A stretch of DNA of 64,000 bases, taken from positions 1,698,556 to 1,762,555 of the forward strand of contig DS990592.1 in NCBI GenBank assembly GCA_000155695.1. The letters run 5' to 3'. This document shows positions 1-64,000 of the stretch, one piece after another; the first letter of the stretch is position 1, and each line of letters opens with the position of its first letter. Below the pieces are notes generated by a model. The model was not told where the DNA came from, made no database searches, and saw only the letters and a list, made by a program, of their open reading frames with translations. The stretch is from Verrucomicrobiia bacterium DG1235. GTDB taxonomy: Bacteria; Verrucomicrobiota; Verrucomicrobiia; Opitutales; Opitutaceae. The position numbers were made by a program, and so were the translations under genes.

Positions 1-1412
1 ACCGTCACGACCACTCTCGCGTATCGGGAAAGCGCAGGCGTCCCTTTGTCGCTTAACTTCAAAATAATATGCATCGTCTCTTCCTTCTCGACCTTCGGCG
101 CCGTGTAGTTCACGCGATCGAAGTTCTCTGCTCCATTGTGGGGCACAAAGGTCTTGTACGTTCCCGCTTCCGGGTAGTGAAACCAGAGGAAGCTAATACT
201 GTCACCGTCAGGATCGCTGCTACCGTAAGCGTCCAGCGAGAACCCTTGGCCTGACTTGACCGTAATCTCGTTCGGGTGATTCAGATGCACGACCGGTGGA
301 TGATTCGCCTCCTCGTAACTCATCGTACTCCAGTCCATGCGAGCCGCAAAGTCGTTCTGAAAATCCTCGCGCCAGCGCCAGAGAGTGACTGCGTTTCCAC
401 TGTAACTCTCTTCGCTCTTTTCTACAGCACGCTTGAATTCACTTTTCCGATACGGGGTGTATATGTCGGATGTATCCGTCCAAATAGGACGCGTTTCGGG
501 TTCCGGAACGACAACCGAACCTCCATCTACAAAATCGTTCACGTCGGGAATGCTCAACTCGTAGCGACCACCCCAACTGCCCCAGTTGGGTTTCTCCAAA
601 TTATTCAATCCGTTCGGAATCAACCCAAGGAAGGCCGGCGTGTCGCCTTCGAAGCCCCAAGAAGTGTCCGGATAACGAGCACCGAGCGGACCGTGTCCTT
701 GTTGGATGTTTTCCTCTAGCCACGGGTTGCTAACGTATGAGTTGTCGGCGCCTTCGTGATTGTTGTTGATCGCGATCCACGTCGATTTTCCATAGTCGTC
801 AGTGGGCGTGACAATGTAGAACAGGTTAGGAAACTCTTTGCGCATCCACATGGCGCTGTCGTCTTGATCCGAAATCGTATAGACGCGCAGCTTGGAGATG
901 AGTTTGTCGGCCTCCTTCTTCGATCTCGTCTTGTCGATCTTGTAGAGAGCCTGAGCGAGCACGTTCGGCCCACCCCATACGGAAATCCAAAGCGGACGCT
1001 CATCGTCGCGCTCTAACACTTCGATGATCCAGTCCGAACCTTCCGTATCCATTCCTTCACCAACACCTTCCATGCCGTACTTCGGAATTCCCTCCTTTAC
1101 CGTCTTACGGAGTGCTTTCGCAGTCGGGTAGCCATCCTCATGTTTCAACAAATTCGGCTGAACCTTTTCGTAGGCGGATAGAATGCCTTCGATAAAGTCC
1201 GGTCGAATTCGATCTTGATGCCAGCACGAGGTCGTCGCCACGATGCCTTCGATATCGATTTGATTCGCGTACAAGAGCAAGCGAACCAGCGATTGCTCGT
1301 CGTCAGGATCGGCCCCCATGTCGGTGAGCACGATCATGCGGTGTCGCGCTTCCTGGTCGCCAAACACCACGGTCGAAAGGAAAAGGAACGGAATAATCAG
1401 AAGGATTTTCAT
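1..1412 (-). CDS. Secreted DUF1593 (nucleoside-hydrolase-like, Sde182-type) protein, 3' end outside window
   Basis: The reading frame opens at an ATG at 1412 and stays open to the window edge (470 codons), so the C-terminus is missing, probably by little. Residues 1-18 (MKILLIIPFLFLSTVVFG) look like a signal peptide. Next comes LTDMGADPDDEQSLVRLL, close to the Asp-rich metal/ribose-binding loop of inosine-uridine nucleoside hydrolases. Later comes WISVWGGPNVLAQAL and, near the end, a small beta domain with SSDPDGDSISFLW. This order is that of DUF1593/Sde0182-type proteins, which are often found with carbohydrate genes in marine bacteria; their substrate is not well established. It is the last gene of the sugar operon, 47 bases after the permease. 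I infer an exported glycosidic-bond hydrolase that feeds the importer; the chemistry is unproven. Confidence 0.85.
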   Translation of the reverse strand, partial: MKILLIIPFLFLSTVVFGDQEARHRMIVLTDMGADPDDEQSLVRLLLYANQIDIEGIVATTSCWHQDRIRPDFIEGILSAYEKVQPNLLKHEDGYPTAKALRKTVKEGIPKYGMEGVGEGMDTEGSDWIIEVLERDDERPLWISVWGGPNVLAQALYKIDKTRSKKEADKLISKLRVYTISDQDDSAMWMRKEFPNLFYIVTPTDDYGKSTWIAINNNHEGADNSYVSNPWLEENIQQGHGPLGARYPDTSWGFEGDTPAFLGLIPNGLNNLEKPNWGSWGGRYELSIPDVNDFVDGGSVVVPEPETRPIWTDTSDIYTPYRKSEFKRAVEKSEESYSGNAVTLWRWREDFQNDFAARMDWSTMSYEEANHPPVVHLNHPNEITVKSGQGFSLDAYGSSDPDGDSISFLWFHYPEAGTYKTFVPHNGAENFDRVNYTAPKVEKEETMHIILKLSDKGTPALSRYARVVVT

Positions 1413-1459
1413 GGTACTTTGTAAGGTTGATGTTGAATAGTTGGACTTGTTGAGGCGGC

Positions 1460-2440
1460 TCACTCCTCTCGCTCGCTAGAGTTCATTTTGTCGATCGCTA
1501 CCGCGAGCAGAATGACGCCACCCTTGATCACCTGCTGCCAAAACGGCGATACGTTCATCAGGAAAAGCCCATTGTTCAGCACCCCGATGATCAAGCACCC
1601 GAGCACCGTGCCCATCACGGTTCCACGCCCACCAGAAAGCGATGTTCCGCCAATCACCACCGCCGCAATCGAATCGAGTTCGTAGCCGAGTCCCGCGTTG
1701 GGTTGGGCAGAGTCGAGGCGAGAGGTTACGATCAAACCAGCCACGCCCGCTAAACCGCCAGCAAGGGTATAGACGGCAATCTTGATTCGATTTACGCGAA
1801 GCCCGGTCAAGCGAGCAGCCCGCTCATTGCCTCCGACCGCGTAAAGATACCGCCCAAAACGCGCCTTCTTCGTCACCCCCACAAACACCGCCGCCAGCAC
1901 GAGCATGATCCACACCGGCATCGGCACTCCGAGAAAAGCTCCCGTTCCCAACTTCCCAAAAGTCTCGCCCAGTCCGGTGACCGGAAACCCACCCGTCCAC
2001 AGCATCGTCAACCCACGAGCGATCGAGAGCATGCCAAGCGTAGCCACAAAGGGCGGTATTCGGAAACGCGTGATCACGAAGCCGTTGATCCAACCAGCCG
2101 CTCCGCCCACTAAAACCGCTGCCAAAATCGCTCCCGTCGTTGTAAACACCAACGCGACCCCCAAGGGCGGCAAAACCAAACCATTCTTCAAAAGTCCCGC
2201 TGCCACCGCGCCTGCCAAGCCGAGAATAGCCCCAACCGACAAGTCGATCCCACCGCTGACGATCACCAGCGTCATGCCGATCGAAAGACAAAGGTTCACC
2301 GAAATCTGGCGAAGAATATTGAAGCCGTTTTCCGGCGTCAGGAATTGCTCCGACAAAAAGCTCAGGGCAATGACCATCAGGCCCAGCGCCAATAGCGATC
2401 GGAATCGATTCAAGTTTTCAGATAAAGTAGCTGAGTTCAT
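1460..2440 (-). CDS. Ribose-type sugar ABC transporter permease (RbsC family)
   Basis: The protein has 326 residues and about nine or ten hydrophobic segments. It carries the RbsC/BPD_transp_2 signature: VSGGIDLSVGAILGLAG near residue 64 and AAVVIGGTSLSGGRGTVMGT near residue 258. It forms the membrane channel of a high-affinity CUT2 importer. The start codon at 2440 shares one base with the stop of the ATPase gene, so the two are translationally coupled. Length and domain order are normal for the family. The substrate cannot be read from the permease; the neighbouring kinase, isomerase and transketolase genes suggest a pentose or branched pentose. Confidence 0.93.
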   Translation of the reverse strand: MNSATLSENLNRFRSLLALGLMVIALSFLSEQFLTPENGFNILRQISVNLCLSIGMTLVIVSGGIDLSVGAILGLAGAVAAGLLKNGLVLPPLGVALVFTTTGAILAAVLVGGAAGWINGFVITRFRIPPFVATLGMLSIARGLTMLWTGGFPVTGLGETFGKLGTGAFLGVPMPVWIMLVLAAVFVGVTKKARFGRYLYAVGGNERAARLTGLRVNRIKIAVYTLAGGLAGVAGLIVTSRLDSAQPNAGLGYELDSIAAVVIGGTSLSGGRGTVMGTVLGCLIIGVLNNGLFLMNVSPFWQQVIKGGVILLAVAIDKMNSSEREE

Positions 2441-3981
2441 CAGGATTCTAAAACTGCCGCCTCGTCTGGCAAAGCAGCATGCAATACACGTTCAGGAGTG
2501 GCCTCTACCCTCGTAAATTCCGCCGTCTTGCGACCTTCACACATCACCACAACGCGATCAGATAGGGCCAACACTTCCGGTAGTTCCGAAGACACTACAA
2601 TCAATCCGAGGCCCGCCTTCGCAAGCTCATCGATAAAGCTGTAAATTTCGCGCTTGGCGTTCACGTCGATCCCGCGGGTCGGTTCGTCGAGCAAGAGGAT
2701 GCGCGGCTCCGTCGCCAGCCACTTGGCCAAAATTACCTTCTGCTGGTTCCCTCCGCTCAGATTAACGATCGCCTGATGCAAGGAAGGAGTCTTCACCTGA
2801 AAACGATCCATGTAAGGGCGAATGAAATCCGCTTCGCGCGACTCGTCCACCAAGCCGCCTCGGATCGCCTTGTCGATCGTGGGCAGGCTCGCATTCTCGA
2901 GGACGCTCATCGACAGCATCAAGCCATCGCGCTTGCGATCTTCCGGAGCAAACGCCATTCGCGCTTCGATAGCGTCCGCTGGCGAGCGAAACGCAAACAG
3001 CTCCCCTTCTATCAATAGTTGACCACTGGCGACACCTGCATGCGCCCCAAACAAACACTCGAGCAGCTCCGTGCGGCCCGCCCCGACCAAACCAAAGATC
3101 CCCAGCACTTCACCTCGCTTCAGTGACAGCGACACCTTGTCCACTAGAAACGGGCGCCCCACTCCTTGAGCGGGCAGAGTAATCGATTCAGCTCTCAAAA
3201 TTTCCTCTCCCGCCTTCGTATCCGTTTTCTCGAACAATTCCCCAGACTTCCGCCCCGCCATCAACTGCACGATCCGATCCCGGCTCATTTCGCTCAATGG
3301 TCCAGAGCCGACGCGTTCCCCGTCGCGCATCACAACGACTTCATCGCAAATCGGAGCCAGTTCCTCGAACTTGTGGGTAATATAGATCAAGCCGACTCCC
3401 TCCGCCTTCAGTTCCCGCACAACCGCGAACAGGGCTTCGACTTCATGAGCGGAAAGCGACGAAGTCGGCTCGTCCAAAATCAAGACCCGAGCATCCGCTG
3501 CCAAAGCCTTGGCGATCTCCACCAACTGCTGTTGCCCGACGCGCAAGTCGGAAATCAGGGCTGATGGCTCGACCTGCAAGTCTACACGCTCCAATATCCG
3601 AGCCGTCTCCTCTTCCATCTTCTGGAAATCAACCAAGCCCGACCAAGAGCGCGGCTCGCGTCCCAAAAAGACATTTTCGGCGACAGAAAGGTAGGGAATC
3701 AAATTCAACTCCTGATGCACGATGCCGATGCCTCGTTCCTGGGCTTCTCGCGTATTCGTAAACTGGACACACTCTCCCTTCACCCGAATCGTTCCTGAAT
3801 CGGGTAAAAATACGCCCGAGAGCACATTCATCAAAGTCGACTTGCCCGCTCCATTCTCGCCCAACAACGCCACCAATCGTCCCGAATGCACCTGCAAACT
3901 CGCCCCAGACAAGGCCTTCACGCCGGGAAAAGTCTTCACCATCGCTTCGGCTTCGAGCAAGCACTCCGCCGCTTCGCTCAT
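2440..3981 (-). CDS. Sugar ABC transporter ATP-binding protein (RbsA type, two ABC domains)
   Basis: The protein has 513 residues with two tandem ABC domains, as in RbsA/MglA. The first domain has Walker A GENGAGKSTLM and Walker B VLILDEPTSSLS. The second has a degenerate Walker A (GLVGAGRTELL), signature LSGGNQQKVILAKWL and LLLDEPTRGIDV, as usual for this family. The frame is open further upstream, but I chose the ATG at 3981: it gives a standard N-terminus (MSEAAECLLEAEAMVKTF) and overlaps the stop of the DUF2291 gene in an ATGA. The protein energises import of the operon's sugar at the inner face of the membrane. Confidence 0.93.
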   Translation of the reverse strand: MSEAAECLLEAEAMVKTFPGVKALSGASLQVHSGRLVALLGENGAGKSTLMNVLSGVFLPDSGTIRVKGECVQFTNTREAQERGIGIVHQELNLIPYLSVAENVFLGREPRSWSGLVDFQKMEEETARILERVDLQVEPSALISDLRVGQQQLVEIAKALAADARVLILDEPTSSLSAHEVEALFAVVRELKAEGVGLIYITHKFEELAPICDEVVVMRDGERVGSGPLSEMSRDRIVQLMAGRKSGELFEKTDTKAGEEILRAESITLPAQGVGRPFLVDKVSLSLKRGEVLGIFGLVGAGRTELLECLFGAHAGVASGQLLIEGELFAFRSPADAIEARMAFAPEDRKRDGLMLSMSVLENASLPTIDKAIRGGLVDESREADFIRPYMDRFQVKTPSLHQAIVNLSGGNQQKVILAKWLATEPRILLLDEPTRGIDVNAKREIYSFIDELAKAGLGLIVVSSELPEVLALSDRVVVMCEGRKTAEFTRVEATPERVLHAALPDEAAVLES

Positions 3982-4640
3982 TGAGCTACCTCCACTTGCA
4001 ACGGAACAAAACTCAACAACGCTCCGTCTCCCACGGTTTCCGGCGCCTTGGCGCAAGCGACGAATGACACCGTCCTTCCCACGAGAACGCTTGTTGCGAG
4101 CGGCGGCATGATTTCCTTCTCCACCTTATCATTCAAGACCGCAGAAACTGCGTTAAAGGCTTCAAGCCCCGAAAAGTCGTTTACGCTTAACAGTCCCGTT
4201 CCATCGCGTACCGTATTTCCGAATACAGGAGGAGCTATCAATAGCGACACCCTTGCATCCCCAACCTTCAGCGTCGCCCGGCGATTCTCCACCGACTCTA
4301 CGCGCCCCTCTCCCTTTGCGAAGTAGTAGCGCGCGTTGTGCACCCCATAGCTTTTCCTCGCCTCTAACGGATCGTCCACCAGCAAAGGCAAAAGCGTGTC
4401 CAGATCAGTCGCATTTCGGAGCTCCGCAACAAGCCGTTGCTCCCAAAAATCATTGACAAACGCTACTGGGTCGAAGGCCTGGACATGGCCGCCTTCCTGA
4501 GGCATCCGTCCCGATTCATCTAGCTTAACAATACGAAAAGGCGGAAAAATGATCCAAAGAACAACTACAAGCAAGCCGACGCCGATCCAGCGAAGCGAAT
4601 ACGATAGATTCGAAGTTGAAGATCGAGCAGCCGAGGTCAT
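3978..4640 (-). CDS. DUF2291 family membrane-anchored protein of a sugar-uptake operon
   Basis: The protein has 220 residues: a short cytoplasmic N-terminus, one membrane segment near residues 17-33 (WIGVGLLVVVLWIIF), then a periplasmic domain. The pattern FDPVAFVNDFWEQRL followed by YFAKGEGRV and RDGTGLLSVNDF fits DUF2291, a family often found between the genes of RbsABC-like importers. Its molecular role is not known to me; a periplasmic accessory to the binding protein is plausible. It lies 44 bases after the binding-protein gene and overlaps the ATPase gene by four bases. Confidence 0.8.
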   Translation of the reverse strand: MTSAARSSTSNLSYSLRWIGVGLLVVVLWIIFPPFRIVKLDESGRMPQEGGHVQAFDPVAFVNDFWEQRLVAELRNATDLDTLLPLLVDDPLEARKSYGVHNARYYFAKGEGRVESVENRRATLKVGDARVSLLIAPPVFGNTVRDGTGLLSVNDFSGLEAFNAVSAVLNDKVEKEIMPPLATSVLVGRTVSFVACAKAPETVGDGALLSFVPLQVEVAQ

Positions 4641-4684
4641 TTGGGGTATCTAAGGGGTCGAAAAAGAAGCTAGCGCGCTCGGGC

Positions 4685-5656
4685 CTACTTGCGACCGAAA
4701 TCGCCATAGTTCGATACGTTCTCCTGTGTGACAAGCTCCACCGGAACCAATGTCCGCTGCTCGAAATCTCGCTTTCCGTTTAGGTACTGATGCGCTCCTT
4801 GAGCCGCCGCCTGAGCCATACGCTTGGGGAACTGCATTCCGGTCGCAGTAATCTTGCCGTCCGCGATCGACTTCACCACGTCATCCGCCCCGTCAAAACC
4901 GAAGACCTTTACCTGATCCGACTTGCCAGCCGCGAGCAGGGCTTGGTAGGCCCCCATCGCCATGGCGTCGTTTCCGCAAAAGACCGCGTCGATATTCGGG
5001 TTCGCCTGCAGGATCGACTCCATCACCTCAAGCGCTTTCGCCCGATCGAAGTCAGCAGTCTGTTGAGCCACTATCTTCAAGCCGGGAAAGCGATCGACCA
5101 CGCTGTGGAAACCCTTCGAGCGATTCCAAGTGTTCGTATCCGCGATTATCCCCAAAATCTCAGCGTACTGACCTTCTTCACCTACTGTCTCCACAAAATA
5201 CTCTCCTAGCGCCACGCAGCCGGAGTAGTTATCAGATAGCACCTGCGACACCGCCACATCGTTGGCCGCAATCTCCCTATCCATGCAAAAAACCGGCACA
5301 CTGGCATTCTTCGCCCGACGCGCATTGGCGATCGAGCCCTCCGCGTCTGTGCAATTGAACAACACCGCGTCATAGCCAGAGGCGATCAGGTTGTCAAAAT
5401 GCACCGACTCCTTCGCCGGGTCGTTCTGCGAATCGAAAATGGTCGCCTCGTATCCGAGCTCCACCGCCTTGTCTCGCGCCGTCTCAGCCAGCACCACAAA
5501 CCAAGGGTTATTCAAAGTGGATACCACCACCGCAACACGGCCGGCGCCATCGGAGACGGACTCGCTTGCCCCCTCCTTGCTGCAACCGATCAATAGAACA
5601 GAGCAGATCGCGAAAATTGAAGTAAGAATCGTGGAGATAGATTTAAGTCGTTTCAT
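4685..5656 (-). CDS. Sugar ABC transporter substrate-binding lipoprotein (RbsB family)
   Basis: The protein has 323 residues. It starts with a lipoprotein signal ([15 protein letters not shown], lipobox LIGC with Cys at residue 25), so it is likely lipid-anchored outside the inner membrane. The type I periplasmic binding fold follows: [20 protein letters not shown], then [44 protein letters not shown] and [11 protein letters not shown]. These are the ribose/galactose-binding signatures; an Arg is present in the DREI hinge. It delivers the operon's sugar to the permease. The exact sugar is not determinable by eye; ribose, xylose-like or apiose-like sugars are candidates. Confidence 0.92.
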
Positions 5657-5702
5657 GGAATTAGGGATTGGGGAATAATAAAAAAAGATAGCATCGAGGG
5701 CA

Positions 5703-7229
5703 TCAAACTTCTTGCGGCAACGCAGTCTCCAGACGCTGTTGACTCGGCTGAAACAGAGTCTGCTGGACCGCGCGATTCCAGCCGGCTAGCAAACGATCTC
5801 GCTGAGGCGTATCCATACATGGCGAAAAGCTCTGGCTCGACTCCGTCATCATCGAAAACTCTTCCGGATTTTTCAGATGCCCCATTCCGAGCATGCCAGC
5901 CAATGTCGCGCCGAGGGGGGAACATTCCGAAACGCTCGAAACCGAAATCTCGAGCGAGCACAAATCAGCAACCAGCTGCATGAGAAACGCATTGGTCGTC
6001 GAACCCCCGTCCGCCTTAAGCCCCGTAAACGCAATTCGGGACGCATCTCGCATCGCAACGACCGCGTCGTGGACCTGATAAGCGATGGACTCCACGCCCG
6101 CCCGCATCACCTGCTTGCGATCGCTCTGAGAGCTCAATCCTACAATCGCCGCTCGCGCCTCCGCTCTCCAATAGGGAAAGCCAAGGCCCGTAAACGCGGG
6201 AACTAAAAAGACGCCATCATTATCGCCGAGCCCCTGTCCTAGCTCATCGAGCTCAGCGTTGTCCTGGAACAACTCGAGCTTATCCTTGAGCCAGGCGAGC
6301 GTCGCGCCCGTGCTGATCAAAATTCCTTCCAACGCATAGGTCGGCTTCCCGCCCCGCGTCCAAGCCAGCGTCGTCACCAACCCTCCATCCGCAATCTGCA
6401 TCTTGGATCCTGTATTCAACAAGATAGAGGAACCCGTTCCAAAAGTCACTTTCCCCGCGCCGACATCGTGACAGCCTTGAGCGAACATAGCCGCCTGCGA
6501 ATCTCCCATCACGCCGCAAATCGCCAGCGGTCGCCACAGTTTCCCGCAAAGATTCGTGTCGCCGAACCGCCCCTCGCTATCGAGCACCTCAGGCAAGGCG
6601 TCTATCGGGACTTCCCACAAATCGCACAACTCCTCGTCCCAACACATTTTCGCTATGTCGAACAGGAGCGTGCGACTGGCGTTCGTCGTATCCGTCGCAA
6701 AGATACGCCCTTCCGTCAATCGATAGATCAGGTAGGTATCTATAGTGCCAATCAGTGCCTCGCCACTCCGAACCTTGCTGGCCAGCTCGGGCTCGTTTTG
6801 CATGAGCCATTTCAGCTTCGAAGCGGAAAAGTAGGGGTCGATCTTAAGGCCCGTCTTACTAACAACATCGACCGCATGCCCCTCTTCCAAGGCCTCATTG
6901 CAAAGTGCCGTACCTCGTCGACACTGCCAGACCAAAGCGTTGTACAAAGGTCTGCCCGTGGCCTTTTCAAAGACGACTACCGTCTCGCGCTGATTCGTAA
7001 TGCTCAAACACTGAATCTCTCGGACTATTTTTCCATTCCGCTCAACAAGCTCGCCCAAAACGCTTACACAGTTCGCCCAAATCTCTTCCGCATCGTGCTC
7101 CACCCAGCCCGGTTTTGGACAAATCTGAGCATGCTCCTTCGAGGCCCGATCAAGCACCTCCCCTTTCTCCGAAAAAAGAAGCGCTTTGCTAGCGGAGGTG
7201 CTTTGGTCTAAAGATAGAAAATAGGGCAT
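5703..7229 (-). CDS. FGGY-family carbohydrate kinase (glycerol-kinase-like)
   Basis: The protein has 508 residues. I took the ATG at 7229, which gives [19 protein letters not shown]; the upstream open frame adds 24 residues that are not family-like and would overlap the transketolase gene. FGGY motifs include [53 protein letters not shown] and [12 protein letters not shown]. Overall it resembles GlpK, but GlpK's GDQQAA is GDSQAA here. It lies 25 bases after the transketolase C gene and before the binding-protein gene. I infer phosphorylation of the ketose made by the isomerase upstream (an apulose-kinase-like role is possible). Plain glycerol kinase is the alternative, but no glycerol genes are nearby. 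Confidence 0.85.
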
Positions 7230-7254
7230 TACCAATATCAGTATCGAGTTCGCG

Positions 7255-8280
7255 CTAAGACACAGCGGCTGGTTGAGCCAAGAGACGAGACGCTGATTCA
7301 ACCAAGCCCTCCATGGTGATTCCGTAGTGGCGGAAAATATCCGCCTGACTTCCCGTCACTGTATATTCATCAGGAATTGCAATTCGCTTGAAGCGACATC
7401 CACTCAATCCAGACTCCAAAATCGCGGACGCGCAAGCGTCTCCAAGGCCTCCGTTGATCATGTGCTCTTCCACCGTGATGACAGCGTCGCATTCCCGAGC
7501 CGCAGCGACGACCGCGTCCGTATCGAAAGGTTTGATACTGTGCAAATCCACGACACGAACATCAAGCCCTTGACTCCGCTTCAACCACTCAGCCGCCAAT
7601 AGAGCGTGAATCACCGTCTCTCCGGTCGCGATAAAAGCAAGATCGCTCCCCTCGCGCAGCACTCTAGCTTTACCAAACTCGAACGCTTGCTCGTCTTCGC
7701 TGCCGAGATCGTACAATGCCGCCTTGCCGAAACGTAGAAAGACAGGCGTGCCCAAAGCTGCCGCCGCCCGAACCGCTTCCCGCGCCTCGTAGTTGTCCGC
7801 TGGACACACTACGTAAATATTGTTGATCGCACGCAAGACAGCGAAGTCGTGCAAGGAATGGTGCGTCGTCCCAAGAGCTCCGTAGCTCACCCCCGCGCTG
7901 ATCCCCACCAAAGTGACAGGATTATCTGAATACGCCACGTCGTTCTTTATCTGCTCCAAAGAACGTGCGCTTAAGAAACAAGCAGGCGAAACGGCAAAGA
8001 CCTTCTTGCCAGCTGAAGCCAGTCCTGCGGAAACGCCCACTAGATTCTGTTCCGCAATACCCAGCTCAATCAGCTGCTCGGGATAGCGCTCGCCAAACGG
8101 ACCGAGCTTGCCCGATCCTCGCGAGTCGCTCACCACCGCAAGCACGTCGCGGTCCTTGGAAGCCAGCTCCTCAACTGTCGCCGCGAAGACTTCCAGGTTA
8201 GCCTTTCCCTTCCGAAGACCAAGCTCGGCGGCGATGCTCTCGGCGGCATCGCTATACATAGATCCTGCGGGCGCGCTCAT
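7255..8280 (-). CDS. Transketolase C-terminal subunit (pyrimidine-binding and C domains)
   Basis: The protein has 341 residues covering the second half of a transketolase: LIELGIAEQNLVGVSAGLAS (the Glu that activates thiamine diphosphate), GALGTTHHSLHDFAVLRAI and the C-terminal domain with VVDLHSIKPFDTDAVV. It pairs with the N subunit just upstream, with which it shares an ATGA overlap. Split transketolases often act on non-standard sugars in catabolic clusters, including the apulose-4-phosphate transketolase of D-apiose degradation and the sulfoquinovose transketolase. The kinase that follows favours a phosphorylated pentulose as donor. The assignment to transketolase is firm; the substrate is inferred. 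Confidence 0.9.
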   Translation of the reverse strand: MSAPAGSMYSDAAESIAAELGLRKGKANLEVFAATVEELASKDRDVLAVVSDSRGSGKLGPFGERYPEQLIELGIAEQNLVGVSAGLASAGKKVFAVSPACFLSARSLEQIKNDVAYSDNPVTLVGISAGVSYGALGTTHHSLHDFAVLRAINNIYVVCPADNYEAREAVRAAAALGTPVFLRFGKAALYDLGSEDEQAFEFGKARVLREGSDLAFIATGETVIHALLAAEWLKRSQGLDVRVVDLHSIKPFDTDAVVAAARECDAVITVEEHMINGGLGDACASAILESGLSGCRFKRIAIPDEYTVTGSQADIFRHYGITMEGLVESASRLLAQPAAVS

Positions 8281-9119
8281 GAAAGAACTCCTTCCAATTC
8301 AGACAGCTGAGCGTCAAACGCAGCCATTGCGCCGCTGTACTCTTCGTCATTGGGAACGCCATGGTGCCACTTTCCAACACCTTCCATAAAATCAACTCCA
8401 CTACCTTTAATCGTATCCGCTATGATCATACTTGGCTGCCCTTCCTTGAGCGGAGCAGCGAGAGCTTCCGTAAGCTGACCGTAGTCGTGCCCGTCGATTC
8501 GAGATACCGACCAGCCAAACGACGACCATTTCGCCCCAAGCGGTTCACTATTCATTACGTCGCGAGTCCGACCTGCTATTTGGAGGGAGTTGCAGTCGAT
8601 AATCGCTGTCAGGTTATCGAGCCCATAATGAGCCGCCGACATCGCAGCCTCCCAATTCGATCCTTCTGCCAACTCTCCATCACCTAAAAGTACAAACGTC
8701 CGGTACGCCTTCTTATCCAGCTCTGCAGCCAATGCCGTTCCGACACCGATGGAAAGACCATGTCCTAGCCCCCCTGTATTCTGCTCCACGCCGGGTACTT
8801 TGCGAGTCGGGTGTCCGATAAAATGAGACTGGTAACGACACATTGTTTCCAGCTCCGATTCCTGGAAAAAACCCCGATCAGCCAAGACCACAAAAAGCGC
8901 TTCGACGGAATGCCCCTTGCTTTGGATATATCGGTCTCGATCTGGCGAAGAGAAGTCCTGCGGCGATACATTCAGTATCCGATTATAAAGTACATTCAGA
9001 ATGTCGATACACGACAAGCTGCCACCTGTATGGCCCGCTCCAGCGTGTTTGACCCACTTCAAAACGCTCCGCCTAAGCCTCAGCGACTTTAGTTTCAGTT
9101 GTTCATCGGTGTAATTCAT
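8277..9119 (-). CDS. Transketolase N-terminal subunit (thiamine diphosphate-binding domain)
   Basis: The protein has 280 residues. The ATG at 9119 gives MNYTDEQLKLKSLRLRRSVL; an upstream alternative adds 18 residues translated from the palindromic repeat and is unlikely. The thiamine diphosphate/Mg motif is complete: LLGDGELAEGSNWEAAMSA followed by AIIDCNSLQ. GHTGGSLSCIDILNVLY and SKGHSVEAL are typical of N-terminal transketolase subunits. It overlaps the C subunit by four bases, so the two should be made in equal amounts. It is separated from the isomerase gene by the REP-like element. Confidence 0.9.
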   Translation of the reverse strand: MNYTDEQLKLKSLRLRRSVLKWVKHAGAGHTGGSLSCIDILNVLYNRILNVSPQDFSSPDRDRYIQSKGHSVEALFVVLADRGFFQESELETMCRYQSHFIGHPTRKVPGVEQNTGGLGHGLSIGVGTALAAELDKKAYRTFVLLGDGELAEGSNWEAAMSAAHYGLDNLTAIIDCNSLQIAGRTRDVMNSEPLGAKWSSFGWSVSRIDGHDYGQLTEALAAPLKEGQPSMIIADTIKGSGVDFMEGVGKWHHGVPNDEEYSGAMAAFDAQLSELEGVLS

Positions 9120-9134
9120 TGGTGATTGTTTTAG

Positions 9135-9201
9135 GTAGAGCTCGCCGTCTCGGCGGGCACAATTGTCTGGCATGTATGGCCGCCGGGACGGTGGCCGCTA
9201 C
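9135..9201. repeat. REP/BIME-like double palindrome inside the sugar operon
   Basis: Two imperfect palindromes face each other. The left one starts with GTAG (9135-9138) and folds GCTCGCCG (9140-9147) on CGGCGGGC (9151-9158) with a TCT loop. The right one, read on the minus strand, also starts with GTAG (9201-9198) and folds GGCCACCG on CGGCGGCC (9196-9178) with a TCC loop. A GTAG head followed by a hairpin, in inverted pairs, is the layout of REP/BIME elements mobilised by RAYT transposases. The right GTAG contains the stop codon of the isomerase gene. In mRNA it could stabilise or attenuate between isomerase and transketolase. Confidence 0.7.
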
Positions 9202-10616
9202 CCCTCCTCATGGTAATAGGTCTCCCAGCCGAGGTAGGTTTCGAACGCTTCCTTCAGAATCGCAGCCGTATGAGAAGCATTCATCACCACGTGATGCTCG
9301 AATCCCTCGCGGCACACGTATCGCATTAGCTTTTGCAGCTTGGGCACCTCCGCCACGGCCCTGTTGCCAAAGGTCTTCAAGTTGTCATCCGTCAGTTGGC
9401 CTTCGCCAATGTAAGCGCGAATCTTTCCGTTCGTATCGTCAGTCGTGATACGCCCGTAGGTAAGAGAACTCGCTGGCGTACGGCCATCCAACGCTCCATA
9501 AGTATTCTCTTCGCCCACGACCGTTCCTAGGATCGGGGCGGTCGCGATTTTCGCATCCTTGAGAAAGGACTTCGCCCAATTGCCACAATGGAAAAGCACG
9601 CACTTGTCGTCCTCCGAACCGTAGTTGTTATTCCAATCCACCAAGGCGCTCGGCGTTCCAGAGGCCAATTGCATGGCGTACATGGTGAGCACTCCGGTGA
9701 CGTCCACTTCGCAGGCGCTAGGCGACAGGTCTTCACTCATCATGCTCATGCTCGTACACACGTTGCAGCCATGGTTTGCCTGCACGGAAGTCCAACACTG
9801 GACAGCCGTCGCATCGAGAGCGTTTTGATCGACGAAATGATCGAGGACCACCCCGAGACGAGCCATCTGCACGAGCTTGGGTTCTGGTACCATCGAGGCG
9901 TTGGCGTAAGCCTTAATCTCTTCGATTTTAGCAGCAATCTCATCGCTATCGACTGCTAGCTTTTCAGCGTCGCCTAAGATTTCCGAAAGATCGACCGTCG
10001 TCACGGAAATCCCATTACGCTCTAGAATTTTCTCGCTGTAGCGAACCGTGTTGAAAGCTCCAGGCCGCGCCCCAACCGCGCCAATGCGGCAACCGCGAAT
10101 TCCTCGCACCACCCGACACACTGCCACAAAATTCTGCAGATCAGCTACAAAACTGGGATCATCGGGCCGCACCACATGCTTCTGCGTGAGCGAATAAGCG
10201 ATGCCGGCTTGGCGAAGATTGTTGCAAACCGAGATCTTCCCGCAAAACGCGTCACGCCGTCGAATCACGTCCAGACGGTCCAAGTCATCTGGGTAGCCCT
10301 GCACCAATACCGGCACATCCAAGGCAGCCAACTTCAATGTATCCGCCACCCCCTTCTCGTCACCGAAGTTCGGCAAGCAGACGTAAACGCCGCCGATTTC
10401 CTCGCGGTGCGCTTTGAACAAGTCAGCGCACTTCCGAGCGTCCGCATGCGTCTCCACTCCGCCGAGTTTCGTGTCGTCCTCGGAGAGCATAATCGCCTTC
10501 AAGCCAAGGGACTCGAAGAGTTCAGTAACATCGGCACGGGCCTCCGTCACAAGCTTGTCAGGAAAAAAGTCGCGGTTGCCAAAAATGACACCAACTGCAA
10601 ATGCGTTCTCGTTCAC
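9198..10616 (-). CDS. L-fucose/L-arabinose isomerase-family protein (sugar isomerase)
   Basis: The protein has 472 residues with a GTG start at 10616; the leader has no clear Shine-Dalgarno site. The N-terminal part has the alternating-domain pattern (GGVYVCLPNFGDEKGVADTL). The C-terminal part has CWTSVQANHGCNVCTSMSMM, SALVDWNNNYG and VLFHCGNWAKSF, all typical of the FucI/AraA-like fold that binds a divalent metal and interconverts aldose and ketose. It is the first gene of the operon, facing the AraC regulator. Known relatives act on fucose, arabinose, xylose, apiose or sulfoquinovose; the kinase plus split transketolase downstream suggest a pentose-type sugar. Its stop codon TAG lies inside the REP-like element. 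Confidence 0.8.
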   Translation of the reverse strand: MNENAFAVGVIFGNRDFFPDKLVTEARADVTELFESLGLKAIMLSEDDTKLGGVETHADARKCADLFKAHREEIGGVYVCLPNFGDEKGVADTLKLAALDVPVLVQGYPDDLDRLDVIRRRDAFCGKISVCNNLRQAGIAYSLTQKHVVRPDDPSFVADLQNFVAVCRVVRGIRGCRIGAVGARPGAFNTVRYSEKILERNGISVTTVDLSEILGDAEKLAVDSDEIAAKIEEIKAYANASMVPEPKLVQMARLGVVLDHFVDQNALDATAVQCWTSVQANHGCNVCTSMSMMSEDLSPSACEVDVTGVLTMYAMQLASGTPSALVDWNNNYGSEDDKCVLFHCGNWAKSFLKDAKIATAPILGTVVGEENTYGALDGRTPASSLTYGRITTDDTNGKIRAYIGEGQLTDDNLKTFGNRAVAEVPKLQKLMRYVCREGFEHHVVMNASHTAAILKEAFETYLGWETYYHEEG

Positions 10617-10751
10617 GTTGGGGTTGGGTTAAGAAAAATGAACTTCGTGGGCGGGAAGTATATCCTAACTTTATCCTCGTTTCTTCCTCTCTGACGGTAC
10701 AATATGACTCTATTCTAAGAATCTTACCGACTGTCAGATAAAACAAGAAAG
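10617..10751. promoter_or_regulatory. Divergent promoter region between the sugar operon and its AraC regulator
   Basis: These 135 bases separate the GTG of the isomerase gene (minus) and the ATG of the AraC gene (plus), so both promoters and probably the regulator's binding sites lie here. The DNA is more AT-rich than the flanking genes around 10660-10750. I do not see a convincing direct repeat or a strong -35/-10 pair by eye, so no individual site is called. Confidence 0.5.
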
Positions 10752-11624
10752 ATGGACCGCTTCGATCCCGAGAGACCCGATTTCAAGCCCTACGGGTTAA
10801 CATGCGTCAACTGGAACCCCAGCCCAATGGGCAGGCCAGACCACCACAACGAGGTAGAGCTCAACCTCATGCGCTCAGGCTGGGTCTCCTACATGCTTGG
10901 CGGAGCAAAGGTAAACCTCTTAGCAGGAGATCTCGGAGCCTTCTGGGCCTCGATTCCACATCAGGTAATCGACTACGGTTCGGACACCGAGTATTTCGTA
11001 GTGACTATTCCCTTCGCTTGGTTTCTGCAATTTAGTCTACCCAATCAGTTCACTCAAACCTTGCTCAAAGGCACGCTGATTACCGAGCCTCTCAACGGTA
11101 AACTCACAACCGAATCCGAACGCTTCGCCCAATGGGAACAGGACCTAGCGAACAATCGAGATGAATCCCAAGATATCGTTCTCCTAGAACTACAAGCTCG
11201 CCTGCAGCGCATGGCCCTCTACGCGAAACAGGAAAAGCTCATAACGACCTCCGTCGACACTTTGTCCCCAACATCTGTCATAGCCGACGGGGGACTCAAC
11301 AAGGTCGAGCAAATCGCCTGCCTCATCGCTCAACGCTACTTGGAGCCCCTTACCGCGGAAACCATCGGACAAGCCGTCGGACTGCACCCCAACTATGCGA
11401 TGAACCTCTTCAAGAAAACCTTCGGCACCACACTCGTCGACTACATCACGAACCATCGCATTTCCCATGCTCAACGACTTCTCGTCACCACCGATCAAAA
11501 AATCCTAGATATAGCGATGAACTCTGGGTTTAATACGCTTTCACGATTCAACGAAGCCTTTCGACGCTGCTGCGGCTTCACCCCCCGCGAGTATCGAAAA
11601 AACCAATACTCGCAAACTACCTAA
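10752..11624 (+). CDS. AraC-family transcriptional regulator with cupin sensor domain
   Basis: The protein has 290 residues. The N-terminal 150 residues look like a cupin sugar sensor (DHHNEVELNLMRSGWVSYML, then LLAGDLGAFWASIPHQV), similar to MelR/RhaS types. The C-terminal 100 residues form two helix-turn-helix motifs: LTAETIGQAVGLHPNYAMNL and ILDIAMNSGFNTLSRFNEAF, ending in the family hallmark FTPREYRK. Its position, divergent from the isomerase-transketolase-transporter operon, makes it the likely substrate-responsive activator of that operon. Autoregulation through the shared intergenic region is plausible. Confidence 0.92.
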   Translation: MDRFDPERPDFKPYGLTCVNWNPSPMGRPDHHNEVELNLMRSGWVSYMLGGAKVNLLAGDLGAFWASIPHQVIDYGSDTEYFVVTIPFAWFLQFSLPNQFTQTLLKGTLITEPLNGKLTTESERFAQWEQDLANNRDESQDIVLLELQARLQRMALYAKQEKLITTSVDTLSPTSVIADGGLNKVEQIACLIAQRYLEPLTAETIGQAVGLHPNYAMNLFKKTFGTTLVDYITNHRISHAQRLLVTTDQKILDIAMNSGFNTLSRFNEAFRRCCGFTPREYRKNQYSQTT

Positions 11625-11709
11625 AACTCCCTTTCTGGAGTTTGGTAACATGCCGGTAACACAAGTCTGCTACCTTACCCCAATCGAAAATCCCTCCTCT
11701 CTTCCGCCT

Positions 11710-12627
11710 ATGCCTGCAAATGCGATCCAACTCCGCGACGTGACCAAATCCTACGGGGCCCATAAAGCCGTAGACACGCTTTCCCTCACCGTGCCGTCAG
11801 GCGCCATCTACGGCTTCATCGGACCGAACGGATCCGGAAAGACCAGCACGATTCGCATGATCCTCAATATCCTAGAACCCGATTCGGGCTCTATCGAAGT
11901 CCTCGGCCAAACCAAAGCCCGCACCGCCAACGACCGTATAGGCTACTTGCCTGAAGAACGCGGTCTCTACAAGAAGATGAAGGTCGCCAGCTTGCTGGAG
12001 TACTACGCCACAATTAAAGGCATGCCCGCTCGAGAAGCCCGTCTGGAAGGCAAACGTTGGCTAGAAAAATTCGACCTCGCGGCCTGGGCGGACAAACGCA
12101 TCGAAGCCCTGTCCAAAGGCATGGCCCAAAAGGTTCAGTTTATCGCAACCGTGCAGACCCGGCCCGAGCTGATCATTCTCGACGAACCCTTTTCCGGACT
12201 CGACCCCGTCAATCTCGAGGCCGTGCGCGACGCCATTCTCGAATTGCGAGCGCAGGGAGCGACAATCGTCTTCTCCACCCACGATATGGCAATGGCCGAG
12301 CAAATGTGCGACTCCATCCTCATGATCTACAAAGGGCAGAAGGTGCTCGATGGATCTCTCAAGTCCATAAAAGACAAATACGGCCAAGACACCATACGCC
12401 TGCGAACCGATAGAGGAGCGGACGCCCTCATCGACCTACCGGAAATCGAATACAAACGTGACTTCGGCAACTATCAGGAAATCCGAGTCTCGGGCGACTC
12501 AAACGACCTGCTCGCCAAGCTTCTCCAGCGAGCGCGTATCGAACAATTCGAAATCACCCGCCCTTCCCTGCATGATATCTTCGTGCGCATCGCCAAACCT
12601 CAAAATGAGGACCATTCTCATGAATAA
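11710..12627 (+). CDS. ABC exporter ATP-binding protein (NatA-like)
   Basis: The protein has 305 residues from the ATG at 11710 (MPANAIQLRDVTKSYGAHKA); an upstream ATG at 11650 would add 20 unlike residues. Walker A is GPNGSGKTSTIRMIL, the signature is SKGMAQKVQFIATV (degenerate LSGGQ, common in this branch) and Walker B is LIILDEPFSGLDPV, with the switch His in FSTHDMAMAE. A C-terminal DUF4162-like region follows. It overlaps the permease gene by eight bases, forming a two-gene exporter like NatAB. The substrate is unknown; sodium, drugs or peptides are possible in this family. Confidence 0.9.
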   Translation: MPANAIQLRDVTKSYGAHKAVDTLSLTVPSGAIYGFIGPNGSGKTSTIRMILNILEPDSGSIEVLGQTKARTANDRIGYLPEERGLYKKMKVASLLEYYATIKGMPAREARLEGKRWLEKFDLAAWADKRIEALSKGMAQKVQFIATVQTRPELIILDEPFSGLDPVNLEAVRDAILELRAQGATIVFSTHDMAMAEQMCDSILMIYKGQKVLDGSLKSIKDKYGQDTIRLRTDRGADALIDLPEIEYKRDFGNYQEIRVSGDSNDLLAKLLQRARIEQFEITRPSLHDIFVRIAKPQNEDHSHE

Positions 12628-13939
12628 GATCCTAGCCGTCGCTAAAGCCGAATACTTCGTCGCGGTACGCTCCAAGGCCTTTCTGGTTGGGGTATTCATG
12701 ATGCCGATATTCATGCTCGGAGGATTCGTCGCCCAAATCCTCCTCAAAGACCAAGTCGATAAGGCCGACCGCCTCTGCGTCATCGTCGACCAAAGCGAAC
12801 TCATGTTTCCGCTCATTCAGAAAGCCAACCAATGGCGCAACGAAAACGAAATCTTCGAAACCGAAGAAAACGGCGAACGCAAACAAGTCCGGCCCAAATT
12901 CATTTTCGAATCCTATCAGTCCGATCAAGACCTCGAGACGATTCATCAAGAGCTAACCGAACGCGTATCGAGCAAGGAGCTCGTCGGATACGCCATTATC
13001 GATAAGCAGATTCTGGATACAAGACGAACTCCAGAACGGCGAGCCATAGCCTACCATACAAATACTCCCAGCTTTCGCTCCCTTCCCGGCTGGCTCGAAT
13101 ACGTGGTCAATCGCGAAACTCAACGCATCCGCTTCGAACGCTCCGGGCTCGATCAAAGCCTCGTCAACGAACTATCTACTCCAGTTAAACTGACATCGCT
13201 CGGACTCGTAGCGAAAGTTGACGAAAACGGCGCCGCCCAAGCCGAAGAGAACGACGAGCTACGCACCTTCGCCGTCCCGATCGCCTCAATGTTTCTCATC
13301 TTCATGATGATCATGATGACCGCCCCGGCCCTGCTGAATCAGGTTCTAGAGGAAAAAACGCAAAAGATCTCCGAAATCCTCATCGCCTCCATATCTCCTT
13401 TCCAACTGCTCATGGGTAAACTGTTGGCCACCGTCGGCGTCTCAGTATCACTCTCTACACTCTATTTGGGCGCGATCTACGGAGCTACCGTCTACTTCGG
13501 TTTCTCCGACCTTATCGACCCCACAGTATACCCCTGGTTCTTCCTCTTTCTTATTATATCCCAATTCATGTACGGCTCGATTTTCTCCGCCATAGGAGCC
13601 GCCTGCAACGAGATCAAAGATGCCCAAAGCCTCATGACGCCAGCCATGCTCATCGTGATGATCCCCTTCTTCTGCTTTAGCATCATTCTGCAGTCGCCCA
13701 ATAGCGCTTTCTCAACGGGCATCTCCCTCTTTCCGCCCGCCACCCCCATCATTATGTTCCTCCGGATCCTCCTCGACCCAGGTCCACCACTTTGGCAGCT
13801 CCTGCTCGGCATCGCCTTGACCGCAGGATTCACCGTTTTCTGCATCGCCGCCGCAGGCAAAGTCTTCCGCATCGGCATCCTCTCCCAAGGTCAAACGCCT
13901 AGCATTTGGCAACTCATGAAATGGATCGTATCCAAGTAG
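12620..13939 (+). CDS. ABC-2 type exporter permease (NatB-like)
   Basis: The protein has 439 residues from the ATG at 12620, preceded by GAGGA at a fitting distance; an in-frame ATG at 12605 is the alternative. It has one N-terminal membrane segment (AFLVGVFMMPIFMLGGFVA), a long extracytoplasmic region, then five or six segments at the C-terminus, including LEEKTQKISEILIASISPFQ, the typical ABC2_membrane_3 signature. It pairs with the ATPase directly upstream. Function is inferred from family only: export or efflux of an unknown compound. Confidence 0.88.
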   Translation: MNKILAVAKAEYFVAVRSKAFLVGVFMMPIFMLGGFVAQILLKDQVDKADRLCVIVDQSELMFPLIQKANQWRNENEIFETEENGERKQVRPKFIFESYQSDQDLETIHQELTERVSSKELVGYAIIDKQILDTRRTPERRAIAYHTNTPSFRSLPGWLEYVVNRETQRIRFERSGLDQSLVNELSTPVKLTSLGLVAKVDENGAAQAEENDELRTFAVPIASMFLIFMMIMMTAPALLNQVLEEKTQKISEILIASISPFQLLMGKLLATVGVSVSLSTLYLGAIYGATVYFGFSDLIDPTVYPWFFLFLIISQFMYGSIFSAIGAACNEIKDAQSLMTPAMLIVMIPFFCFSIILQSPNSAFSTGISLFPPATPIIMFLRILLDPGPPLWQLLLGIALTAGFTVFCIAAAGKVFRIGILSQGQTPSIWQLMKWIVSK

Positions 13940-14136
13940 ACAGACAAGGCCATCAGCGACTACCCCTAGACCTCTGAACCGATTCGTACTTAAATTTAGG
14001 ATACATTTAAAAAACTCTAAGCCCCAGCGAAAAAAGAAAGCCTAGCTCCACAAAAAAGACGTACCCGAGCGATTCATTTACCCGAACGAACTTTGACCAT
14101 TGATCTTTATACCTAAGCGCGTCTACTTTGCGCTCT

Positions 14137-16023
14137 ATGAATCGCCTCCTACTCTTTTTGCTATCCCTTACTACCCTGGCATCAGCGAGCCTTCTTCACG
14201 CTAAGCCACTATCAATATCTCTCGATGTAGACGCGACACAGATTACGCGTAAGCTCGTCAACTCCCGACTTACCTTCGAAACAAGCCCAGGCGAACTGGT
14301 CCTTCGCTATCCGGAATGGGTTCCGGGCGTGCACGCCCCGCGCGGCCCAATCCAAAACCTTGGCGGCCTGAGAGTCACCGACGACAAAGGGCAAACCGTC
14401 AACTGGGAGCGAGATCCCAAAGACCGCTATCGCTTCCTCGTAGACGTACCCAAGGGCAGTCGATCCGTCACCGTGGCCATCGACTACATCTGCAGCCAGC
14501 CATCCACCAACTCAAACGGAGTCGACTCCTTCGGTAACTCCTTCGTCGGAATCATCAATTGGAATACGCTGCTGGTCTATCCCGAGTCGCATCCACTCGC
14601 CGAAGTCGAAGTGACCACCCAGCTCACCCTACCGAACGGCTGGAAGCTGGGCTGCGCCATCGCGTCAAACCAAGACGACTCCGGCATCTGGAATTTGGAT
14701 ACAGTGAACATCGAACAGCTCGTCGACAGCCCAATCATCATGGGTGAAAATTTTCGCAGCTTCGAACTGGAAGCTGCGGACTTCCCCAAGACCAACCTCC
14801 ACGTCACCTCAGAATCCGCGGCAGCCTTGATGGCCCCCGACGAGACAATCGAAAAATTCGGCAAACTGGCCAGCGAAGCCGGGCTCCTATTTGGCGGGGC
14901 TCACTTCGAGCAGTACGACTTCCTTCTCGTCTGTAGCGACCAGCTTCCCTTCAACGGGCTGGAGCACCTGAAGAGCAGCTACAACAGCGTCAGCGAACGC
15001 TTCTTCCTCGAGGAGGATAAGCTGAAAGGCTGGGAGGGCTACCTCCTCCCACATGAATTCGTCCACTCCTGGTGCGGCAAGTACCGCCGACCAGAAGGCA
15101 TGCTTACCCATGATTTCCACACCGTGAAAGACACCAGACTTCTCTGGGTCTACGAAGGCCTCACCCAACACCTCGGCGAGGTCCTGACCGTTCGCAGCGG
15201 AATCTGGGATATCGATCACTTCAAACAGTTGCTCGCAGGAAAAATCAGCTACCTCCGTTCCATCAGAGGACGCCAGTGGCGCTCGCTCGAAGATACCGCC
15301 GCAGACGCCTACCACCTTCGCGGATGGAGCAGAAGCTGGAGCAGCCTCCGTCGCGGACAGGACTACTACAACGAAGGCCTTCTCTTCTGGTTGGAAGTGG
15401 ATGCGATCCTTCGCGGTGAAACCAATAGCGAAACGACTTTGGACGACTTCTCCAAGCAATTCCTCGGAGCCAACTACCCTGGAGGCGAAGTACTGCCATT
15501 TACCGAAGAAGACGTCGTTTCAGAGCTCAACAAGCTCCTGAAGTACGATTGGGAGGAGCTCATCGAAAATCGAATTACTAATACTCAAGAAAGCATGCCC
15601 CTCGATTTTGTAGAGAAACTTGGATACAAGCTGAAGTACTCGAGCGAACCTACAAAGGCGCAAAAAGACAGGGAGAAAGATCGCAACTACGCCTCCGCCC
15701 TCGATTCGCTCGGAATGGACGTGTCCAAAAGCGGAACCGTCAGAAGCGGCCTCGTCATCGACATGCCTGCAGCGGCCGCTGGCGTAAGCCCAGGAATGAA
15801 AATTATCGGAGTCAACGATCGGAAATTCTCGCTGGACCGCTTTCGCGAAGCTATCGCCGACAGCGTCGTCCGCGGCAAAGTCACCCTTCTAGTCGAAGAT
15901 GGAGATCGATTCAGAACCATTGAGATCCCCTACGACGGCGGACTTCGCTACCTCGAACTCGAACGCGACGAATCAAAGCCAGACCTCATCGAAGCCATCT
16001 ACACGCCCCGCCTAGAGTCCTAA
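14137..16023 (+). CDS. M61-family aminopeptidase with C-terminal PDZ domain, secreted
   Basis: The protein has 628 residues from the ATG at 14137 (MNRLLLFLLSLTTLASASLL, a signal peptide cleaved near SLLHA). The N-terminal beta domain is followed by the zinc site HEFVHSW near residue 306 and the downstream Glu in VYEGLTQHLGEVL, as in glycyl aminopeptidase-like M61 enzymes. Near residues 535-605 there is a PDZ domain (GLVIDMPAAAAGVSPGMKII). It probably trims peptides in the periplasm. It stands alone: 197 bases without a gene lie before it and a same-strand acetyltransferase gene follows after 61 bases. The length is normal for the family. Confidence 0.9.
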   Translation: MNRLLLFLLSLTTLASASLLHAKPLSISLDVDATQITRKLVNSRLTFETSPGELVLRYPEWVPGVHAPRGPIQNLGGLRVTDDKGQTVNWERDPKDRYRFLVDVPKGSRSVTVAIDYICSQPSTNSNGVDSFGNSFVGIINWNTLLVYPESHPLAEVEVTTQLTLPNGWKLGCAIASNQDDSGIWNLDTVNIEQLVDSPIIMGENFRSFELEAADFPKTNLHVTSESAAALMAPDETIEKFGKLASEAGLLFGGAHFEQYDFLLVCSDQLPFNGLEHLKSSYNSVSERFFLEEDKLKGWEGYLLPHEFVHSWCGKYRRPEGMLTHDFHTVKDTRLLWVYEGLTQHLGEVLTVRSGIWDIDHFKQLLAGKISYLRSIRGRQWRSLEDTAADAYHLRGWSRSWSSLRRGQDYYNEGLLFWLEVDAILRGETNSETTLDDFSKQFLGANYPGGEVLPFTEEDVVSELNKLLKYDWEELIENRITNTQESMPLDFVEKLGYKLKYSSEPTKAQKDREKDRNYASALDSLGMDVSKSGTVRSGLVIDMPAAAAGVSPGMKIIGVNDRKFSLDRFREAIADSVVRGKVTLLVEDGDRFRTIEIPYDGGLRYLELERDESKPDLIEAIYTPRLES

Positions 16024-16084
16024 AAAACCTCGCCCCCGGAACGGCGCCCATTGCCGGGTTCCTCACCCGCCACACTCCCTCCCT

Positions 16085-16639
16085 ATGCCCACCGAAAAAG
16101 AAAAAATGCTCGCAGGAGAGCTCTACCTCGCTGGAGGCAAAGAACTCGCCGACGAGCGACTCGCCGCCCGCACAGCTGTACACAACTACAACGCCACGAC
16201 TCCCGAACAATTCGCGCAACGCGCCGCAATCCTAAAATCCCTCCTCGGCACCTACCACAAGACCGCTTTTATCGAGCCCGTCTTTCGCTGCGACTACGGT
16301 TACAACATCCATCTCGGCAAAGCCTTCTACGCAAATTTCGGCTGCGTCATGCTCGACGTAAACCGCATCGAAATCGGCGACTACGTAAAATTCGGCCCCA
16401 ACGTCCAGCTCTACACCGCCGGACATCCTCTCGATCCCGAAGAACGCGCCACCTTCAAAGAATTCGGACACCCCATTTCCATCGGCGACAAGGTCTGGAT
16501 CGGCGGCGGAGCCATCGTCCTGCCCAACGTCACCATCGGCGAAGGCGCCACCATAGGAGCCGGAAGCGTAGTCACAAAGTCAATACCGCCCCGCGTCGTC
16601 GCCGTCGGCAACCCCTGCCGCGTCATCCGCGAGCTGTAA
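16085..16639 (+). CDS. Maltose/galactoside O-acetyltransferase family protein
   Basis: The protein has 184 residues. It begins with the Mac domain (EKEKMLAGELYLAGGKELAD) and continues as a left-handed beta-helix of hexapeptide repeats: PVFRCDYGYNIHLGKAFYAN, then DKVWIGGGAIVLPNVTIGEG and AGSVVTKSIPP. The catalytic His is present in YTAGHPLDP. It transfers acetyl from acetyl-CoA to a sugar hydroxyl in the cytoplasm. The family is well conserved and the length is normal. No functional link to the neighbours is evident. Confidence 0.9.
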   Translation: MPTEKEKMLAGELYLAGGKELADERLAARTAVHNYNATTPEQFAQRAAILKSLLGTYHKTAFIEPVFRCDYGYNIHLGKAFYANFGCVMLDVNRIEIGDYVKFGPNVQLYTAGHPLDPEERATFKEFGHPISIGDKVWIGGGAIVLPNVTIGEGATIGAGSVVTKSIPPRVVAVGNPCRVIREL

Positions 16640-16863
16640 GGCAACGCTCGTCCCGACCCTCTCGATCTCGACCTCGAATTGCAGACAGACGATTTCTTCA
16701 TGCTGGGTCGCACCAAAGACGATACTTGCGGCTGACAAATGAAGGATTCAAACCACCTCCGCTTCAAAAAGGTGCTGTCATTAAGCCCTGCCCGAAGCGC
16801 GCGATTTGAACTACTCCAGTAGAAGCATCTCAAATCTAACTACAGAGAATTCTGCCACCCAAA

Positions 16864-16880
16864 AATATTCGGTGAATATT
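16864..16880. promoter_or_regulatory. Perfect inverted repeat upstream of the TonB receptor (candidate operator)
   Basis: AATATTC and GAATATT flank GGT, giving a perfect 7+3+7 dyad. It lies 118 bases before the receptor's start codon, within a 359-base stretch (16640-16998) that holds no gene I can support. An AT-rich dyad of this size is typical of a dimeric repressor site. No regulator gene is adjacent, so the binding protein is unknown. Apart from this dyad I see nothing in the stretch. Confidence 0.4.
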
Positions 16881-16998
16881 GTAGGCATCCCCCAAAATTA
16901 GATAGGGAAATCTCTGTCATTAGAAAATGCATGCACCCGCTGCTTGTTTTTGTGCGTAAACCTAACAAAATAGTGTGAGAACAAAGGTTGCCCTACCC

Positions 16999-18186
16999 AT
17001 GTTATCAAAGCCAACTCTCTTTCTTATCCTCGCTCCTCTCACTAAAGCCGCTCAAGACGTGGTCGAACTGGATGCGGTGAAAGTCGAAGGACGAGGTTCG
17101 CTCCTTGTCGGGGAAGCTCTCTCCGCCTCCCAAGGGGTGATCGGCCAAATCGATCTGCAGACCCGACCCATGCTCCGCACTGGCGAGGTCCTGGAGGCAG
17201 TACCCGGAATGATAGTCACGCAGCACAGCGGCACCGGAAAAGCGAACCAGTACTTTCTCCGCGGATTTAACCTCGACCACGGTACCGACTTCGCCACCTG
17301 GATCGACGGAATGCCTGTCAACATGGTCTCGCACGGGCAAGGCTACACCGACCTCAACTTCATCATTCCCGAGCTTGTCGACAACATCAGCTACCTCAAA
17401 GGCTCCTGCTACTCGGAGGTTGGCGACTTATCCTCCGCGGGTTCCGCAAGCATCCAAACCATGCGCGAGCTGGAAAACGACATGATTTCAGTCGACTACG
17501 GCGAAGATGGCTACCTGCGCGCCTTCGGGGCCACATCTCAATCCGTCGGAGAAGACGGGACGCTGCTCTTTGGAGCGGAAAACGTCGTGAACAACGGACC
17601 TTGGGACATCGACGAAAACCTTAACAAAATCAACGGCCTCGTAACCTACAGCGCGACGCCGACGAAAGACCTCGAGTATGGCGTCACCTTGATGGCCTAC
17701 AATTCATCATGGGATTCCGCAGACCAAATCCCAGACCGCGCCGTCGAGCAGGGCTTGATCACGCCATTTGGCTCGATCGACGACACCGTGGGTGGATCCT
17801 CCTCACGCTACAGTCTTTCGGGTCACCTCACTAAAAACGGTGTTGAACAGACGACCAAACTATCCGCCTACACCATCTACTACGACATGGCGATTTGGTC
17901 CAACTTCACCTACTTCCTAGATAACCCAGTCGGGGGCGACCAATTCCAGCAATCAGACCGACGCATGATCTACGGCGCTGAGCTCGCCCATCTGTTCGGA
18001 TACCACATGCAACAGACCTTCGGCCTGCAAACCCGTTACGATGCAGTAGACAAAGTTGGGCTCTACAACACCCAGGCCCGCCAGATTCTAAGCGCCAACC
18101 GGGAAGACAGCGGCGGAATCGAAGACAAGCACTATCAAATCATTCAGCCTCGCTCTCTCCGCCTAAATGTAACCAAACTATTCTAA
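16999..18186 (+). CDS. TonB-dependent receptor, apparently shortened by an internal in-frame deletion
   Basis: The protein has 395 residues from the ATG at 16999 (a GTG at 16975 is also in frame). A short signal peptide is followed by a TonB-box-like start (VVELDAVKVEG) and a full plug domain (RTGEVLEAVPGMIVTQHSG, YFLRGFNLDHGTDFATWIDG). Barrel strands run to about residue 370. The sequence then jumps to HYQIIQPRSLRLNVTKLF, which looks like the final beta-strand with the C-terminal Phe of outer-membrane proteins. Relatives have about 650-750 residues, so roughly 300 residues of barrel seem missing without a frameshift. It probably cannot form a normal 22-strand barrel. The NRPS cluster starts 72 bases downstream. 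Confidence 0.75.
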   Translation: MLSKPTLFLILAPLTKAAQDVVELDAVKVEGRGSLLVGEALSASQGVIGQIDLQTRPMLRTGEVLEAVPGMIVTQHSGTGKANQYFLRGFNLDHGTDFATWIDGMPVNMVSHGQGYTDLNFIIPELVDNISYLKGSCYSEVGDLSSAGSASIQTMRELENDMISVDYGEDGYLRAFGATSQSVGEDGTLLFGAENVVNNGPWDIDENLNKINGLVTYSATPTKDLEYGVTLMAYNSSWDSADQIPDRAVEQGLITPFGSIDDTVGGSSSRYSLSGHLTKNGVEQTTKLSAYTIYYDMAIWSNFTYFLDNPVGGDQFQQSDRRMIYGAELAHLFGYHMQQTFGLQTRYDAVDKVGLYNTQARQILSANREDSGGIEDKHYQIIQPRSLRLNVTKLF

Positions 18187-18257
18187 AGGAACCACCCTCC
18201 TAGGTTTCCTAGAGCAATACCCCTATCCCCGCTACGAAAACCATTCCCGAAAGACCT

Positions 18258-19007
18258 ATGGGCCGAGCAAGCGACCAAGCTTCCCTTGCGAGGCCAGAAA
18301 TTCGATACTCGCGCGTCAATCTCGATCTCTTTCCCGCGAAAGAAAGCTTGTATCCACTCTCTCCCGACGAGATTGAACGCTCCGCTCGTTTCCGCTTTGA
18401 AAGGCATCGCCAGCGCTTCGTGGCTGGACGCTCTTACCTGCGTCAAACCCTCGCCCATTTACTCTCAGTCAAGCCCGATTCGATCCGCTTCACTTATAGC
18501 GAATACGGTAAGCCATCCGTCGACATTCTCCACAGCGGGGCTCAATCTCCCTTGTTCTTCAACCTCTCGCATTGCGAAGAGCTAATGGTTCTCGCCATCT
18601 CCCGCAGCATCGAGATCGGCATTGACGTGGAAAAGGTCCGAAAACTCCCAGACGAAGAGCAGCTCGTAGACCAATTCTTCGAGAAGCGCGAAAGAGAGGA
18701 ATATCACGCCCTACCCGAGGCTTTGAAAACCCAGGGGTTCTTCAACTGCTGGACCCGAAAGGAAGCTTTCCTCAAAGCGCGAGGCGACGGACTCCAAACG
18801 CCCTTGGATTCATTCAGCGTTTCACTCGACCCGAGGCTCGAGTGCCGTATCCGAAAATTCAATTCGCTTCCAGAGTCGATCGACGATTGGACGCTCAAAA
18901 CAATCGATTGCGGCAATGACGCAATAGTAGCTATCGCTGCCAAAACGAAAGTAACGACATTGCAACTATTTAGTAATAGCGACGAGCAAAGTTTCGAAGA
19001 ATTCTAG
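18258..19007 (+). CDS. 4'-phosphopantetheinyl transferase (Sfp type)
   Basis: The protein has 249 residues. Family motifs are FNLSHCEELMVLAIS, IGIDVEKVR with the Mg-binding Asp and Glu, and FNCWTRKEAFLKARGDGL (WxxKEAxxK). It transfers phosphopantetheine from CoA to carrier-protein serines and so should activate the carrier domains of the NRPS genes that follow. It is the first gene of the biosynthetic run, 72 bases after the truncated receptor and 56 bases before the HupE-like gene. The size is typical of Sfp/Gsp enzymes rather than short AcpS. Confidence 0.93.
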   Translation: MGRASDQASLARPEIRYSRVNLDLFPAKESLYPLSPDEIERSARFRFERHRQRFVAGRSYLRQTLAHLLSVKPDSIRFTYSEYGKPSVDILHSGAQSPLFFNLSHCEELMVLAISRSIEIGIDVEKVRKLPDEEQLVDQFFEKREREEYHALPEALKTQGFFNCWTRKEAFLKARGDGLQTPLDSFSVSLDPRLECRIRKFNSLPESIDDWTLKTIDCGNDAIVAIAAKTKVTTLQLFSNSDEQSFEEF

Positions 19008-19063
19008 CGATACACGCCATCCGTTTCCGATTTCCATATAACCTCTCCTAACGCCTCATTCCT

Positions 19064-20212
19064 ATGATACGAAAGCTCATATGCCTCGCCTCGATAGTAC
19101 TCTCGAGCGCCTCCTTGTTCGCCCACGAGCGTGGAGAAAACTACGTTTTCCTCCAATTCCACCCCAGCAAAATTGATGGACGCGTCGAAATCAAAATCGA
19201 CGAACTGAAGGAAAAGCTCGGAGTAGACATTCTTGAAAATGGCGAGGCCTCAATTGAAAAAATTCAGCAAACCGCGTCACAAGTACATGAATACATCAAA
19301 CGAAACCTGAAAATAGGCCCCCAGTCTGATCAGGAATTCGAACTTAAATTCACTAGATCCAGCCTTTTCGAAGGAGAAGGCGGCTGGGCCCAGTATGAGT
19401 TTCAAATCGATACCGAGCGCGTTCCAGCGTTTCTGCACATCACTCACACCATGTGCTACGAAAACGACCGTATGCATCGCGGCATCGTCGTCCTAGAAAA
19501 AGGCAAGTGGCCGGCGCCCGACTACGAGATGCTCATCTCAATGGTGTTCAGTCCGAACAATTCGACTCAAGTTCTCGACGTTGCAAACCCTCCCGAGGTC
19601 ATGACACCTCTCGCGATGATATGGCAAGGCGTTCTCCACATTTGGATCGGCATCGACCATGTCCTTTTCCTCATCGCCCTTACCCTTCCCATCGTCCTCG
19701 TTCGCGATGCGGAAACCAAGCGCTGGAAGCCCTCTAAAGGATTCGGGAAATCGCTCTGGCCCCTCATCAAAGTTATAACCGTATTCACGGTCGCGCATTC
19801 AATCACTCTCCTTCTCGCGAGCCTGGAAATAGTAAGCATACCCTCCCGATTCGTTGAGTCAGTTATAGCTTTTTCGATTATAATCGTCGCCCTTAACAAT
19901 ATCTTTGGAAGAAGCCACAACACATCCCTGGTTGTCATACTTTTGCTAGGTCTCTTCCACGGACTTGGTTTCGCGAGCGTCATGGCCGAGCTGCCTATGC
20001 GCATATCGGAAATCAAACACTTCTTGCTGATCATAGTCGCCTTCAACTTTGGCGTGGAGTTAGGACAGATCGCCATCCTGCTAGTCGCCTTTCCGCTGCT
20101 TTTTGCCCTCAGAACAACTAAAATCTACTCGCCACTTGTTCTGACCGGCGGATCTGCAGCTCTCATATTTGTAGCTGGCTACTGGTTCGTCGAACGCGCC
20201 TTCGGCCTGTAA
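19064..20212 (+). CDS. HupE/UreJ-family membrane protein with N-terminal extracytoplasmic domain
   Basis: The protein has 382 residues. A signal peptide (MIRKLICLASIVLSSASLFA) and a periplasmic domain of about 180 residues precede six or seven membrane segments. The membrane part has WIGIDHVLFLIALTLPIV and GLFHGLGFASVMAELPM, hallmarks of the HupE/UreJ_2 group linked to nickel or cobalt transport in known cases. The His and Asp in those segments could bind a metal. It sits 15 bases before the carrier-protein gene, so it is probably cotranscribed with the NRPS cluster. Whether it moves metal for an enzyme or belongs to the preceding receptor is unclear. Confidence 0.75.
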   Translation: MIRKLICLASIVLSSASLFAHERGENYVFLQFHPSKIDGRVEIKIDELKEKLGVDILENGEASIEKIQQTASQVHEYIKRNLKIGPQSDQEFELKFTRSSLFEGEGGWAQYEFQIDTERVPAFLHITHTMCYENDRMHRGIVVLEKGKWPAPDYEMLISMVFSPNNSTQVLDVANPPEVMTPLAMIWQGVLHIWIGIDHVLFLIALTLPIVLVRDAETKRWKPSKGFGKSLWPLIKVITVFTVAHSITLLLASLEIVSIPSRFVESVIAFSIIIVALNNIFGRSHNTSLVVILLLGLFHGLGFASVMAELPMRISEIKHFLLIIVAFNFGVELGQIAILLVAFPLLFALRTTKIYSPLVLTGGSAALIFVAGYWFVERAFGL

Positions 20213-20227
20213 TTTCCGAAAAAACTT

Positions 20228-20491
20228 ATGCCCTCCCCCTCCGAAATAGAAGAAATAATCGTGTCGTTTATCGTGGAGACGCTGGCAGCTGCAGAACGAA
20301 ACGAAATCGACCGTGAAGACAATCTCATCGTCGACGGCATTCTCGACTCGATTAGCATCATGCGGCTCATCGCTCATCTTGAGACCGAACTCGATTTCAA
20401 GATCCCGCCGCGAGACCTCATCTCCAGCAATTTCATGACTATCAAAGCCATGGTCACCTATCTAAGCTCCAAGGCCGGAACCACCCCGTAA
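20228..20491 (+). CDS. Free-standing acyl/peptidyl carrier protein
   Basis: The protein has 87 residues with one carrier-domain helix bundle. The phosphopantetheine site is VDGILDSISIMRL, with the Ser after the Asp. The following ETELDFKIPPRDLISSNFMT matches carrier proteins of the PltL/AnaD type, which hold an amino acid while it is oxidised. The stop overlaps the next start in a TAATG. It should be charged by the free adenylation enzyme at 22746 and serve as substrate of the dehydrogenase at 21572. Confidence 0.88.
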   Translation: MPSPSEIEEIIVSFIVETLAAAERNEIDREDNLIVDGILDSISIMRLIAHLETELDFKIPPRDLISSNFMTIKAMVTYLSSKAGTTP

Positions 20492-21588
20492 TGACTTCCA
20501 AACTACTAAAAAACACAGATATAGAAACCATACTCCGACGCGTTGGAATCAACACCTTGATCGATCAGCTGATCGAGAAATTGAAAACGGGATTCAGCCA
20601 GTTGAACAAGGATTCAAGCCTGATTCCGGCGCGCACCGGCATTCATTACTCGAATCCAGACATCGGCCTACTCGAGTGGATGCCAGCCTCCGTGGGAGAC
20701 GGTACCGTTTCACTCAAGATCGTCGGCTACCACCCCTCCAACCCGGAACAAAACGGCCTGCCAACCATCCTCTCGTCGCTATGCGTCTTCGATTCCACCT
20801 CAGGCCACCTGAGAGGCATCATGGACGGTACCTTTCCTACCGCCCTGCGAACCGGAGCCATGTCCGCTCTGGCGACTTCCCTCATGGCTGATTCCACTCG
20901 AGCCAGCACGCTCGGAATCATCGGGTGCGGAGCCCAATCCGTTACCCAGTGCCACGCCCTCTCCAGAACTCTGCCCATAGACAAAATCATCGCCTACGAC
21001 CGAGACCCGGATTCCGCCGCAAGCCTTGCCCAACGGATAGCATTTCTCGAAATACCGGTCGAAGTCGTTTCAGTCTCAAATCTCGAATCCTTGCTTGAAC
21101 GGTCCGACATACTCTGCACCTGTACCTCCGAAACGCCTGGGAGCGGGCCGCTCTTTAGAGATTTCCCAAACAAGCCGGGGCTCCATGTCAACGCCGTCGG
21201 CTCAGACTTCCCCGACAAGTACGAACTCCCCGTCGAACTACTCCAACGAAGCGTCGTCATTCCCGACTTCCGAGAACAAGCCCTAGTCGAAGGCGAGTGC
21301 CAACAACTCGAGCCCGACAAAGTCACGCACGACCTCACGTCCCTGCTCAACGTTTCCGGGCTGCAAAAACACTGCAAGACAACTCTCAGCGTATTCGATT
21401 CTACAGGACACGCATACGCCGACTACTTAACTGGCCTTCTCTTCATGCAACACGCCCATGAGATGCGCATCGGCTCCGACATTGAATTGGAATGCACTCC
21501 TACGGATCCCAAGAACCCATACTCATTCCTCACGAAAGAGTCCTTACCGGAGTTGCATGCAAAGGAAGCGAATGCCTCCCTTCGATAA
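20491..21588 (+). CDS. Ornithine cyclodeaminase/mu-crystallin family protein
   Basis: The protein has 365 residues. It shows the family N-terminus, TGAMSALATSLMADSTRAST and the Rossmann motif LGIIGCGAQSVTQC, later FDSTGHAYADYLTG. Ornithine cyclodeaminase makes L-proline and ammonia from L-ornithine; other members reduce imines or make diaminopropionate precursors. Between a carrier protein and a prolyl-carrier-type dehydrogenase, a proline-supplying role is attractive but inferred. The gene starts inside the stop of the carrier gene and ends within the start region of the dehydrogenase gene, indicating tight coupling. Confidence 0.83.
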   Translation: MTSKLLKNTDIETILRRVGINTLIDQLIEKLKTGFSQLNKDSSLIPARTGIHYSNPDIGLLEWMPASVGDGTVSLKIVGYHPSNPEQNGLPTILSSLCVFDSTSGHLRGIMDGTFPTALRTGAMSALATSLMADSTRASTLGIIGCGAQSVTQCHALSRTLPIDKIIAYDRDPDSAASLAQRIAFLEIPVEVVSVSNLESLLERSDILCTCTSETPGSGPLFRDFPNKPGLHVNAVGSDFPDKYELPVELLQRSVVIPDFREQALVEGECQQLEPDKVTHDLTSLLNVSGLQKHCKTTLSVFDSTGHAYADYLTGLLFMQHAHEMRIGSDIELECTPTDPKNPYSFLTKESLPELHAKEANASLR

Positions 21589-22738
21589 GAATATGCATTT
21601 TACCCTTACCCCAGAACAAGAACAGATAAAGTCCGAGACGCTAGCCATTGCGAGCAAGCTATCCGCAAAGGACAGGACCTCTCGCGACCGGGAGTCTCGT
21701 TTCGACGCAGACGGTTGGAAAATGCTCGCCCAAGCGGGCTTCTTCGACGGCTTCCTGCCAGAAGACTTTGGCGGAAAAAACTGGGATACGCTCACTAAAG
21801 TCATCGCCTTGGAAGCGTTTGGATACAGCTGCCGCGACAACGGCCTCGCTCTCGCTGTCAGCTCCCTTGTTTGGACCATTTTTCCTCCGCTTCTCACCTT
21901 TGGCTCCGACGAGCAAAAGAAACGCTATCTCCCTCAACTCGCTTCCGGAAACTGCATCGCCGCTGACGGAATAACCGAGGAGCAATCAGGCTCAGACGCC
22001 ATGGCCATGCAAACCCTAGCGACACGCAGAAACGACGGCTATCTGGTAAACGGCGAAAAATGCTACATTGGTTTCGCGCCGATCGCCGACCTGATCCTGC
22101 TCTTCGCCAAGACGGACCCTAATGCAGGATCCTGGGGGATTTCGGCCTTCCTCGTCGATGCGAACACTCCCGGTATCCATAAATCTGATAACCGAGAAAA
22201 AATGGGACTGCGCACCCTTCCGATGGGAAACATCGCTTTCCGCGATTGCCTCATCCCGCATTCCGCCCTGCTTGGCAGCGAGGGACTCGGCTTGAGCCTG
22301 TTCAACGAATCGATGGAATGGGAACGAAGCTTCATCCTCGCCACTCAAGTCGGAGCAATGGCTCGCCAACTCGACTCCTGTATCGCTTTCGCCAAAAAAC
22401 GCAGCCAGTTCGGCAAATCTATCAGCGAATTCCAGAGCATTTCCAATCGCATCGCCGACATGCGCGTACGCCTAGAGACCTGTAGGCTGCTACTCTACAA
22501 AACCGCTTCCCTCAAAGACCAAGGCGAATCCATCACGCTCGAATCTGCCATGACCAAGCTCACCCTCTCCGAATCCTTCGTCGCATCAAGTATGGACGCG
22601 GTGCGCATCCACGGAGCTCAAGGCTACCTCAGCGAATTTGAAGTGGAAAGAAACCTTCGTGACGCAACCGGAGGACTCATTTACGCCGGAACATCGGACA
22701 TACAGCGAAACCTCATCGCACGCCTGTGCGGCATTTGA
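21572..22738 (+). CDS. Acyl-CoA dehydrogenase-family enzyme, likely prolyl/aminoacyl-carrier dehydrogenase (PltE/RedW/AnaB-like)
   Basis: The protein has 388 residues from the ATG at 21572, which has AAGGAAG just upstream; the ATG at 21593 is an alternative. Flavin motifs include ITEEQSGSD and FGKSISEFQSISNRIADMR. The usual catalytic Glu of the YEGTS motif is replaced: the text reads LIYAGTSDIQRN. A Glu is present instead in NESMEWERSF, the isovaleryl-CoA dehydrogenase position also used by prolyl-carrier dehydrogenases. With the carrier protein and adenylation enzyme this fits four-electron oxidation of prolyl-S-carrier to pyrrole-2-carboxyl-S-carrier, or two-electron oxidation to a pyrroline. 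Confidence 0.85.
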   Translation: MPPFDKNMHFTLTPEQEQIKSETLAIASKLSAKDRTSRDRESRFDADGWKMLAQAGFFDGFLPEDFGGKNWDTLTKVIALEAFGYSCRDNGLALAVSSLVWTIFPPLLTFGSDEQKKRYLPQLASGNCIAADGITEEQSGSDAMAMQTLATRRNDGYLVNGEKCYIGFAPIADLILLFAKTDPNAGSWGISAFLVDANTPGIHKSDNREKMGLRTLPMGNIAFRDCLIPHSALLGSEGLGLSLFNESMEWERSFILATQVGAMARQLDSCIAFAKKRSQFGKSISEFQSISNRIADMRVRLETCRLLLYKTASLKDQGESITLESAMTKLTLSESFVASSMDAVRIHGAQGYLSEFEVERNLRDATGGLIYAGTSDIQRNLIARLCGI

Positions 22739-22745
22739 TCAAACG

Positions 22746-24341
22746 ATGAGATACTTGCTCCACCATTCCATTTTCGAACAAGCGGCCGCGCGACCGAACG
22801 CGGAAGCCTTCAGTTGCCGCGACGAAACACTAAGCTACCAAAGCCTCTTCGAAAAATCCGCCCAGCTCGCACAGACCCTCAAAAGCCTAGGCCTGCAGCC
22901 AATGGACCGCGTCGGCATCCTCATGGGGAAATGCGCCGATCTTCCAGTATCCACATATGGAATACTTATGGCAGGCGGGGCCTACGTTCCCATCGATCCC
23001 AACGCTCCGAAAAGCAGAATCGAATTCATAATAAAAGACTGTGGTATCAATATTCTCATTACGAATAGGCAAAAGAGAAAAATCGTATCCAGCATAGCTG
23101 AATCCCCAGCTACCCCGCTCCGCCATATCATCGGGCTTCCGGAAAACACGGTAGACAACGACCATATCTCGACTCACTCCTGGGCTCAGGTTTTCCAGGC
23201 TGAAAAAACGCCGCCAGCGAATAGAATCCACGAAGACGATCTCGCCTACGTCATGTACACTTCCGGATCGACCGGCATGCCAAAGGGCTTGATGCATACG
23301 CACAGCAGCGGACTCGCTTACGCCCGCTACTCAGCCGATCTCTACGATGTAGGACCTAGCGATATTCTAGGCAACCACGCTCCCCTCCACTTCGACATCT
23401 CCACCTTCGAATTTCTCACTGGCCCCTATGCCGGAGCGAAGTCTGTCCTCATCCCCGAAGAGGACATACTCTTCCCCAATAGCCTCGCTCCGCTTATCGA
23501 AAGAGAACGTCTCACTTTCTGGTATTCAGTACCGCTCGCTCTCATCCAACTCATCTCAAGCGGCCTTCTGACAAACGTCGACTGCTCTCGACTTCGCTGG
23601 ATCCTATTTGGCGGAGAACCCTTCCCCCCAAAGTACGTAGAGCAACTCACTAAACTCATCCCTAGCGCCCGACTTTGCAACGTCTATGGCCCCGCCGAAG
23701 TCAACCAATGCACCTACTATCACCTTCCAAAAAACTTCGAGGATTCAGGCGAAGCCATCCCTATCGGAAATATTTGGAAGGGAGCCCAAGCGCTTGTCGT
23801 CACCCCCGACGGAACCTGCCCGCAAGCGGATGAACCGGGCGAACTCCTGATCAGCTCTCCAACAATAATGAAAGGCTATTGGGGACGCGAAGACCTTAAC
23901 AAAAAATCATTCCACTACGAGGAGCCCATACCGGGATTCGTGCGACGCTACTACCGTACAGGCGACATCGTATCGACCGACAAAGATGGAGGCCTTCACT
24001 TCATCGGCAGAAAAGACCGACAGGTGAAAATCCGCGGCAACCGCATAGAGCTCGACGAAGTCGAAGCGGTTTTCGCCACGCAGGAGCAGGTCCTCGAAGC
24101 AGCAGCCGTTGTCATTGAATCCAACGAAGAAAAACAAATCGTAGTCTATGTATCACTACAAGGAAAAGACCCTTTCGATCCAGCCCTTTCACTGGAACGC
24201 GCTCGGATGAGACTCCCTCGCTACGGCGTTCCACAAAGACTGGAAATCCTTACAGTTTTCCCGCGCACAACCAGCGGCAAAATCGACCGAAAAAAGCTCG
24301 TCACGCAATATGCCTCCCAACCAATCAATCAAAGCGTCTAG
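22746..24341 (+). CDS. Free-standing amino-acid adenylation enzyme (prolyl-carrier ligase candidate)
   Basis: The protein has 531 residues from the ATG at 22746. Core motifs are YVMYTSGSTGMPKGLMHTH (A3), FDISTFEFLTG (A4), VYGPAEVNQCTYYHLP (A5), YYRTGD (A7), RKDRQVKIRGNRIELDEVE (A8) and TTSGKIDRKKLV (A10 Lys). There is no condensation or carrier domain. The GPAEVNQCTYY stretch resembles PltF/AnaC-type ligases (GPTETNVCTYY), which load proline on a free carrier. The overlap of 32 bases with the next gene and the adjacent carrier and dehydrogenase genes support the starter-unit role. By-eye pocket positions do not match a proline code I know, so specificity remains open. Confidence 0.82.
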   Translation: MRYLLHHSIFEQAAARPNAEAFSCRDETLSYQSLFEKSAQLAQTLKSLGLQPMDRVGILMGKCADLPVSTYGILMAGGAYVPIDPNAPKSRIEFIIKDCGINILITNRQKRKIVSSIAESPATPLRHIIGLPENTVDNDHISTHSWAQVFQAEKTPPANRIHEDDLAYVMYTSGSTGMPKGLMHTHSSGLAYARYSADLYDVGPSDILGNHAPLHFDISTFEFLTGPYAGAKSVLIPEEDILFPNSLAPLIERERLTFWYSVPLALIQLISSGLLTNVDCSRLRWILFGGEPFPPKYVEQLTKLIPSARLCNVYGPAEVNQCTYYHLPKNFEDSGEAIPIGNIWKGAQALVVTPDGTCPQADEPGELLISSPTIMKGYWGREDLNKKSFHYEEPIPGFVRRYYRTGDIVSTDKDGGLHFIGRKDRQVKIRGNRIELDEVEAVFATQEQVLEAAAVVIESNEEKQIVVYVSLQGKDPFDPALSLERARMRLPRYGVPQRLEILTVFPRTTSGKIDRKKLVTQYASQPINQSV

Positions 24342-27300
24342 CTTCCTCGAGCGGATAACGGAAGACTCCGGCCTCACCCACAGCCAAATTCAGATTTGGG
24401 TGGGTCAAAAGGTGCACCCGCAGAGCCCCTTCTGCAATATGGCCTTTGGCATCGAAATAGAGGGTGAAATCGACGTCGAAACATTCGAACAGGCTTGGGC
24501 AAAAGTTGTTTCCGAAAATAGCGTCCTCCGCACGAGAATTCTCGAATTGAAGTCCGTTCCGCAGCGCTCGCTGACTCCTCCAGCCGATTTCTCCCTAGAG
24601 AAACTCGATTTTTCAAATCACGAGCAGCCCGCCAACTATTTCCGTAGCTGGGCCCGAAAACGTTGCTCCACCCTTCTCCCGCTCGAAGGGAAACTTGTTG
24701 AATCAGCAATCGTCAAGCTCGCTCCGAACGCATACGCCTGGTACCTCAACCAGCATCACTTGATCACCGATGCGACTTCGACCGTGCGCCTCTACCAAGC
24801 CATCTCGGATGCATACGAACAACTCACCGAAGAGCAGGCAGCCGCTGTATCGAATTTTGAAGACTACTACGAAGTCTCCTCGAAAATCAGTGACGAGACA
24901 GCCGAAATCCGCGAACACGCAAAACAGCACTGGTCAACCAAAGGGACGCAGACAGAAAGACTGACTCCCATTTACGGCAGGAAAGGCGACGCAGCTCAGA
25001 CTGAAAGCTCGCGCCTCGAATACCAGCTCGACGAGAGACAATCCGAGCGTATCCGCAAACTTGCCAGCGAACCCGAGCTGCAAAGCCTCTTTCCCGACAT
25101 TTCAACCTTCGCTGTCTTCTCCACGCTTCTCTCCGCATTCCTATACCGATCAAGCGGTCAGAATGCCGTTTCTTTCGATTCCCCTGCCGCAAATCGATCA
25201 ACCCGCTCGGCGAAAAACGCGCTCGGTTGCTTTATCGAAATGTTCCCACTTGATCTGCAAGTCGAAGAAGGGGCGACCTTTCGTAGTCTCGCAGCCCATT
25301 GCATGGAAGAGATTCACTCCTTCCTGCAAAACGTGTCAAACGGAGCGAGCTCCCCAAGCGGCTCAAACACCAGCAACGTCGTCCTCAACCTCTTTACCCT
25401 GCCTTTCGGCTCCTTCGCTGGTTGCCCCACCCGTGCGGAGTGGATTCACTCCGGACACATAGACGGTGTATACGATTTCAAACTACAAGTTCACGACTAC
25501 AACGCCGACGGACGCTACACGCTCCATTTCGACCTGAGCGAATCGACTTTCACAGCAGAAGACCAACAGCGAATACAGTTCCATTTCATTAGCATGCTCG
25601 ACGCCATGATCGAGAATTTGGATACGCCGATCGCAGCCGTCGACATTCTATCGGAATCGGAACGCAATCACCTTCTCATTGACTACAATCGACCATCGCT
25701 CGCTCCCATTCCTACCGATACGGTGATCGAACGCATCGCCAGGCAAGCGGCGGCCACACCCGATCGAATCGCTCTACGCCAGCAATCCAAGACCCTCACC
25801 TACAAAGAATTATGGGACCAAGTCGAAGCCTCCGCCCGCTGCCTCAACTCAAGAGGAATCGGACCGGAAAGCTGCGTGGCTCTCATCATGCCACGATCGC
25901 AGGAGACCATTTTATCTATCCTCGCCGTCCTGCGGGCCGGAGCAGCCTACATTCCAATCGACCCGACCTACCCTGAAGAACGCATTGCCAAGATCCTCGC
26001 CGACTCCGGAGCCAACTGCCACATCAAATCTTTCAGCGAATTGCTAGATGGCAATAAACGAAGCGAACTTCCTCCTTTTCCAAAGTCTGGCGACCTAGCC
26101 TATGTCATTTATACTTCGGGCTCCACCGGGCAGCCTAAGGGCGTAGAAATCGAGCACCGCGGACTTGTCGACTATATCGATTGGGCAGAGCGGGAATACG
26201 TTCGCGGCGAACAGCTAACATACCCCCTCTTCACTTCCCTCTCTTTCGATCTAACCGTCACCAGCCTTTTCCTCCCACTCGTCACTGGTGGAGAGCTCGT
26301 CGTCTATCCGCAAACCAGCGCTGAAGTCGACTCAGCCGTAATCGACGTCATCAACGAAAATACCGTCGATTTCATCAAACTTACCCCCTCCCATCTTTCG
26401 CTGCTCAAACAGCTCGACCTCAAACGCTCCCGCATCAGCCGACTCGTTCTCGGAGGCGAAGACCTGAAGCTTAGCTTAGCCTCCACGATCGCGGCACAGT
26501 TCGGGCACCCCGTTGAACTCTACAACGAATACGGGCCAACCGAATGCGTAGTTGGCTGCATGATACATCGATTCGATCCCACCTCGGATTTCGCTAACGA
26601 GTCAAGTGTTCCCATAGGCCGACCTGCTGATCATGTTTCGCTCTACTTGCTGAACGACCGGCTACAGCCCGTTCCCGAAGGCGCTCCAGGTGAGCTTTGC
26701 ATAGCTCGCAACGGCATCGCCCGAGGCTACCGAAACGATCCCGAAAAAACTGCCCTCTCCTTCGTCGCCAATCCCTACCGGCCGGGCGAACGCCTCTACC
26801 GCACAGGAGACTTGGCTCGCTTCTCCGCCAAAGGGGTAATGACCTACCTCGGCAGAATTGACAAGCAGGTCAAAATCTCCGGTCACCGGATCGAATTGGG
26901 TGAAATCGAAGCGACTCTCCTGCGTCATCCTTCAGTACGAAACGCATTCGTAAGCACGCGAGCGCCAGACATACAAACCCGCCCCACCGGCGCGGCGGCT
27001 CACTGCACCCGTTGCGGGCTTTCATCCCATTACCCAAACATAGTCTTCAATGCAGAAGGCGTATGCAGCGTCTGCGACTCCTACCATTCTATAAAAGGCG
27101 AAGCCAGCCACTACTTTAGCGACCCAGAATCACTGAAAGAGCTATTTAAAGCCTCACGCAATAAACGACGAGGCAACTACGATTGCATGGTGTTCTTCAG
27201 CGGAGGAAAGGATAGCGCCTATGCGCTTTGCCAGCTAGTAGATATGGGGCTGAACGTCTACGCATTCACCTTGGACAACGGCTACCTTTCCGACCAGGCC

Positions 27301-28506
27301 ATGGCGAATATCAGCCGCGTAACGAAGAGTCTCGGAGTCGAGCATGAGTTCGCCACTACGCCGGCGATGAACGAAATCTTTCGCGATAGTCTCACCCGAT
27401 TCAGCAACGTCTGCAACGGTTGCTTCAAGACCATATATACACTCGGCATGAATCGAGCGAACGAGCTTGGCATACCTATTATCGTCACAGGACTTTCGCG
27501 CGGACAATTTTTCGAAACCCGACTCACCGGAAACCTATTCGAAAACGGTCGCTTCAGCCCCCAAGATGTAGACGAAGCAGTTCTTGAAGCTCGCAAACGC
27601 TACCATCGCGACGACGACGCCGTATCACGCTGCCTCGACGTTAGCAAATTTCAAGACGACTCGATTTTCGAAGAAATCCAATTCGTGGACTTCTACCGTT
27701 ACTGGGACGCGCCTCTGGAAGAAATCTACTCCTACCTCGATAGGCGTGTCCCGTGGATACGCCCCTCAGACACTGGCAGATCCACCAATTGCAGAGTAAA
27801 CGACGTCGGCATCTACATACACCAAAAGGAACGCGGTTTTCACAACTACTCACTGCCATACAGTTGGGATGTACGACTCGAACAAAAGAAACGTGAAGAA
27901 GCAATCGAAGAGCTTGACGACAAATTCGACCTCGCGGAAGTCAGGCAAATGCTCGCTGAAATCGGTTATGACGAAGATCGAATCGCCGCAGATGAAAACC
28001 GCGTCGAACTCGTAGCCTACTACGAAGCGGACAGTGAAATCGAAGCAAACAGTCTGCTAAAAACTCTCGAGCGACACCTGCCTCCCCAAATGCGACCGCG
28101 ACACATCGTACACATCGATTCGATGCCGTTAACCAAAAATGGAAAGGTAGACGAAGCAGCCCTGCCGCAGCCACTAGACAAGCGTCCAGATCAAGACGCG
28201 CCAATCATCGAGCCAAATGGTCCCGTTCAGGAACACGTATTCAGTATTTGGAGTCAAACCTTGAACCTTAAGACAATTAGCGTAACCGACAGCTTTTTTC
28301 AGCTTGGAGGAACCTCCCTCACAGCCATGGAAATAACTTTGCAGATCTGCCAGGACTTCGAGATCGATCTCCCGTTGCAGACGATATTCCAACACCCCAC
28401 CATCGCCCAGCTTTCCTCCAAAATTGAAAATACAATCCTCGAAGAAATTGAAAGCCTAAGCGAAGAAGATGCCAACAATCTCCTGAGCGAGGAAAGCCCA
28501 TCGTGA
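24310..28506 (+). CDS. NRPS module C-A-T with a PP-loop ATPase domain inserted in the adenylation domain
   Basis: The protein has 1398 residues. A condensation domain occupies about 20-450 with an intact HHLITDA at 149-155. An adenylation domain follows from about 475: A3 at 598-611 (YVIYTSGSTGQPKG), A5 with YNEYGPTECVVG, A8 with GRIDKQVKISGHRIELGEIE. After residue about 889 the domain is interrupted by some 340 residues carrying Cys899/902 and Cys919/922, PP-loop SGGKDS at 964-969 and Cys1035/1038. The adenylation domain resumes at VELVAYY (about 1232) with A10 Lys1279 in LTKNGKV. A carrier domain ends the protein (LGGTSL, Ser1336). The pocket read by eye is DLTKVGEVGK, close to the asparagine code. 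No epimerase is present. Confidence 0.92.
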   Translation: MPPNQSIKASSFLERITEDSGLTHSQIQIWVGQKVHPQSPFCNMAFGIEIEGEIDVETFEQAWAKVVSENSVLRTRILELKSVPQRSLTPPADFSLEKLDFSNHEQPANYFRSWARKRCSTLLPLEGKLVESAIVKLAPNAYAWYLNQHHLITDATSTVRLYQAISDAYEQLTEEQAAAVSNFEDYYEVSSKISDETAEIREHAKQHWSTKGTQTERLTPIYGRKGDAAQTESSRLEYQLDERQSERIRKLASEPELQSLFPDISTFAVFSTLLSAFLYRSSGQNAVSFDSPAANRSTRSAKNALGCFIEMFPLDLQVEEGATFRSLAAHCMEEIHSFLQNVSNGASSPSGSNTSNVVLNLFTLPFGSFAGCPTRAEWIHSGHIDGVYDFKLQVHDYNADGRYTLHFDLSESTFTAEDQQRIQFHFISMLDAMIENLDTPIAAVDILSESERNHLLIDYNRPSLAPIPTDTVIERIARQAAATPDRIALRQQSKTLTYKELWDQVEASARCLNSRGIGPESCVALIMPRSQETILSILAVLRAGAAYIPIDPTYPEERIAKILADSGANCHIKSFSELLDGNKRSELPPFPKSGDLAYVIYTSGSTGQPKGVEIEHRGLVDYIDWAEREYVRGEQLTYPLFTSLSFDLTVTSLFLPLVTGGELVVYPQTSAEVDSAVIDVINENTVDFIKLTPSHLSLLKQLDLKRSRISRLVLGGEDLKLSLASTIAAQFGHPVELYNEYGPTECVVGCMIHRFDPTSDFANESSVPIGRPADHVSLYLLNDRLQPVPEGAPGELCIARNGIARGYRNDPEKTALSFVANPYRPGERLYRTGDLARFSAKGVMTYLGRIDKQVKISGHRIELGEIEATLLRHPSVRNAFVSTRAPDIQTRPTGAAAHCTRCGLSSHYPNIVFNAEGVCSVCDSYHSIKGEASHYFSDPESLKELFKASRNKRRGNYDCMVFFSGGKDSAYALCQLVDMGLNVYAFTLDNGYLSDQAMANISRVTKSLGVEHEFATTPAMNEIFRDSLTRFSNVCNGCFKTIYTLGMNRANELGIPIIVTGLSRGQFFETRLTGNLFENGRFSPQDVDEAVLEARKRYHRDDDAVSRCLDVSKFQDDSIFEEIQFVDFYRYWDAPLEEIYSYLDRRVPWIRPSDTGRSTNCRVNDVGIYIHQKERGFHNYSLPYSWDVRLEQKKREEAIEELDDKFDLAEVRQMLAEIGYDEDRIAADENRVELVAYYEADSEIEANSLLKTLERHLPPQMRPRHIVHIDSMPLTKNGKVDEAALPQPLDKRPDQDAPIIEPNGPVQEHVFSIWSQTLNLKTISVTDSFFQLGGTSLTAMEITLQICQDFEIDLPLQTIFQHPTIAQLSSKIENTILEEIESLSEEDANNLLSEESPS
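26975..28000 (+). other. Inserted zinc-ribbon plus PP-loop (WbpG/AANH-like) domain within the NRPS adenylation domain
   Basis: Domain part of the NRPS above, about residues 889-1230. It starts with a four-Cys ribbon (CTRCGLSSHYPNIVFNAEG, then VCSVCDSYH). It continues with CMVFFSGGKDSAYALCQLVD, the PP-loop, then FTLDNGYLSDQAMANISRV and VCNGCFKTIY. This order is that of N-acetyl sugar amidotransferases (WbpG/PseA) and of related adenine-nucleotide alpha-hydrolase enzymes that adenylate a carbonyl and let ammonia or sulfide attack. The insertion lies between motifs A8 and A10, where methyltransferase domains sit in known interrupted adenylation domains. All Cys pairs and the PP-loop are intact, so activity is likely. 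Confidence 0.9.
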
Positions 28507-31500
28507 AAGCTGGCGAAGAACAACCAAACATTCCGCCGCGCCCAGCCCTCTCCGAACAGAAACGCCGACTGCTGGAGCAAAGATTAAACCGATCCTCAAG
28601 ATCCATAGGATTCAAAGACGACGGAATCCCGAAGCGTCCCCCAAACAACAAAACGCTCGCCTCGCTCGGCCAAGCCCGCATTTGGGTCCTAAATGATCTG
28701 AGCGAGAAGTCTCCATCCTACAATATTACGAGCAGCTTCGAAGTACTAAGCTCCATCGACAAATCAGCACTACGAATTGCTCTCAACAAGGTCGTCGAAC
28801 GACACGAACCTCTCCGCAGCACCTACCGTTTGGAGGATGGCGAAGTTATCCAACACGCAATACCCTCGCCCGAACTTGAGATTGACCAACAGAACTGCAA
28901 AGACCTCGCCTCCGCCCGTAGTTCGGCCCAGATATATGGGCGTATTCCCTTCGACGTGGAAACCGGACCACTTCTCCGGGTTGGCCTATTTACAGCCAGT
29001 CAAGAGCACCATGTACTCATCTTATCAATACATGATCTTGTTTTCGACAAATGGTCACTTAAGGTATTTTGGAACGAATTTAGCGAGTTCTACCGCCAAG
29101 CAACAGACAATACTATCGCGAAACTTGCGACCTTGCCCATCTCATACTCTGACTTCTCCCACTGGCAACGCCGATGGCTTGAAGAAGGAAATCGCAAGCG
29201 CCAAATTGAATACTGGAAGGAAAAGCTAAAGGCAACGCCACCGCCAATCCCACTGCCAACCGACTTTCCCTATCCGCAAACCATTGGAGACCCTGGGGGT
29301 CTAGAACGTTCCATTCTCGACGAGTCTACAAGTCGAAAAGCGAAAGAGTTCTCCGCCCAGAACGATGTATCCTTGTTTACAACATTTCTGCTTGGTTTCA
29401 GTATACTACTTAGCAGGTATTCAGAAACTGAAAACATATTAATATCTAGTCCCGTCGCTAATCGAAGAAAGAAAGAAACGGCAAACCTGATAGGCTTTTT
29501 CCTCAACACTCTAGTAGTTCGAGCTGATCTCACAGGAAATCCTACCGTACGCGAAGCCCTAGCGCGAACGCGACTCACTGTGCTAGAAGCGCTCGATAAT
29601 CAAGACCTCCCCACAGATGCAATTGTAGACGCGATCAAGCCCTCTCGCGTCACTGGACGCCATCCCTTGTTTCAAACCATGTTCGTTTATCAACGGGAAG
29701 ACGAAGGTACACCAAAGCTTAGCCTCAAGGACTGCCGCATCGAACCGATCTTCATCGAAACGAAAACCTCAAAATTCGATCTTAGCCTTTTCGTAGCTGA
29801 GTCTGGGAACGCCTTCGAAACAGTTGCCGAATACCGCACCGATATTTTCCAAGCCAAAACCATCCAGAAATTCCTCGAACACTTCAACGTCCTGATGGGC
29901 GACCTGGTTGCCAATCCCTCAAAACGCGCTCAAGAGCTGGAGATTCTTACCCCCGAGGAACGAACCAAACTCCTTCACAATCACAAGAATTCCGCTTTCG
30001 GCAATCAACCGAAAGAAACCTTACCTGAAGCGATACTATCCTTCGCCTCCACCCGGCCAAAAACTATTGCTATCACCGGGCCGAACTCGACTTTCACCTA
30101 TCAGGAACTCGAAAAAAGAACAGCCGGACTGGCCCGAGCGCTCGTTGAGCTCCCTCGAAATGAAGATGCTCCTGTCGGAATATTTTTAGAGCGTTCGCCT
30201 GAAGCTATCATCGCTATTATCGCCGCACTTCGTTCGGGCGCGGCCTATCTCCCTCTCGACCCTCATTATCCAAAGAAGCGAAACCAGAGCATCATTCAAG
30301 ACGCCCTGCCTTTCGCGTTTATCGCTAGCCAGAGCGAGTCGTCTACCATCAAAGAAGTATCCAACTCTCCAATACTTTCCATTCTCCATTCAAATTCGTC
30401 CAATACTCAACTACCTAAGCTAAGCGTAGACAATAACGCCTACCTGATCTACACTTCCGGCTCGAGCGGCCAACCTAAAGGAGTCATGGTCACCCATCGA
30501 AACCTAAGCTATTCCACGCTTTCCCGTACCCATTTTTATCCGACACCACCAAGTCGATACCTACTAGTGTCAAGCCTTGCATTCGATAGTTCAGTCGCCG
30601 GCATCTTCTGGACACTCTCGACAGGTAATACCTTGGTGACATTAGGCGCAGGACTTGAACGAGAACCGGACGCGATAAGAGAAGCCGTTAGACGATTCCA
30701 AGCGACACACCTTCTCTGCATTCCAACACTCTTTCGCGAAGTCATTGCCGCAGACTTTGATAAACTAAGCACACTCAACACCGCAATCGTAGCCGGCGAA
30801 TCCTGCCCACCAGAGCTCGCAAAGACACACTACCGTAGACTGCCTAATTGTTCCCTCTACAATGAATACGGTCCAACTGAGACCACAGTCTGGTGCACCG
30901 CTACAAAACTAGATAAGGATTCTCCAACAACGATTGGAGTCGCAATTCCGTACTACGAAATCCACGTGCTTTCGCCTCATCAGCAAACCCTACCAAGCGG
31001 GGTTCCCGGCGAGCTATGCGTCTCCGGGCCAGGAGTAGCAAAAGGTTATCTCAATCAATCAGACCTCACCAAAAAACGCTTTCCTACCATAACTCTCCCG
31101 GACGGACGACGAATCCGAATGTACCGCACCGGGGACAAGGTTAAGCGACTTCACAATGGCGAGCTCGAATATCTCGGACGAATCGACGGACAAATCAAAG
31201 TTAACGGCTTCCGCTTCGAGCCTGGTGAGACCGAAACAGCTCTCGATGCTTGTCCAAATATTGTAGCATCAAACGCCCGGCTCATTTCGAACGAACACAA
31301 CGATCCGAACACGGCCAGGCTCGTCGGATATATCGTCACCGATTCCAAGTTCGATGGAGACTTCAAAGCCTTGAAAGCAAGGCTCTCCAATACGCTTCCC
31401 ATACAAGCCATCCCAACCCAGTTCGTTTTAATCGATGCCATTCCTCGCCTACCTAACGGAAAAATAGACTACAAAAAACTTCCCGTCCCAGACGTCCGCG

Positions 31501-32561
31501 AGAACACCGCTGCCAGTTTTGAGAAACCAACGACTCCCACAGAAAGGAAATTGGTAGAGATTTGGAAAGAAGCCCTCGACATCGAAAGAGTTTCAACGAA
31601 CGATAATTTCTTCGACCTTGGAGGAACCTCACTGCAAGCGATACGCATCTTCTCAAAAATCCGAACTGCCTTCGAGGCTAGTTTGTCTTCGAGTCGGCTT
31701 CTTCAAGCGCCCACCGTCGCTCACTTGGCAAGGCTTCTGGACGAAGAGAGCCGACCCAAAGCGAGCAAATGCCTCGTCCCCCTCAAGACTAAGGGAAATC
31801 TCACCCCCATCTTTCTAATCCACTCCGGAGGGCTACAGGTTCTCTTCTACAAAGACTTGGCGAAACGTATCGACGATCGAATCCCACTCTACGGCCTCCA
31901 AGCCGTCGGACACGATGGAAGCGAGAAACCCCTTACTCGTATCCAGGATATGGCGACTCGATACTTAAGCGAAATTGAGGAAATACATCCTCATGGACCC
32001 TTTATATTCCTCGGCCACTGTTTCGGAGTCACCGTTGCTTTAGAAATGGCGCGACAACTGCAATCCAGAAACAAGGACGTTCCTCTTGTAGTTTCAATCG
32101 ATGGTGAAGCTCCCTATTCACTGGATCATCAAACGCCAGCGCCAGCCCCGTTATTTCCGAACTATCCGAAAGGTCTCAGATTCCTCCGTATCAAAGTGCG
32201 GCAGCTCAGACACGCAATCAGAAAAACTAGAACAAATTTCATCTATCGTTTTGGATCTGAGGAAAGCAAAGAGTTAATCCTCTTAAAACGTACGCGCTCT
32301 GCAATAGGCAAAGCGTTTAGCGGATATCGAGAGTCGCCCTACTCGCAACCGGTTCTCGGCTTTCGTTGTCTTGATTCCGACAAGTATGCCAACCATTCGG
32401 AAAAGGATTGGAGACGAGCCGCTCCTAATATAGAAATGCATCACATCGCCTGTCGACACGAGGAGCTTATTTCCGAGCCTACGGTCCAAAAGACTGCTGC
32501 AATCATCAATCGCAAACTGGCAAGCCTCCCCCCCTATGCCAGCCTACAAGCAGAGGATTGA
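28503..32561 (+). CDS. Terminal NRPS module C-A-T-TE with HD-type condensation site and Cys thioesterase
   Basis: The protein has 1352 residues and a GTG start overlapping the previous stop. After about 50 residues comes a condensation domain whose core reads HDLVFDKWS at 177-185, so the second His of HHxxxDG is Asp178. The adenylation domain has YLIYTSGSSGQPKG (A3), YNEYGPTETTVW (A5), MYRTGD (A7), GRIDGQIKVNGFRFEPGE (A8) and RLPNGKIDYKK (A10). A carrier domain follows (LGGTSLQAI, Ser1043). The C-terminal alpha/beta hydrolase has GHCFG at 1171-1175, with Cys1173 where thioesterases usually have Ser. The pocket read by eye is DSALIAEVWK, which I cannot assign. The domain should release the product, possibly by cyclisation. 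Confidence 0.9.
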   Translation: MKAGEEQPNIPPRPALSEQKRRLLEQRLNRSSRSIGFKDDGIPKRPPNNKTLASLGQARIWVLNDLSEKSPSYNITSSFEVLSSIDKSALRIALNKVVERHEPLRSTYRLEDGEVIQHAIPSPELEIDQQNCKDLASARSSAQIYGRIPFDVETGPLLRVGLFTASQEHHVLILSIHDLVFDKWSLKVFWNEFSEFYRQATDNTIAKLATLPISYSDFSHWQRRWLEEGNRKRQIEYWKEKLKATPPPIPLPTDFPYPQTIGDPGGLERSILDESTSRKAKEFSAQNDVSLFTTFLLGFSILLSRYSETENILISSPVANRRKKETANLIGFFLNTLVVRADLTGNPTVREALARTRLTVLEALDNQDLPTDAIVDAIKPSRVTGRHPLFQTMFVYQREDEGTPKLSLKDCRIEPIFIETKTSKFDLSLFVAESGNAFETVAEYRTDIFQAKTIQKFLEHFNVLMGDLVANPSKRAQELEILTPEERTKLLHNHKNSAFGNQPKETLPEAILSFASTRPKTIAITGPNSTFTYQELEKRTAGLARALVELPRNEDAPVGIFLERSPEAIIAIIAALRSGAAYLPLDPHYPKKRNQSIIQDALPFAFIASQSESSTIKEVSNSPILSILHSNSSNTQLPKLSVDNNAYLIYTSGSSGQPKGVMVTHRNLSYSTLSRTHFYPTPPSRYLLVSSLAFDSSVAGIFWTLSTGNTLVTLGAGLEREPDAIREAVRRFQATHLLCIPTLFREVIAADFDKLSTLNTAIVAGESCPPELAKTHYRRLPNCSLYNEYGPTETTVWCTATKLDKDSPTTIGVAIPYYEIHVLSPHQQTLPSGVPGELCVSGPGVAKGYLNQSDLTKKRFPTITLPDGRRIRMYRTGDKVKRLHNGELEYLGRIDGQIKVNGFRFEPGETETALDACPNIVASNARLISNEHNDPNTARLVGYIVTDSKFDGDFKALKARLSNTLPIQAIPTQFVLIDAIPRLPNGKIDYKKLPVPDVRENTAASFEKPTTPTERKLVEIWKEALDIERVSTNDNFFDLGGTSLQAIRIFSKIRTAFEASLSSSRLLQAPTVAHLARLLDEESRPKASKCLVPLKTKGNLTPIFLIHSGGLQVLFYKDLAKRIDDRIPLYGLQAVGHDGSEKPLTRIQDMATRYLSEIEEIHPHGPFIFLGHCFGVTVALEMARQLQSRNKDVPLVVSIDGEAPYSLDHQTPAPAPLFPNYPKGLRFLRIKVRQLRHAIRKTRTNFIYRFGSEESKELILLKRTRSAIGKAFSGYRESPYSQPVLGFRCLDSDKYANHSEKDWRRAAPNIEMHHIACRHEELISEPTVQKTAAIINRKLASLPPYASLQAED

Positions 32562-32567
32562 ATTCGT

Positions 32568-33698
32568 ATGGATGCACCGGTAGCAATTGCCAAACTCGAC
32601 GCTGGTCTCGCCTCCATTTGGCCCTGTAAGCTCGCTTTAGACGAAGTTCGAAAACTACTCGCCTTGGCAGTTCACGCTCAACTTGCGAGAAAAACTGCAG
32701 AAGCGATACTTACTCTCGATCATACCTGCGTTTGCGAAGAATCCATAAGGCTTGCGCAATCCGCCGTCGACGCCTGCCAATCCATCAGCGACTACTCATC
32801 GAGCGCCCAAGACAAGCTAGGTGAGGTCTTCGAGCGCCAAGGAGTTAAGGCCTGCCAAAGCCAGAAAAAAACTAAATTAGCAGAACTTCAACACCAGCAA
32901 CTATTTATCCGAATCGGTAGGGACAAAATCGATCAGGCTATTGAAATCGCTACAACCAATGGATTCTATAAAGCTCATAATATCTCCGGTGCAAACTGGG
33001 AATGCTACAAGAGGTTCAATAAAAGGATCGATCTCATTAAACGCGACGATGTGACAACGCGCCTTCGCCTCGCTTGGCATCCCAATAAAGTATATAATCG
33101 AATTCCCCAATTTCTCCGTCCGGCTACAAAGAGTGTCGAGCCCATCCGACTTTCCGCGAAACTATGGTGGATCTCCTTGCTTACCTCTCCTATTTTTAGT
33201 CTAGCGAAGAAACGCAGCCGGCAGGACAAACAAACCGATTGGCCCTTTCTAGGCACTCCGATGGAACTCATACCATCCCTTCTCGAGTTCGCCAACATCA
33301 CCCCCTCCGATACGCTACTCGACATCGGGTGTGGCGACGGAAGAATCGTTCTCGAAGCCGCCAAAACCTACGGATGTAAATCTATCGGCATCGAAAAAGA
33401 CCCGGACCTAGCCAATTTAGCAAAAAAACGGGTAGAAAGTGCAGACTTCCAAAACCAGGTAACGATCATCAGTGGGGTTGCGACAGAATTGAGTTACACG
33501 GACGTTTCAGTGGTGTTTCTATTCCTTCCCGTAAGAAGCATCACGAATCTCATCGATTCTCTTTTAGAGAAACTTACTCCCGGATCACGCATTATAGTGC
33601 ACGAACAAGCAGACCTTCCCAATAGTTTGAAGCCGTCTGCCTCAGTTCCTTTCTTCTGTAAATCAGGCATCACAGTAGCTCATATTTGGATCGTTTAG
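32568..33698 (+). CDS. Class I SAM-dependent methyltransferase with unrecognised N-terminal domain
   Basis: The protein has 376 residues. From about residue 235 there is a SAM-binding fold: LLDIGCGDGRIVLEAAKTYG (motif I), SIGIEKDPDLA (motif II) and VVFLFLPV. The first 220 residues are helical-looking, with several Cys and Lys, and I do not recognise them. It starts six bases after the terminal NRPS gene and is the last gene of the plus-strand run, so it likely tailors the peptide or its carrier-bound precursor by N-, O- or C-methylation. Target and regiochemistry cannot be read. The following 171 bases (33699-33869) are AT-rich and without a gene. Confidence 0.78.
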   Translation: MDAPVAIAKLDAGLASIWPCKLALDEVRKLLALAVHAQLARKTAEAILTLDHTCVCEESIRLAQSAVDACQSISDYSSSAQDKLGEVFERQGVKACQSQKKTKLAELQHQQLFIRIGRDKIDQAIEIATTNGFYKAHNISGANWECYKRFNKRIDLIKRDDVTTRLRLAWHPNKVYNRIPQFLRPATKSVEPIRLSAKLWWISLLTSPIFSLAKKRSRQDKQTDWPFLGTPMELIPSLLEFANITPSDTLLDIGCGDGRIVLEAAKTYGCKSIGIEKDPDLANLAKKRVESADFQNQVTIISGVATELSYTDVSVVFLFLPVRSITNLIDSLLEKLTPGSRIIVHEQADLPNSLKPSASVPFFCKSGITVAHIWIV

Positions 33699-33869
33699 CA
33701 TGCTGCCAGACCATCTCTTTCCGCAAAGCGCTCTAATAAAAACCCTCCCATACCTTATAATCCAAATATTAAATAATCGATTTTTATATCTTTTTGATGC
33801 GCAAAATCACAGTGCCATCAGAGAATAAATGACCTTATCTGATACCGGACCAATGCTCGGCGAACAAAT

Positions 33870-35513
33870 CTACTCTTCGCGACTCGCTGCACTATCAAAT
33901 TCATAAATTTCCCCCGAACGAACATCAATCTCCATAATCGTCGATCGGTCGATTTCGACAATTCTTTCACCATTGAAATAACTCGTCACCCTACTTACAT
34001 TAATTGATTTCACGCCTGCCAAATCGGATATTGGATAGTCTATCGAAGATGTCCAAAAAGTAGCAGGAGGTTTCATCATAGAAAGAATCCTTTTCTGCCA
34101 ATTTTGGCCGTTTGAATCAGTCAAATAACTCACGAGAAAACGAGCAAGGCGCTCCCTACTTTCTTGGCTTACTTTCTGCTCAGGCAACGCGCTTTCAAGC
34201 TCTCTTATTTCTTCCGTAGATTTTGCGCTAGATATTGAAACAGCCAGACGCTTATTGCCCGTAGCTCCATAGGACCTAAGCAATTGCGGCTCTTCATATA
34301 TATCACCGAAAATTGAAAAAGAGAACACATCTCGATAAGGCGAAAAGAAATTTGGAGGCAGAGTCCGCGTTTCACCATCTTCTAGAACCGCTTCAAACGT
34401 GAAATTATAGTCGAGCCCCGTATCGAACCACGCCAGTGAAGGAGGACGCGCCCAAAATGAGATTCCAGCGATCAAGACTATACTCGTCAGAGCGTGGATC
34501 CCTCCAAAAACGCTGGTATCCGACGATCTCTCATTTCGAAAGAAAACAAGCCAAAGCGTGCATATCAAAACAATCCACTGCCAAAACAAAAATCCAGACA
34601 ACAGGAATACACCAATATGAAAACACACCCATACGACTATCAACACCCTAAAGATCTTTCGCTTAAAAAGTATAACGAGCCCGCCTAACTCCGCGGCTAG
34701 GGTTGCCAGCAATAAAAGTGGATTAAACTTCAAAAGAACTTGTACAACCTTCGATACGGTATCGGTAGATAGAGTATCCAGCCAGCCATGGGCGTGGGCT
34801 GCTACAAAAAACAGACCCACTTGATTAGTCTGTGCCCAATCCATCTTCAACTTACCTAAACCGGGATAGAAATAGTGTCCCGCGATCAAGCTGCATACTA
34901 AGACCAGAAATCCATCGATTCTACGCCAGCCCGTCAGCGAGGACAAAATATGCCAAGAACTAACAAGCATCAGACACTCGACCAATAGCGACTCAACCGG
35001 GGCCTTGAAACCCAACCCAAACGGGAAGTTGAATTGCGAATGAATTGTTGAAACCCACCACAAAAAGAGAACAAGAAAGAACGGACGCCAAACAACCCCT
35101 AAAGCTAAGACTACTAGCAACGACCGCTCCAAGGTATGAAATCGACCATAATACAGATTGTAACCATAGAAGGAAAAACTCCACACGACTACTATCGTTA
35201 TTACTAAACTGAATACCCGAAGCTCTTTACCATTGCTCAATTCCCGCCAACTCGCGGTCAAACTCATTGGTGAACCCTTCAGTCTCTGAAAGCAGAGTAT
35301 CACAAGAATCGCTACAAATAACGGTATGCCCTCGATCGCAGCAGCGAATAGAAAAGATTTCTCAAAAAAAGCGCCCTCTTCCAATTCGCTCGAATATCCC
35401 AACAAAGAGCGAAATACTAAAAAGCAGACTAGCAGCGACAGAGTTCTAATCGCGACTCCCGACCAACGAACATATACACTACTAGAACTCGAATCACTTC
35501 TCTCGCTAAGCAT
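33870..35513 (-). CDS. Polytopic membrane protein, HTTM/vitamin K-carboxylase-like (tentative)
   Basis: The protein has 547 residues. Roughly ten hydrophobic segments fill residues 20-350, then comes a soluble C-terminal domain of about 190 residues with EVLEDGETRTLPPNFFSPYR. The piece HYFYPGLGKLKMDWAQ, followed by HAHGWL, resembles the HTTM group of gamma-carboxylase-like membrane proteins. I am not certain of this assignment. It lies 91 bases after the ABC exporter gene on the same strand and ends facing the NRPS operon, with noticeably AT-rich coding sequence. A role in export or modification of the NRPS product is possible but unsupported by motif evidence. Confidence 0.5.
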   Translation of the reverse strand: MLSERSDSSSSSVYVRWSGVAIRTLSLLVCFLVFRSLLGYSSELEEGAFFEKSFLFAAAIEGIPLFVAILVILCFQRLKGSPMSLTASWRELSNGKELRVFSLVITIVVVWSFSFYGYNLYYGRFHTLERSLLVVLALGVVWRPFFLVLFLWWVSTIHSQFNFPFGLGFKAPVESLLVECLMLVSSWHILSSLTGWRRIDGFLVLVCSLIAGHYFYPGLGKLKMDWAQTNQVGLFFVAAHAHGWLDTLSTDTVSKVVQVLLKFNPLLLLATLAAELGGLVILFKRKIFRVLIVVWVCFHIGVFLLSGFLFWQWIVLICTLWLVFFRNERSSDTSVFGGIHALTSIVLIAGISFWARPPSLAWFDTGLDYNFTFEAVLEDGETRTLPPNFFSPYRDVFSFSIFGDIYEEPQLLRSYGATGNKRLAVSISSAKSTEEIRELESALPEQKVSQESRERLARFLVSYLTDSNGQNWQKRILSMMKPPATFWTSSIDYPISDLAGVKSINVSRVTSYFNGERIVEIDRSTIMEIDVRSGEIYEFDSAASREE

Positions 35514-35604
35514 AGGCTACTAGAATGAGAGAACACAAACCAAGCACCGACTTAACAAGGATATTCGCATCTCCTGAATACAGTTGAATCAGACAGATGC
35601 TTTT

Positions 35605-37398
35605 CTATCGGTAGCTTCGCGCTTGAAGTTCAAAAAGCTCGTAGTACCTCCCACGCAGTTCAATCAACTCCTCGTGGCTACCGATCTCCAGAACTCTTCC
35701 TGCCTCCATCACTACGATGCGATCAACCATTTTGACAGTGGACAAACGATGACTGACCATAATCGCCGAGCGGCCCTTAGACATTTCGTGAAACTTCTCG
35801 AAAAATTCGTACTCAGATTCCGGATCCATCCAACTAGTCGGCTCGTCAAGAATCGTGATTTCGGCCCTCCTGTAAAGGGCTCGAGCTAATGCAACTTTCT
35901 GCCACTCTCCTTGGCTAAGTTGCTCTCCTTCGATCAGAATCTTGCCTAGTGACGTTTCATAGCCCTTCGGTAGCTTACGCACTATTTCATCCGCTCCGCT
36001 TAAGCAAGCCGCCTCCTTCATGAGTGCTTCGTCAGCACAATCAGTATCCCCAAGCATTATATTGTTCTTAACCGAAAGACTGAACTGCAAATGGTCCTGA
36101 AACAGTACACTGAATCGCTTCCGGTAAGCCTGAAGGTCCAATGATCGAATATCTTGCCCGCCCAGGGAAATACTGCCACTGCTGCAGTCGTATAGACGAC
36201 AGATCAGCTTTACGAATGTCGATTTCCCCGATCCGTTCTTCCCCACAATAGCGATATGTTCCCCCGGCTCGATTGATAATGAAATTCCTGACAGAGCCTG
36301 ACGCACCGTTCCAGGGTACTTGAAATCAACATCCTTAAATACGATACGACTCGGAGCTGACGACAAGGCCACTAGAGGCTTTTCAGGCGACGTGACGATT
36401 GGTTGCGTATCCAAAACTTCGAACAGATTTCCAAGAAACAGGTTACTCTCATAGAGAGACGAGATCCCCGCAATCAACTGCCTAAGATAGTTTTGAGCCC
36501 GATTAAAGGCCGCATAGAAAAGAGCCATATCCCCAATGGTAAAGACCCCATCGACCGCCGCCCTCGCGAAATAATAAAATCCGATAAACAAGGCCGCAAT
36601 CGAGCATGCGTTCACCAGAAAAATACGCGTCTGCTTCCAATAGGTAATTTTGAGCAATTCTTCTCTCAAACGAATACGCAGTTGCGAGTACCATCCAGCG
36701 ACAACAGGACCAAAGCCAAAAACACGGGACTCCTTAGCCGCGTTGGATTGAGTGAGAAGGCTGTGATAATAGTCAGCTTCACGTTGGCGACCAGCGGCAG
36801 ACTTCTGCCAACGGAAGAGCTTGTCGGAAGACTTCACTTGCACGAAAAGCCCGGGTACAACTGCAAAGAAAAGTAGAGCAGAAATAGCCCAATGATAAGT
36901 CAGCAGTAGCGCCAGCACAGCAATAAGGGATAAACCATCGCGGGCGATTGCTGACAATACCTCTACAAATTTCGCAGTCCTCTTAGGAGCTTCGGTTTGT
37001 GCAATGTGAAGACTATCGAAGTAACTCGGAGTCTCATAATATCCCAAATCCAACTCAACCGACTTCTTATGCAAATTCGACATTACATAATCTTGCACAA
37101 CCTCACCCTGGGCGGTTGTCGAGTAGGTCGAAATTGAACGAAGCAATGAGCTGACGATTTCCGTTCCAGCCATGGCAGCGATTAGAGTGGCAAGCATGGC
37201 AAACGAAACTCCAATTTCACCAATCAAACCTGCAGTAAATTCATCAAAGAACAGCTTCTGCAGATAAAGGCTCACGACTGGAAGAACTCCGATTCCAACA
37301 GTGAGAAGGGCTGCAACGATTACCCAACGCCGACTTGATTCCCATACAAGAAACAACCCGCGTTTTAGCTTCAACCCCTCCTTGATTTTTCGTAGCAT
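35605..37398 (-). CDS. ABC exporter, fused membrane and ATPase domains (MsbA/PepT type)
   Basis: The protein has 597 residues. Six membrane segments lie in residues 20-320, followed by an ATPase domain with Walker A VGKNGSGKST, signature LSQGEWQKVALARAL (LSGGQ altered to LSQGE) and Walker B ITILDEPTSWMDPE. Its size and layout are those of homodimeric lipid, drug or peptide exporters. Beside the NRPS operon it is the best candidate for product export or self-protection; this rests on position only. It may be cotranscribed with the KamA gene (132 bases upstream) and the membrane-protein gene downstream. Confidence 0.88.
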   Translation of the reverse strand: MLRKIKEGLKLKRGLFLVWESSRRWVIVAALLTVGIGVLPVVSLYLQKLFFDEFTAGLIGEIGVSFAMLATLIAAMAGTEIVSSLLRSISTYSTTAQGEVVQDYVMSNLHKKSVELDLGYYETPSYFDSLHIAQTEAPKRTAKFVEVLSAIARDGLSLIAVLALLLTYHWAISALLFFAVVPGLFVQVKSSDKLFRWQKSAAGRQREADYYHSLLTQSNAAKESRVFGFGPVVAGWYSQLRIRLREELLKITYWKQTRIFLVNACSIAALFIGFYYFARAAVDGVFTIGDMALFYAAFNRAQNYLRQLIAGISSLYESNLFLGNLFEVLDTQPIVTSPEKPLVALSSAPSRIVFKDVDFKYPGTVRQALSGISLSIEPGEHIAIVGKNGSGKSTFVKLICRLYDCSSGSISLGGQDIRSLDLQAYRKRFSVLFQDHLQFSLSVKNNIMLGDTDCADEALMKEAACLSGADEIVRKLPKGYETSLGKILIEGEQLSQGEWQKVALARALYRRAEITILDEPTSWMDPESEYEFFEKFHEMSKGRSAIMVSHRLSTVKMVDRIVVMEAGRVLEIGSHEELIELRGRYYELFELQARSYR

Positions 37399-37530
37399 AG
37401 TCGCGGCTAATAGTTGCTAATAGCTTCGCGACCACAAGCTTACACTTTAGTGCGGGGATTCAGAGTTACCCTGCTCCGCTACAAACGCGAAGCATCACTC
37501 GACCTCGGACTTCTTCAATGAAGCTATTCT

Positions 37531-38727
37531 CTACAACATGATCTCTTCCGCATCGCACTTGCAGTCATCGTCATCGTCCGACTCGAGTGGACCGTAGGTC
37601 TTTAGCGGATACCGATAGAGTTTACCTTCGAAATTCTTAAAGTGGATCGCTTCGTCATCGATCTTGGTGATGTACTGCGGATTGATCGGCACCTTGCCGC
37701 CGCCACCGGGAGCATCAATCACGAACTGCGGCACCGAATACCCAGTCGTATGGCCGCGAAGTCCCTTCATGATCTCGATCCCCTTGCAAACATTTGCCCG
37801 CAAGTGGGCGCTGCCTGTGATCAAATCGCACTGGTAGATATAGTAAGGCCGCACCCGCATCCGCACGAGGCGGTGCACCAAAGCCTTCATCACTTCCAAG
37901 TCGTCATTCACGTCCTTGAGCAACACGGACTGGTTCCCGAGCGGCACTCCTGCAAACGAAAGTCGCTCACACGCATCCTTCAATGTCTGCGTACACTCCT
38001 TCGGGTGATTCGTGTGAATGCTCATCCAGATAGGACCGTGCTTCTTGAAGATCTCGCAAAGCTCCGGAGTAATTCGCTGCGGCAGGAAAACCGGAATACG
38101 CGAGCCAATGCGGATAAACTCAACATGCTCGATCGCCCGAAGTCGCCCCAGCAAATAGTCGAGCTTCTTGTCGGACAACAGCAGCGGATCTCCACCGCTG
38201 AGCAACACGTCTCGCACCTCAGGATGCTCCTCGATGTACTTCAGCCCCTGCTCGAATTCTGGATGAAAGTTATAGTCCTGCGCATTGCTCACCAGACGGC
38301 TCCGCGTGCAGTAGCGACAGTACGCCGCGCAACGGTCCGTCACCAGAAACAGCACACGATCCGGATAGCGATGCACCAAGCCCGGCACCGGCGAGTGCCC
38401 GTCCTCGCCCACTGGGTCGAGCATCTCTTCCTGGCCCACCGTCATTTCGTCCTCGCGCGGAATCACCTGCTTGCGAATAGGACAATTAGGATCCTCCCGG
38501 TCGATCAGGTTGAAAAAGTACGGCGTGATCGCCATCGCCAGCTTCGTATTCGCATGCGCGCAGCCCGCCCGCTCCTCAGGGGTCAACTCCATATGCTGCT
38601 CCAGCTGCTCCAGCGTCGTGATCCGGTTTTTTAGCTGCCAAATCCAATTGTTCCAGTCCGACTCGGGCACATGCTCCCAGAGTCCCTGGCCTGACTGCCA
38701 GTGCGTGCGATCCTCAGTGTAAGGCAT
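37531..38727 (-). CDS. kamA: KamA-family radical SAM aminomutase (lysine 2,3-aminomutase)
   Basis: The protein has 398 residues. The radical SAM cluster motif is CAAYCRYCTRSRLV. Downstream are VLLSGGDPLLLSDKKLDYLL, RIGSRIPVFLPQRIT and VIDAPGGGGKVPI, the PLP-Lys region of lysine 2,3-aminomutases. The C-terminal tail carries acidic residues and CKC, a zinc-binding type of ending. The reaction is L-lysine to L-beta-lysine. No ablB acetyltransferase or EF-P ligase is next to it, so its use here is uncertain: beta-lysine could be an NRPS building block, an osmolyte precursor, or for EF-P. The length matches full-size KamA rather than short EpmB. Confidence 0.85.
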   Translation of the reverse strand: MPYTEDRTHWQSGQGLWEHVPESDWNNWIWQLKNRITTLEQLEQHMELTPEERAGCAHANTKLAMAITPYFFNLIDREDPNCPIRKQVIPREDEMTVGQEEMLDPVGEDGHSPVPGLVHRYPDRVLFLVTDRCAAYCRYCTRSRLVSNAQDYNFHPEFEQGLKYIEEHPEVRDVLLSGGDPLLLSDKKLDYLLGRLRAIEHVEFIRIGSRIPVFLPQRITPELCEIFKKHGPIWMSIHTNHPKECTQTLKDACERLSFAGVPLGNQSVLLKDVNDDLEVMKALVHRLVRMRVRPYYIYQCDLITGSAHLRANVCKGIEIMKGLRGHTTGYSVPQFVIDAPGGGGKVPINPQYITKIDDEAIHFKNFEGKLYRYPLKTYGPLESDDDDDCKCDAEEIML

Positions 38728-38866
38728 AATTCGAGAAATACGTTGGTAAAGTTGTGGAAAAAGGCAGGCGAAACCGAACCTCTTCAGAGGGACGACGATC
38801 TAATTACGAATAAGTCACAAAAAGGGATTGTAGCCCCACGGCAAACCAACTTTTCTCCCAACCCTA

Positions 38867-40024
38867 ATGAACGACACCCAGACAGGCGTACTAGCATTAG
38901 AAGATGGATCCGTGTTTCGAGGCATTGCTTTCGGAGCTAAAAAGACGGTGGTAGGTGAAGCTGTTTTTAATACCAGCATGACCGGTTATCAGGAAATTCT
39001 GACCGACCCCTCCTACTACGGCCAAATAATTACCATGACTGCGCCGATGATCGGCAACTACGGCGTCAACGAAGAAGACGTCGAAGCCGACCAGCCCATG
39101 TGCGCCGGATTCGTCGTCCGAGAGCTCAGTCCTATCGCGAGTAACTGGCGCAGCACCGCCACCCTCCCCGACTACCTCGAGAAAAACGGCATTCCCGGAA
39201 TCGAAGGCGTCGACACCCGCGCCATCACCAAAAAGCTCCGCGTCGACGGAGCCATGAAGTGTTGCATCAGCACCGAAGACATTTCCGACGATGAAGCCGT
39301 CAAACGGGCCAAGGAATGGGAAGGCATCGTCGGAGCCGACTACGTCAAGGAAGTCACCTGCAAATCCACTTTCGTCTACGGGCCGTCCGACGCGAACTGG
39401 CCCTACAACCCAATTAAATCCGTCATTCGCAAGCCTTCTCGCGAGCGCGAAATCTTCAAAGTAGCCGCCCTCGACCTCGGCGCGAAGAAGTCCATCTTCC
39501 GCGAACTCGCCTTCCACGGCTTCGAAGTCCACGTCTTCCCCGCCACCGCGAAAGCCGAGGAAATCAAGGCCATCAGCCCAGACGGTATCTTCCTCTCAAA
39601 CGGCCCCGGTGACCCGGAACCCGTCACCTACGTGCACGAAACCGTACGCGCCCTCATCGACGACTACCCGATTTTCGGCATCTGCCTCGGTCACCAAATC
39701 ATCACCCACGCCATCGGAGCCAAGACCTACAAACTCAAGTTCGGCCACCGCGGCGGAAACCAGCCGGTCAAAAACCTCGAAACCGACTTCGTGGCCATCA
39801 CCGCTCACAACCACGGCTTCGCCACCTCCGAAGAAGGACTCGAAGCCTGCGGAGCCACCATCACCGAGGTCAATATCAACGACAATACCATCGCCGGCAT
39901 CAAGCTCAAGGACAAGCCCGTCTTCTCCGTGCAATACCACCCGGAAGCCGGCCCCGGACCAAGCGACGCCAACCCGAACTTCGAAAAGTTCTACCAGCTC
40001 GTCGCCCAGTCGAAGAAAGCCTAA
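38867..40024 (+). CDS. carA: Carbamoyl-phosphate synthase small subunit
   Basis: The protein has 385 residues. The N-terminal domain has FNTSMTGYQEILTDPSYYGQ. The glutaminase domain has FGICLGHQIITHAIG with the catalytic Cys, and VQYHPEAGPGP with the His and Glu of the triad. It hydrolyses glutamine and passes ammonia to CarB for arginine and pyrimidine synthesis. carB is not in this window. The gene is followed by a strong intrinsic terminator at 40042, so it is transcribed as a single gene or as the last in its unit. Confidence 0.96.
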   Translation: MNDTQTGVLALEDGSVFRGIAFGAKKTVVGEAVFNTSMTGYQEILTDPSYYGQIITMTAPMIGNYGVNEEDVEADQPMCAGFVVRELSPIASNWRSTATLPDYLEKNGIPGIEGVDTRAITKKLRVDGAMKCCISTEDISDDEAVKRAKEWEGIVGADYVKEVTCKSTFVYGPSDANWPYNPIKSVIRKPSREREIFKVAALDLGAKKSIFRELAFHGFEVHVFPATAKAEEIKAISPDGIFLSNGPGDPEPVTYVHETVRALIDDYPIFGICLGHQIITHAIGAKTYKLKFGHRGGNQPVKNLETDFVAITAHNHGFATSEEGLEACGATITEVNINDNTIAGIKLKDKPVFSVQYHPEAGPGPSDANPNFEKFYQLVAQSKKA

Positions 40025-40041
40025 CAATTTTCGAAAAATCA

Positions 40042-40073
40042 AAAAAGCGCGGTTCGAAAGAGCCGCGCTTTTT
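40042..40073 (+). terminator. Intrinsic terminator after carA
   Basis: AAAAAGCGCGG (40042-40052) pairs with CCGCGCTTTTT (40063-40073) around a 10-base loop, giving an 11-pair stem that ends in a T run. It lies 18 bases after the carA stop. The A run on the other arm means it could also stop transcription coming from kdsB on the minus strand. Confidence 0.88.
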
Positions 40074-40090
40074 CATGCCCTAAAATAAGT

Positions 40091-40120
40091 GGGGAAGCGG
40101 CCTTGGGCCGCGATTTCCCC
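40091..40120. repeat. Compound hairpin between carA and kdsB, REP-like
   Basis: GGGGAA (40091-40096) can pair with TTCCCC (40115-40120), and inside it CGGCC pairs with GGCCG around a short TTG loop. The end GCGATTTCCCC recurs at 41357-41367. It may be a REP-type element or a weak terminator for kdsB; there is no good T run in either direction. Confidence 0.45.
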
Positions 40121-40160
40121 AAAAGAGCTTAATATAGGAAGGGCTTTCCCGCTGCCTGTT

Positions 40161-40901
40161 CTAACCCCGCACCAAAGCCTCAAACGCCGCCGCGTCCTCC
40201 GCCGTGTCGATCCCGATCGAAGACTCCTCCGTCAAGCCCACCTTGATCGCGTACCCATTCTCCAACGCTCGCAGCTGCTCCAGTTTCTCGATCGCCTCCA
40301 GCTTCCCCTGCGGCAATTCGCAAAACGTCCGCAAAAACTCCGCCCGATACGCGTACAATCCCAAATGCCGAAAGGTCGGCGCCTCCGCCACCCATGCATC
40401 ATCGAAACTCGCGAACCCATCCCGATAGTACGGGATCGGCGCCCGCGAAAAATACAAGGCGTCCCCACCCTCCGAAATAGTCACCTTCACCTGATTCGGA
40501 TCCAGAAAGTCCTTCCGAGTCCGAAAAGGCGTCGCCAAGGTCGCCATCGTAGCTCCCCCCTCTATAAAGCCCGCCAAGGCCTCGATCTGCGACGCCGCCA
40601 CCATCGGCTCGTCCGCCTGCACGTTGATCAACACATCCGCCCCAATCTGCTCATTCGCCTCCGCCAGCCTGTCCGTTCCGCTCTGATGGTCCGTCCGCGT
40701 CATGATCGCCCGAAACCCAGCCCCTTCCACCACATCCCTCAACCGCTCGTCATCCACCGCGAAAAACACCGGAATACTCGGCGCTTCATCCCGAATTCTC
40801 TCCGCCACCCATAAGATAAGCGGCTTTCCGCCGATACGGTGTAGAAGCTTCTCTGGGAAGCGCGTTGAAGCGAGACGTGCTGGTGCGACAATTGCTAACA
40901 T
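40161..40901 (-). CDS. kdsB: 3-deoxy-manno-octulosonate cytidylyltransferase
   Basis: The protein has 246 residues. It starts with the nucleotide-binding motif PARLASTRFPEKLL, followed by VFFAVDDERLRDVV, NVQADEPMV and the C-terminal DTAEDAAAFEALV. The enzyme activates Kdo as CMP-Kdo for lipopolysaccharide core synthesis, so this organism makes Kdo-containing LPS. It is divergent from ptsH (92 bases between start codons) and convergent with carA. Confidence 0.95.
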   Translation of the reverse strand: MLAIVAPARLASTRFPEKLLHRIGGKPLILWVAERIRDEAPSIPVFFAVDDERLRDVVEGAGFRAIMTRTDHQSGTDRLAEANEQIGADVLINVQADEPMVAASQIEALAGFIEGGATMATLATPFRTRKDFLDPNQVKVTISEGGDALYFSRAPIPYYRDGFASFDDAWVAEAPTFRHLGLYAYRAEFLRTFCELPQGKLEAIEKLEQLRALENGYAIKVGLTEESSIGIDTAEDAAAFEALVRG

Positions 40902-40993
40902 TTAAGGTATTGGGTGTAAGATCCGTACTTGTACTCGAAGAAGGAGATAAATATACCCTTGGTTTACTCAAAATAATTCTTTCAAAGCGATTT

Positions 40994-41293
40994 ATGGATT
41001 CAGCTAACCTCAGATCAGACGGAAACGCAGTCGAACGCATGCTCAAGGTACAAAACCAAATGGGTATCCACGCTAGACCCGCCGCCATGATCGTCAGAGT
41101 TACCAACCGTTTCTCCTCCGATGTCTTCTTCGAAAAAGACGACGAGCAAGTAAACGGGAAATCCATAATGGGGCTCATGATGCTCGCCGCCGGAAAAGGC
41201 TCAGAGATCAAAACAGTCGTCTCCGGATCCGACGCCAACGAATGCCTCGATGCGCTCGAGGAACTCTTCGCCAGCAAGTTCGACGAAAAGTAG
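40994..41293 (+). CDS. ptsH: HPr family phosphocarrier protein
   Basis: The protein has 99 residues from the ATG at 40994; the frame is open upstream but the extra residues are not HPr-like. MLKVQNQMGIHARPAAMIVR contains the phosphorylated His of GIHARPAA. VNGKSIMGLMMLAAGKGSEI contains the Ser-46 region, so HPr kinase control is possible. An N-terminal extension of about 14 residues (MDSANLRSDGNAVE) precedes the usual start. No PTS enzyme is nearby; in such bacteria HPr often acts in nitrogen- or carbon-linked regulation. Confidence 0.92.
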   Translation: MDSANLRSDGNAVERMLKVQNQMGIHARPAAMIVRVTNRFSSDVFFEKDDEQVNGKSIMGLMMLAAGKGSEIKTVVSGSDANECLDALEELFASKFDEK

Positions 41294-41310
41294 CTCTATC
41301 CGGGTCGATG

Positions 41311-41347
41311 GGAGCGTGCTTCGCAAGTCCGCCAAAGCCTAGGCGGA
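41311..41347. repeat. REP-like remnant with hairpin after ptsH
   Basis: GGAGCGTGCTTCGCAAG (41311-41327) is followed by TCCGCC (41328-41333) and GGCGGA (41342-41347), a six-pair stem. The GGAG head and GCGTGC core resemble the unit at 43359. It lies between convergent genes ptsH and tatD and may stabilise 3' ends. A weak terminator is the alternative. Confidence 0.4.
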
Positions 41348-41375
41348 AACTGAAGTCGCGCGATTTCCCCTCTCC

Positions 41376-42173
41376 CTAGTCCAATCCGTAAAACGCCTTC
41401 GCGTTCGCCGTCGTCCGCGCCGCGAACTCCTCCAGCGACACCCCGAACACCTCCGCGCAATACGCCGCAGTATGCGCCAGATACGACGGCTCATTCGGCT
41501 TCCCCCGCTTCGGCATCGGCGCCAGATACGGAGCATCCGTCTCGATCATCAAACGATTTAGCCCCTGCAGCTTCGCCGCCTCCCGCACGCTCTCCGCGTT
41601 CTTAAAAGTGATCACCCCCGTGAAGCTCCCGAACCCGCCCCGATCCAGCAACTGCTTCATCTCACCCGGTCCCTCGGAAAAGCAGTGAAAAACCACCTTC
41701 GACCAATCCACTCCGCTTCGGTCGATTGATTCCACACACTCCTCAAACGCCCCGCGCGAGTGGATCACCACCGGCACGTCCAGACGCTTCGCTATCTCCA
41801 GCTGCGCCTCGCACGCAGCTACCTGACGCTCAAAAACCACCTTCGCCTCCGCCTCGTCCTTCGGCAGGTGAAAGCGGTCCAGCCCGATCTCCCCCAGAGC
41901 CACCGGCTTCAGTTCCCGAGCCCAATAATCCTCGATCTTACCGCAAGCCGCTTCCCAGCCATCCTCCACAGAGCACGGATGAATCCCCACCGTGTAGTCC
42001 ACCTGAGGATACTTGCCCGCCATCTCCGCGTACACGTCCCAGTCGTCCGTATCCGTCCCTACCGTCACCAGACGCTCCACCCCTGCCTCCGCCGCAGCAG
42101 CCAGGGTCTCGTCCAAAACACCCTTCCGATGAAAAACCACCAAATGCGTATGCGTATCCACTATTCCAGCCAT
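41376..42173 (-). CDS. TatD-family metal-dependent hydrolase
   Basis: The protein has 265 residues. Metal ligands of the family are present: DTHTHL at the N-terminus, ALGEIGLD (Glu), VVIHSRGA (His), VVFHCFSE (His) and ETDAPYLAP (Asp). TatD enzymes are 3'-5' deoxyribonucleases or related hydrolases in DNA repair. The length is normal and no unusual residue was noticed. It is transcribed convergently with ptsH and divergently from trxB. Confidence 0.93.
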   Translation of the reverse strand: MAGIVDTHTHLVVFHRKGVLDETLAAAAEAGVERLVTVGTDTDDWDVYAEMAGKYPQVDYTVGIHPCSVEDGWEAACGKIEDYWARELKPVALGEIGLDRFHLPKDEAEAKVVFERQVAACEAQLEIAKRLDVPVVIHSRGAFEECVESIDRSGVDWSKVVFHCFSEGPGEMKQLLDRGGFGSFTGVITFKNAESVREAAKLQGLNRLMIETDAPYLAPMPKRGKPNEPSYLAHTAAYCAEVFGVSLEEFAARTTANAKAFYGLD

Positions 42174-42418
42174 AACTCAACCCGCCAACTCCCTCCTACA
42201 ACCGCAACCCAAAATCTTACTCCTACTCTTACTCATCCTCAGAATCAGCCCCTCCTCAAAAAATAATTTCGTGCTCATTCGTGAAATTGGTAGGCAAAAA
42301 TCTACTCTCACAAACCTATCGCTCTTGTTACCAATTCTCCCATTGCCAAAGCCCTCCCAATCGCTTTCCTGCATCTCTTCCCCGTTACTCTTCGTTTAAG
42401 TTTTTCTACATCATCATC

Positions 42419-43357
42419 ATGTCCACCGAAGTCGAAAACGTCATCATCATCGGAACTGGCTGCTCAGGTCTTACCGCCGCCATCTACACCGCTCGCGCGA
42501 GCCTAAACCCGCTCGTGCTCGAAGGCACGCTTCCCGGCGGACAGCTCACCCAAACCTCCGAAGTGGAAAACTTCCCAGGCTTCCCCGAAGGAATCGACGG
42601 ATTTATGCTCATGGACAACCTCCGCAAGCAAGCCACCCGCTTCGGCACACGCTTCGCCATGGCCACCATCGACAGCGTCGATTTCTCCTCTTCTCCCTAC
42701 ACCCTCAAAGCAGGCGACAAGGAATACAAAGCCAAGTCCGTCATCATCTCCACCGGAGCATCACCGCGCATGCTCGGCGTTCCGGGCGAAAAGGAAATGT
42801 TCGGCGGCAAAGGCGTCACCACTTGCGCCACCTGCGACGGCGCCTTCTACCGCGACATGGAAGTAGTCGTAGCGGGCGGCGGCGACACCGCTTGCGAAGA
42901 AGCGCTCTTCCTCACTCGCTTTTGCTCCAAGGTCACCCTCATTCACCGACGCGACGAGCTCCGCGCTTCCAAGCTCATGGCGGACCGCACCCTTGCCCAC
43001 GAGAAAATCGAAATGGCATGGGACACCGTCATCGACGAAGTCACAGCCGACGAACAAGGCTTCGCTAACGGCGTCAAGGTCACCAACAAAAAGACCGGCG
43101 AAAAAAGCGTCATCGAAGCCAAAGGCGTATTCATCGCCATCGGCCACATCCCCAACACCGGCCCCTTCGCCGACGCCCTGGAAACCGACGCCGAAGGCTA
43201 CTTCAAGCCCAAGCTCGGTAGCCAAGTCCAAACCAACATCCCCGGCGTCTACGTCTCCGGCGACTGCGCCGACCATGTCTACCGCCAAGCCATCACCGCC
43301 GCCGGCATGGGTTGCCAAGCCGCCATCGAAGCCGAACGCTGGCTCGCCGAACAATAA
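42419..43357 (+). CDS. trxB: Thioredoxin reductase
   Basis: The protein has 312 residues from the ATG at 42419; the open frame upstream is not family-like. The FAD motif is [18 protein letters not shown], the redox pair is CATC in [14 protein letters not shown], the NADPH motif is [17 protein letters not shown], and the second FAD motif is [20 protein letters not shown]. It reduces thioredoxin with NADPH. Three CATC-type residues and all binding motifs are intact. A terminator follows at 43409. Confidence 0.96.
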
Positions 43358-43358
43358 A

Positions 43359-43388
43359 GTAGGAGCGTGCGCTGTCCCAGCGGACACC
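43359..43388. repeat. REP-like palindrome after trxB
   Basis: A GTAG head (43359-43362) is followed by GAGC and then GTGCGCTG and CAGCGGACAC, which pair around a TCC loop with two mismatched positions. It begins directly after the trxB stop. The GTAG-plus-hairpin layout is like the pair at 9135-9201, but the stem sequence is different. Confidence 0.45.
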
Positions 43389-43408
43389 CTCAACCAACTT
43401 CCCAAAAC

Positions 43409-43439
43409 AAAAGCCGCGTCCCTAAAAGACGCGGCTTTT
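43409..43439 (+). terminator. Intrinsic terminator after trxB
   Basis: AAAAGCCGCGTC (43409-43420) pairs with GACGCGGCTTTT (43428-43439) around CCTAAAA, a perfect 12-pair stem ending in T residues. It lies 51 bases after the trxB stop and can serve the convergent M20 gene as well, because both arms carry A/T runs. Confidence 0.9.
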
Positions 43440-43446
43440 TCATATC

Positions 43447-43466
43447 CAAATTCCTAATTCCTAATT
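43447..43466. repeat. Short AATTCCTAATT direct repeat
   Basis: ATTCCTAATT-type units follow each other just past the M20 dipeptidase stop. The same kind of unit occurs at 48151-48174, and a variant on the minus strand around 5660. It is a short dispersed intergenic sequence of unknown role. Confidence 0.4.
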
Positions 43467-43469
43467 TTC

Positions 43470-44843
43470 TCAAACGCCCGCCACATCCTTCAGCACAAGC
43501 TTCGACACCTGTATCCCCTTCTTCAATACCTCAAGCGACATGCTTTCATTCGGCGCATGCAAATTATCCTCCGGCAAAAACAACCCGATCATCACCGAGT
43601 CCAATCCCGTTACTCGCTTCACGTCAGAGATAATCGGAATGCTGCCGCCCTCTCTCAAAAACAACGGCTTCTTGCCGAAGACACCGGTCACCGCCTTCTC
43701 CGTCGACCGAAAGGCATTCGCCAAAATCTCTCCCTGCCCCGCAGGCGTATTCGGACGATCCGGCGGCACCACAAGATACGGAACACCAGAATGCCCCATC
43801 TTGACCTTCGCTTTTATCCCCTTCGGAACCCGTTCCAAAATAGTATCCGCCACCAGCTTACCAATTACGTCCGGTTTCATATTGCCCACCAAACGACACG
43901 TAATCTTAACTGACGCCTTCGACGGCACGATCGTCTTGCTCCCCTCACCCTGATAACCTCCCCACATGCCATTAAACTCCAGCGTCGGCATATAGCGAAT
44001 CGCCTCCAGCGGCGTGTATCCATCGATCGGATGCAATCCATCCACGCCAACGCTGGCCGCATAGGCCGTGTCATCCGTGCCTAAAACCTTGAGCTCCTCG
44101 CGCTCCCAATCTTCGACCTCCGTCACGTCGTCGTAAAAGCCGGGCACGTTCACCTTGTTGTCCGCCGTATGGAGCGACGCGCAAATCTCCGCCATCGCCT
44201 GCAGCGGATTATAAACCGCGCCCCCATGCAGCCCCGAGTGCAAATCCGACTTCGGGCCCGTCAGCTCAAATTCCATCTCTGCGATCCCTCGCAAACCAAC
44301 CGTCACCGCCACCTGGTCCGCGCTCGGACTCAGCGTGTCGGAAAGTAGCACGAAATCCGCCTCGCGAAACTCCGCCTCCCTCTCCACCAAAAGCGGCAAC
44401 AAGCTCGGACTGCCGACCTCCTCCTCGCCCTCGATCAAAAACGTGATCCGCAACGGCAACTCCGGATTCTCCTCCAGCAGCTCCGCCACCGCCGCGATAT
44501 GCGCCATCTGCGGCCCCTTGTTATCCGCCGCCCCGCGACCGTAAATCCTATCTCCCTTAATCGTCGCCTCAAACGGCGGCGTCTCCCAAAGCTCTATCGG
44601 GTCCACCGGCTGCACGTCATAGTGCCCATAAATCACCACGTGCGGCCAGGACGGATCGCCCGTGCGACGCGCCATCACGATCGGATGCTTCTTCGTATTC
44701 ACAATCTCAACACTCAAGCCGAGATCGCCCAGCATCTTCGCCACAAAATCACGCGTCTGCCCCATGCCTTCCTTATAGGCCGAATCCGCAGAAACGCTCT
44801 GATATTCAATGTACTCCTTCAGCTTTGCAATCGCATCAAACAT
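43470..44843 (-). CDS. M20-family dipeptidase (carnosinase-like)
   Basis: The protein has 457 residues. Zinc ligands are visible: VVIYGHYDVQPVDP (His, Asp), GRGAADNKGP (bridging Asp), LIEGEEEVGSPSL (Glu-Glu) and the C-terminal FLPEDNLHAPNESMSLE (His). A lid domain lies at about 210-360. The family hydrolyses dipeptides such as beta-Ala-His or other short peptides in the cytoplasm; there is no signal peptide. Gene order gives no clue to the preferred peptide. Confidence 0.92.
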   Translation of the reverse strand: MFDAIAKLKEYIEYQSVSADSAYKEGMGQTRDFVAKMLGDLGLSVEIVNTKKHPIVMARRTGDPSWPHVVIYGHYDVQPVDPIELWETPPFEATIKGDRIYGRGAADNKGPQMAHIAAVAELLEENPELPLRITFLIEGEEEVGSPSLLPLLVEREAEFREADFVLLSDTLSPSADQVAVTVGLRGIAEMEFELTGPKSDLHSGLHGGAVYNPLQAMAEICASLHTADNKVNVPGFYDDVTEVEDWEREELKVLGTDDTAYAASVGVDGLHPIDGYTPLEAIRYMPTLEFNGMWGGYQGEGSKTIVPSKASVKITCRLVGNMKPDVIGKLVADTILERVPKGIKAKVKMGHSGVPYLVVPPDRPNTPAGQGEILANAFRSTEKAVTGVFGKKPLFLREGGSIPIISDVKRVTGLDSVMIGLFLPEDNLHAPNESMSLEVLKKGIQVSKLVLKDVAGV

Positions 44844-44898
44844 GACACGAACACAAGCAACCCGCCGCCCAAACGCAACACGCCAGTATCGAAATATT

Positions 44899-45954
44899 CT
44901 AGAGAACTATCCCTAGCCGCTCGCTCAACTTAAGAAGTCCCTCTTTCACTACTTCCGGCAAAACAAGTCCAGCCACCACCTGCTCTTCCCTCAACGCCAA
45001 GGCCCGTTCCCCTGGCAAACGCACCGCATCCGCCCCAGGCCGCGTTCGCGAATCGTGACACCGCTTCGCCAAGTAATCCATCTCTCGCCGAAACGCGTCG
45101 CTACCGCCAAACGCGTCCGGATCGATCAGCTGAATAAAGGTCGAACACCCCCAACGCCCCAATTCATCCGCTCGCCCCGACCCCGACAACCCACAAGTCA
45201 AAGCCTCCACCAACAAGCCAAGCGCAAACCCCTTATACCCGTGATCCGCCCCACCAATTGGCAAAATCGTTCCACTCGGCTCGCTGTCCAAAACCTTCGG
45301 ATCATCCGTCGCCTTCCCCTCATTGTCCTGCATCCATTTCCCTGGCAGTCTCTCACCCTGCTGCTTCGCCCGATTCGCCACACCCCAAGCCGTGGTCGAC
45401 ATGCTTGTATCGAAAATAACAGGACGCCCCGATGTCGGAATTCCAGCCGCGATTGGATTCGGACTGTACACTGCATCCAACCCACCAAACGGCGCGATCA
45501 GCTCGCTATTAGGATCCGAACACGTCAAAAGCATCATCGCCCCTTTCTTGATCGCCCGCATCGGATACGATGCCAAACTACCGATATGATGACTCTTCTG
45601 TATCGTAACAGTCACTACAGGATGTTCGCCAAGCCGCTCCAAGCCCTCCTCAATCGCCCGACACGTCAGCCAAGCCCCCGGCAAATACCGACCATCCCAA
45701 GCCAAAGTGGACCCGCGATCGTTCAATACCACCGGTTCACCCGCCACCTCCATTTTCCCATCCTCGAGGGCCCCTACATAAAGCGGCAGCAAGCCCAGCC
45801 CATGCGTCGAGTGCCCCATCAAATCCGCATCCAGCAACACATCCGCCACCACCCTCGCTCGATCTTCCGCCAGTCCCGCTCGCGTCAAAGCCTTCACCGC
45901 AAAGCTCAACAAATTTTCCGCCATAAATCGCTCGCTCGAATTCTCTCCACTCAT
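44899..45954 (-). CDS. Malate/L-lactate dehydrogenase family oxidoreductase (Ldh_2 type)
   Basis: The protein has 351 residues from the ATG at 45954; upstream open frame reaches 46068 but looks non-coding. Family motifs are LMGHSTHGLGLLPLYVGAL, SHHIGSLASYPMRAIKKG, YSPNPIAAGIPTSGRPVIFD and GADHGYKGFALGLLVEAL. These NAD(P)H enzymes reduce 2-oxo acids such as oxaloacetate, 2,3-diketogulonate, ureidoglycolate precursors or sulfolactate-type compounds. The substrate cannot be deduced. It is divergent from the GPP34 gene. Confidence 0.9.
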   Translation of the reverse strand: MSGENSSERFMAENLLSFAVKALTRAGLAEDRARVVADVLLDADLMGHSTHGLGLLPLYVGALEDGKMEVAGEPVVLNDRGSTLAWDGRYLPGAWLTCRAIEEGLERLGEHPVVTVTIQKSHHIGSLASYPMRAIKKGAMMLLTCSDPNSELIAPFGGLDAVYSPNPIAAGIPTSGRPVIFDTSMSTTAWGVANRAKQQGERLPGKWMQDNEGKATDDPKVLDSEPSGTILPIGGADHGYKGFALGLLVEALTCGLSGSGRADELGRWGCSTFIQLIDPDAFGGSDAFRREMDYLAKRCHDSRTRPGADAVRLPGERALALREEQVVAGLVLPEVVKEGLLKLSERLGIVL

Positions 45955-46102
45955 ATCATCCCATCCTAGCCTAAGCACCCCGCCTGTCCGCAAAAAACTC
46001 AACTCTCCCAATTGAGATACCCGCAATCCTTCCCACCGCGTACTCCCAACAAAGACCCAATTCACCACCTCGTCACGTCGTATCGAAAAGAAGGCGAATC
46101 AC

Positions 46103-46138
46103 AATTCACCACTCACTACTCACTACTCACTACTCCCC
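46103..46138. repeat. Tandem CACTACT heptamer tract before the GPP34 gene
   Basis: AATTCACCACT is followed by four TCACTAC-type heptamers in a row, ending one base before the ATG of the GPP34 gene. A near copy sits at 56325-56355. So close to a start codon it may affect translation. It has no spacer structure and is not a CRISPR. Confidence 0.6.
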
Positions 46139-46139
46139 C

Positions 46140-46808
46140 ATGCTCCACCTCTACCAAGAAATTACCCTCCTTTCCCTCAAGGACGAAAAAGGCACCGTAT
46201 CCATCCAAAACCTCGCCCAAGTCCTCGCCGGAGCCCTTGTCGCAGAACTCATCGTCTCAAAACGCATCTCCGTCACCAACGACAAAAAGCGCTTCGTCGA
46301 TCTCATCGATCCCAAGCCCACCGGCGACGCGCTTCTTGACGATTGCCTCCAAAAACTCGCCGAAGCCAAGCGCCGCGCCCGCCTGCAAACTTGGGTCGGA
46401 CGCTTCGCCGCCATCAAGCGCCTTCACCACAAAGCCGCCCAAAGCCTCTGCGACCGCGGCATCCTCGAACAAACCACCGACAAGGTGCTCCTCGTTTTCA
46501 ACCGCACGATTTATCCAGAGGTCGATCCAAAGCCGGAACAGAAAATCCTCGCCCGTCTGGAAAACGCCATCTTCAGCGAAAAATCCAAGCTGTCCACCGA
46601 AGACATCCTCCTCGTCTCCCTCGCCGACGCCAGCGGACTTCTCGATCAAATCTACACCCGCAAACGCCTCAAACCTTACCGTCAACGCATCAAACAAATC
46701 GTCGAAGGAGAAATAGCCGGCCAAGCTACCCGCGAAGTCATTACCGCTATCCAGACCGCCATCATCGTCAGCGCCATCATCATCCCAGTAGTCACCGCCA
46801 GCCACTAG
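46140..46808 (+). CDS. GPP34 (GOLPH3-like) family protein
   Basis: The protein has 222 residues. The N-terminus MLHLYQEITLLSLKDEKGTV and the central helices with LVAELIVSKRISV, GDALLDDCLQKLAEAKR and RGILEQTTDKVLLVF match the GPP34 family. Eukaryotic members bind phosphoinositides at the Golgi; bacterial members have no settled role. A hydrophobic C-terminal helix (AIQTAIIVSAIIIPVV) suggests a membrane anchor. It is followed by the BNR gene after nine bases, so the two are probably cotranscribed. Confidence 0.83.
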   Translation: MLHLYQEITLLSLKDEKGTVSIQNLAQVLAGALVAELIVSKRISVTNDKKRFVDLIDPKPTGDALLDDCLQKLAEAKRRARLQTWVGRFAAIKRLHHKAAQSLCDRGILEQTTDKVLLVFNRTIYPEVDPKPEQKILARLENAIFSEKSKLSTEDILLVSLADASGLLDQIYTRKRLKPYRQRIKQIVEGEIAGQATREVITAIQTAIIVSAIIIPVVTASH

Positions 46809-46817
46809 GCTCCACCC

Positions 46818-48122
46818 ATGCTCCATTTTCGTATCCTCGCCCTCTCACTTCTCGCATTCATCCCGGCTCTCAAAGCCCAAGAAACCAAGCTCTACCCCAT
46901 TGGCCCCGGCTGGGCCCAAAACTCCGTCAACACCACCATCTTCCGCAAAAACTCCGTCACCTCGGACCACACCCATCAATACGCCGCCTACTACGACGCC
47001 AACGGCCACGTGGTCATCGCGAAACGCCGACTCGACACTGAAGACTGGACCGTCAAACAAACCGCCTTCACCGGAAACATCCAAGACGCCCACAACTCCA
47101 TCTCCATAGCAATTGACGGCCAAGGTATCCTTCACCTCTCCTGGGATCACCATAACAATTCCCTACGCTACGCCCGAAGCAAGTCACCCGACTCCCTCGA
47201 ATTCACGCCTATCATCCCCATGGTCGGCGACCGCGAATCAGACGTCACGTATCCAGAATTTCACTCCATCGTCAACGGCGACCTCCTCTTCCTCTACCGC
47301 GACGGAGAATCAGGACGCGGAAACCTCATCATAAACCGCTACCAAGTCGCCACCCAAAAGTGGACCCGCGTCCAAACCAAGCTCCTCGACGGAGAAAATC
47401 AGCGAAACGCCTACTGGCAGGCCCACACTGATCCCGACTCGGAAACAATCTACCTCTCTTGGACCTGGCGAGAAACATGGGACGTATCCACAAACCATGA
47501 CATCTGCTACGCCGCCTCCCACGACGGCGGCCAAACATGGCAAAAATCCAGCGGCGAGCAATACCCCCTCCCCATCACCGCCACTACCGCCGAATACGCC
47601 GCCCGCATCCCTCAAAACAGCGAACTCATCAATCAAACCTCCATGTGCGCCGACGCCAACGGCCACCCCTACATTGCCTCCTACTGGACACCCGCCCAAA
47701 GCGACACTCCCCAATTCCACATCGCCTACCACGACGGCCAATCATGGCACACCTCCCAAATCACCCGCCGCCAAACTCCATTCTCCCTCAGCGGCGGAGG
47801 CACCAAACGCATCCCCATCTCACGCCCCCAGATCCTCGCCGACTCCACCGGTCCCACCACCAAAGCCTACCTCATTTTCCGCGACGTCGAACGCCAAAAC
47901 CGCCCCAGCATCGCCACCTGTCCGGATCTAGCGAAACCCACCTGGCAAATCACAGACCTAGCCGAGCTCGACCTCGGCCAATGGGAGCCCAGCTACGACA
48001 TTCCCCTCTGGCACAGCCAAAAGCAACTCGCCCTCTTCATCCAAAAAACCGCCCAAGGCGACGCCGAAACAACCCAGCAACTCCCGCCCCAACAAGTATC
48101 CATCCTCCAATATACCCCCTAA
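46818..48122 (+). CDS. Secreted BNR_4 beta-propeller protein (putative polysaccharide lyase/hydrolase)
   Basis: The protein has 434 residues with a signal peptide (MLHFRILALSLLAFIPALKA). Propeller motifs repeat: ISIAIDGQGILHLSWDHHNN with SLRYARSKS, TDPDSETIYLSWTW, CYAASHDGGQTW and IAYHDGQSWHTSQ. The SWDHHNN stretch is typical of the BNR_4 group, which includes ulvan lyases PL24/PL25 and GH145-type enzymes acting on marine or plant polysaccharides. The two His could be catalytic. No other polysaccharide genes are adjacent, so the substrate is open. Confidence 0.82.
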   Translation: MLHFRILALSLLAFIPALKAQETKLYPIGPGWAQNSVNTTIFRKNSVTSDHTHQYAAYYDANGHVVIAKRRLDTEDWTVKQTAFTGNIQDAHNSISIAIDGQGILHLSWDHHNNSLRYARSKSPDSLEFTPIIPMVGDRESDVTYPEFHSIVNGDLLFLYRDGESGRGNLIINRYQVATQKWTRVQTKLLDGENQRNAYWQAHTDPDSETIYLSWTWRETWDVSTNHDICYAASHDGGQTWQKSSGEQYPLPITATTAEYAARIPQNSELINQTSMCADANGHPYIASYWTPAQSDTPQFHIAYHDGQSWHTSQITRRQTPFSLSGGGTKRIPISRPQILADSTGPTTKAYLIFRDVERQNRPSIATCPDLAKPTWQITDLAELDLGQWEPSYDIPLWHSQKQLALFIQKTAQGDAETTQQLPPQQVSILQYTP

Positions 48123-48150
48123 AGACAACCCGCCTCTCCCCTCAGCCCCC

Positions 48151-48174
48151 ATTCCTAATTCATAATTCCTAATT
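48151..48174. repeat. ATTCCTAATT direct repeat between convergent genes
   Basis: ATTCCTAATT occurs twice, separated by CATA, in the 62-base gap between the convergent BNR and PurH-like genes. It is the same kind of unit as at 43447-43466. No hairpin of terminator quality is seen in this gap. Confidence 0.45.
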
Positions 48175-48184
48175 ACCTCCCCCC

Positions 48185-49627
48185 CTACAACCGCCGCAAA
48201 GACTTCCCAATTACAAGAACGACCAATCCACACTCATTCGCCGCCTCCCTCAGTCCGACCTCATCTCCCCCAAACGGCACCAACACCGCTCTCACCCCCA
48301 GCTCCTTCATCCTCGCCAAAGTTTCGCCTCCAACATTCGGATCATCGAAAACCGCTACCGTATTCGCTAATCCGATACCGCTCTCCTCAACCGAAAGCCA
48401 AGCGCGATCCGTCGAATAATGCCCCGCCGCCAGAGCCACTAGCTGCTCGCCACTCACGATTACCAAAGCCGCAGAATCCCCATGTCGCGCAACCTTCGCG
48501 CCAAACATCAGCGATTCCCAATCCTCCACCAACGGCTGAGCCAAACTCGCTACCGTCCATTCCATCGGATTGATCGCCGCCCTATCCTTGTCCTGCACCA
48601 GCACGCCACCCACCACACTGCGAACCTCCTGCAAAGCCTCGTAACCCATTCCAGAAATCGACGCCAAAGCGCGAACATCCTTAGCCTCCGCCAAAACAGC
48701 TTTTTCCTCCTCAGAAAAATCCGGTGCCAAAACACCCGCCACATCGCCCGAGATCGCCGTATTCAAATTCCCGACACCCACGCTTCCATTCGCCACCAGC
48801 CACGAACCAGACAGATCATCGCAAGCCAACACTCCGGCCAATACGACTTCCAGATCCTGACCACACCGCGCCGTCACGATTTTCCCATTTCTCAGCAAAG
48901 CCGCCGCCGGCTTCTCAAACTCCCCGATCAAATACGCCGCCCGCGAAACAGTCAGCACCCCGACATAGTCCAAGTCCTTGCCCGACACCTGCTTAAAATG
49001 CTCGAAAAAACCTCCGTACAAGGCCGCCCGCTGGTGAGCATTCTCACCCGTATCCAAAAACTGAGCGCGCGGCCACGCAAACCGCATCGCCTTCGAGTAC
49101 CCGCTTAGAGCTCCCATATCCGGAGCATCCGCTCCCTGCACCTCAAGGTACTGAGCCACCGCGAAGTCAAACTCGCTCGCCGCCCGCAGAGCCGCCGTCG
49201 CCCGCTCCATACGAAACGCCTGCCGAAACTTCCCCCCATTGCCCCGCAGCTCCTCAAGTGCCGCGTCATAATCCGCCGGATTCCCCAGCACAGCCATCCG
49301 ATCCACAGCCCAAGCCGCCCCTCGAATCGTATCTACGATCCCACGATCAAACGCCCCCAGAGCCGATTTCCACGACATGAACGTCCGGCCCGCCGACTCC
49401 ACATCCACAAAATTAGCCACCACCAGCGACACCCCCGCAGCCTTATCCGCCACCAACGCAGCCGCCTTCGCCTCATCCACCAACTCAAACGAAATCCCCT
49501 TCGCCCCCAAAACCTCGCCCGCCGCCGCAATGGCCAACACCTCGTACCCAAACTCCTCCACCAGAGCCGACGCCAAAGCCGCCACTCCCGAAATCTCCTT
49601 CACCAAAATCAAAACACGATTCGCCAT
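48185..49627 (-). CDS. PurH-like protein with degenerate active sites
   Basis: The protein has 480 residues and aligns by eye along the whole of bifunctional PurH: RMAVLGNPADYDAALEEL, FDFAVAQYLEVQ, TGENAHQRAALYGG, VLAPDFSEEEKAVL, GGVLVQDKD and the C-terminal FGGDEVGLREAANECGLVV. Catalytic parts are lost: the KHxNPCG segment of the formyltransferase reads LRNGKIVTARCG, GAGQMSR reads AAGHYST, and the cyclohydrolase AAAKNH reads GAAWAVD. The frame is intact and the protein is long, so it is probably a functional pseudoenzyme or a repurposed paralog, not a decayed gene. I cannot tell what it binds. Confidence 0.78.
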   Translation of the reverse strand: MANRVLILVKEISGVAALASALVEEFGYEVLAIAAAGEVLGAKGISFELVDEAKAAALVADKAAGVSLVVANFVDVESAGRTFMSWKSALGAFDRGIVDTIRGAAWAVDRMAVLGNPADYDAALEELRGNGGKFRQAFRMERATAALRAASEFDFAVAQYLEVQGADAPDMGALSGYSKAMRFAWPRAQFLDTGENAHQRAALYGGFFEHFKQVSGKDLDYVGVLTVSRAAYLIGEFEKPAAALLRNGKIVTARCGQDLEVVLAGVLACDDLSGSWLVANGSVGVGNLNTAISGDVAGVLAPDFSEEEKAVLAEAKDVRALASISGMGYEALQEVRSVVGGVLVQDKDRAAINPMEWTVASLAQPLVEDWESLMFGAKVARHGDSAALVIVSGEQLVALAAGHYSTDRAWLSVEESGIGLANTVAVFDDPNVGGETLARMKELGVRAVLVPFGGDEVGLREAANECGLVVLVIGKSLRRL

Positions 49628-49732
49628 ACCCCCTCCAATCTACCCCCCGACCCATCCCCTCAAGCCAAAAGCGTGCAAAGCTCCAGACCAGTCGATCAAT
49701 ATCAGCCACAATCTCCTGTGGGAGAGCGATCA

Positions 49733-52700
49733 TCACAACTCATCTCGAACCGCGTAATCGAAGCCGACGTACTTAATAATCCCTGGAGTCACATAGATCT
49801 GCATCACATCCAAAGCTTCTAATTCCGCCAACACGGATTCAGCTACGCTGTCATCGAGCCGCGGCTCGAATAAGAAATACTCCCCAAAATTGTGATGCTC
49901 CGGAGCATAACTCTGGGCGAATTCACTTTCGAGCGTAATAGCTTCATTGGTTAATCCCAAAATCGTCGTTCGATCCCAACCCGTCAGGTGTGCTGTGTAT
50001 CCAATAGTCCAATTCGGCTTTTTCGGAAAATAGAATATACTCTCAATCTCAATTCCGTCTACGCCTGTAAAGCTTCTGACTTGGCGTACTTCATTTTCAA
50101 ATCGGTCGCCCTCCCCCAGCTTCGTCACGAAGTCCGCCTCAAATGAAGTGTCAACGGTTTCATGCTCGACTGGATTATTAACAGGATCAAAACTGTAGGT
50201 ACCAGCCGGCCGATCCTCAGCATAGATCCGCTCCACAGATAGCTTGAGCGAGTCCGCAAAAACTAAAAACGCATCGGGATCACTGTCATACCACCTCGGC
50301 GACAGTTCGCTCTCCATAAAGAATTCCGAATCCTCCACCAACCAGCGGTACGCGATACGATTCGAATCCTCAGTAGCCTCAAATCCAAGCAAATCGCTCG
50401 GACCGCCACTCCATGTCACAGCCTCTCCACTATCATGATAAGTCCAGTCCCATTCCTCAACCAGAGTTTGTATTGGCTCTTTTCCACTCTCCAATATTCG
50501 GCTTCCGAATCTTAGATTGAATTTCGTTTTTGTATAGTGAACTTCAAAAACTGAGTTTTCAACTACCGGAATAAAATCAGGATCTGTACTCCCCAAAGCG
50601 CTCCGTTCGCCCAGCGGACTCTGAATAAAAGAAGCATAGCCACCAACAAATACCTTTTTACCTGCCCCAAACTCAACCCTCGGAATCAGTCGCAACTGTT
50701 TCACCTCCACCACCCCAGGATCCACTTTTTTGTATTCAAACTCCAATACAAAACGACTATTTTCTGCTAATCCATGAAACACGCGATACGCCTCCGCTAG
50801 CGTTTTCACAACACTGCCCAGAGTTTCGTAATCCTCCTCAGTCATCACAAATTCGACGCCATCAGGCAAAAGCCCAGCTCGCTCTCTAAGAAAAGCAGTA
50901 CCGTAATCAAATATTTCCACAACCTCAGGTCTAGCTCCCACATCAGGATTCGTCACAGAATTCGCTCCTGGCTGGGATACAACCTGCACGAGTTTAACTT
51001 CGCTATCGTACTCCAATCGCACCACGCCATTCGCGAGCTCTATCTCGTCCGGATAGCTGTAGTGCGCCAAGATAGCCATCCCTACTTCGCCCTCGTCCAC
51101 ACCGAATCGCAACCGCTCCAAAAACGCATTCAAATTGTAGAAACTAGCATACACCTTTCGCATCGCTCGAAACACCCCGCGTTCTTCCACCTCTCCTGAA
51201 TCGCAAGCCGAAGGTCCCACATCGTCTTCGTCCAAATCATCGGCTAAGCAGCCGCTCTTGCTATCATACAAACCAGCCCCTGAGAAAAACTGGCTATCCT
51301 CCACGTTCGTAGAACTCCGAAATCGAATCTTCCGGTTCTCATCGAAAACAGCTAATGTCTCCAGAATCTCGCTACGCTGCAGCTCCGAAAAATCAGCTTC
51401 GTCCTCGATCCAATCGCGAATCCGTTTCAAGTCCGCCGAAAGAGCTCCAAGATCCTGCACTGGCCAGCTGTAACCTGCCAAAGTATCGTCAATTCGCTCT
51501 CTGAGAGTCAATTCCGCTTCCAATTCCTGCTCGAGGTAGTCATCCCACAAATCAAAGGAAAACGCCCGAGCGAGCGGACGAGTATTATCTGGAACCTCTC
51601 TCAGCAATAGTCCGAAGTTCGAAGCCTTGCCTCCGAAGAATACGATATCATCCGGATCAAGAATCGCTACATCCTCACTGAATTTCCCATATCCTTGCTT
51701 CGCTTGAATCGCTAACGCCGGTGTTTCCTTTTGCTCGAACAAATAGGAGCGAATATCTTCATCAATCAACCCTTCCGTCTCCACCAAATGGGTACGACAT
51801 TTTCCGTCCACATCTAAAATCACTTCCTTCCCCTCCGCATCGATAGCGTCTTCAACATCCGCAACTCCAGCGAGATACACAAAAGGGATCCCATACGACT
51901 CCGCCAAAATTGCTACATGGCTGCCGGGAGTGGCCGCCGAAAGCGATATGATGCCAGCCACAAACGGAAGCTCCGCTGGTATTCCATCCGTCAACAGAAT
52001 ATCCGAATACAGCAATTCACCGGACAAATAGGCTTCATCAATCTTAGCCGCTTCGACGAATTTCAATCTACCGATAGCCCACCCTTGAGAATAACATTGC
52101 GACCCATCCGACCACATATCGGCGGACCCAATCTCGATTCCGTGCCGAGCCAAATAGTCTCTTGCCTGATTAGCAGCATGCTTTTGAGAAAGCGTCGGCA
52201 TGTAATACCCCTGATACAAGCGCTCTCCAAAGGGACCTCGTAAACTCGCCCGAAAAATTGATCTTTCTACAAGCTTGTACAAGTAGCGTATCAGCGTAGG
52301 CGGATACGCATCCTGACCCACGAACTCTACCCCGAACTCCCGAGTTTCCGCGTTGTAGATCACTCCGCCCAAAATCGCCACCTGATCCTCCAAGTGAAGC
52401 GTAGCCGCGTCGAACTCCGTCGAACTAATCCCCAAAAACGGCTCGAGCTTCTCCACCGCAAACTCATAGTGAAACGGATAACGCTCGGTGTCCTGAAAAT
52501 ACACTTTCGACAGATCCGAAGTGAATATGGTGAATTTCACATAGCTCAACTGCACCGAACCGGAGCCACTCGGTATCGAGAATAATTCTTCATTCCGAAA
52601 ATCCACCTCGAGTCTCCAAGAATCATCCGCATCAATCACAGGTGGAGAACTCTTCCTAAGACGATAGAAAACAGGCTCGGACGAATTCGCGGCTGCCGGG

Positions 52701-52921
52701 TCCTCGAAGCTCCATTCGCTTTCTCCACTCACAAACTCAGGACCCCAATCTACAAGATTCACGCTCTTCTCTAGAACGGAAAGCTCTCCCACCTCAGTAT
52801 TCCCCTTTACAACCGGCTGAAGGCTTTCGCCTCCAATTTCCAATTCCACTTGCGGACGGTTCTGCCCGACGACGGCTAGCGATTCCACTAAGAGCAACAA
52901 GAGGACGACTTGGGGTTTCAT
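49733..52921 (-). CDS. Secreted PEP-synthase/pyruvate-phosphate-dikinase-like protein
   Basis: The protein has 1062 residues with a signal peptide (MKPQVVLLLLLVESLAVVG). Near residue 330 it has a swivelling-domain-like stretch (GIISLSAATPGSHVAILAES) that keeps the His of the SHAA phosphohistidine motif. Near residues 540-560 it has RFRSSTNVEDSQFFSGAGLY, the RSSATxEDLxxxSFAGxY signature of the PPDK ATP-grasp domain. The long C-terminal part is unrecognised. Known PEP synthases are cytoplasmic and use ATP, so an exported form is odd. It may be a binding or structural protein that reuses the fold. Confidence 0.72.
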   Translation of the reverse strand: MKPQVVLLLLLVESLAVVGQNRPQVELEIGGESLQPVVKGNTEVGELSVLEKSVNLVDWGPEFVSGESEWSFEDPAAANSSEPVFYRLRKSSPPVIDADDSWRLEVDFRNEELFSIPSGSGSVQLSYVKFTIFTSDLSKVYFQDTERYPFHYEFAVEKLEPFLGISSTEFDAATLHLEDQVAILGGVIYNAETREFGVEFVGQDAYPPTLIRYLYKLVERSIFRASLRGPFGERLYQGYYMPTLSQKHAANQARDYLARHGIEIGSADMWSDGSQCYSQGWAIGRLKFVEAAKIDEAYLSGELLYSDILLTDGIPAELPFVAGIISLSAATPGSHVAILAESYGIPFVYLAGVADVEDAIDAEGKEVILDVDGKCRTHLVETEGLIDEDIRSYLFEQKETPALAIQAKQGYGKFSEDVAILDPDDIVFFGGKASNFGLLLREVPDNTRPLARAFSFDLWDDYLEQELEAELTLRERIDDTLAGYSWPVQDLGALSADLKRIRDWIEDEADFSELQRSEILETLAVFDENRKIRFRSSTNVEDSQFFSGAGLYDSKSGCLADDLDEDDVGPSACDSGEVEERGVFRAMRKVYASFYNLNAFLERLRFGVDEGEVGMAILAHYSYPDEIELANGVVRLEYDSEVKLVQVVSQPGANSVTNPDVGARPEVVEIFDYGTAFLRERAGLLPDGVEFVMTEEDYETLGSVVKTLAEAYRVFHGLAENSRFVLEFEYKKVDPGVVEVKQLRLIPRVEFGAGKKVFVGGYASFIQSPLGERSALGSTDPDFIPVVENSVFEVHYTKTKFNLRFGSRILESGKEPIQTLVEEWDWTYHDSGEAVTWSGGPSDLLGFEATEDSNRIAYRWLVEDSEFFMESELSPRWYDSDPDAFLVFADSLKLSVERIYAEDRPAGTYSFDPVNNPVEHETVDTSFEADFVTKLGEGDRFENEVRQVRSFTGVDGIEIESIFYFPKKPNWTIGYTAHLTGWDRTTILGLTNEAITLESEFAQSYAPEHHNFGEYFLFEPRLDDSVAESVLAELEALDVMQIYVTPGIIKYVGFDYAVRDEL

Positions 52922-53114
52922 GCAAAGAAGGGGCTTGAGATCGCTTCCGTCAAAAGCGCGAGAATGATTCGCAAGATCACCTACGAAATAGAATCAAATT
53001 GCGATTCAAATAATCTCTCTTCGAGGCGCTCATCACAAAGCTTAGCCTCAACGCCCCATCATAAAACATTCGCTTGCAGATCACGCCTCATTCTCGTTTC
53101 TCACAACAACACTC

Positions 53115-53507
53115 ATGCAAAGCAGCCCTTCCGAAGAACTCAGCGGCCTCGTCGTCCGCCTCGACGACCTGCGCTACCAATACGGCGGACCCAACGTCCC
53201 GCCAGAAACGCCGCACGTCTTCATCTACTTCCTCACCATCGAAAACAAGTCCGACCGCGCCGTGAAGCTCCTCGGCCGCAAATGGATCATCCAAAACGTA
53301 AACGGGGAAACCCAAGTCGTAGAGGGCGACAAGATCGTAGGCGAGGAACCAGCTCTTCAACCTGGGGAACGATTCTCCTACAACAGCTTCCACATCGGCT
53401 CCTGCGACGCCCAAGCATGGGGGAGCTTCCACGGTCGCGACGAGTTCGGCGACAAGATCCACTGCCTAATTCCCCGCTTCGAACTCAACATTCCCAACAA
53501 CAAGTAG
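53115..53507 (+). CDS. apaG: ApaG protein
   Basis: The protein has 130 residues and a single fibronectin-like domain (DUF525). Signatures are FIYFLTIENKSDRAVKLLGR, KWIIQNVNGETQVVEG and GEEPALQPGERFSYNSF. ApaG proteins bind pyrophosphate or nucleotides and are linked to cobalt/magnesium efflux and diadenosine tetraphosphate metabolism in enterobacteria; the exact role is not settled. It is divergent from the secreted PPDK-like gene with 193 bases between starts. Confidence 0.92.
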   Translation: MQSSPSEELSGLVVRLDDLRYQYGGPNVPPETPHVFIYFLTIENKSDRAVKLLGRKWIIQNVNGETQVVEGDKIVGEEPALQPGERFSYNSFHIGSCDAQAWGSFHGRDEFGDKIHCLIPRFELNIPNNK

Positions 53508-53650
53508 CACCCACGCCACCCGAGCTCCCTTCCAACGTTCTTCCTAGCTACTCCTTCAGATCCGCTTGACCTCCCAAGCCGGACTCCGAAACTCTCTCCC
53601 TTCGCCCAAATACAGGGCTGAACATAACCAAAAACCAATCCAGAAAAATT

Positions 53651-53755
53651 ATGGGACAACAACTCAAAGTGAAAGTTAAGCGAGCACGCCGCAAGGCCTA
53701 CCAGGAACGCCTCAAAGAGCGTGCCAAGAAAGCTGCCTCCAAGAAAAAGAAGTAG
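53651..53755 (+). CDS. Small highly basic protein (34 residues)
   Basis: ATG at 53651, stop TAG at 53753. The product begins MGQQLKVKVKRARRKAYQER and ends in a run of Lys; 19 of 34 residues are Lys or Arg. Such composition fits a ribosome- or nucleic-acid-binding protein, like the small bacterial ribosomal protein Thx or the small basic proteins annotated in Verrucomicrobiota. It stands between apaG and ccsA on the same strand. Its short length makes this call less certain than the neighbours. Confidence 0.65.
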   Translation: MGQQLKVKVKRARRKAYQERLKERAKKAASKKKK

Positions 53756-53864
53756 CCAAACTCGCCAAGCAAGGTGGGCCGGCTTCTCAGGTGGCGACTC
53801 TATCACCTCCCTGAGCAAACCGTCCCATCTCGCCGACCTTTTCCGGATTCCCTAAACCCAGCAA

Positions 53865-54746
53865 ATGGACAACACCCTCTTCGGCCTCGCCGACAAGCAG
53901 TGGATTTGGATCGCCACCGTCGTCTTTGCTTCGACCTTCGTGCTGGGTACCTATTCCGCTATCAAGCTCCACCGCAGGACCGGCCGGCCCTACGTTCTCG
54001 CCCTCGTCACCTTCGGCTGGATACTCCAGACCATCGGCCTCTATGCCCGCGGACTCCAGTACGGCGGCTGTCCCCTCTCGAATCAATTCGAGCTGGTCCA
54101 ATTCATGGTCTGGTCCGCCATCGCCATCTACATTTTCGTAGGCCCTTCATTCCGCGTCAGCCTACTGGGCGTATTCACTTCGGGCTTCGCGTGCCTATTC
54201 TCAATCCTCTCCATGGTCTTCGAGCACTGGGACAATCCCAGCCGCGAGCCCATCTTCGGCGACTCTCCCTGGATCGAGACCCACGCCGCTCTCGCCCTCT
54301 TCAGCTACGGAGTATTCGGCGTCCTCACCCTCACGTCCGTCATGTACCTGCTGCAAAGCCGCAGCCTAAAACAGAAAAAAGTCGTCGGCGGACTTTTCCC
54401 CTTTCTCCCCTCCCTCGTAGAGCTAGTCAGCATAAACGGACGCCTGCTCGCCATGGGCTTCATCATCCTGACCGTGTCACTAGGCATTGGATACAGCTAC
54501 TTCATCGAAGACCTCAGCTCGGTCCTCACCGTCAAGCTTGCCTCCACTGTCGCCGTCTGGCTCGCCTACGGAATCATCCTATTTCTGCGCTTCAAACTCA
54601 TCCTTTCATCCAAGAAATTTGCATGGGTCTGCGTCATCGTTTTTATCGCAGCCCTCCTTTCCCTCGCCGCCGTCGATCGCGAGCCTGAAACGGAAACACC
54701 AAGCCCACAGGCTTCCATTCTCAATTCATCTACTGGGGACTCATGA
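53865..54746 (+). CDS. Cytochrome c biogenesis protein, CcsA/HemX family
   Basis: The protein has 293 residues with about eight membrane segments. The family pattern is visible in LYARGLQYGGCPLSNQFELV and in WIETHAALALFSYGVFGVL with a conserved His; the WGxxWxWD heme motif of full CcsA is not evident, so it is nearer to HemX. HemX-type proteins modulate glutamyl-tRNA reductase or heme handling. The gene overlaps hemA by four bases, the classical hemX-hemA pairing. Confidence 0.82.
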   Translation: MDNTLFGLADKQWIWIATVVFASTFVLGTYSAIKLHRRTGRPYVLALVTFGWILQTIGLYARGLQYGGCPLSNQFELVQFMVWSAIAIYIFVGPSFRVSLLGVFTSGFACLFSILSMVFEHWDNPSREPIFGDSPWIETHAALALFSYGVFGVLTLTSVMYLLQSRSLKQKKVVGGLFPFLPSLVELVSINGRLLAMGFIILTVSLGIGYSYFIEDLSSVLTVKLASTVAVWLAYGIILFLRFKLILSSKKFAWVCVIVFIAALLSLAAVDREPETETPSPQASILNSSTGDS

Positions 54747-55783
54747 GCCGCGAGAACGACTCATTCATCGTACTAAGCATCAACCACGAAGTCGCTCCCC
54801 TCGACGTACGGGAGCGCTACTCTGTGGACGACTCGAAAGCGAACGATCTCTACGCCCTGTTGCACAATACCGGAGGCGTATCCGAATCTCTAGTACTCAA
54901 TACCTGCAACCGCTTCGAACTCTACACGAAGCTGGAAAAGGACGCCAACATCGAGTGCGTCGTAGCTATCCTCGCGGAATTCTACGGCGAACCCTCCGAC
55001 AAAGTCCTCGAGCACCTACACCTTCGCTCCGGTAGAGAAGCCGTACAGCACCTCATCGAAGTCTCCGCCGGACTCCGCTCCCAGATCACCGGGGAAGCCG
55101 AAATCTTCGGCCAGGTGAAGTCCGCCTACGCCGAGTCTCAGAATCGTGGATACGCAGGCAAACTCATCAACCGCGTCTTCCAAAAAGGCTTCCAAGCCGC
55201 GAAGCTTATCCGTAACTCGACCACCGTCGGCGAAGGCCAGATCAACATCGCCAATGTAGCGGTCGATCTCGCATCCAAGATTTTCGGCGACCTGAAGTCC
55301 GCAGCCGTCCTTTCCCTCGGCACCGGCGAAATCGGCGAGAAGACCGTCAAAGCCCTCCGTAGCCGCGGAGCTAAAGACTTCGGCATCGCGAGCCGCAGCC
55401 AAGAGCGAGCCGAAGAAGTCGCCAGCAAATGGGGCGGAGCCCCTCATGTTCTCGCCGACCTCCAATCGTATTTGCCTCAGTATGACATCGTAATAGCATC
55501 TGTCGGAACAGACGGCGCAGTCATCACCCATGATCTCGTCAAAAAGTGCGCCGCCAGACGCCGCGGCCGCCCCCTCTTCCTCATAGACTTGGGCCTACCG
55601 CGAAACATCGAGCAAAGCTGCGACGCGTTCGACAACGTCTTCCTCTACAACCTCGACGACCTCGCCAGTATCGCCGAAGAAAACATCGCCCAGCGAAAGG
55701 AAGCCGTCATCGAGTCCACAAACATCGCCGCCAACAAAGCCCAGCACATATGGGAAGCCATCGCGAAACGCGGACTCCTGTAG
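54743..55783 (+). CDS. hemA: Glutamyl-tRNA reductase, short form
   Basis: The protein has 346 residues. The N-terminal catalytic domain has SINHEVAPLDVRERYSV, LVLNTCNRFELYT with the catalytic Cys, and GLRSQITGEAEIFGQVKSAY. The NADPH domain has LSLGTGEIGEKTVKALRSRG and LIDLGLPRNIEQSC. Usual enzymes have about 420 residues; here the protein ends soon after the start of the spinal helix, so the C-terminal dimerisation domain is missing. It makes glutamate-1-semialdehyde from glutamyl-tRNA for tetrapyrrole synthesis. Other dimer contacts must be used if it works as a dimer. Confidence 0.93.
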   Translation: MSRENDSFIVLSINHEVAPLDVRERYSVDDSKANDLYALLHNTGGVSESLVLNTCNRFELYTKLEKDANIECVVAILAEFYGEPSDKVLEHLHLRSGREAVQHLIEVSAGLRSQITGEAEIFGQVKSAYAESQNRGYAGKLINRVFQKGFQAAKLIRNSTTVGEGQINIANVAVDLASKIFGDLKSAAVLSLGTGEIGEKTVKALRSRGAKDFGIASRSQERAEEVASKWGGAPHVLADLQSYLPQYDIVIASVGTDGAVITHDLVKKCAARRRGRPLFLIDLGLPRNIEQSCDAFDNVFLYNLDDLASIAEENIAQRKEAVIESTNIAANKAQHIWEAIAKRGLL

Positions 55784-55855
55784 CCTATTTCGATTATTCC
55801 GCATCCCCACCTTCAGGGATTGCCTAGCGGGATATTTGCGGCTTCACTCTACCGC

Positions 55856-56254
55856 ATGTCCTTTCTCTCATTTCTCTTCCCCGCCCAACCCGAAACCGCT
55901 TCCGACTGGAACCAAGACCAACGCGAAGCTCTCGTCGACCTGCTCTATCTTTCTATCTACGTGGACAACCACATTTCGCTGCTCGAGGAAAAGAAAGTCG
56001 AAGAAGAACTTAAACGCGCAGATTGGGACGGTCCCACCTCTTCCATCCTCTACGTCCAAGACGCCGTCACAAGAGGCCGCAACGCGAAGTCAGACCCAGC
56101 CTACAAAGCGGAGTACCTGAACAGCATAGCGAATCGCCTGGACGAAAAGAAAACCGCTGCCCTAAAAGCCCTCGACAAAGTGCTCAGCTCAGACGGCACC
56201 GACTCGAAAGAGGCTAGCTTCCTGAAAGAAGTTGCCGCCGCGTTCAAACTCTAG
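55856..56254 (+). CDS. Small helical protein, TerB-like (tentative)
   Basis: The protein has 132 residues from the ATG at 55856 (MSFLSFLFPAQPETASDW). The pattern REALVDLLYLSIYVDNHISL followed by LEEKKVEEELKRADWDG, and DGTDSKEASFLKEVAAAF at the end, resembles the all-helical TerB-like fold with acidic metal-binding turns. I am not sure of this. It follows hemA after 72 bases on the same strand and precedes a terminator. Confidence 0.55.
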   Translation: MSFLSFLFPAQPETASDWNQDQREALVDLLYLSIYVDNHISLLEEKKVEEELKRADWDGPTSSILYVQDAVTRGRNAKSDPAYKAEYLNSIANRLDEKKTAALKALDKVLSSDGTDSKEASFLKEVAAAFKL

Positions 56255-56279
56255 CCAAGCACAAACGCCCATTTTCAAA

Positions 56280-56313
56280 AAAAGGCCGCGTCCCTCCAGG
56301 AACGCGGCCTTTT
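56280..56313 (+). terminator. Intrinsic terminator after the TerB-like gene
   Basis: AAAAGGCCGCGT (56280-56291) pairs with ACGCGGCCTTTT (56302-56313) around a 10-base loop, a perfect 12-pair stem. The design is almost the same as the terminators after carA and trxB. It can serve both convergent genes. Confidence 0.9.
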
Positions 56314-56324
56314 CATAGCTAAAA

Positions 56325-56355
56325 ATTCACCACTCACTCCTCACTACTCACTACT
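56325..56355. repeat. CACTACT-type repeat, second copy
   Basis: AATTCACCACTCACT, then CTCACTACTCACTACT, nearly the same as 46103-46138. It lies between convergent genes just before the end of pilT. Confidence 0.55.
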
Positions 56356-56364
56356 TCCTCCACT

Positions 56365-57468
56365 CTAGTTCCCCAAGATTCGATTCGAATCGCTGAGGTA
56401 GATGCCCTTCAGATTCATTTCGAGGGCCTGCGGATTCGGCGAGTTCTTCATGCCGATCTTCTTGCTGATCTTACCGGCCTTGATCAATCGAGAGAGCTCC
56501 TTGTTGAAGGAACGCGAACCACTGTCCGCGGAAACGTCGAGCAAGGTACCGACCTTGTCGAAACGTCCCTCGCGTATCGTCGCCCTCACTACAGAGTCCC
56601 CAATCAAAATCTCCTGCGCCGGCACGCGCCCGTCACCCTCGAGATTCGGCAAGAGCTTCTGCACCACGATGCCGCGCAAGGTTTCCGATAGCTTGCGCTG
56701 CACCAGCGAATGCTGCTCCGCCGGAAAGTACTCAAACAGACGCGTGATCGCCTGTTGGGCGCTCGCCGCGTGCAAAGTCGTGAAAACCAAGTGCCCCGTT
56801 TCCGCTGCCGCCAGAGCCGTCTCGAAAGTCTCCTTATCACGCATTTCCCCGATCAGAATCATATCCGGATTCTGACGAAGCACCGCCTTCAAGGCCTTCT
56901 GAAAGCTGGGCGCGTCGATACCGACTTCGCGCTGCTGAAAAACCGACTTCGAATCGATGAAGTTAAACTCGATCGGATCCTCCAAAGTCACCACATGCTT
57001 GTCCATGTTGTGGTTAATCCAGTTCAACAGACACGCCAGCGTTGTCGACTTTCCGGATCCCGTCGCTCCACACACGAAAACGATGCCATCCTTCTTCTGA
57101 GCGAGATCAAGCAACACATCCTGATCCAGAGCCAAATCCTCGAAGTTCGGAATCTTGCTCTTAATGTGACGAAATACGATGCTTACCGTTCCACGCTGCA
57201 AAAACGCGTTCACGCGAAACCGACCCGCCCGCTCCAAGAAATACGCGAAGTCGACCTGACCTTCCATTTCCCACGTCTCCTTGTAATTCCCGGGCACGTT
57301 ATCGTCCACGAAGGCTAGCACAGTCTCGCCGTCGATCGGCGGCATTTCCACCGGCTCCAGATTTCCGTGCAGACGGAGATAGCCGGGCTTGTCGCTTTTC
57401 ACGACAATATCGGACGCGCCGTTTTCCACAGCTAGATAAAGGAGTTCGTCGAAGATCTCGGATGCCAT
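56365..57468 (-). CDS. pilT: PilT-type twitching/retraction ATPase
   Basis: The protein has 367 residues. Walker A is CGATGSGKSTTLACLL, the Asp box is VVTLEDPIEF, Walker B is PDMILIGEMRDKETFETAL and the His box is ETGHLVFTTLHAASA, followed by RLFEYFPAEQ. This is the GspE-superfamily ATPase that retracts type IV pili at the inner membrane; PilU is a near alternative. The N-terminus ASDIVVKSDKPGYLRLHG is PilT/PilU-like. No other pilus gene is in the window. Confidence 0.92.
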   Translation of the reverse strand: MASEIFDELLYLAVENGASDIVVKSDKPGYLRLHGNLEPVEMPPIDGETVLAFVDDNVPGNYKETWEMEGQVDFAYFLERAGRFRVNAFLQRGTVSIVFRHIKSKIPNFEDLALDQDVLLDLAQKKDGIVFVCGATGSGKSTTLACLLNWINHNMDKHVVTLEDPIEFNFIDSKSVFQQREVGIDAPSFQKALKAVLRQNPDMILIGEMRDKETFETALAAAETGHLVFTTLHAASAQQAITRLFEYFPAEQHSLVQRKLSETLRGIVVQKLLPNLEGDGRVPAQEILIGDSVVRATIREGRFDKVGTLLDVSADSGSRSFNKELSRLIKAGKISKKIGMKNSPNPQALEMNLKGIYLSDSNRILGN

Positions 57469-57571
57469 TTTCGAATGCGGGTAGTGCGTTACAGAAATAG
57501 TCGCCCCTATAGGTATAAGGTTGACCGTCCTTATAAATCGGCTTGGAACTCGATTCCTTCACTTTCGAATT

Positions 57572-58480
<909 letters not shown>

Positions 58481-58489
58481 TATCCCACC

Positions 58490-59221
58490 ATGCCACTAAA
58501 CATTTGCATCGTAGGCGCCAAAGGGCGCATGGGCCAAGCTGTAGCCGAAGCCGCCGCCGAAGCGGGACATACCGTCATCGCCAAAGTCGACGAAGGTGAC
58601 GACCTCCGCGCCGGCATCGCAGCCGCAGACGCCGTCATCGACTTCTCCTACCACACGGTGACGAAGTCCGTCTTCTCCACCGCAGCGGAACTGGGCAAAC
58701 CCGTCGTCTGCGGCACCACCGGACACAGTCAGGAAGAACGCGCCGAGCTCCTCGAGATCGCCGCAAAAACCGCCACCGTCTGGGCCGGAAACTTCTCCGT
58801 GGGCGTCAACCTCCTCTGCTACCTCGTCGAAAAAGCGGCCGAAACCCTCCCGCTCGACTACAATGCTGAGATCGTGGAAATGCACCACCGCCTGAAGAAG
58901 GACGCCCCCAGCGGTACCGCTCTTATGCTCGCAGACTCCGTGCTCGAACCGCGTGGACTCGACCACGGAGACCTTCGCCACGGCCGCGAAGGCATCACCG
59001 GCGAACGCACCGAGCGCGAAGTCGGCATGCACTCCCTCCGCGGCGGCGACGTCGTGGGAGATCACACGGTCATTTTCTCCGACGTGGGCGAACGCCTAGA
59101 GCTCACCCACAAAGCCTCCAGCCGAGCCATCTTCGCCCGCGGCGCCGTTCGCGCCGCAGCCTGGTCAGTCGGCAAAAAGCCTGGTATCTACGGCATCCGC
59201 GAAGTCCTCGGACTCGCCTAA
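58490..59221 (+). CDS. dapB: 4-hydroxy-tetrahydrodipicolinate reductase
   Basis: The protein has 243 residues. The N-terminal dinucleotide motif is ICIVGAKGRMGQAVAEAAA. Later come VCGTTGHSQEE, the substrate site EMHHRLKKDAPSGTALML and HSLRGGDVVGDHTVIF. It reduces the DapA product with NAD(P)H. It is slightly shorter than the E. coli enzyme, as usual for this group. Same operon as dapA. Confidence 0.96.
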   Translation: MPLNICIVGAKGRMGQAVAEAAAEAGHTVIAKVDEGDDLRAGIAAADAVIDFSYHTVTKSVFSTAAELGKPVVCGTTGHSQEERAELLEIAAKTATVWAGNFSVGVNLLCYLVEKAAETLPLDYNAEIVEMHHRLKKDAPSGTALMLADSVLEPRGLDHGDLRHGREGITGERTEREVGMHSLRGGDVVGDHTVIFSDVGERLELTHKASSRAIFARGAVRAAAWSVGKKPGIYGIREVLGLA

Positions 59222-59230
59222 AGCTGCGTA

Positions 59231-59848
59231 ATGATCGTATCCATCGAAGGAATACTCGAACGGGCCACTCCGCTCACCGCTATCATCAACGCAGGCGGCC
59301 TAGGCTACTTGGTACACATCCCCGTGTCCACCGCAGCGAAACTTCCCGCAAATGGAGAAACCGTAAAGCTCCATACGCACGCCGTCTACCGAGAGGACTC
59401 CCAATCGCTCTACGGATTTGCCAGCGAAGACGAGCGAAACTTCTTCCAGCTCCTCATCGAAAAAGTCTCCGGCGTAGGCCCAAAAGTTGCCATTGGCATG
59501 ATGAGCAAACTAGAACTGCCTTCCCTCATTTCCGCCATCGGCAACGCCGACGCAGTCTTGCTGGCCAAGACCCCCGGTATCGGCAAAAAAACAGCCGAGC
59601 GCGTCGTCATCGAGCTCAAAGACAAACTCGGAGCCTTCGCCCACACTTCCTCCGCCAATCCCCTTCAAGGCCTGGTCCCGGGCAACACTGCTGCTGCTGG
59701 CAAGGTCAGCCACGAAGACGACGCAATCCTCGCCCTACTCGCTCTCGGCTACAAGCAGAGCGACGCCGCGAAATCGGTCGGCAAAGCCGTCGAAGCCCTC
59801 GGACCAAACGCATCCACCGAGGCGCTCATCAAAGCCGCTCTAGGCTAG
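59231..59848 (+). CDS. ruvA: Holliday junction branch-migration protein RuvA
   Basis: The protein has 205 residues. The N-terminal OB-fold is followed by two helix-hairpin-helix motifs, VSGVGPKVAIGMMSK and TPGIGKKTAERVVIELKDK, and a C-terminal domain III (DDAILALLALGYKQSDAAKS) that contacts RuvB. It binds Holliday junctions and targets RuvB. It ends 12 bases before a terminator. Its place after dapB is a matter of operon layout without an evident functional link. Confidence 0.96.
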   Translation: MIVSIEGILERATPLTAIINAGGLGYLVHIPVSTAAKLPANGETVKLHTHAVYREDSQSLYGFASEDERNFFQLLIEKVSGVGPKVAIGMMSKLELPSLISAIGNADAVLLAKTPGIGKKTAERVVIELKDKLGAFAHTSSANPLQGLVPGNTAAAGKVSHEDDAILALLALGYKQSDAAKSVGKAVEALGPNASTEALIKAALG

Positions 59849-59860
59849 GACGCAAAAAAA

Positions 59861-59885
59861 CGCGGGCACTTAAGCCCGCGCTCTT
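59861..59885 (+). terminator. Intrinsic terminator after ruvA
   Basis: CGCGGGC (59861-59867) pairs with GCCCGCG (59874-59880) around ACTTAA, followed by CTCTTTC. An A run precedes the stem. The T run is interrupted, so efficiency may be moderate. Confidence 0.75.
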
Positions 59886-59929
59886 TCGGCAACAGTGGAT
59901 AGCTGCTGTCTAAAGTTATTGAATACGCC

Positions 59930-60664
59930 TTAGCGATTAGGCTTTCCCGCCGTAGCTGCCGCTCGACTGAAGTCAAATCTCACGTCAGACTCCGCTCCGT
60001 CAAACGCGGAGCCAACCGCCTTGACCGAAAAAACCCGCTGGTCCGCATCGCTCGAGCTCAACGCCTCATGCTCGAAAGTCGATGTCTGAACCGCTTCGCC
60101 AAATGTAAAGGACTTCTTTGTCCAAGCCTTCTCGAGCTCTTTGCTCTGAACAACCGTAAAACTCGCAAACTCCACCTGGGCATCCGTTCCGAAATTCAGA
60201 GGAATATCGTCGCCATTAAAGGCGTTCGCCAAGTCGAATGTCACTGGTTCGAGCGAATCGCCAAGCGTCACAGTCCGACCGTTAAGTTCGTTCACGTCTA
60301 CCACGAGCAAAGGCTCAGCAGTGGGTTGATCCACACTTTGGGATTCAGGGCCATTCATTGCGAGATCGCCGTCGAATCCCACAAGAAGCGGCGACAAATT
60401 TCGAGCCGCGAGCAACAACAAAGCCAAGGCCGCCGCCATTCCGCCGTAGGCGTAGACTTTCTGCCGCCATTGAGAGCTTGGCTTTGGCTCCGCAAACTTT
60501 TCACCGAGCTGAGAACAGGCGCTAAACAGCTTGCAGTACTCGACGTAAATACGGTGGTACTCAGGATTTTCGCGTATCACCGCGAGAAGCTCTTCCGATT
60601 CCTCGGCAGAAAGCTCCTCGTCTAAGTGAAGATTCAAGCGCTCGATGAAGCTTTGCTTGTTCAT
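59930..60664 (-). CDS. Membrane anti-sigma factor (putative)
   Basis: The protein has 244 residues. The N-terminus has an anti-sigma-like helical region with DEELSAEESEELLAVIRENP. One membrane segment follows (YGGMAAALALLLLAARNLS, about residues 72-91), then a periplasmic domain of some 150 residues without a motif I recognise. The start overlaps the stop of the ECF sigma gene by four bases (ATGA). I infer that it holds the sigma factor at the membrane until a signal releases it. No zinc-binding HxxxCxxC motif is present. Confidence 0.8.
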   Translation of the reverse strand: MNKQSFIERLNLHLDEELSAEESEELLAVIRENPEYHRIYVEYCKLFSACSQLGEKFAEPKPSSQWRQKVYAYGGMAAALALLLLAARNLSPLLVGFDGDLAMNGPESQSVDQPTAEPLLVVDVNELNGRTVTLGDSLEPVTFDLANAFNGDDIPLNFGTDAQVEFASFTVVQSKELEKAWTKKSFTFGEAVQTSTFEHEALSSSDADQRVFSVKAVGSAFDGAESDVRFDFSRAAATAGKPNR

Positions 60665-61308
60665 AAAAGTTCGTGACCCATTTTCTCTCTCAGACTCTCG
60701 CGCGCTCGCGCGATTCTGCTTTTGACGGTGCCGATACTAATTTGCAACTCATCTGCGATCTCCTCGTACGAAAGATTCCTCACATTTCGCAAAACGAGCG
60801 CCTCTTTATGCTTCTCATTGAGCAGCTCCATCGCGGCGGCTACACGCGACTTAAACTCATTGGTGATCGCAATGTCCTCTGGCGACTCCACGTCCGCCGG
60901 GAACACTTCAGCAAGCGTCGTAGATGACTCGGCTGCGATCGGCTGGTCGAAGGAGACTGACTTGTCCCGCTTGCGACGCCACCAGTACCAGTAGCGATTT
61001 CGGGCCAAATTCGTCGCTATCTGGTACAGCCAGGTCGAGAAACTCGAGTCCCCGCGAAAATTCTCCAAACCGCGATGAGCTCGGATAAATGCATCTTGGG
61101 TAACCTCTTCCGCATCTTGGGTATTGCGCAGAAGCTTGTGAACCATCGCGTAAATGCGATCCCAGTATCGAGAAACCATTTCTTCGAAGGCCGATTCATC
61201 TCCGGCCTTGAAACGCGCTACCAGCGCTTTGTCTAAGGCGACTTCTTGAGCTTTAGTTGACATAGCAGTTGTCGCTTTGGGACGTCTCTGATCGACAATT
61301 GTTCCCAT
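60661..61308 (-). CDS. ECF-family RNA polymerase sigma factor (RpoE-like)
   Basis: The protein has 215 residues from the ATG at 61308, which is preceded by AGGAGG at five bases, a clear ribosome binding site; other in-frame starts at 61347 and 61263 are less likely. Region 2 has DAFIRAHRGLENFRGDSSFS and STWLYQIATNLARNRYWYW. Region 4 has LSYEEIADELQISIGTVKSR, the DNA-binding helix. With the downstream membrane protein it forms an envelope-stress-type sigma/anti-sigma pair. Target promoters are unknown. Confidence 0.94.
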   Translation of the reverse strand: MGTIVDQRRPKATTAMSTKAQEVALDKALVARFKAGDESAFEEMVSRYWDRIYAMVHKLLRNTQDAEEVTQDAFIRAHRGLENFRGDSSFSTWLYQIATNLARNRYWYWWRRKRDKSVSFDQPIAAESSTTLAEVFPADVESPEDIAITNEFKSRVAAAMELLNEKHKEALVLRNVRNLSYEEIADELQISIGTVKSRIARARESLREKMGHELL

Positions 61309-61629
61309 TTTTCCTCCTCGTTCCATCGTAGAAACAAAATCCTCCACTACAGTGACTTAGCACGGTACGGGACCGCCCCTCAGCGGCATGGATGACTTTT
61401 CCCACATAGTTTATTTAGATCCAATTCAGCCCTGCCTCCAGAAGCCTGGCGGCAAAACCCTATCGTTAAGCTTATACGCGCAACACACACCCTCGGTTGC
61501 TCGATTTGCAGAATAAAAGCTAAGTGACGAATCCCTTTCAGGCAACTCCGGAAACGTGTAAATTAGGACTTGCCATACGACTTTTCACATCCTGTATTCC
61601 CCACCTTCAAAACGCCCTCTCGGGTTAAT
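61309..61629. other. Gene-free stretch upstream of the sigma gene and of tRNA-Lys
   Basis: This stretch of 321 bases lies between the divergent sigma-factor gene and tRNA-Lys. It must hold the promoters of both. I see no open frame, repeat or strong hairpin that I would defend. Confidence 0.5.
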
Positions 61630-61705
61630 GGGTCGATAGCTCAATCGGTAGAGCAGTTGCCTTTTAAGCAATTGGTTCGGGGTTCAAGTCCCCGTCGGCC
61701 TACCA
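61630..61705 (+). tRNA. tRNA-Lys (TTT anticodon)
   Basis: A complete 76-base cloverleaf. Acceptor GGGTCGA pairs with TCGGCCT (two G-U pairs), the D-arm has AGCTCAATCGGTAGAGC, the anticodon loop has CTTTTAA, the T-arm has GGGGTTCAAGTCCCC, and CCA is encoded. The anticodon TTT reads Lys codons AAA and AAG. Confidence 0.95.
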
Positions 61706-61743
61706 AAAAGCCCTTCCAAGCAAACGCTTCGAGGGGCTTTTTT
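61705..61743 (+). terminator. Intrinsic terminator after tRNA-Lys
   Basis: AAAAAGCCC (61705-61713) pairs with GGGCTTTTT (61734-61742), followed by one more T. It lies directly after the encoded CCA. The opposite arm could also terminate the ankyrin gene that ends at 61751. Confidence 0.82.
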
Positions 61744-61750
61744 GCGTCCA

Positions 61751-64000
61751 CTAGCGGGGACTGAATTTAATCGGGATACGCACGCGACACGCAACGGGCT
61801 TCCCGTTCATCAGCGCTGGCTGCCAAAGCGACTGCAGAACACAAACAACAGCCGGCTTTTCAAATGCGGAATTTGTCGAACGCAATGGTCGCGCATCACG
61901 AACGCTTCCGTTAGGCATCAGAGTGAATTCGACGACCACTTCTCCGCGAGTTCGACTCTGCTGCATCGAATAGGGATAGAGCGGCTCGAACATCTTAATT
62001 GCATTGGGCTTCTCGTCCACATCGCTAAGACTAAAAACCTTCTCCAGTTCAAAATCTGCTTTAAGAGGGATCCTTGTGCGCAAGGCCACCGACACCGCCT
62101 CCCCATCCATAGTGGCCGGAGCAAACCGCAGGTTGACTACTGCATGCTCAATCACCCTGAACAGCTCTCTCGGCAGGTTCTTGTTATCCGGAATAACAAA
62201 CAACGGCTGCCCTGCACCAGAAATGACAATGCTCACCAGCTCGGTCCGACTACCGTAACGAGCTCTCAACTCATCAGAATAATCGACGGCGATAGGAGTG
62301 AAGAGCTTCGGTTTTTCGCTAACCTGAGACACCGAGTGAACTTCGCCAAAAACTCCTGCCTCTATCCCTCCTTCTTCCAAGTAGTTCAAAACCTTCGCCG
62401 CGCCTACCGCTTCAGCCGCCGACTTGATGCTCAACTCTCCAAATACACGATGATTCCAATCAAGACCTTGACCAGCGAAAGCACCCAGCAAGTCAACACG
62501 GTCTCCTTCGATCAACCGAGCAAGCGCCGTGTCAAAGTACATTCCGCTAGCATCGATGGTCGCTCCTTTCTCAAGCAACAGCGAAGCGATATCATACTCT
62601 CTTCTTACAATAGCTAAGACAAGCGGCGTGAGCTCATCTCTAATTTTCACGTTCACGTCATAGCCGTAGCCGAGAAGACACTCCACCGACGACATTCGAC
62701 CCTTATCAATGGCATAGGCAAAGGACCGAGCTAAAGTCTCTTCATCGATCCCCTCATCCCTTCGATCAATCAACCAGCAAATAGCTTCCACATTCCCATT
62801 CCCTAGAGCGAAATCGAGCGGTTCTTTCCCATCTTTTCCCATCTTCCTGGAATCCACGCCCAAGGAGCTCAGCTTTTCCAGCAGCGAATCGTCTGCGTAT
62901 CCAGATACCGAATGCATGGCTGTATAGCCGTCCACTTCAAAAGTCGCATCGATCTTGTACCTATCCATCAAACTGAACCCAAGTTCTGGATACCCTTGGT
63001 AAAGTTTATTGAAAACCACCTTCTTTTTATCGGTGCCCCCATAGTCGATGTTTGGTTTAAACCTCATCAAGTACTCGACAATATCTTCATAATTCTCGTT
63101 CAAAGCCTCCGATGCAGCCCATGAACAATGCCATTTTCCCGTCGAGTTTTTTGGCCTTTCAGGCATGAGTAGTCTGACGACGTCAAAATGCCCGTTGGTC
63201 GCGGCCAACATCACTGCAGAATTAAGGTCTCCCCACCCGTCCACTATTTTGGAATTAAACTCCAAAAGAAGTTGAACCATTTCCGACCGGCCATTCTCCA
63301 CAGCGTAGCGGATTGGCAAATACTCCGATTCATCCCTAGCCTGAACTAGCTTCTTGTCCGCTTCCAAAAGCGAACGCGCCTCCTCAAGCATTCCATTGGC
63401 CGCCGCGTAGAAGATGTCCCCACGCTTCTGCTCGTCTAAAGCGAGCGCTTCATCACCTGCCGATAGAGGAACACTTCTTTCTATGACCCAAGCCCACTGG
63501 CTTGAATCAGTTCGCTCGACCAGATTTCCCAATCTCAGTTGCCAGAGAATCGCTATCCCAGATTTTTCCGACTCGGGAACCAGAAACTGACTATTCCGCG
63601 TTTGAGAAATCCAATCTTCTGAAGGCTGCATGGCCTGAATAGACTTCACCTGCCCCCCATGTACCCAACCCACGACCAACCAATCCTTTTTCGTCGGCTT
63701 ATTCTTGATAACTTCGCGTAGTACTTTTTCCCAGCTCAGATTCAAATCGTACTGAACCTCGCCTCCCCTTTCGCCATACGGCTGTGGGACCCTCTTCAAA
63801 CGATAATCCACCAATGGCGTCGCGAATTCCGCCTCTAAGGGCAACTCGCCCCGAAACCACCAGGAATTGTGATGCGATCCCGCATATTCAATCGTCGAAG
63901 CATCAACTTCCGTATCCAAAACAGGGAGTCCCTCTCGAGCACTCTCCACGAGGTAGGCTCGCTGATTTACGAAATAGAACAACTCAACGGATTCTGCAGC
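61751..64000 (-). CDS. Ankyrin-repeat protein with two C-terminal TonB-like domains, N-terminus outside window
   Basis: The frame is open to the window edge (749 codons visible), so the real start lies beyond 64000; the in-frame TTG at 63982 is not convincing. After about 190 residues come ankyrin repeats with units such as YLPIRYAVENGRSEMVQLLL, AVMLAATNGHFDVVRLLM and TPLVLAIVRREYDIASLLLE. At the end two domains resemble TonB_C: RELFRVIEHAVVNLRFAPAT and RGEVVVEFTLMPNGSVRDAR with PALMNGKPV. These domains usually bind the TonB box of receptors or occur in periplasmic proteins. A secreted or periplasmic adaptor is likely. Confidence 0.82.
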   Translation of the reverse strand, partial: AAESVELFYFVNQRAYLVESAREGLPVLDTEVDASTIEYAGSHHNSWWFRGELPLEAEFATPLVDYRLKRVPQPYGERGGEVQYDLNLSWEKVLREVIKNKPTKKDWLVVGWVHGGQVKSIQAMQPSEDWISQTRNSQFLVPESEKSGIAILWQLRLGNLVERTDSSQWAWVIERSVPLSAGDEALALDEQKRGDIFYAAANGMLEEARSLLEADKKLVQARDESEYLPIRYAVENGRSEMVQLLLEFNSKIVDGWGDLNSAVMLAATNGHFDVVRLLMPERPKNSTGKWHCSWAASEALNENYEDIVEYLMRFKPNIDYGGTDKKKVVFNKLYQGYPELGFSLMDRYKIDATFEVDGYTAMHSVSGYADDSLLEKLSSLGVDSRKMGKDGKEPLDFALGNGNVEAICWLIDRRDEGIDEETLARSFAYAIDKGRMSSVECLLGYGYDVNVKIRDELTPLVLAIVRREYDIASLLLEKGATIDASGMYFDTALARLIEGDRVDLLGAFAGQGLDWNHRVFGELSIKSAAEAVGAAKVLNYLEEGGIEAGVFGEVHSVSQVSEKPKLFTPIAVDYSDELRARYGSRTELVSIVISGAGQPLFVIPDNKNLPRELFRVIEHAVVNLRFAPATMDGEAVSVALRTRIPLKADFELEKVFSLSDVDEKPNAIKMFEPLYPYSMQQSRTRGEVVVEFTLMPNGSVRDARPLRSTNSAFEKPAVVCVLQSLWQPALMNGKPVACRVRIPIKFSPR

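What the first reader, a model, noticed from the sequence alone, without database searches (positions are those of the whole stretch)
26975..28000. NRPS adenylation domain interrupted by a zinc-ribbon PP-loop (WbpG/AANH-like) domain
Between motifs A8 and A10 of the first NRPS lies an insert of about 340 residues. It has two CxxC pairs (899/902, 919/922), a PP-loop SGGKDS (964-969) and a third CxxC (1035/1038). Known interrupted adenylation domains mostly carry methyltransferases at this site. PP-loop enzymes of this kind adenylate a carbonyl and add ammonia or sulfur (WbpG amidine formation, CtaC-type thioamide formation). Together with an asparagine-like pocket this suggests on-line conversion of a side-chain or backbone amide to an amidine or thioamide. 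The domain fusion is seen directly; the reaction is inference. I do not know a described example, but I could not search.
Basis: partly seen in the sequence, partly recalled or inferred. Interest (0 to 1): 0.95.

Follow-up and report, generated by a model that had tools for sequence, protein, structure and literature searches.

The report
Asparagine-modifying domain inside a peptide synthetase
A peptide-making enzyme that selects asparagine carries, inserted in its amino-acid-loading domain, a second enzyme that most likely turns the asparagine side chain into a nitrile; this kind of insert is already known from the antibiotics cystobactamid and albicidin, but here it sits in a widespread, apparently unstudied gene cluster that looks like a metal-scavenging pathway.

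Summary
It is not a one-off: all 80 retained public relatives (ten phyla by record title) have an A domain before the insert, with Asn-type codes in all 76 readable rows. But it is not undescribed: the cystobactamid paper (PMC7966384) defines a 38-kDa 'AMDH' domain inserted in the Asn A domain of CysH (homologue in albicidin AlbIV) that dehydrates carrier-bound Asn to beta-cyanoalanine or gives isoasparagine. That is the likeliest reaction here, rather than amidine or thioamide. Added here: the fold; seven invariant cysteines, three of them placed like the [4Fe-4S] ligands of LarE/TtuA/CtaC, which could explain why CysH is brown; no HisH/HisF ammonia genes beside the insert (0 of 80 loci, against 15 of 18 NASAT loci); and a recurring cluster predicting pyrrole-Asn*-His with HupE and TonB genes. 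CysH itself could not be aligned (not held), and the reaction in these clusters is inferred.

The parts
24310..28506 (+). NRPS1: C - A(Asn) interrupted by PP-loop insert - T, 1398 aa
26977..27984 (+). Inserted PP-loop domain (res. 890-1225, 38.6 kDa): C899/C902/C919/C922 (zinc site of NASAT by homology), SGGKDS 964-969, CXXC-C set C1035/C1038/C1161
25738..26958 (+). A domain N-terminal core of NRPS1 (res. 477-883), pocket DLTKVGEVG(K): Asn type
28009..28149 (+). A domain C-terminal part after the insert (about res. 1234-1280, with the A10 Lys)
28240..28416 (+). T (carrier) domain of NRPS1 (res. 1311-1369)
28503..32561 (+). NRPS2: C-A-T-TE; pocket DSALIAEVW(K), a His code in PMC12283262; C motif HDxxxD variant; GHCFG at the usual TE nucleophile site
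22638..24341 (+). Free-standing A domain, prolyl/pyrrole-loading type pocket by recalled comparison (true start probably later)
21458..22738 (+). Acyl-CoA-dehydrogenase-like; best matches are the PigA and RedW prolyl-carrier dehydrogenase models (below their cut-offs; true start probably later)
20228..20491 (+). Small free-standing protein with carrier-type DSI site, recurrent in the clusters (57 of 80 loci)
20491..21588 (+). Ornithine cyclodeaminase family; possible proline supply
18258..19007 (+). 4'-phosphopantetheinyl transferase
19064..20212 (+). HupE/UreJ_2 membrane protein, recurrent in the clusters (46 of 80 loci)
16975..18186 (+). N-terminal part (plug) of a TonB-dependent receptor; ends at 403 aa where homologues have frames of 706-790
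32568..33698 (+). Methyltransferase-domain protein
33870..35513 (-). Uncharacterised, probably membrane protein with homologues in 8 of the 80 loci

Best explanation
The insert is an AMDH-type domain, as described in CysH (cystobactamid). The A domain loads L-Asn onto its own T domain. The PP-loop domain then binds ATP, adenylates the side-chain amide oxygen of Asn-S-T, and AMP is eliminated to leave a nitrile (beta-cyanoalanyl-S-T), without an external nucleophile. The invariant CXXC-C cysteines probably hold a three-Cys [4Fe-4S] cluster next to the ATP site, and the four other cysteines a zinc ion. The condensation domain joins pyrrole-2-carboxylate (made on the free carrier protein from proline) to the residue, and NRPS2 adds His and releases the product, a pyrrolyl-(cyano)Ala-His peptide probably handled by the HupE and TonB proteins as a metal ligand. 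Shown here by computation: architecture, predicted fold, cysteines, pockets, cluster. Shown in the literature for CysH only: nitrile formation on the T domain, and the need for the domain in isoAsn and nitrile products. Inferred: that the reaction is the same here, the adenylation-elimination steps, the Fe-S cluster, and the product and its use.
Confidence: 0.68

Rival explanations
1. Thioamide synthetase: the insert adenylates the side-chain amide of Asn-S-T and a [4Fe-4S]-bound sulfide replaces the oxygen, giving thioasparagine, a soft metal ligand for copper.
For: CXXC-C invariant in 83 of 83 rows; CxxC at +71 from the PP-loop serine, as in seven LarE proteins (+70/71) and TtcA-like proteins (+74 in 14 of 15), aligned with both by hhalign; C1038 to C1161 is 123 residues against 127 in CtaC, an Fe-S AANH enzyme that thioamidates carrier-bound peptides; LarE [4Fe-4S] structures come next after NASAT, tied with others; HupE in 46 and TonB receptors in 22 of 80 loci.
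Against: The characterised insert of this kind makes nitrile and isoasparagine; I saw no sulfur product in the passages read. No sulfur-mobilising gene was among the ten recurrent neighbour families annotated or the L076 neighbours annotated; the closthioamide cluster lacks one too. The third Cys sits at +197, against +150-152 in LarE and +163-170 in TtcA-like proteins.
Confidence: 0.13
2. Aminomutase outcome: the insert makes isoasparagine on the T domain.
For: The CysH domain is needed for this, working with the hydroxylase CysJ.
Against: No CysJ-like oxygenase was seen among the window genes scanned or the recurrent neighbour families annotated; not every neighbour was annotated.
Confidence: 0.09
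3. Amidine formation: ammonia attacks the adenylated side-chain amide, as in WbpG/NASAT.
For: Near whole-length homology and best structural match to NASAT.
Against: HisH/HisF neighbours in 15 of 18 NASAT loci but in 0 of 80 insert loci; 16 of 18 NASATs lack the complete cysteine set; the CysH linkers described are Asn, isoAsn and cyanoAla derivatives, no amidine.
Confidence: 0.05
4. The insert works on the backbone: it changes the pyrrole-Asn amide or the thioester rather than the side chain.
For: CtaC acts on backbone amides of carrier-bound peptides; 63 of 80 loci do have a C domain.
Against: Ten stand-alone A-insert-T modules have no acylating domain in the frame but an equally conserved insert; a C domain acting in trans is not excluded.
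Confidence: 0.05

Closest known systems
AMDH domain of CysH (cystobactamid, Cystobacter velatus), PMC7966384
   Same: About 38 kDa domain inserted in an Asn-activating A domain, SGGKD motif, works in cis on T-bound Asn; homologues all in Asn A domains
   Different: CysH is a stand-alone module with shuttle CysB, hydroxylase CysJ and methyltransferase CysQ; here the module is C-A-insert-T between pyrrole-loading and His-adding parts. Sequence identity not measured
AlbIV (albicidin), PMC7966384 and PMC12283262
   Same: Asn A domain, code DLTKIGEVGK linked to it, 342-aa insert of the adenosine nucleotide alpha-hydrolase superfamily, beta-cyanoalanine product
   Different: Stand-alone module in an aminobenzoate peptide pathway; sequence not examined here
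N-acetyl sugar amidotransferase (WbpG/WbuX, LpNASAT 8WEX), PMC10607449
   Same: Predicted fold over the whole insert, zinc tetracysteine and PP-loop
   Different: Free-standing, sugar substrates, usually HisH/HisF neighbours; 16 of 18 examined lack the complete CXXC-C set
CtaC, closthioamide thioamide synthetase, PMC6772006
   Same: PP-loop plus CXXC-C, acts on carrier-bound substrate; similar cysteine spacing
   Different: Free-standing, beta-alanine backbone amides; sequence not compared
LarE / TtuA / TtcA [4Fe-4S] sulfurtransferases, PMC9283937
   Same: PP-loop core and CxxC placement, a third Cys further on

Membership tests
AMDH domain (CysH/AlbIV type) | Inserted in an A domain with Asn specificity | tested here: met
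   Window plus 76 of 76 readable rows (75 of the 80 loci and L031); L039, L050, L064, L070, L085 gave no row of the A1 set (frameshift or fragments), though the L039 fragment reads the same code
AMDH domain (CysH/AlbIV type) | About 38 kDa with SGGKD ATP motif | tested here: met
   38.6 kDa, SGGKDS 964-969
AMDH domain (CysH/AlbIV type) | Sequence homology to the CysH domain (seven core motifs) | not tested
   CysH (record KP836244) did not turn up in the searches I ran and I did not fetch it; the motifs are in a supplement that I could not open
AMDH domain (CysH/AlbIV type) | Dehydrates or isomerises T-bound Asn | not testable with these tools
   needs protein MS
N-acetyl sugar amidotransferase (NASAT, TIGR03573) | Score over the curated cut-off | tested here: not met
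   120.5 bits against 203.2
N-acetyl sugar amidotransferase (NASAT, TIGR03573) | CxxC..CxxC zinc motif, PP-loop and NASAT fold | tested here: met
   motif definition in PMC10607449 (passages); zinc itself not tested
N-acetyl sugar amidotransferase (NASAT, TIGR03573) | HisH/HisF genes nearby (usual, not defining) | tested here: not met
   0 of 80 insert loci (47 of them with full 10-kb flanks), 15 of 18 NASAT loci
[4Fe-4S] PP-loop sulfurtransferase (LarE/TtuA/TtcA/CtaC) | CXXC-C cysteine motif | tested here: met
   83 of 83 rows; CxxC aligned with LarE and TtcA-like profiles; third Cys matched by order only, its distance differs
[4Fe-4S] PP-loop sulfurtransferase (LarE/TtuA/TtcA/CtaC) | Bound [4Fe-4S] cluster and sulfur transfer | not testable with these tools
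   needs spectroscopy and assay
Interrupted adenylation domain (A8-A9 site) | Auxiliary domain between A8 and A9 with A and T intact | tested here: met
   A8 at 848, insert 890-1225, A10 Lys 1279, T at 1311; site described in PMC11355689 (passages)

The most novel reading that the evidence does not exclude
In the pyrrole-Asn-His clusters the domain carries a three-cysteine [4Fe-4S] cluster that delivers sulfide to the adenylated Asn side chain, giving thioasparagine on the assembly line; the product is a pyrrole/thioamide/imidazole copper or nickel scavenger re-imported through TonB and HupE proteins, and nitrile formation as in CysH is what the same active site does without sulfide.
Probability: 0.1. 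Interest if true: 0.85.

Novelty: new member of a known kind. Interest (0 to 1): 0.42.

Why it matters
The AMDH mechanism is stated to be unknown in PMC7966384 (no structural template, brown protein, no Fe-S motif found). The NASAT fold, the zinc-type cysteines and the invariant CXXC-C set give a concrete, testable proposal. Peptides with nitriles are described as rare (PMC13060819 names one), yet this module occurs under record titles from ten phyla, in 24 of 299 sampled genomes of the Zobellia family, and often in a recurring cluster whose pyrrole, His, HupE and TonB parts suggest an unknown metal-handling peptide.

Tried and rejected
Thioamide was my leading reading until, because of CXXC-C, CtaC and the missing HisH/HisF; the AlbIV/CysH precedent moved it to a rival. 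CXXC-C is not exclusive to the inserts: two of 18 free-standing NASATs of the window's class (L012, L020) have it, and the L012 locus also has HisH/HisF (as L145); of 13 free-standing relatives fetched from another phylum sample (L182-L194), five (L182-L186) have CxxC at +74 or +84 plus a Cys at +199 to +205. So the motif alone does not decide between sulfur, ammonia and dehydration. QueC: the insert passes PF06508's cut-off (31.1 against 22 bits) but only over the PP-loop part (2-75 of 210), so I do not file it as QueC. Two Streptomyces plasmid relatives are not typical: L032 is fused to a condensation protein, L033 is free-standing; both are long branches and the insert group alone is not one clade, although insert plus Streptomyces rows split from 18 NASATs with support 100/99.

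Limits: of 167 relatives only the best 80 were returned; L097 and L030 are the same plasmid and L031 nearly the same NRPS, so the 83 rows are not all independent; many loci are MAG contigs, and phylum labels were typed from record titles (L042 is titled Deltaproteobacteria but its genome's phylum group includes the genomes of L039 and L113, titled Acidobacteria and Thermoanaerobaculia). HisH/HisF control: 18 of the 24 non-own genomes with a match; six of the 18 have the variant SGG(V/L)DS and form a separate branch. In one search seven of 14 'LarE' picks did not show the LarE pattern (other PP-loop proteins by their spacing) and were dropped; one locus gave no PP-loop protein; 17 NASATs went into the hhalign profile. 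Pocket positions were mapped by motifs recalled from memory. The A10 pattern was found in 62 of 80 insert frames, a GGxS carrier motif in 76 of 80, and HHxxxD in 61 of 63 C domains before the insert. The distance from A8 to the first Cys was measured on 59 of 83 rows, 55 of them 27-33 residues. Embedded copies are judged by E-value and frame length. The model of the whole interrupted A domain (A2) was never run, so how the insert sits on the A domain is untested. A scan of viral contigs found no relative. Literature: ten full-text searches; the cystobactamid paper was in none of the rows listed; I reached it by a DOI that I recalled after reading. The 2020 survey of interrupted A domains (PMC8341866) is not held, and later papers on the AMDH mechanism may exist outside the library or unseen in it.
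Full report

It is a family. A scan of 84,980 species genomes gave 167 relatives, of which the best 80 were kept, 53-73% identical in the best segment. All 80 have an A domain before the insert in the same frame, 73 a detected T domain after it and 63 a C domain before it. Record titles place them in ten phyla. In the family of Zobellia 24 of 299 genomes hold the embedded form (E 5e-165 or better, frames 1373-1417 aa), clearly apart from the other matches (E 2e-26 or weaker). It is in 3 of 195 genomes of the genus of L076, Bradyrhizobium, and in 7 of 396 genomes, 8 copies, of the phylum of L042's genome. In the window's own class only G000 among 384 genomes had a match in a frame over 700 aa. 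Two Rhodobacterales plasmids carry it as well.

Cysteines. In 83 aligned rows C899, C902, C919, C922, C1035, C1038 and C1161 are invariant, as is SGGKDS. The first four correspond to the zinc site of NASAT (PMC10607449, passages). The other three form a CXXC-C pattern, which in LarE of Thermotoga binds a [4Fe-4S] cluster (PMC9283937, passages). CxxC lies 71 residues after the PP-loop serine; it is 70-71 in seven LarE proteins and 74 in 14 of 15 TtcA-like proteins, and the profiles align there. The third Cys is further away here (+197) than in those. Of 18 free-standing NASATs of the class only two have the full set, but five of 13 free-standing relatives of another phylum sample have a similar one, so the set is typical of the inserts, not unique to them.

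Substrate. Pocket residues read DLTKIGEVG in 60, DLTKVGEVG in 11 and close variants in 5 of 76 rows; the window has DLTKVGEVG. PMC12283262 discusses DLTKIGEVGK among Asp/Asn codes and says it also fits beta-cyanoalanine, found only in albicidin (passages). NRPS2 reads DSALIAEVW; of 52 other A domains read in these loci and in L031 and L032, 29 have exactly that code and 10 a variant by one or two residues. The same paper gives DSALIAEVWK as a His code.

Known precedent. PMC7966384 (abstract and passages read) reports that the stand-alone module CysH contains a 38-kDa inserted AMDH domain. Intact CysH loads Asn and then loses 18 Da, to beta-cyanoalanine; CysH without the domain does not. Deleting the domain from the cluster abolishes isoasparagine and cyanoalanine cystobactamids. 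Homologues found by the authors were all in Asn A domains. The mechanism was unknown, the protein was dark brown, and no CxxCxxxC motif was found. The finding therefore belongs to a described kind, on all features that I could test; the direct alignment is missing.

Which reaction here. Ten loci hold the A-insert-T module without a C domain in the frame, beside a TE-like protein, an acyl-CoA-dehydrogenase-like protein and a PPTase (L076 in detail). There the insert most simply acts on Asn itself. HisH or HisF lie beside 15 of 18 NASAT genes but beside none of the 80 inserts (1.40 Mb searched, phmmer E 1e-10), which speaks against ammonia transfer. With the CysH result this favours dehydration to the nitrile; sulfur insertion stays open because of CXXC-C and the CtaC precedent (PMC6772006, parts 1 and 2 of 3 read).

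Cluster. Among the 80 loci: free A domain 52, carrier protein 57, acyl-CoA-dehydrogenase-like 49, HupE 46, ornithine-cyclodeaminase-like 23, TonB receptor 22, PPTase 23. Many loci are cut short: of the 47 with full flanks the counts are 37, 41, 32, 31, 19, 20 and 16. The window's methyltransferase has a homologue in 1 of 80. In the window the set stands at 16975-33698. The dehydrogenase resembles PigA and RedW, enzymes of pyrrole formation on a carrier protein. The order predicts pyrrole-2-carbonyl, modified Asn, His. That it is a metallophore is inference from HupE, TonB and the His and pyrrole ligands. Two searches for described metallophores listed none that I recognised as this one; of the papers listed I looked only for words in two (PMC12914433, passages; PMC12971057, none of the words found).

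Verdict. Observation confirmed, interpretation partly supported, kind already known, reaction most likely amide dehydration. The lasting points are the fold and cysteine set, which bear on an open mechanism, and an apparently unstudied cluster.

Noticed in passing
window 16975-18186 (+): TonB-dependent receptor gene stops after the plug and a further part (403 aa); homologues in the K14, Zobellia and Agaribacillus genomes have frames of 706-790 aa. It looks truncated in this genome.
   Followed up: partly
window 33870-35513 (-): 547-aa, probably membrane protein without Pfam or NCBIfam match has homologues in 8 of the 80 insert loci (L034, L047, L054, L079, L090, L091, L098, L112); possibly part of the pathway.
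   Followed up: partly
window 28503-32561 (+): NRPS2 C domain has HDxxxD in place of HHxxxD (one of 30 aligned relatives does too), and its thioesterase region has GHCFG, a Cys where Ser is usual.
   Followed up: partly
L076, L078, L070, L071, L073: A gene of one cluster, asparagine-synthetase-like in L076, lies near five of the insert modules, and an asnB precedes the NRPS genes of Streptomyces L032.
   Followed up: no
L182, L183: Free-standing 369-374 aa relatives with CxxC at +84 and a third Cys at +204 of the PP-loop, a spacing near that reported for CtaC (+81 and +211); possible thioamide synthetases.
   Followed up: no
L033 14752-15900: Free-standing relative on a Streptomyces plasmid close to an acyl carrier protein and a ketosynthase gene; possibly another carrier-dependent amide-modifying enzyme.
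   Followed up: no
L030 1-3313 and L031 1-3304: The Rhodobacterales plasmids that carry the insert-bearing NRPS also carry a gene annotated as sugar amidotransferase with HisF and HisH beside it, a within-replicon comparison.
   Followed up: partly
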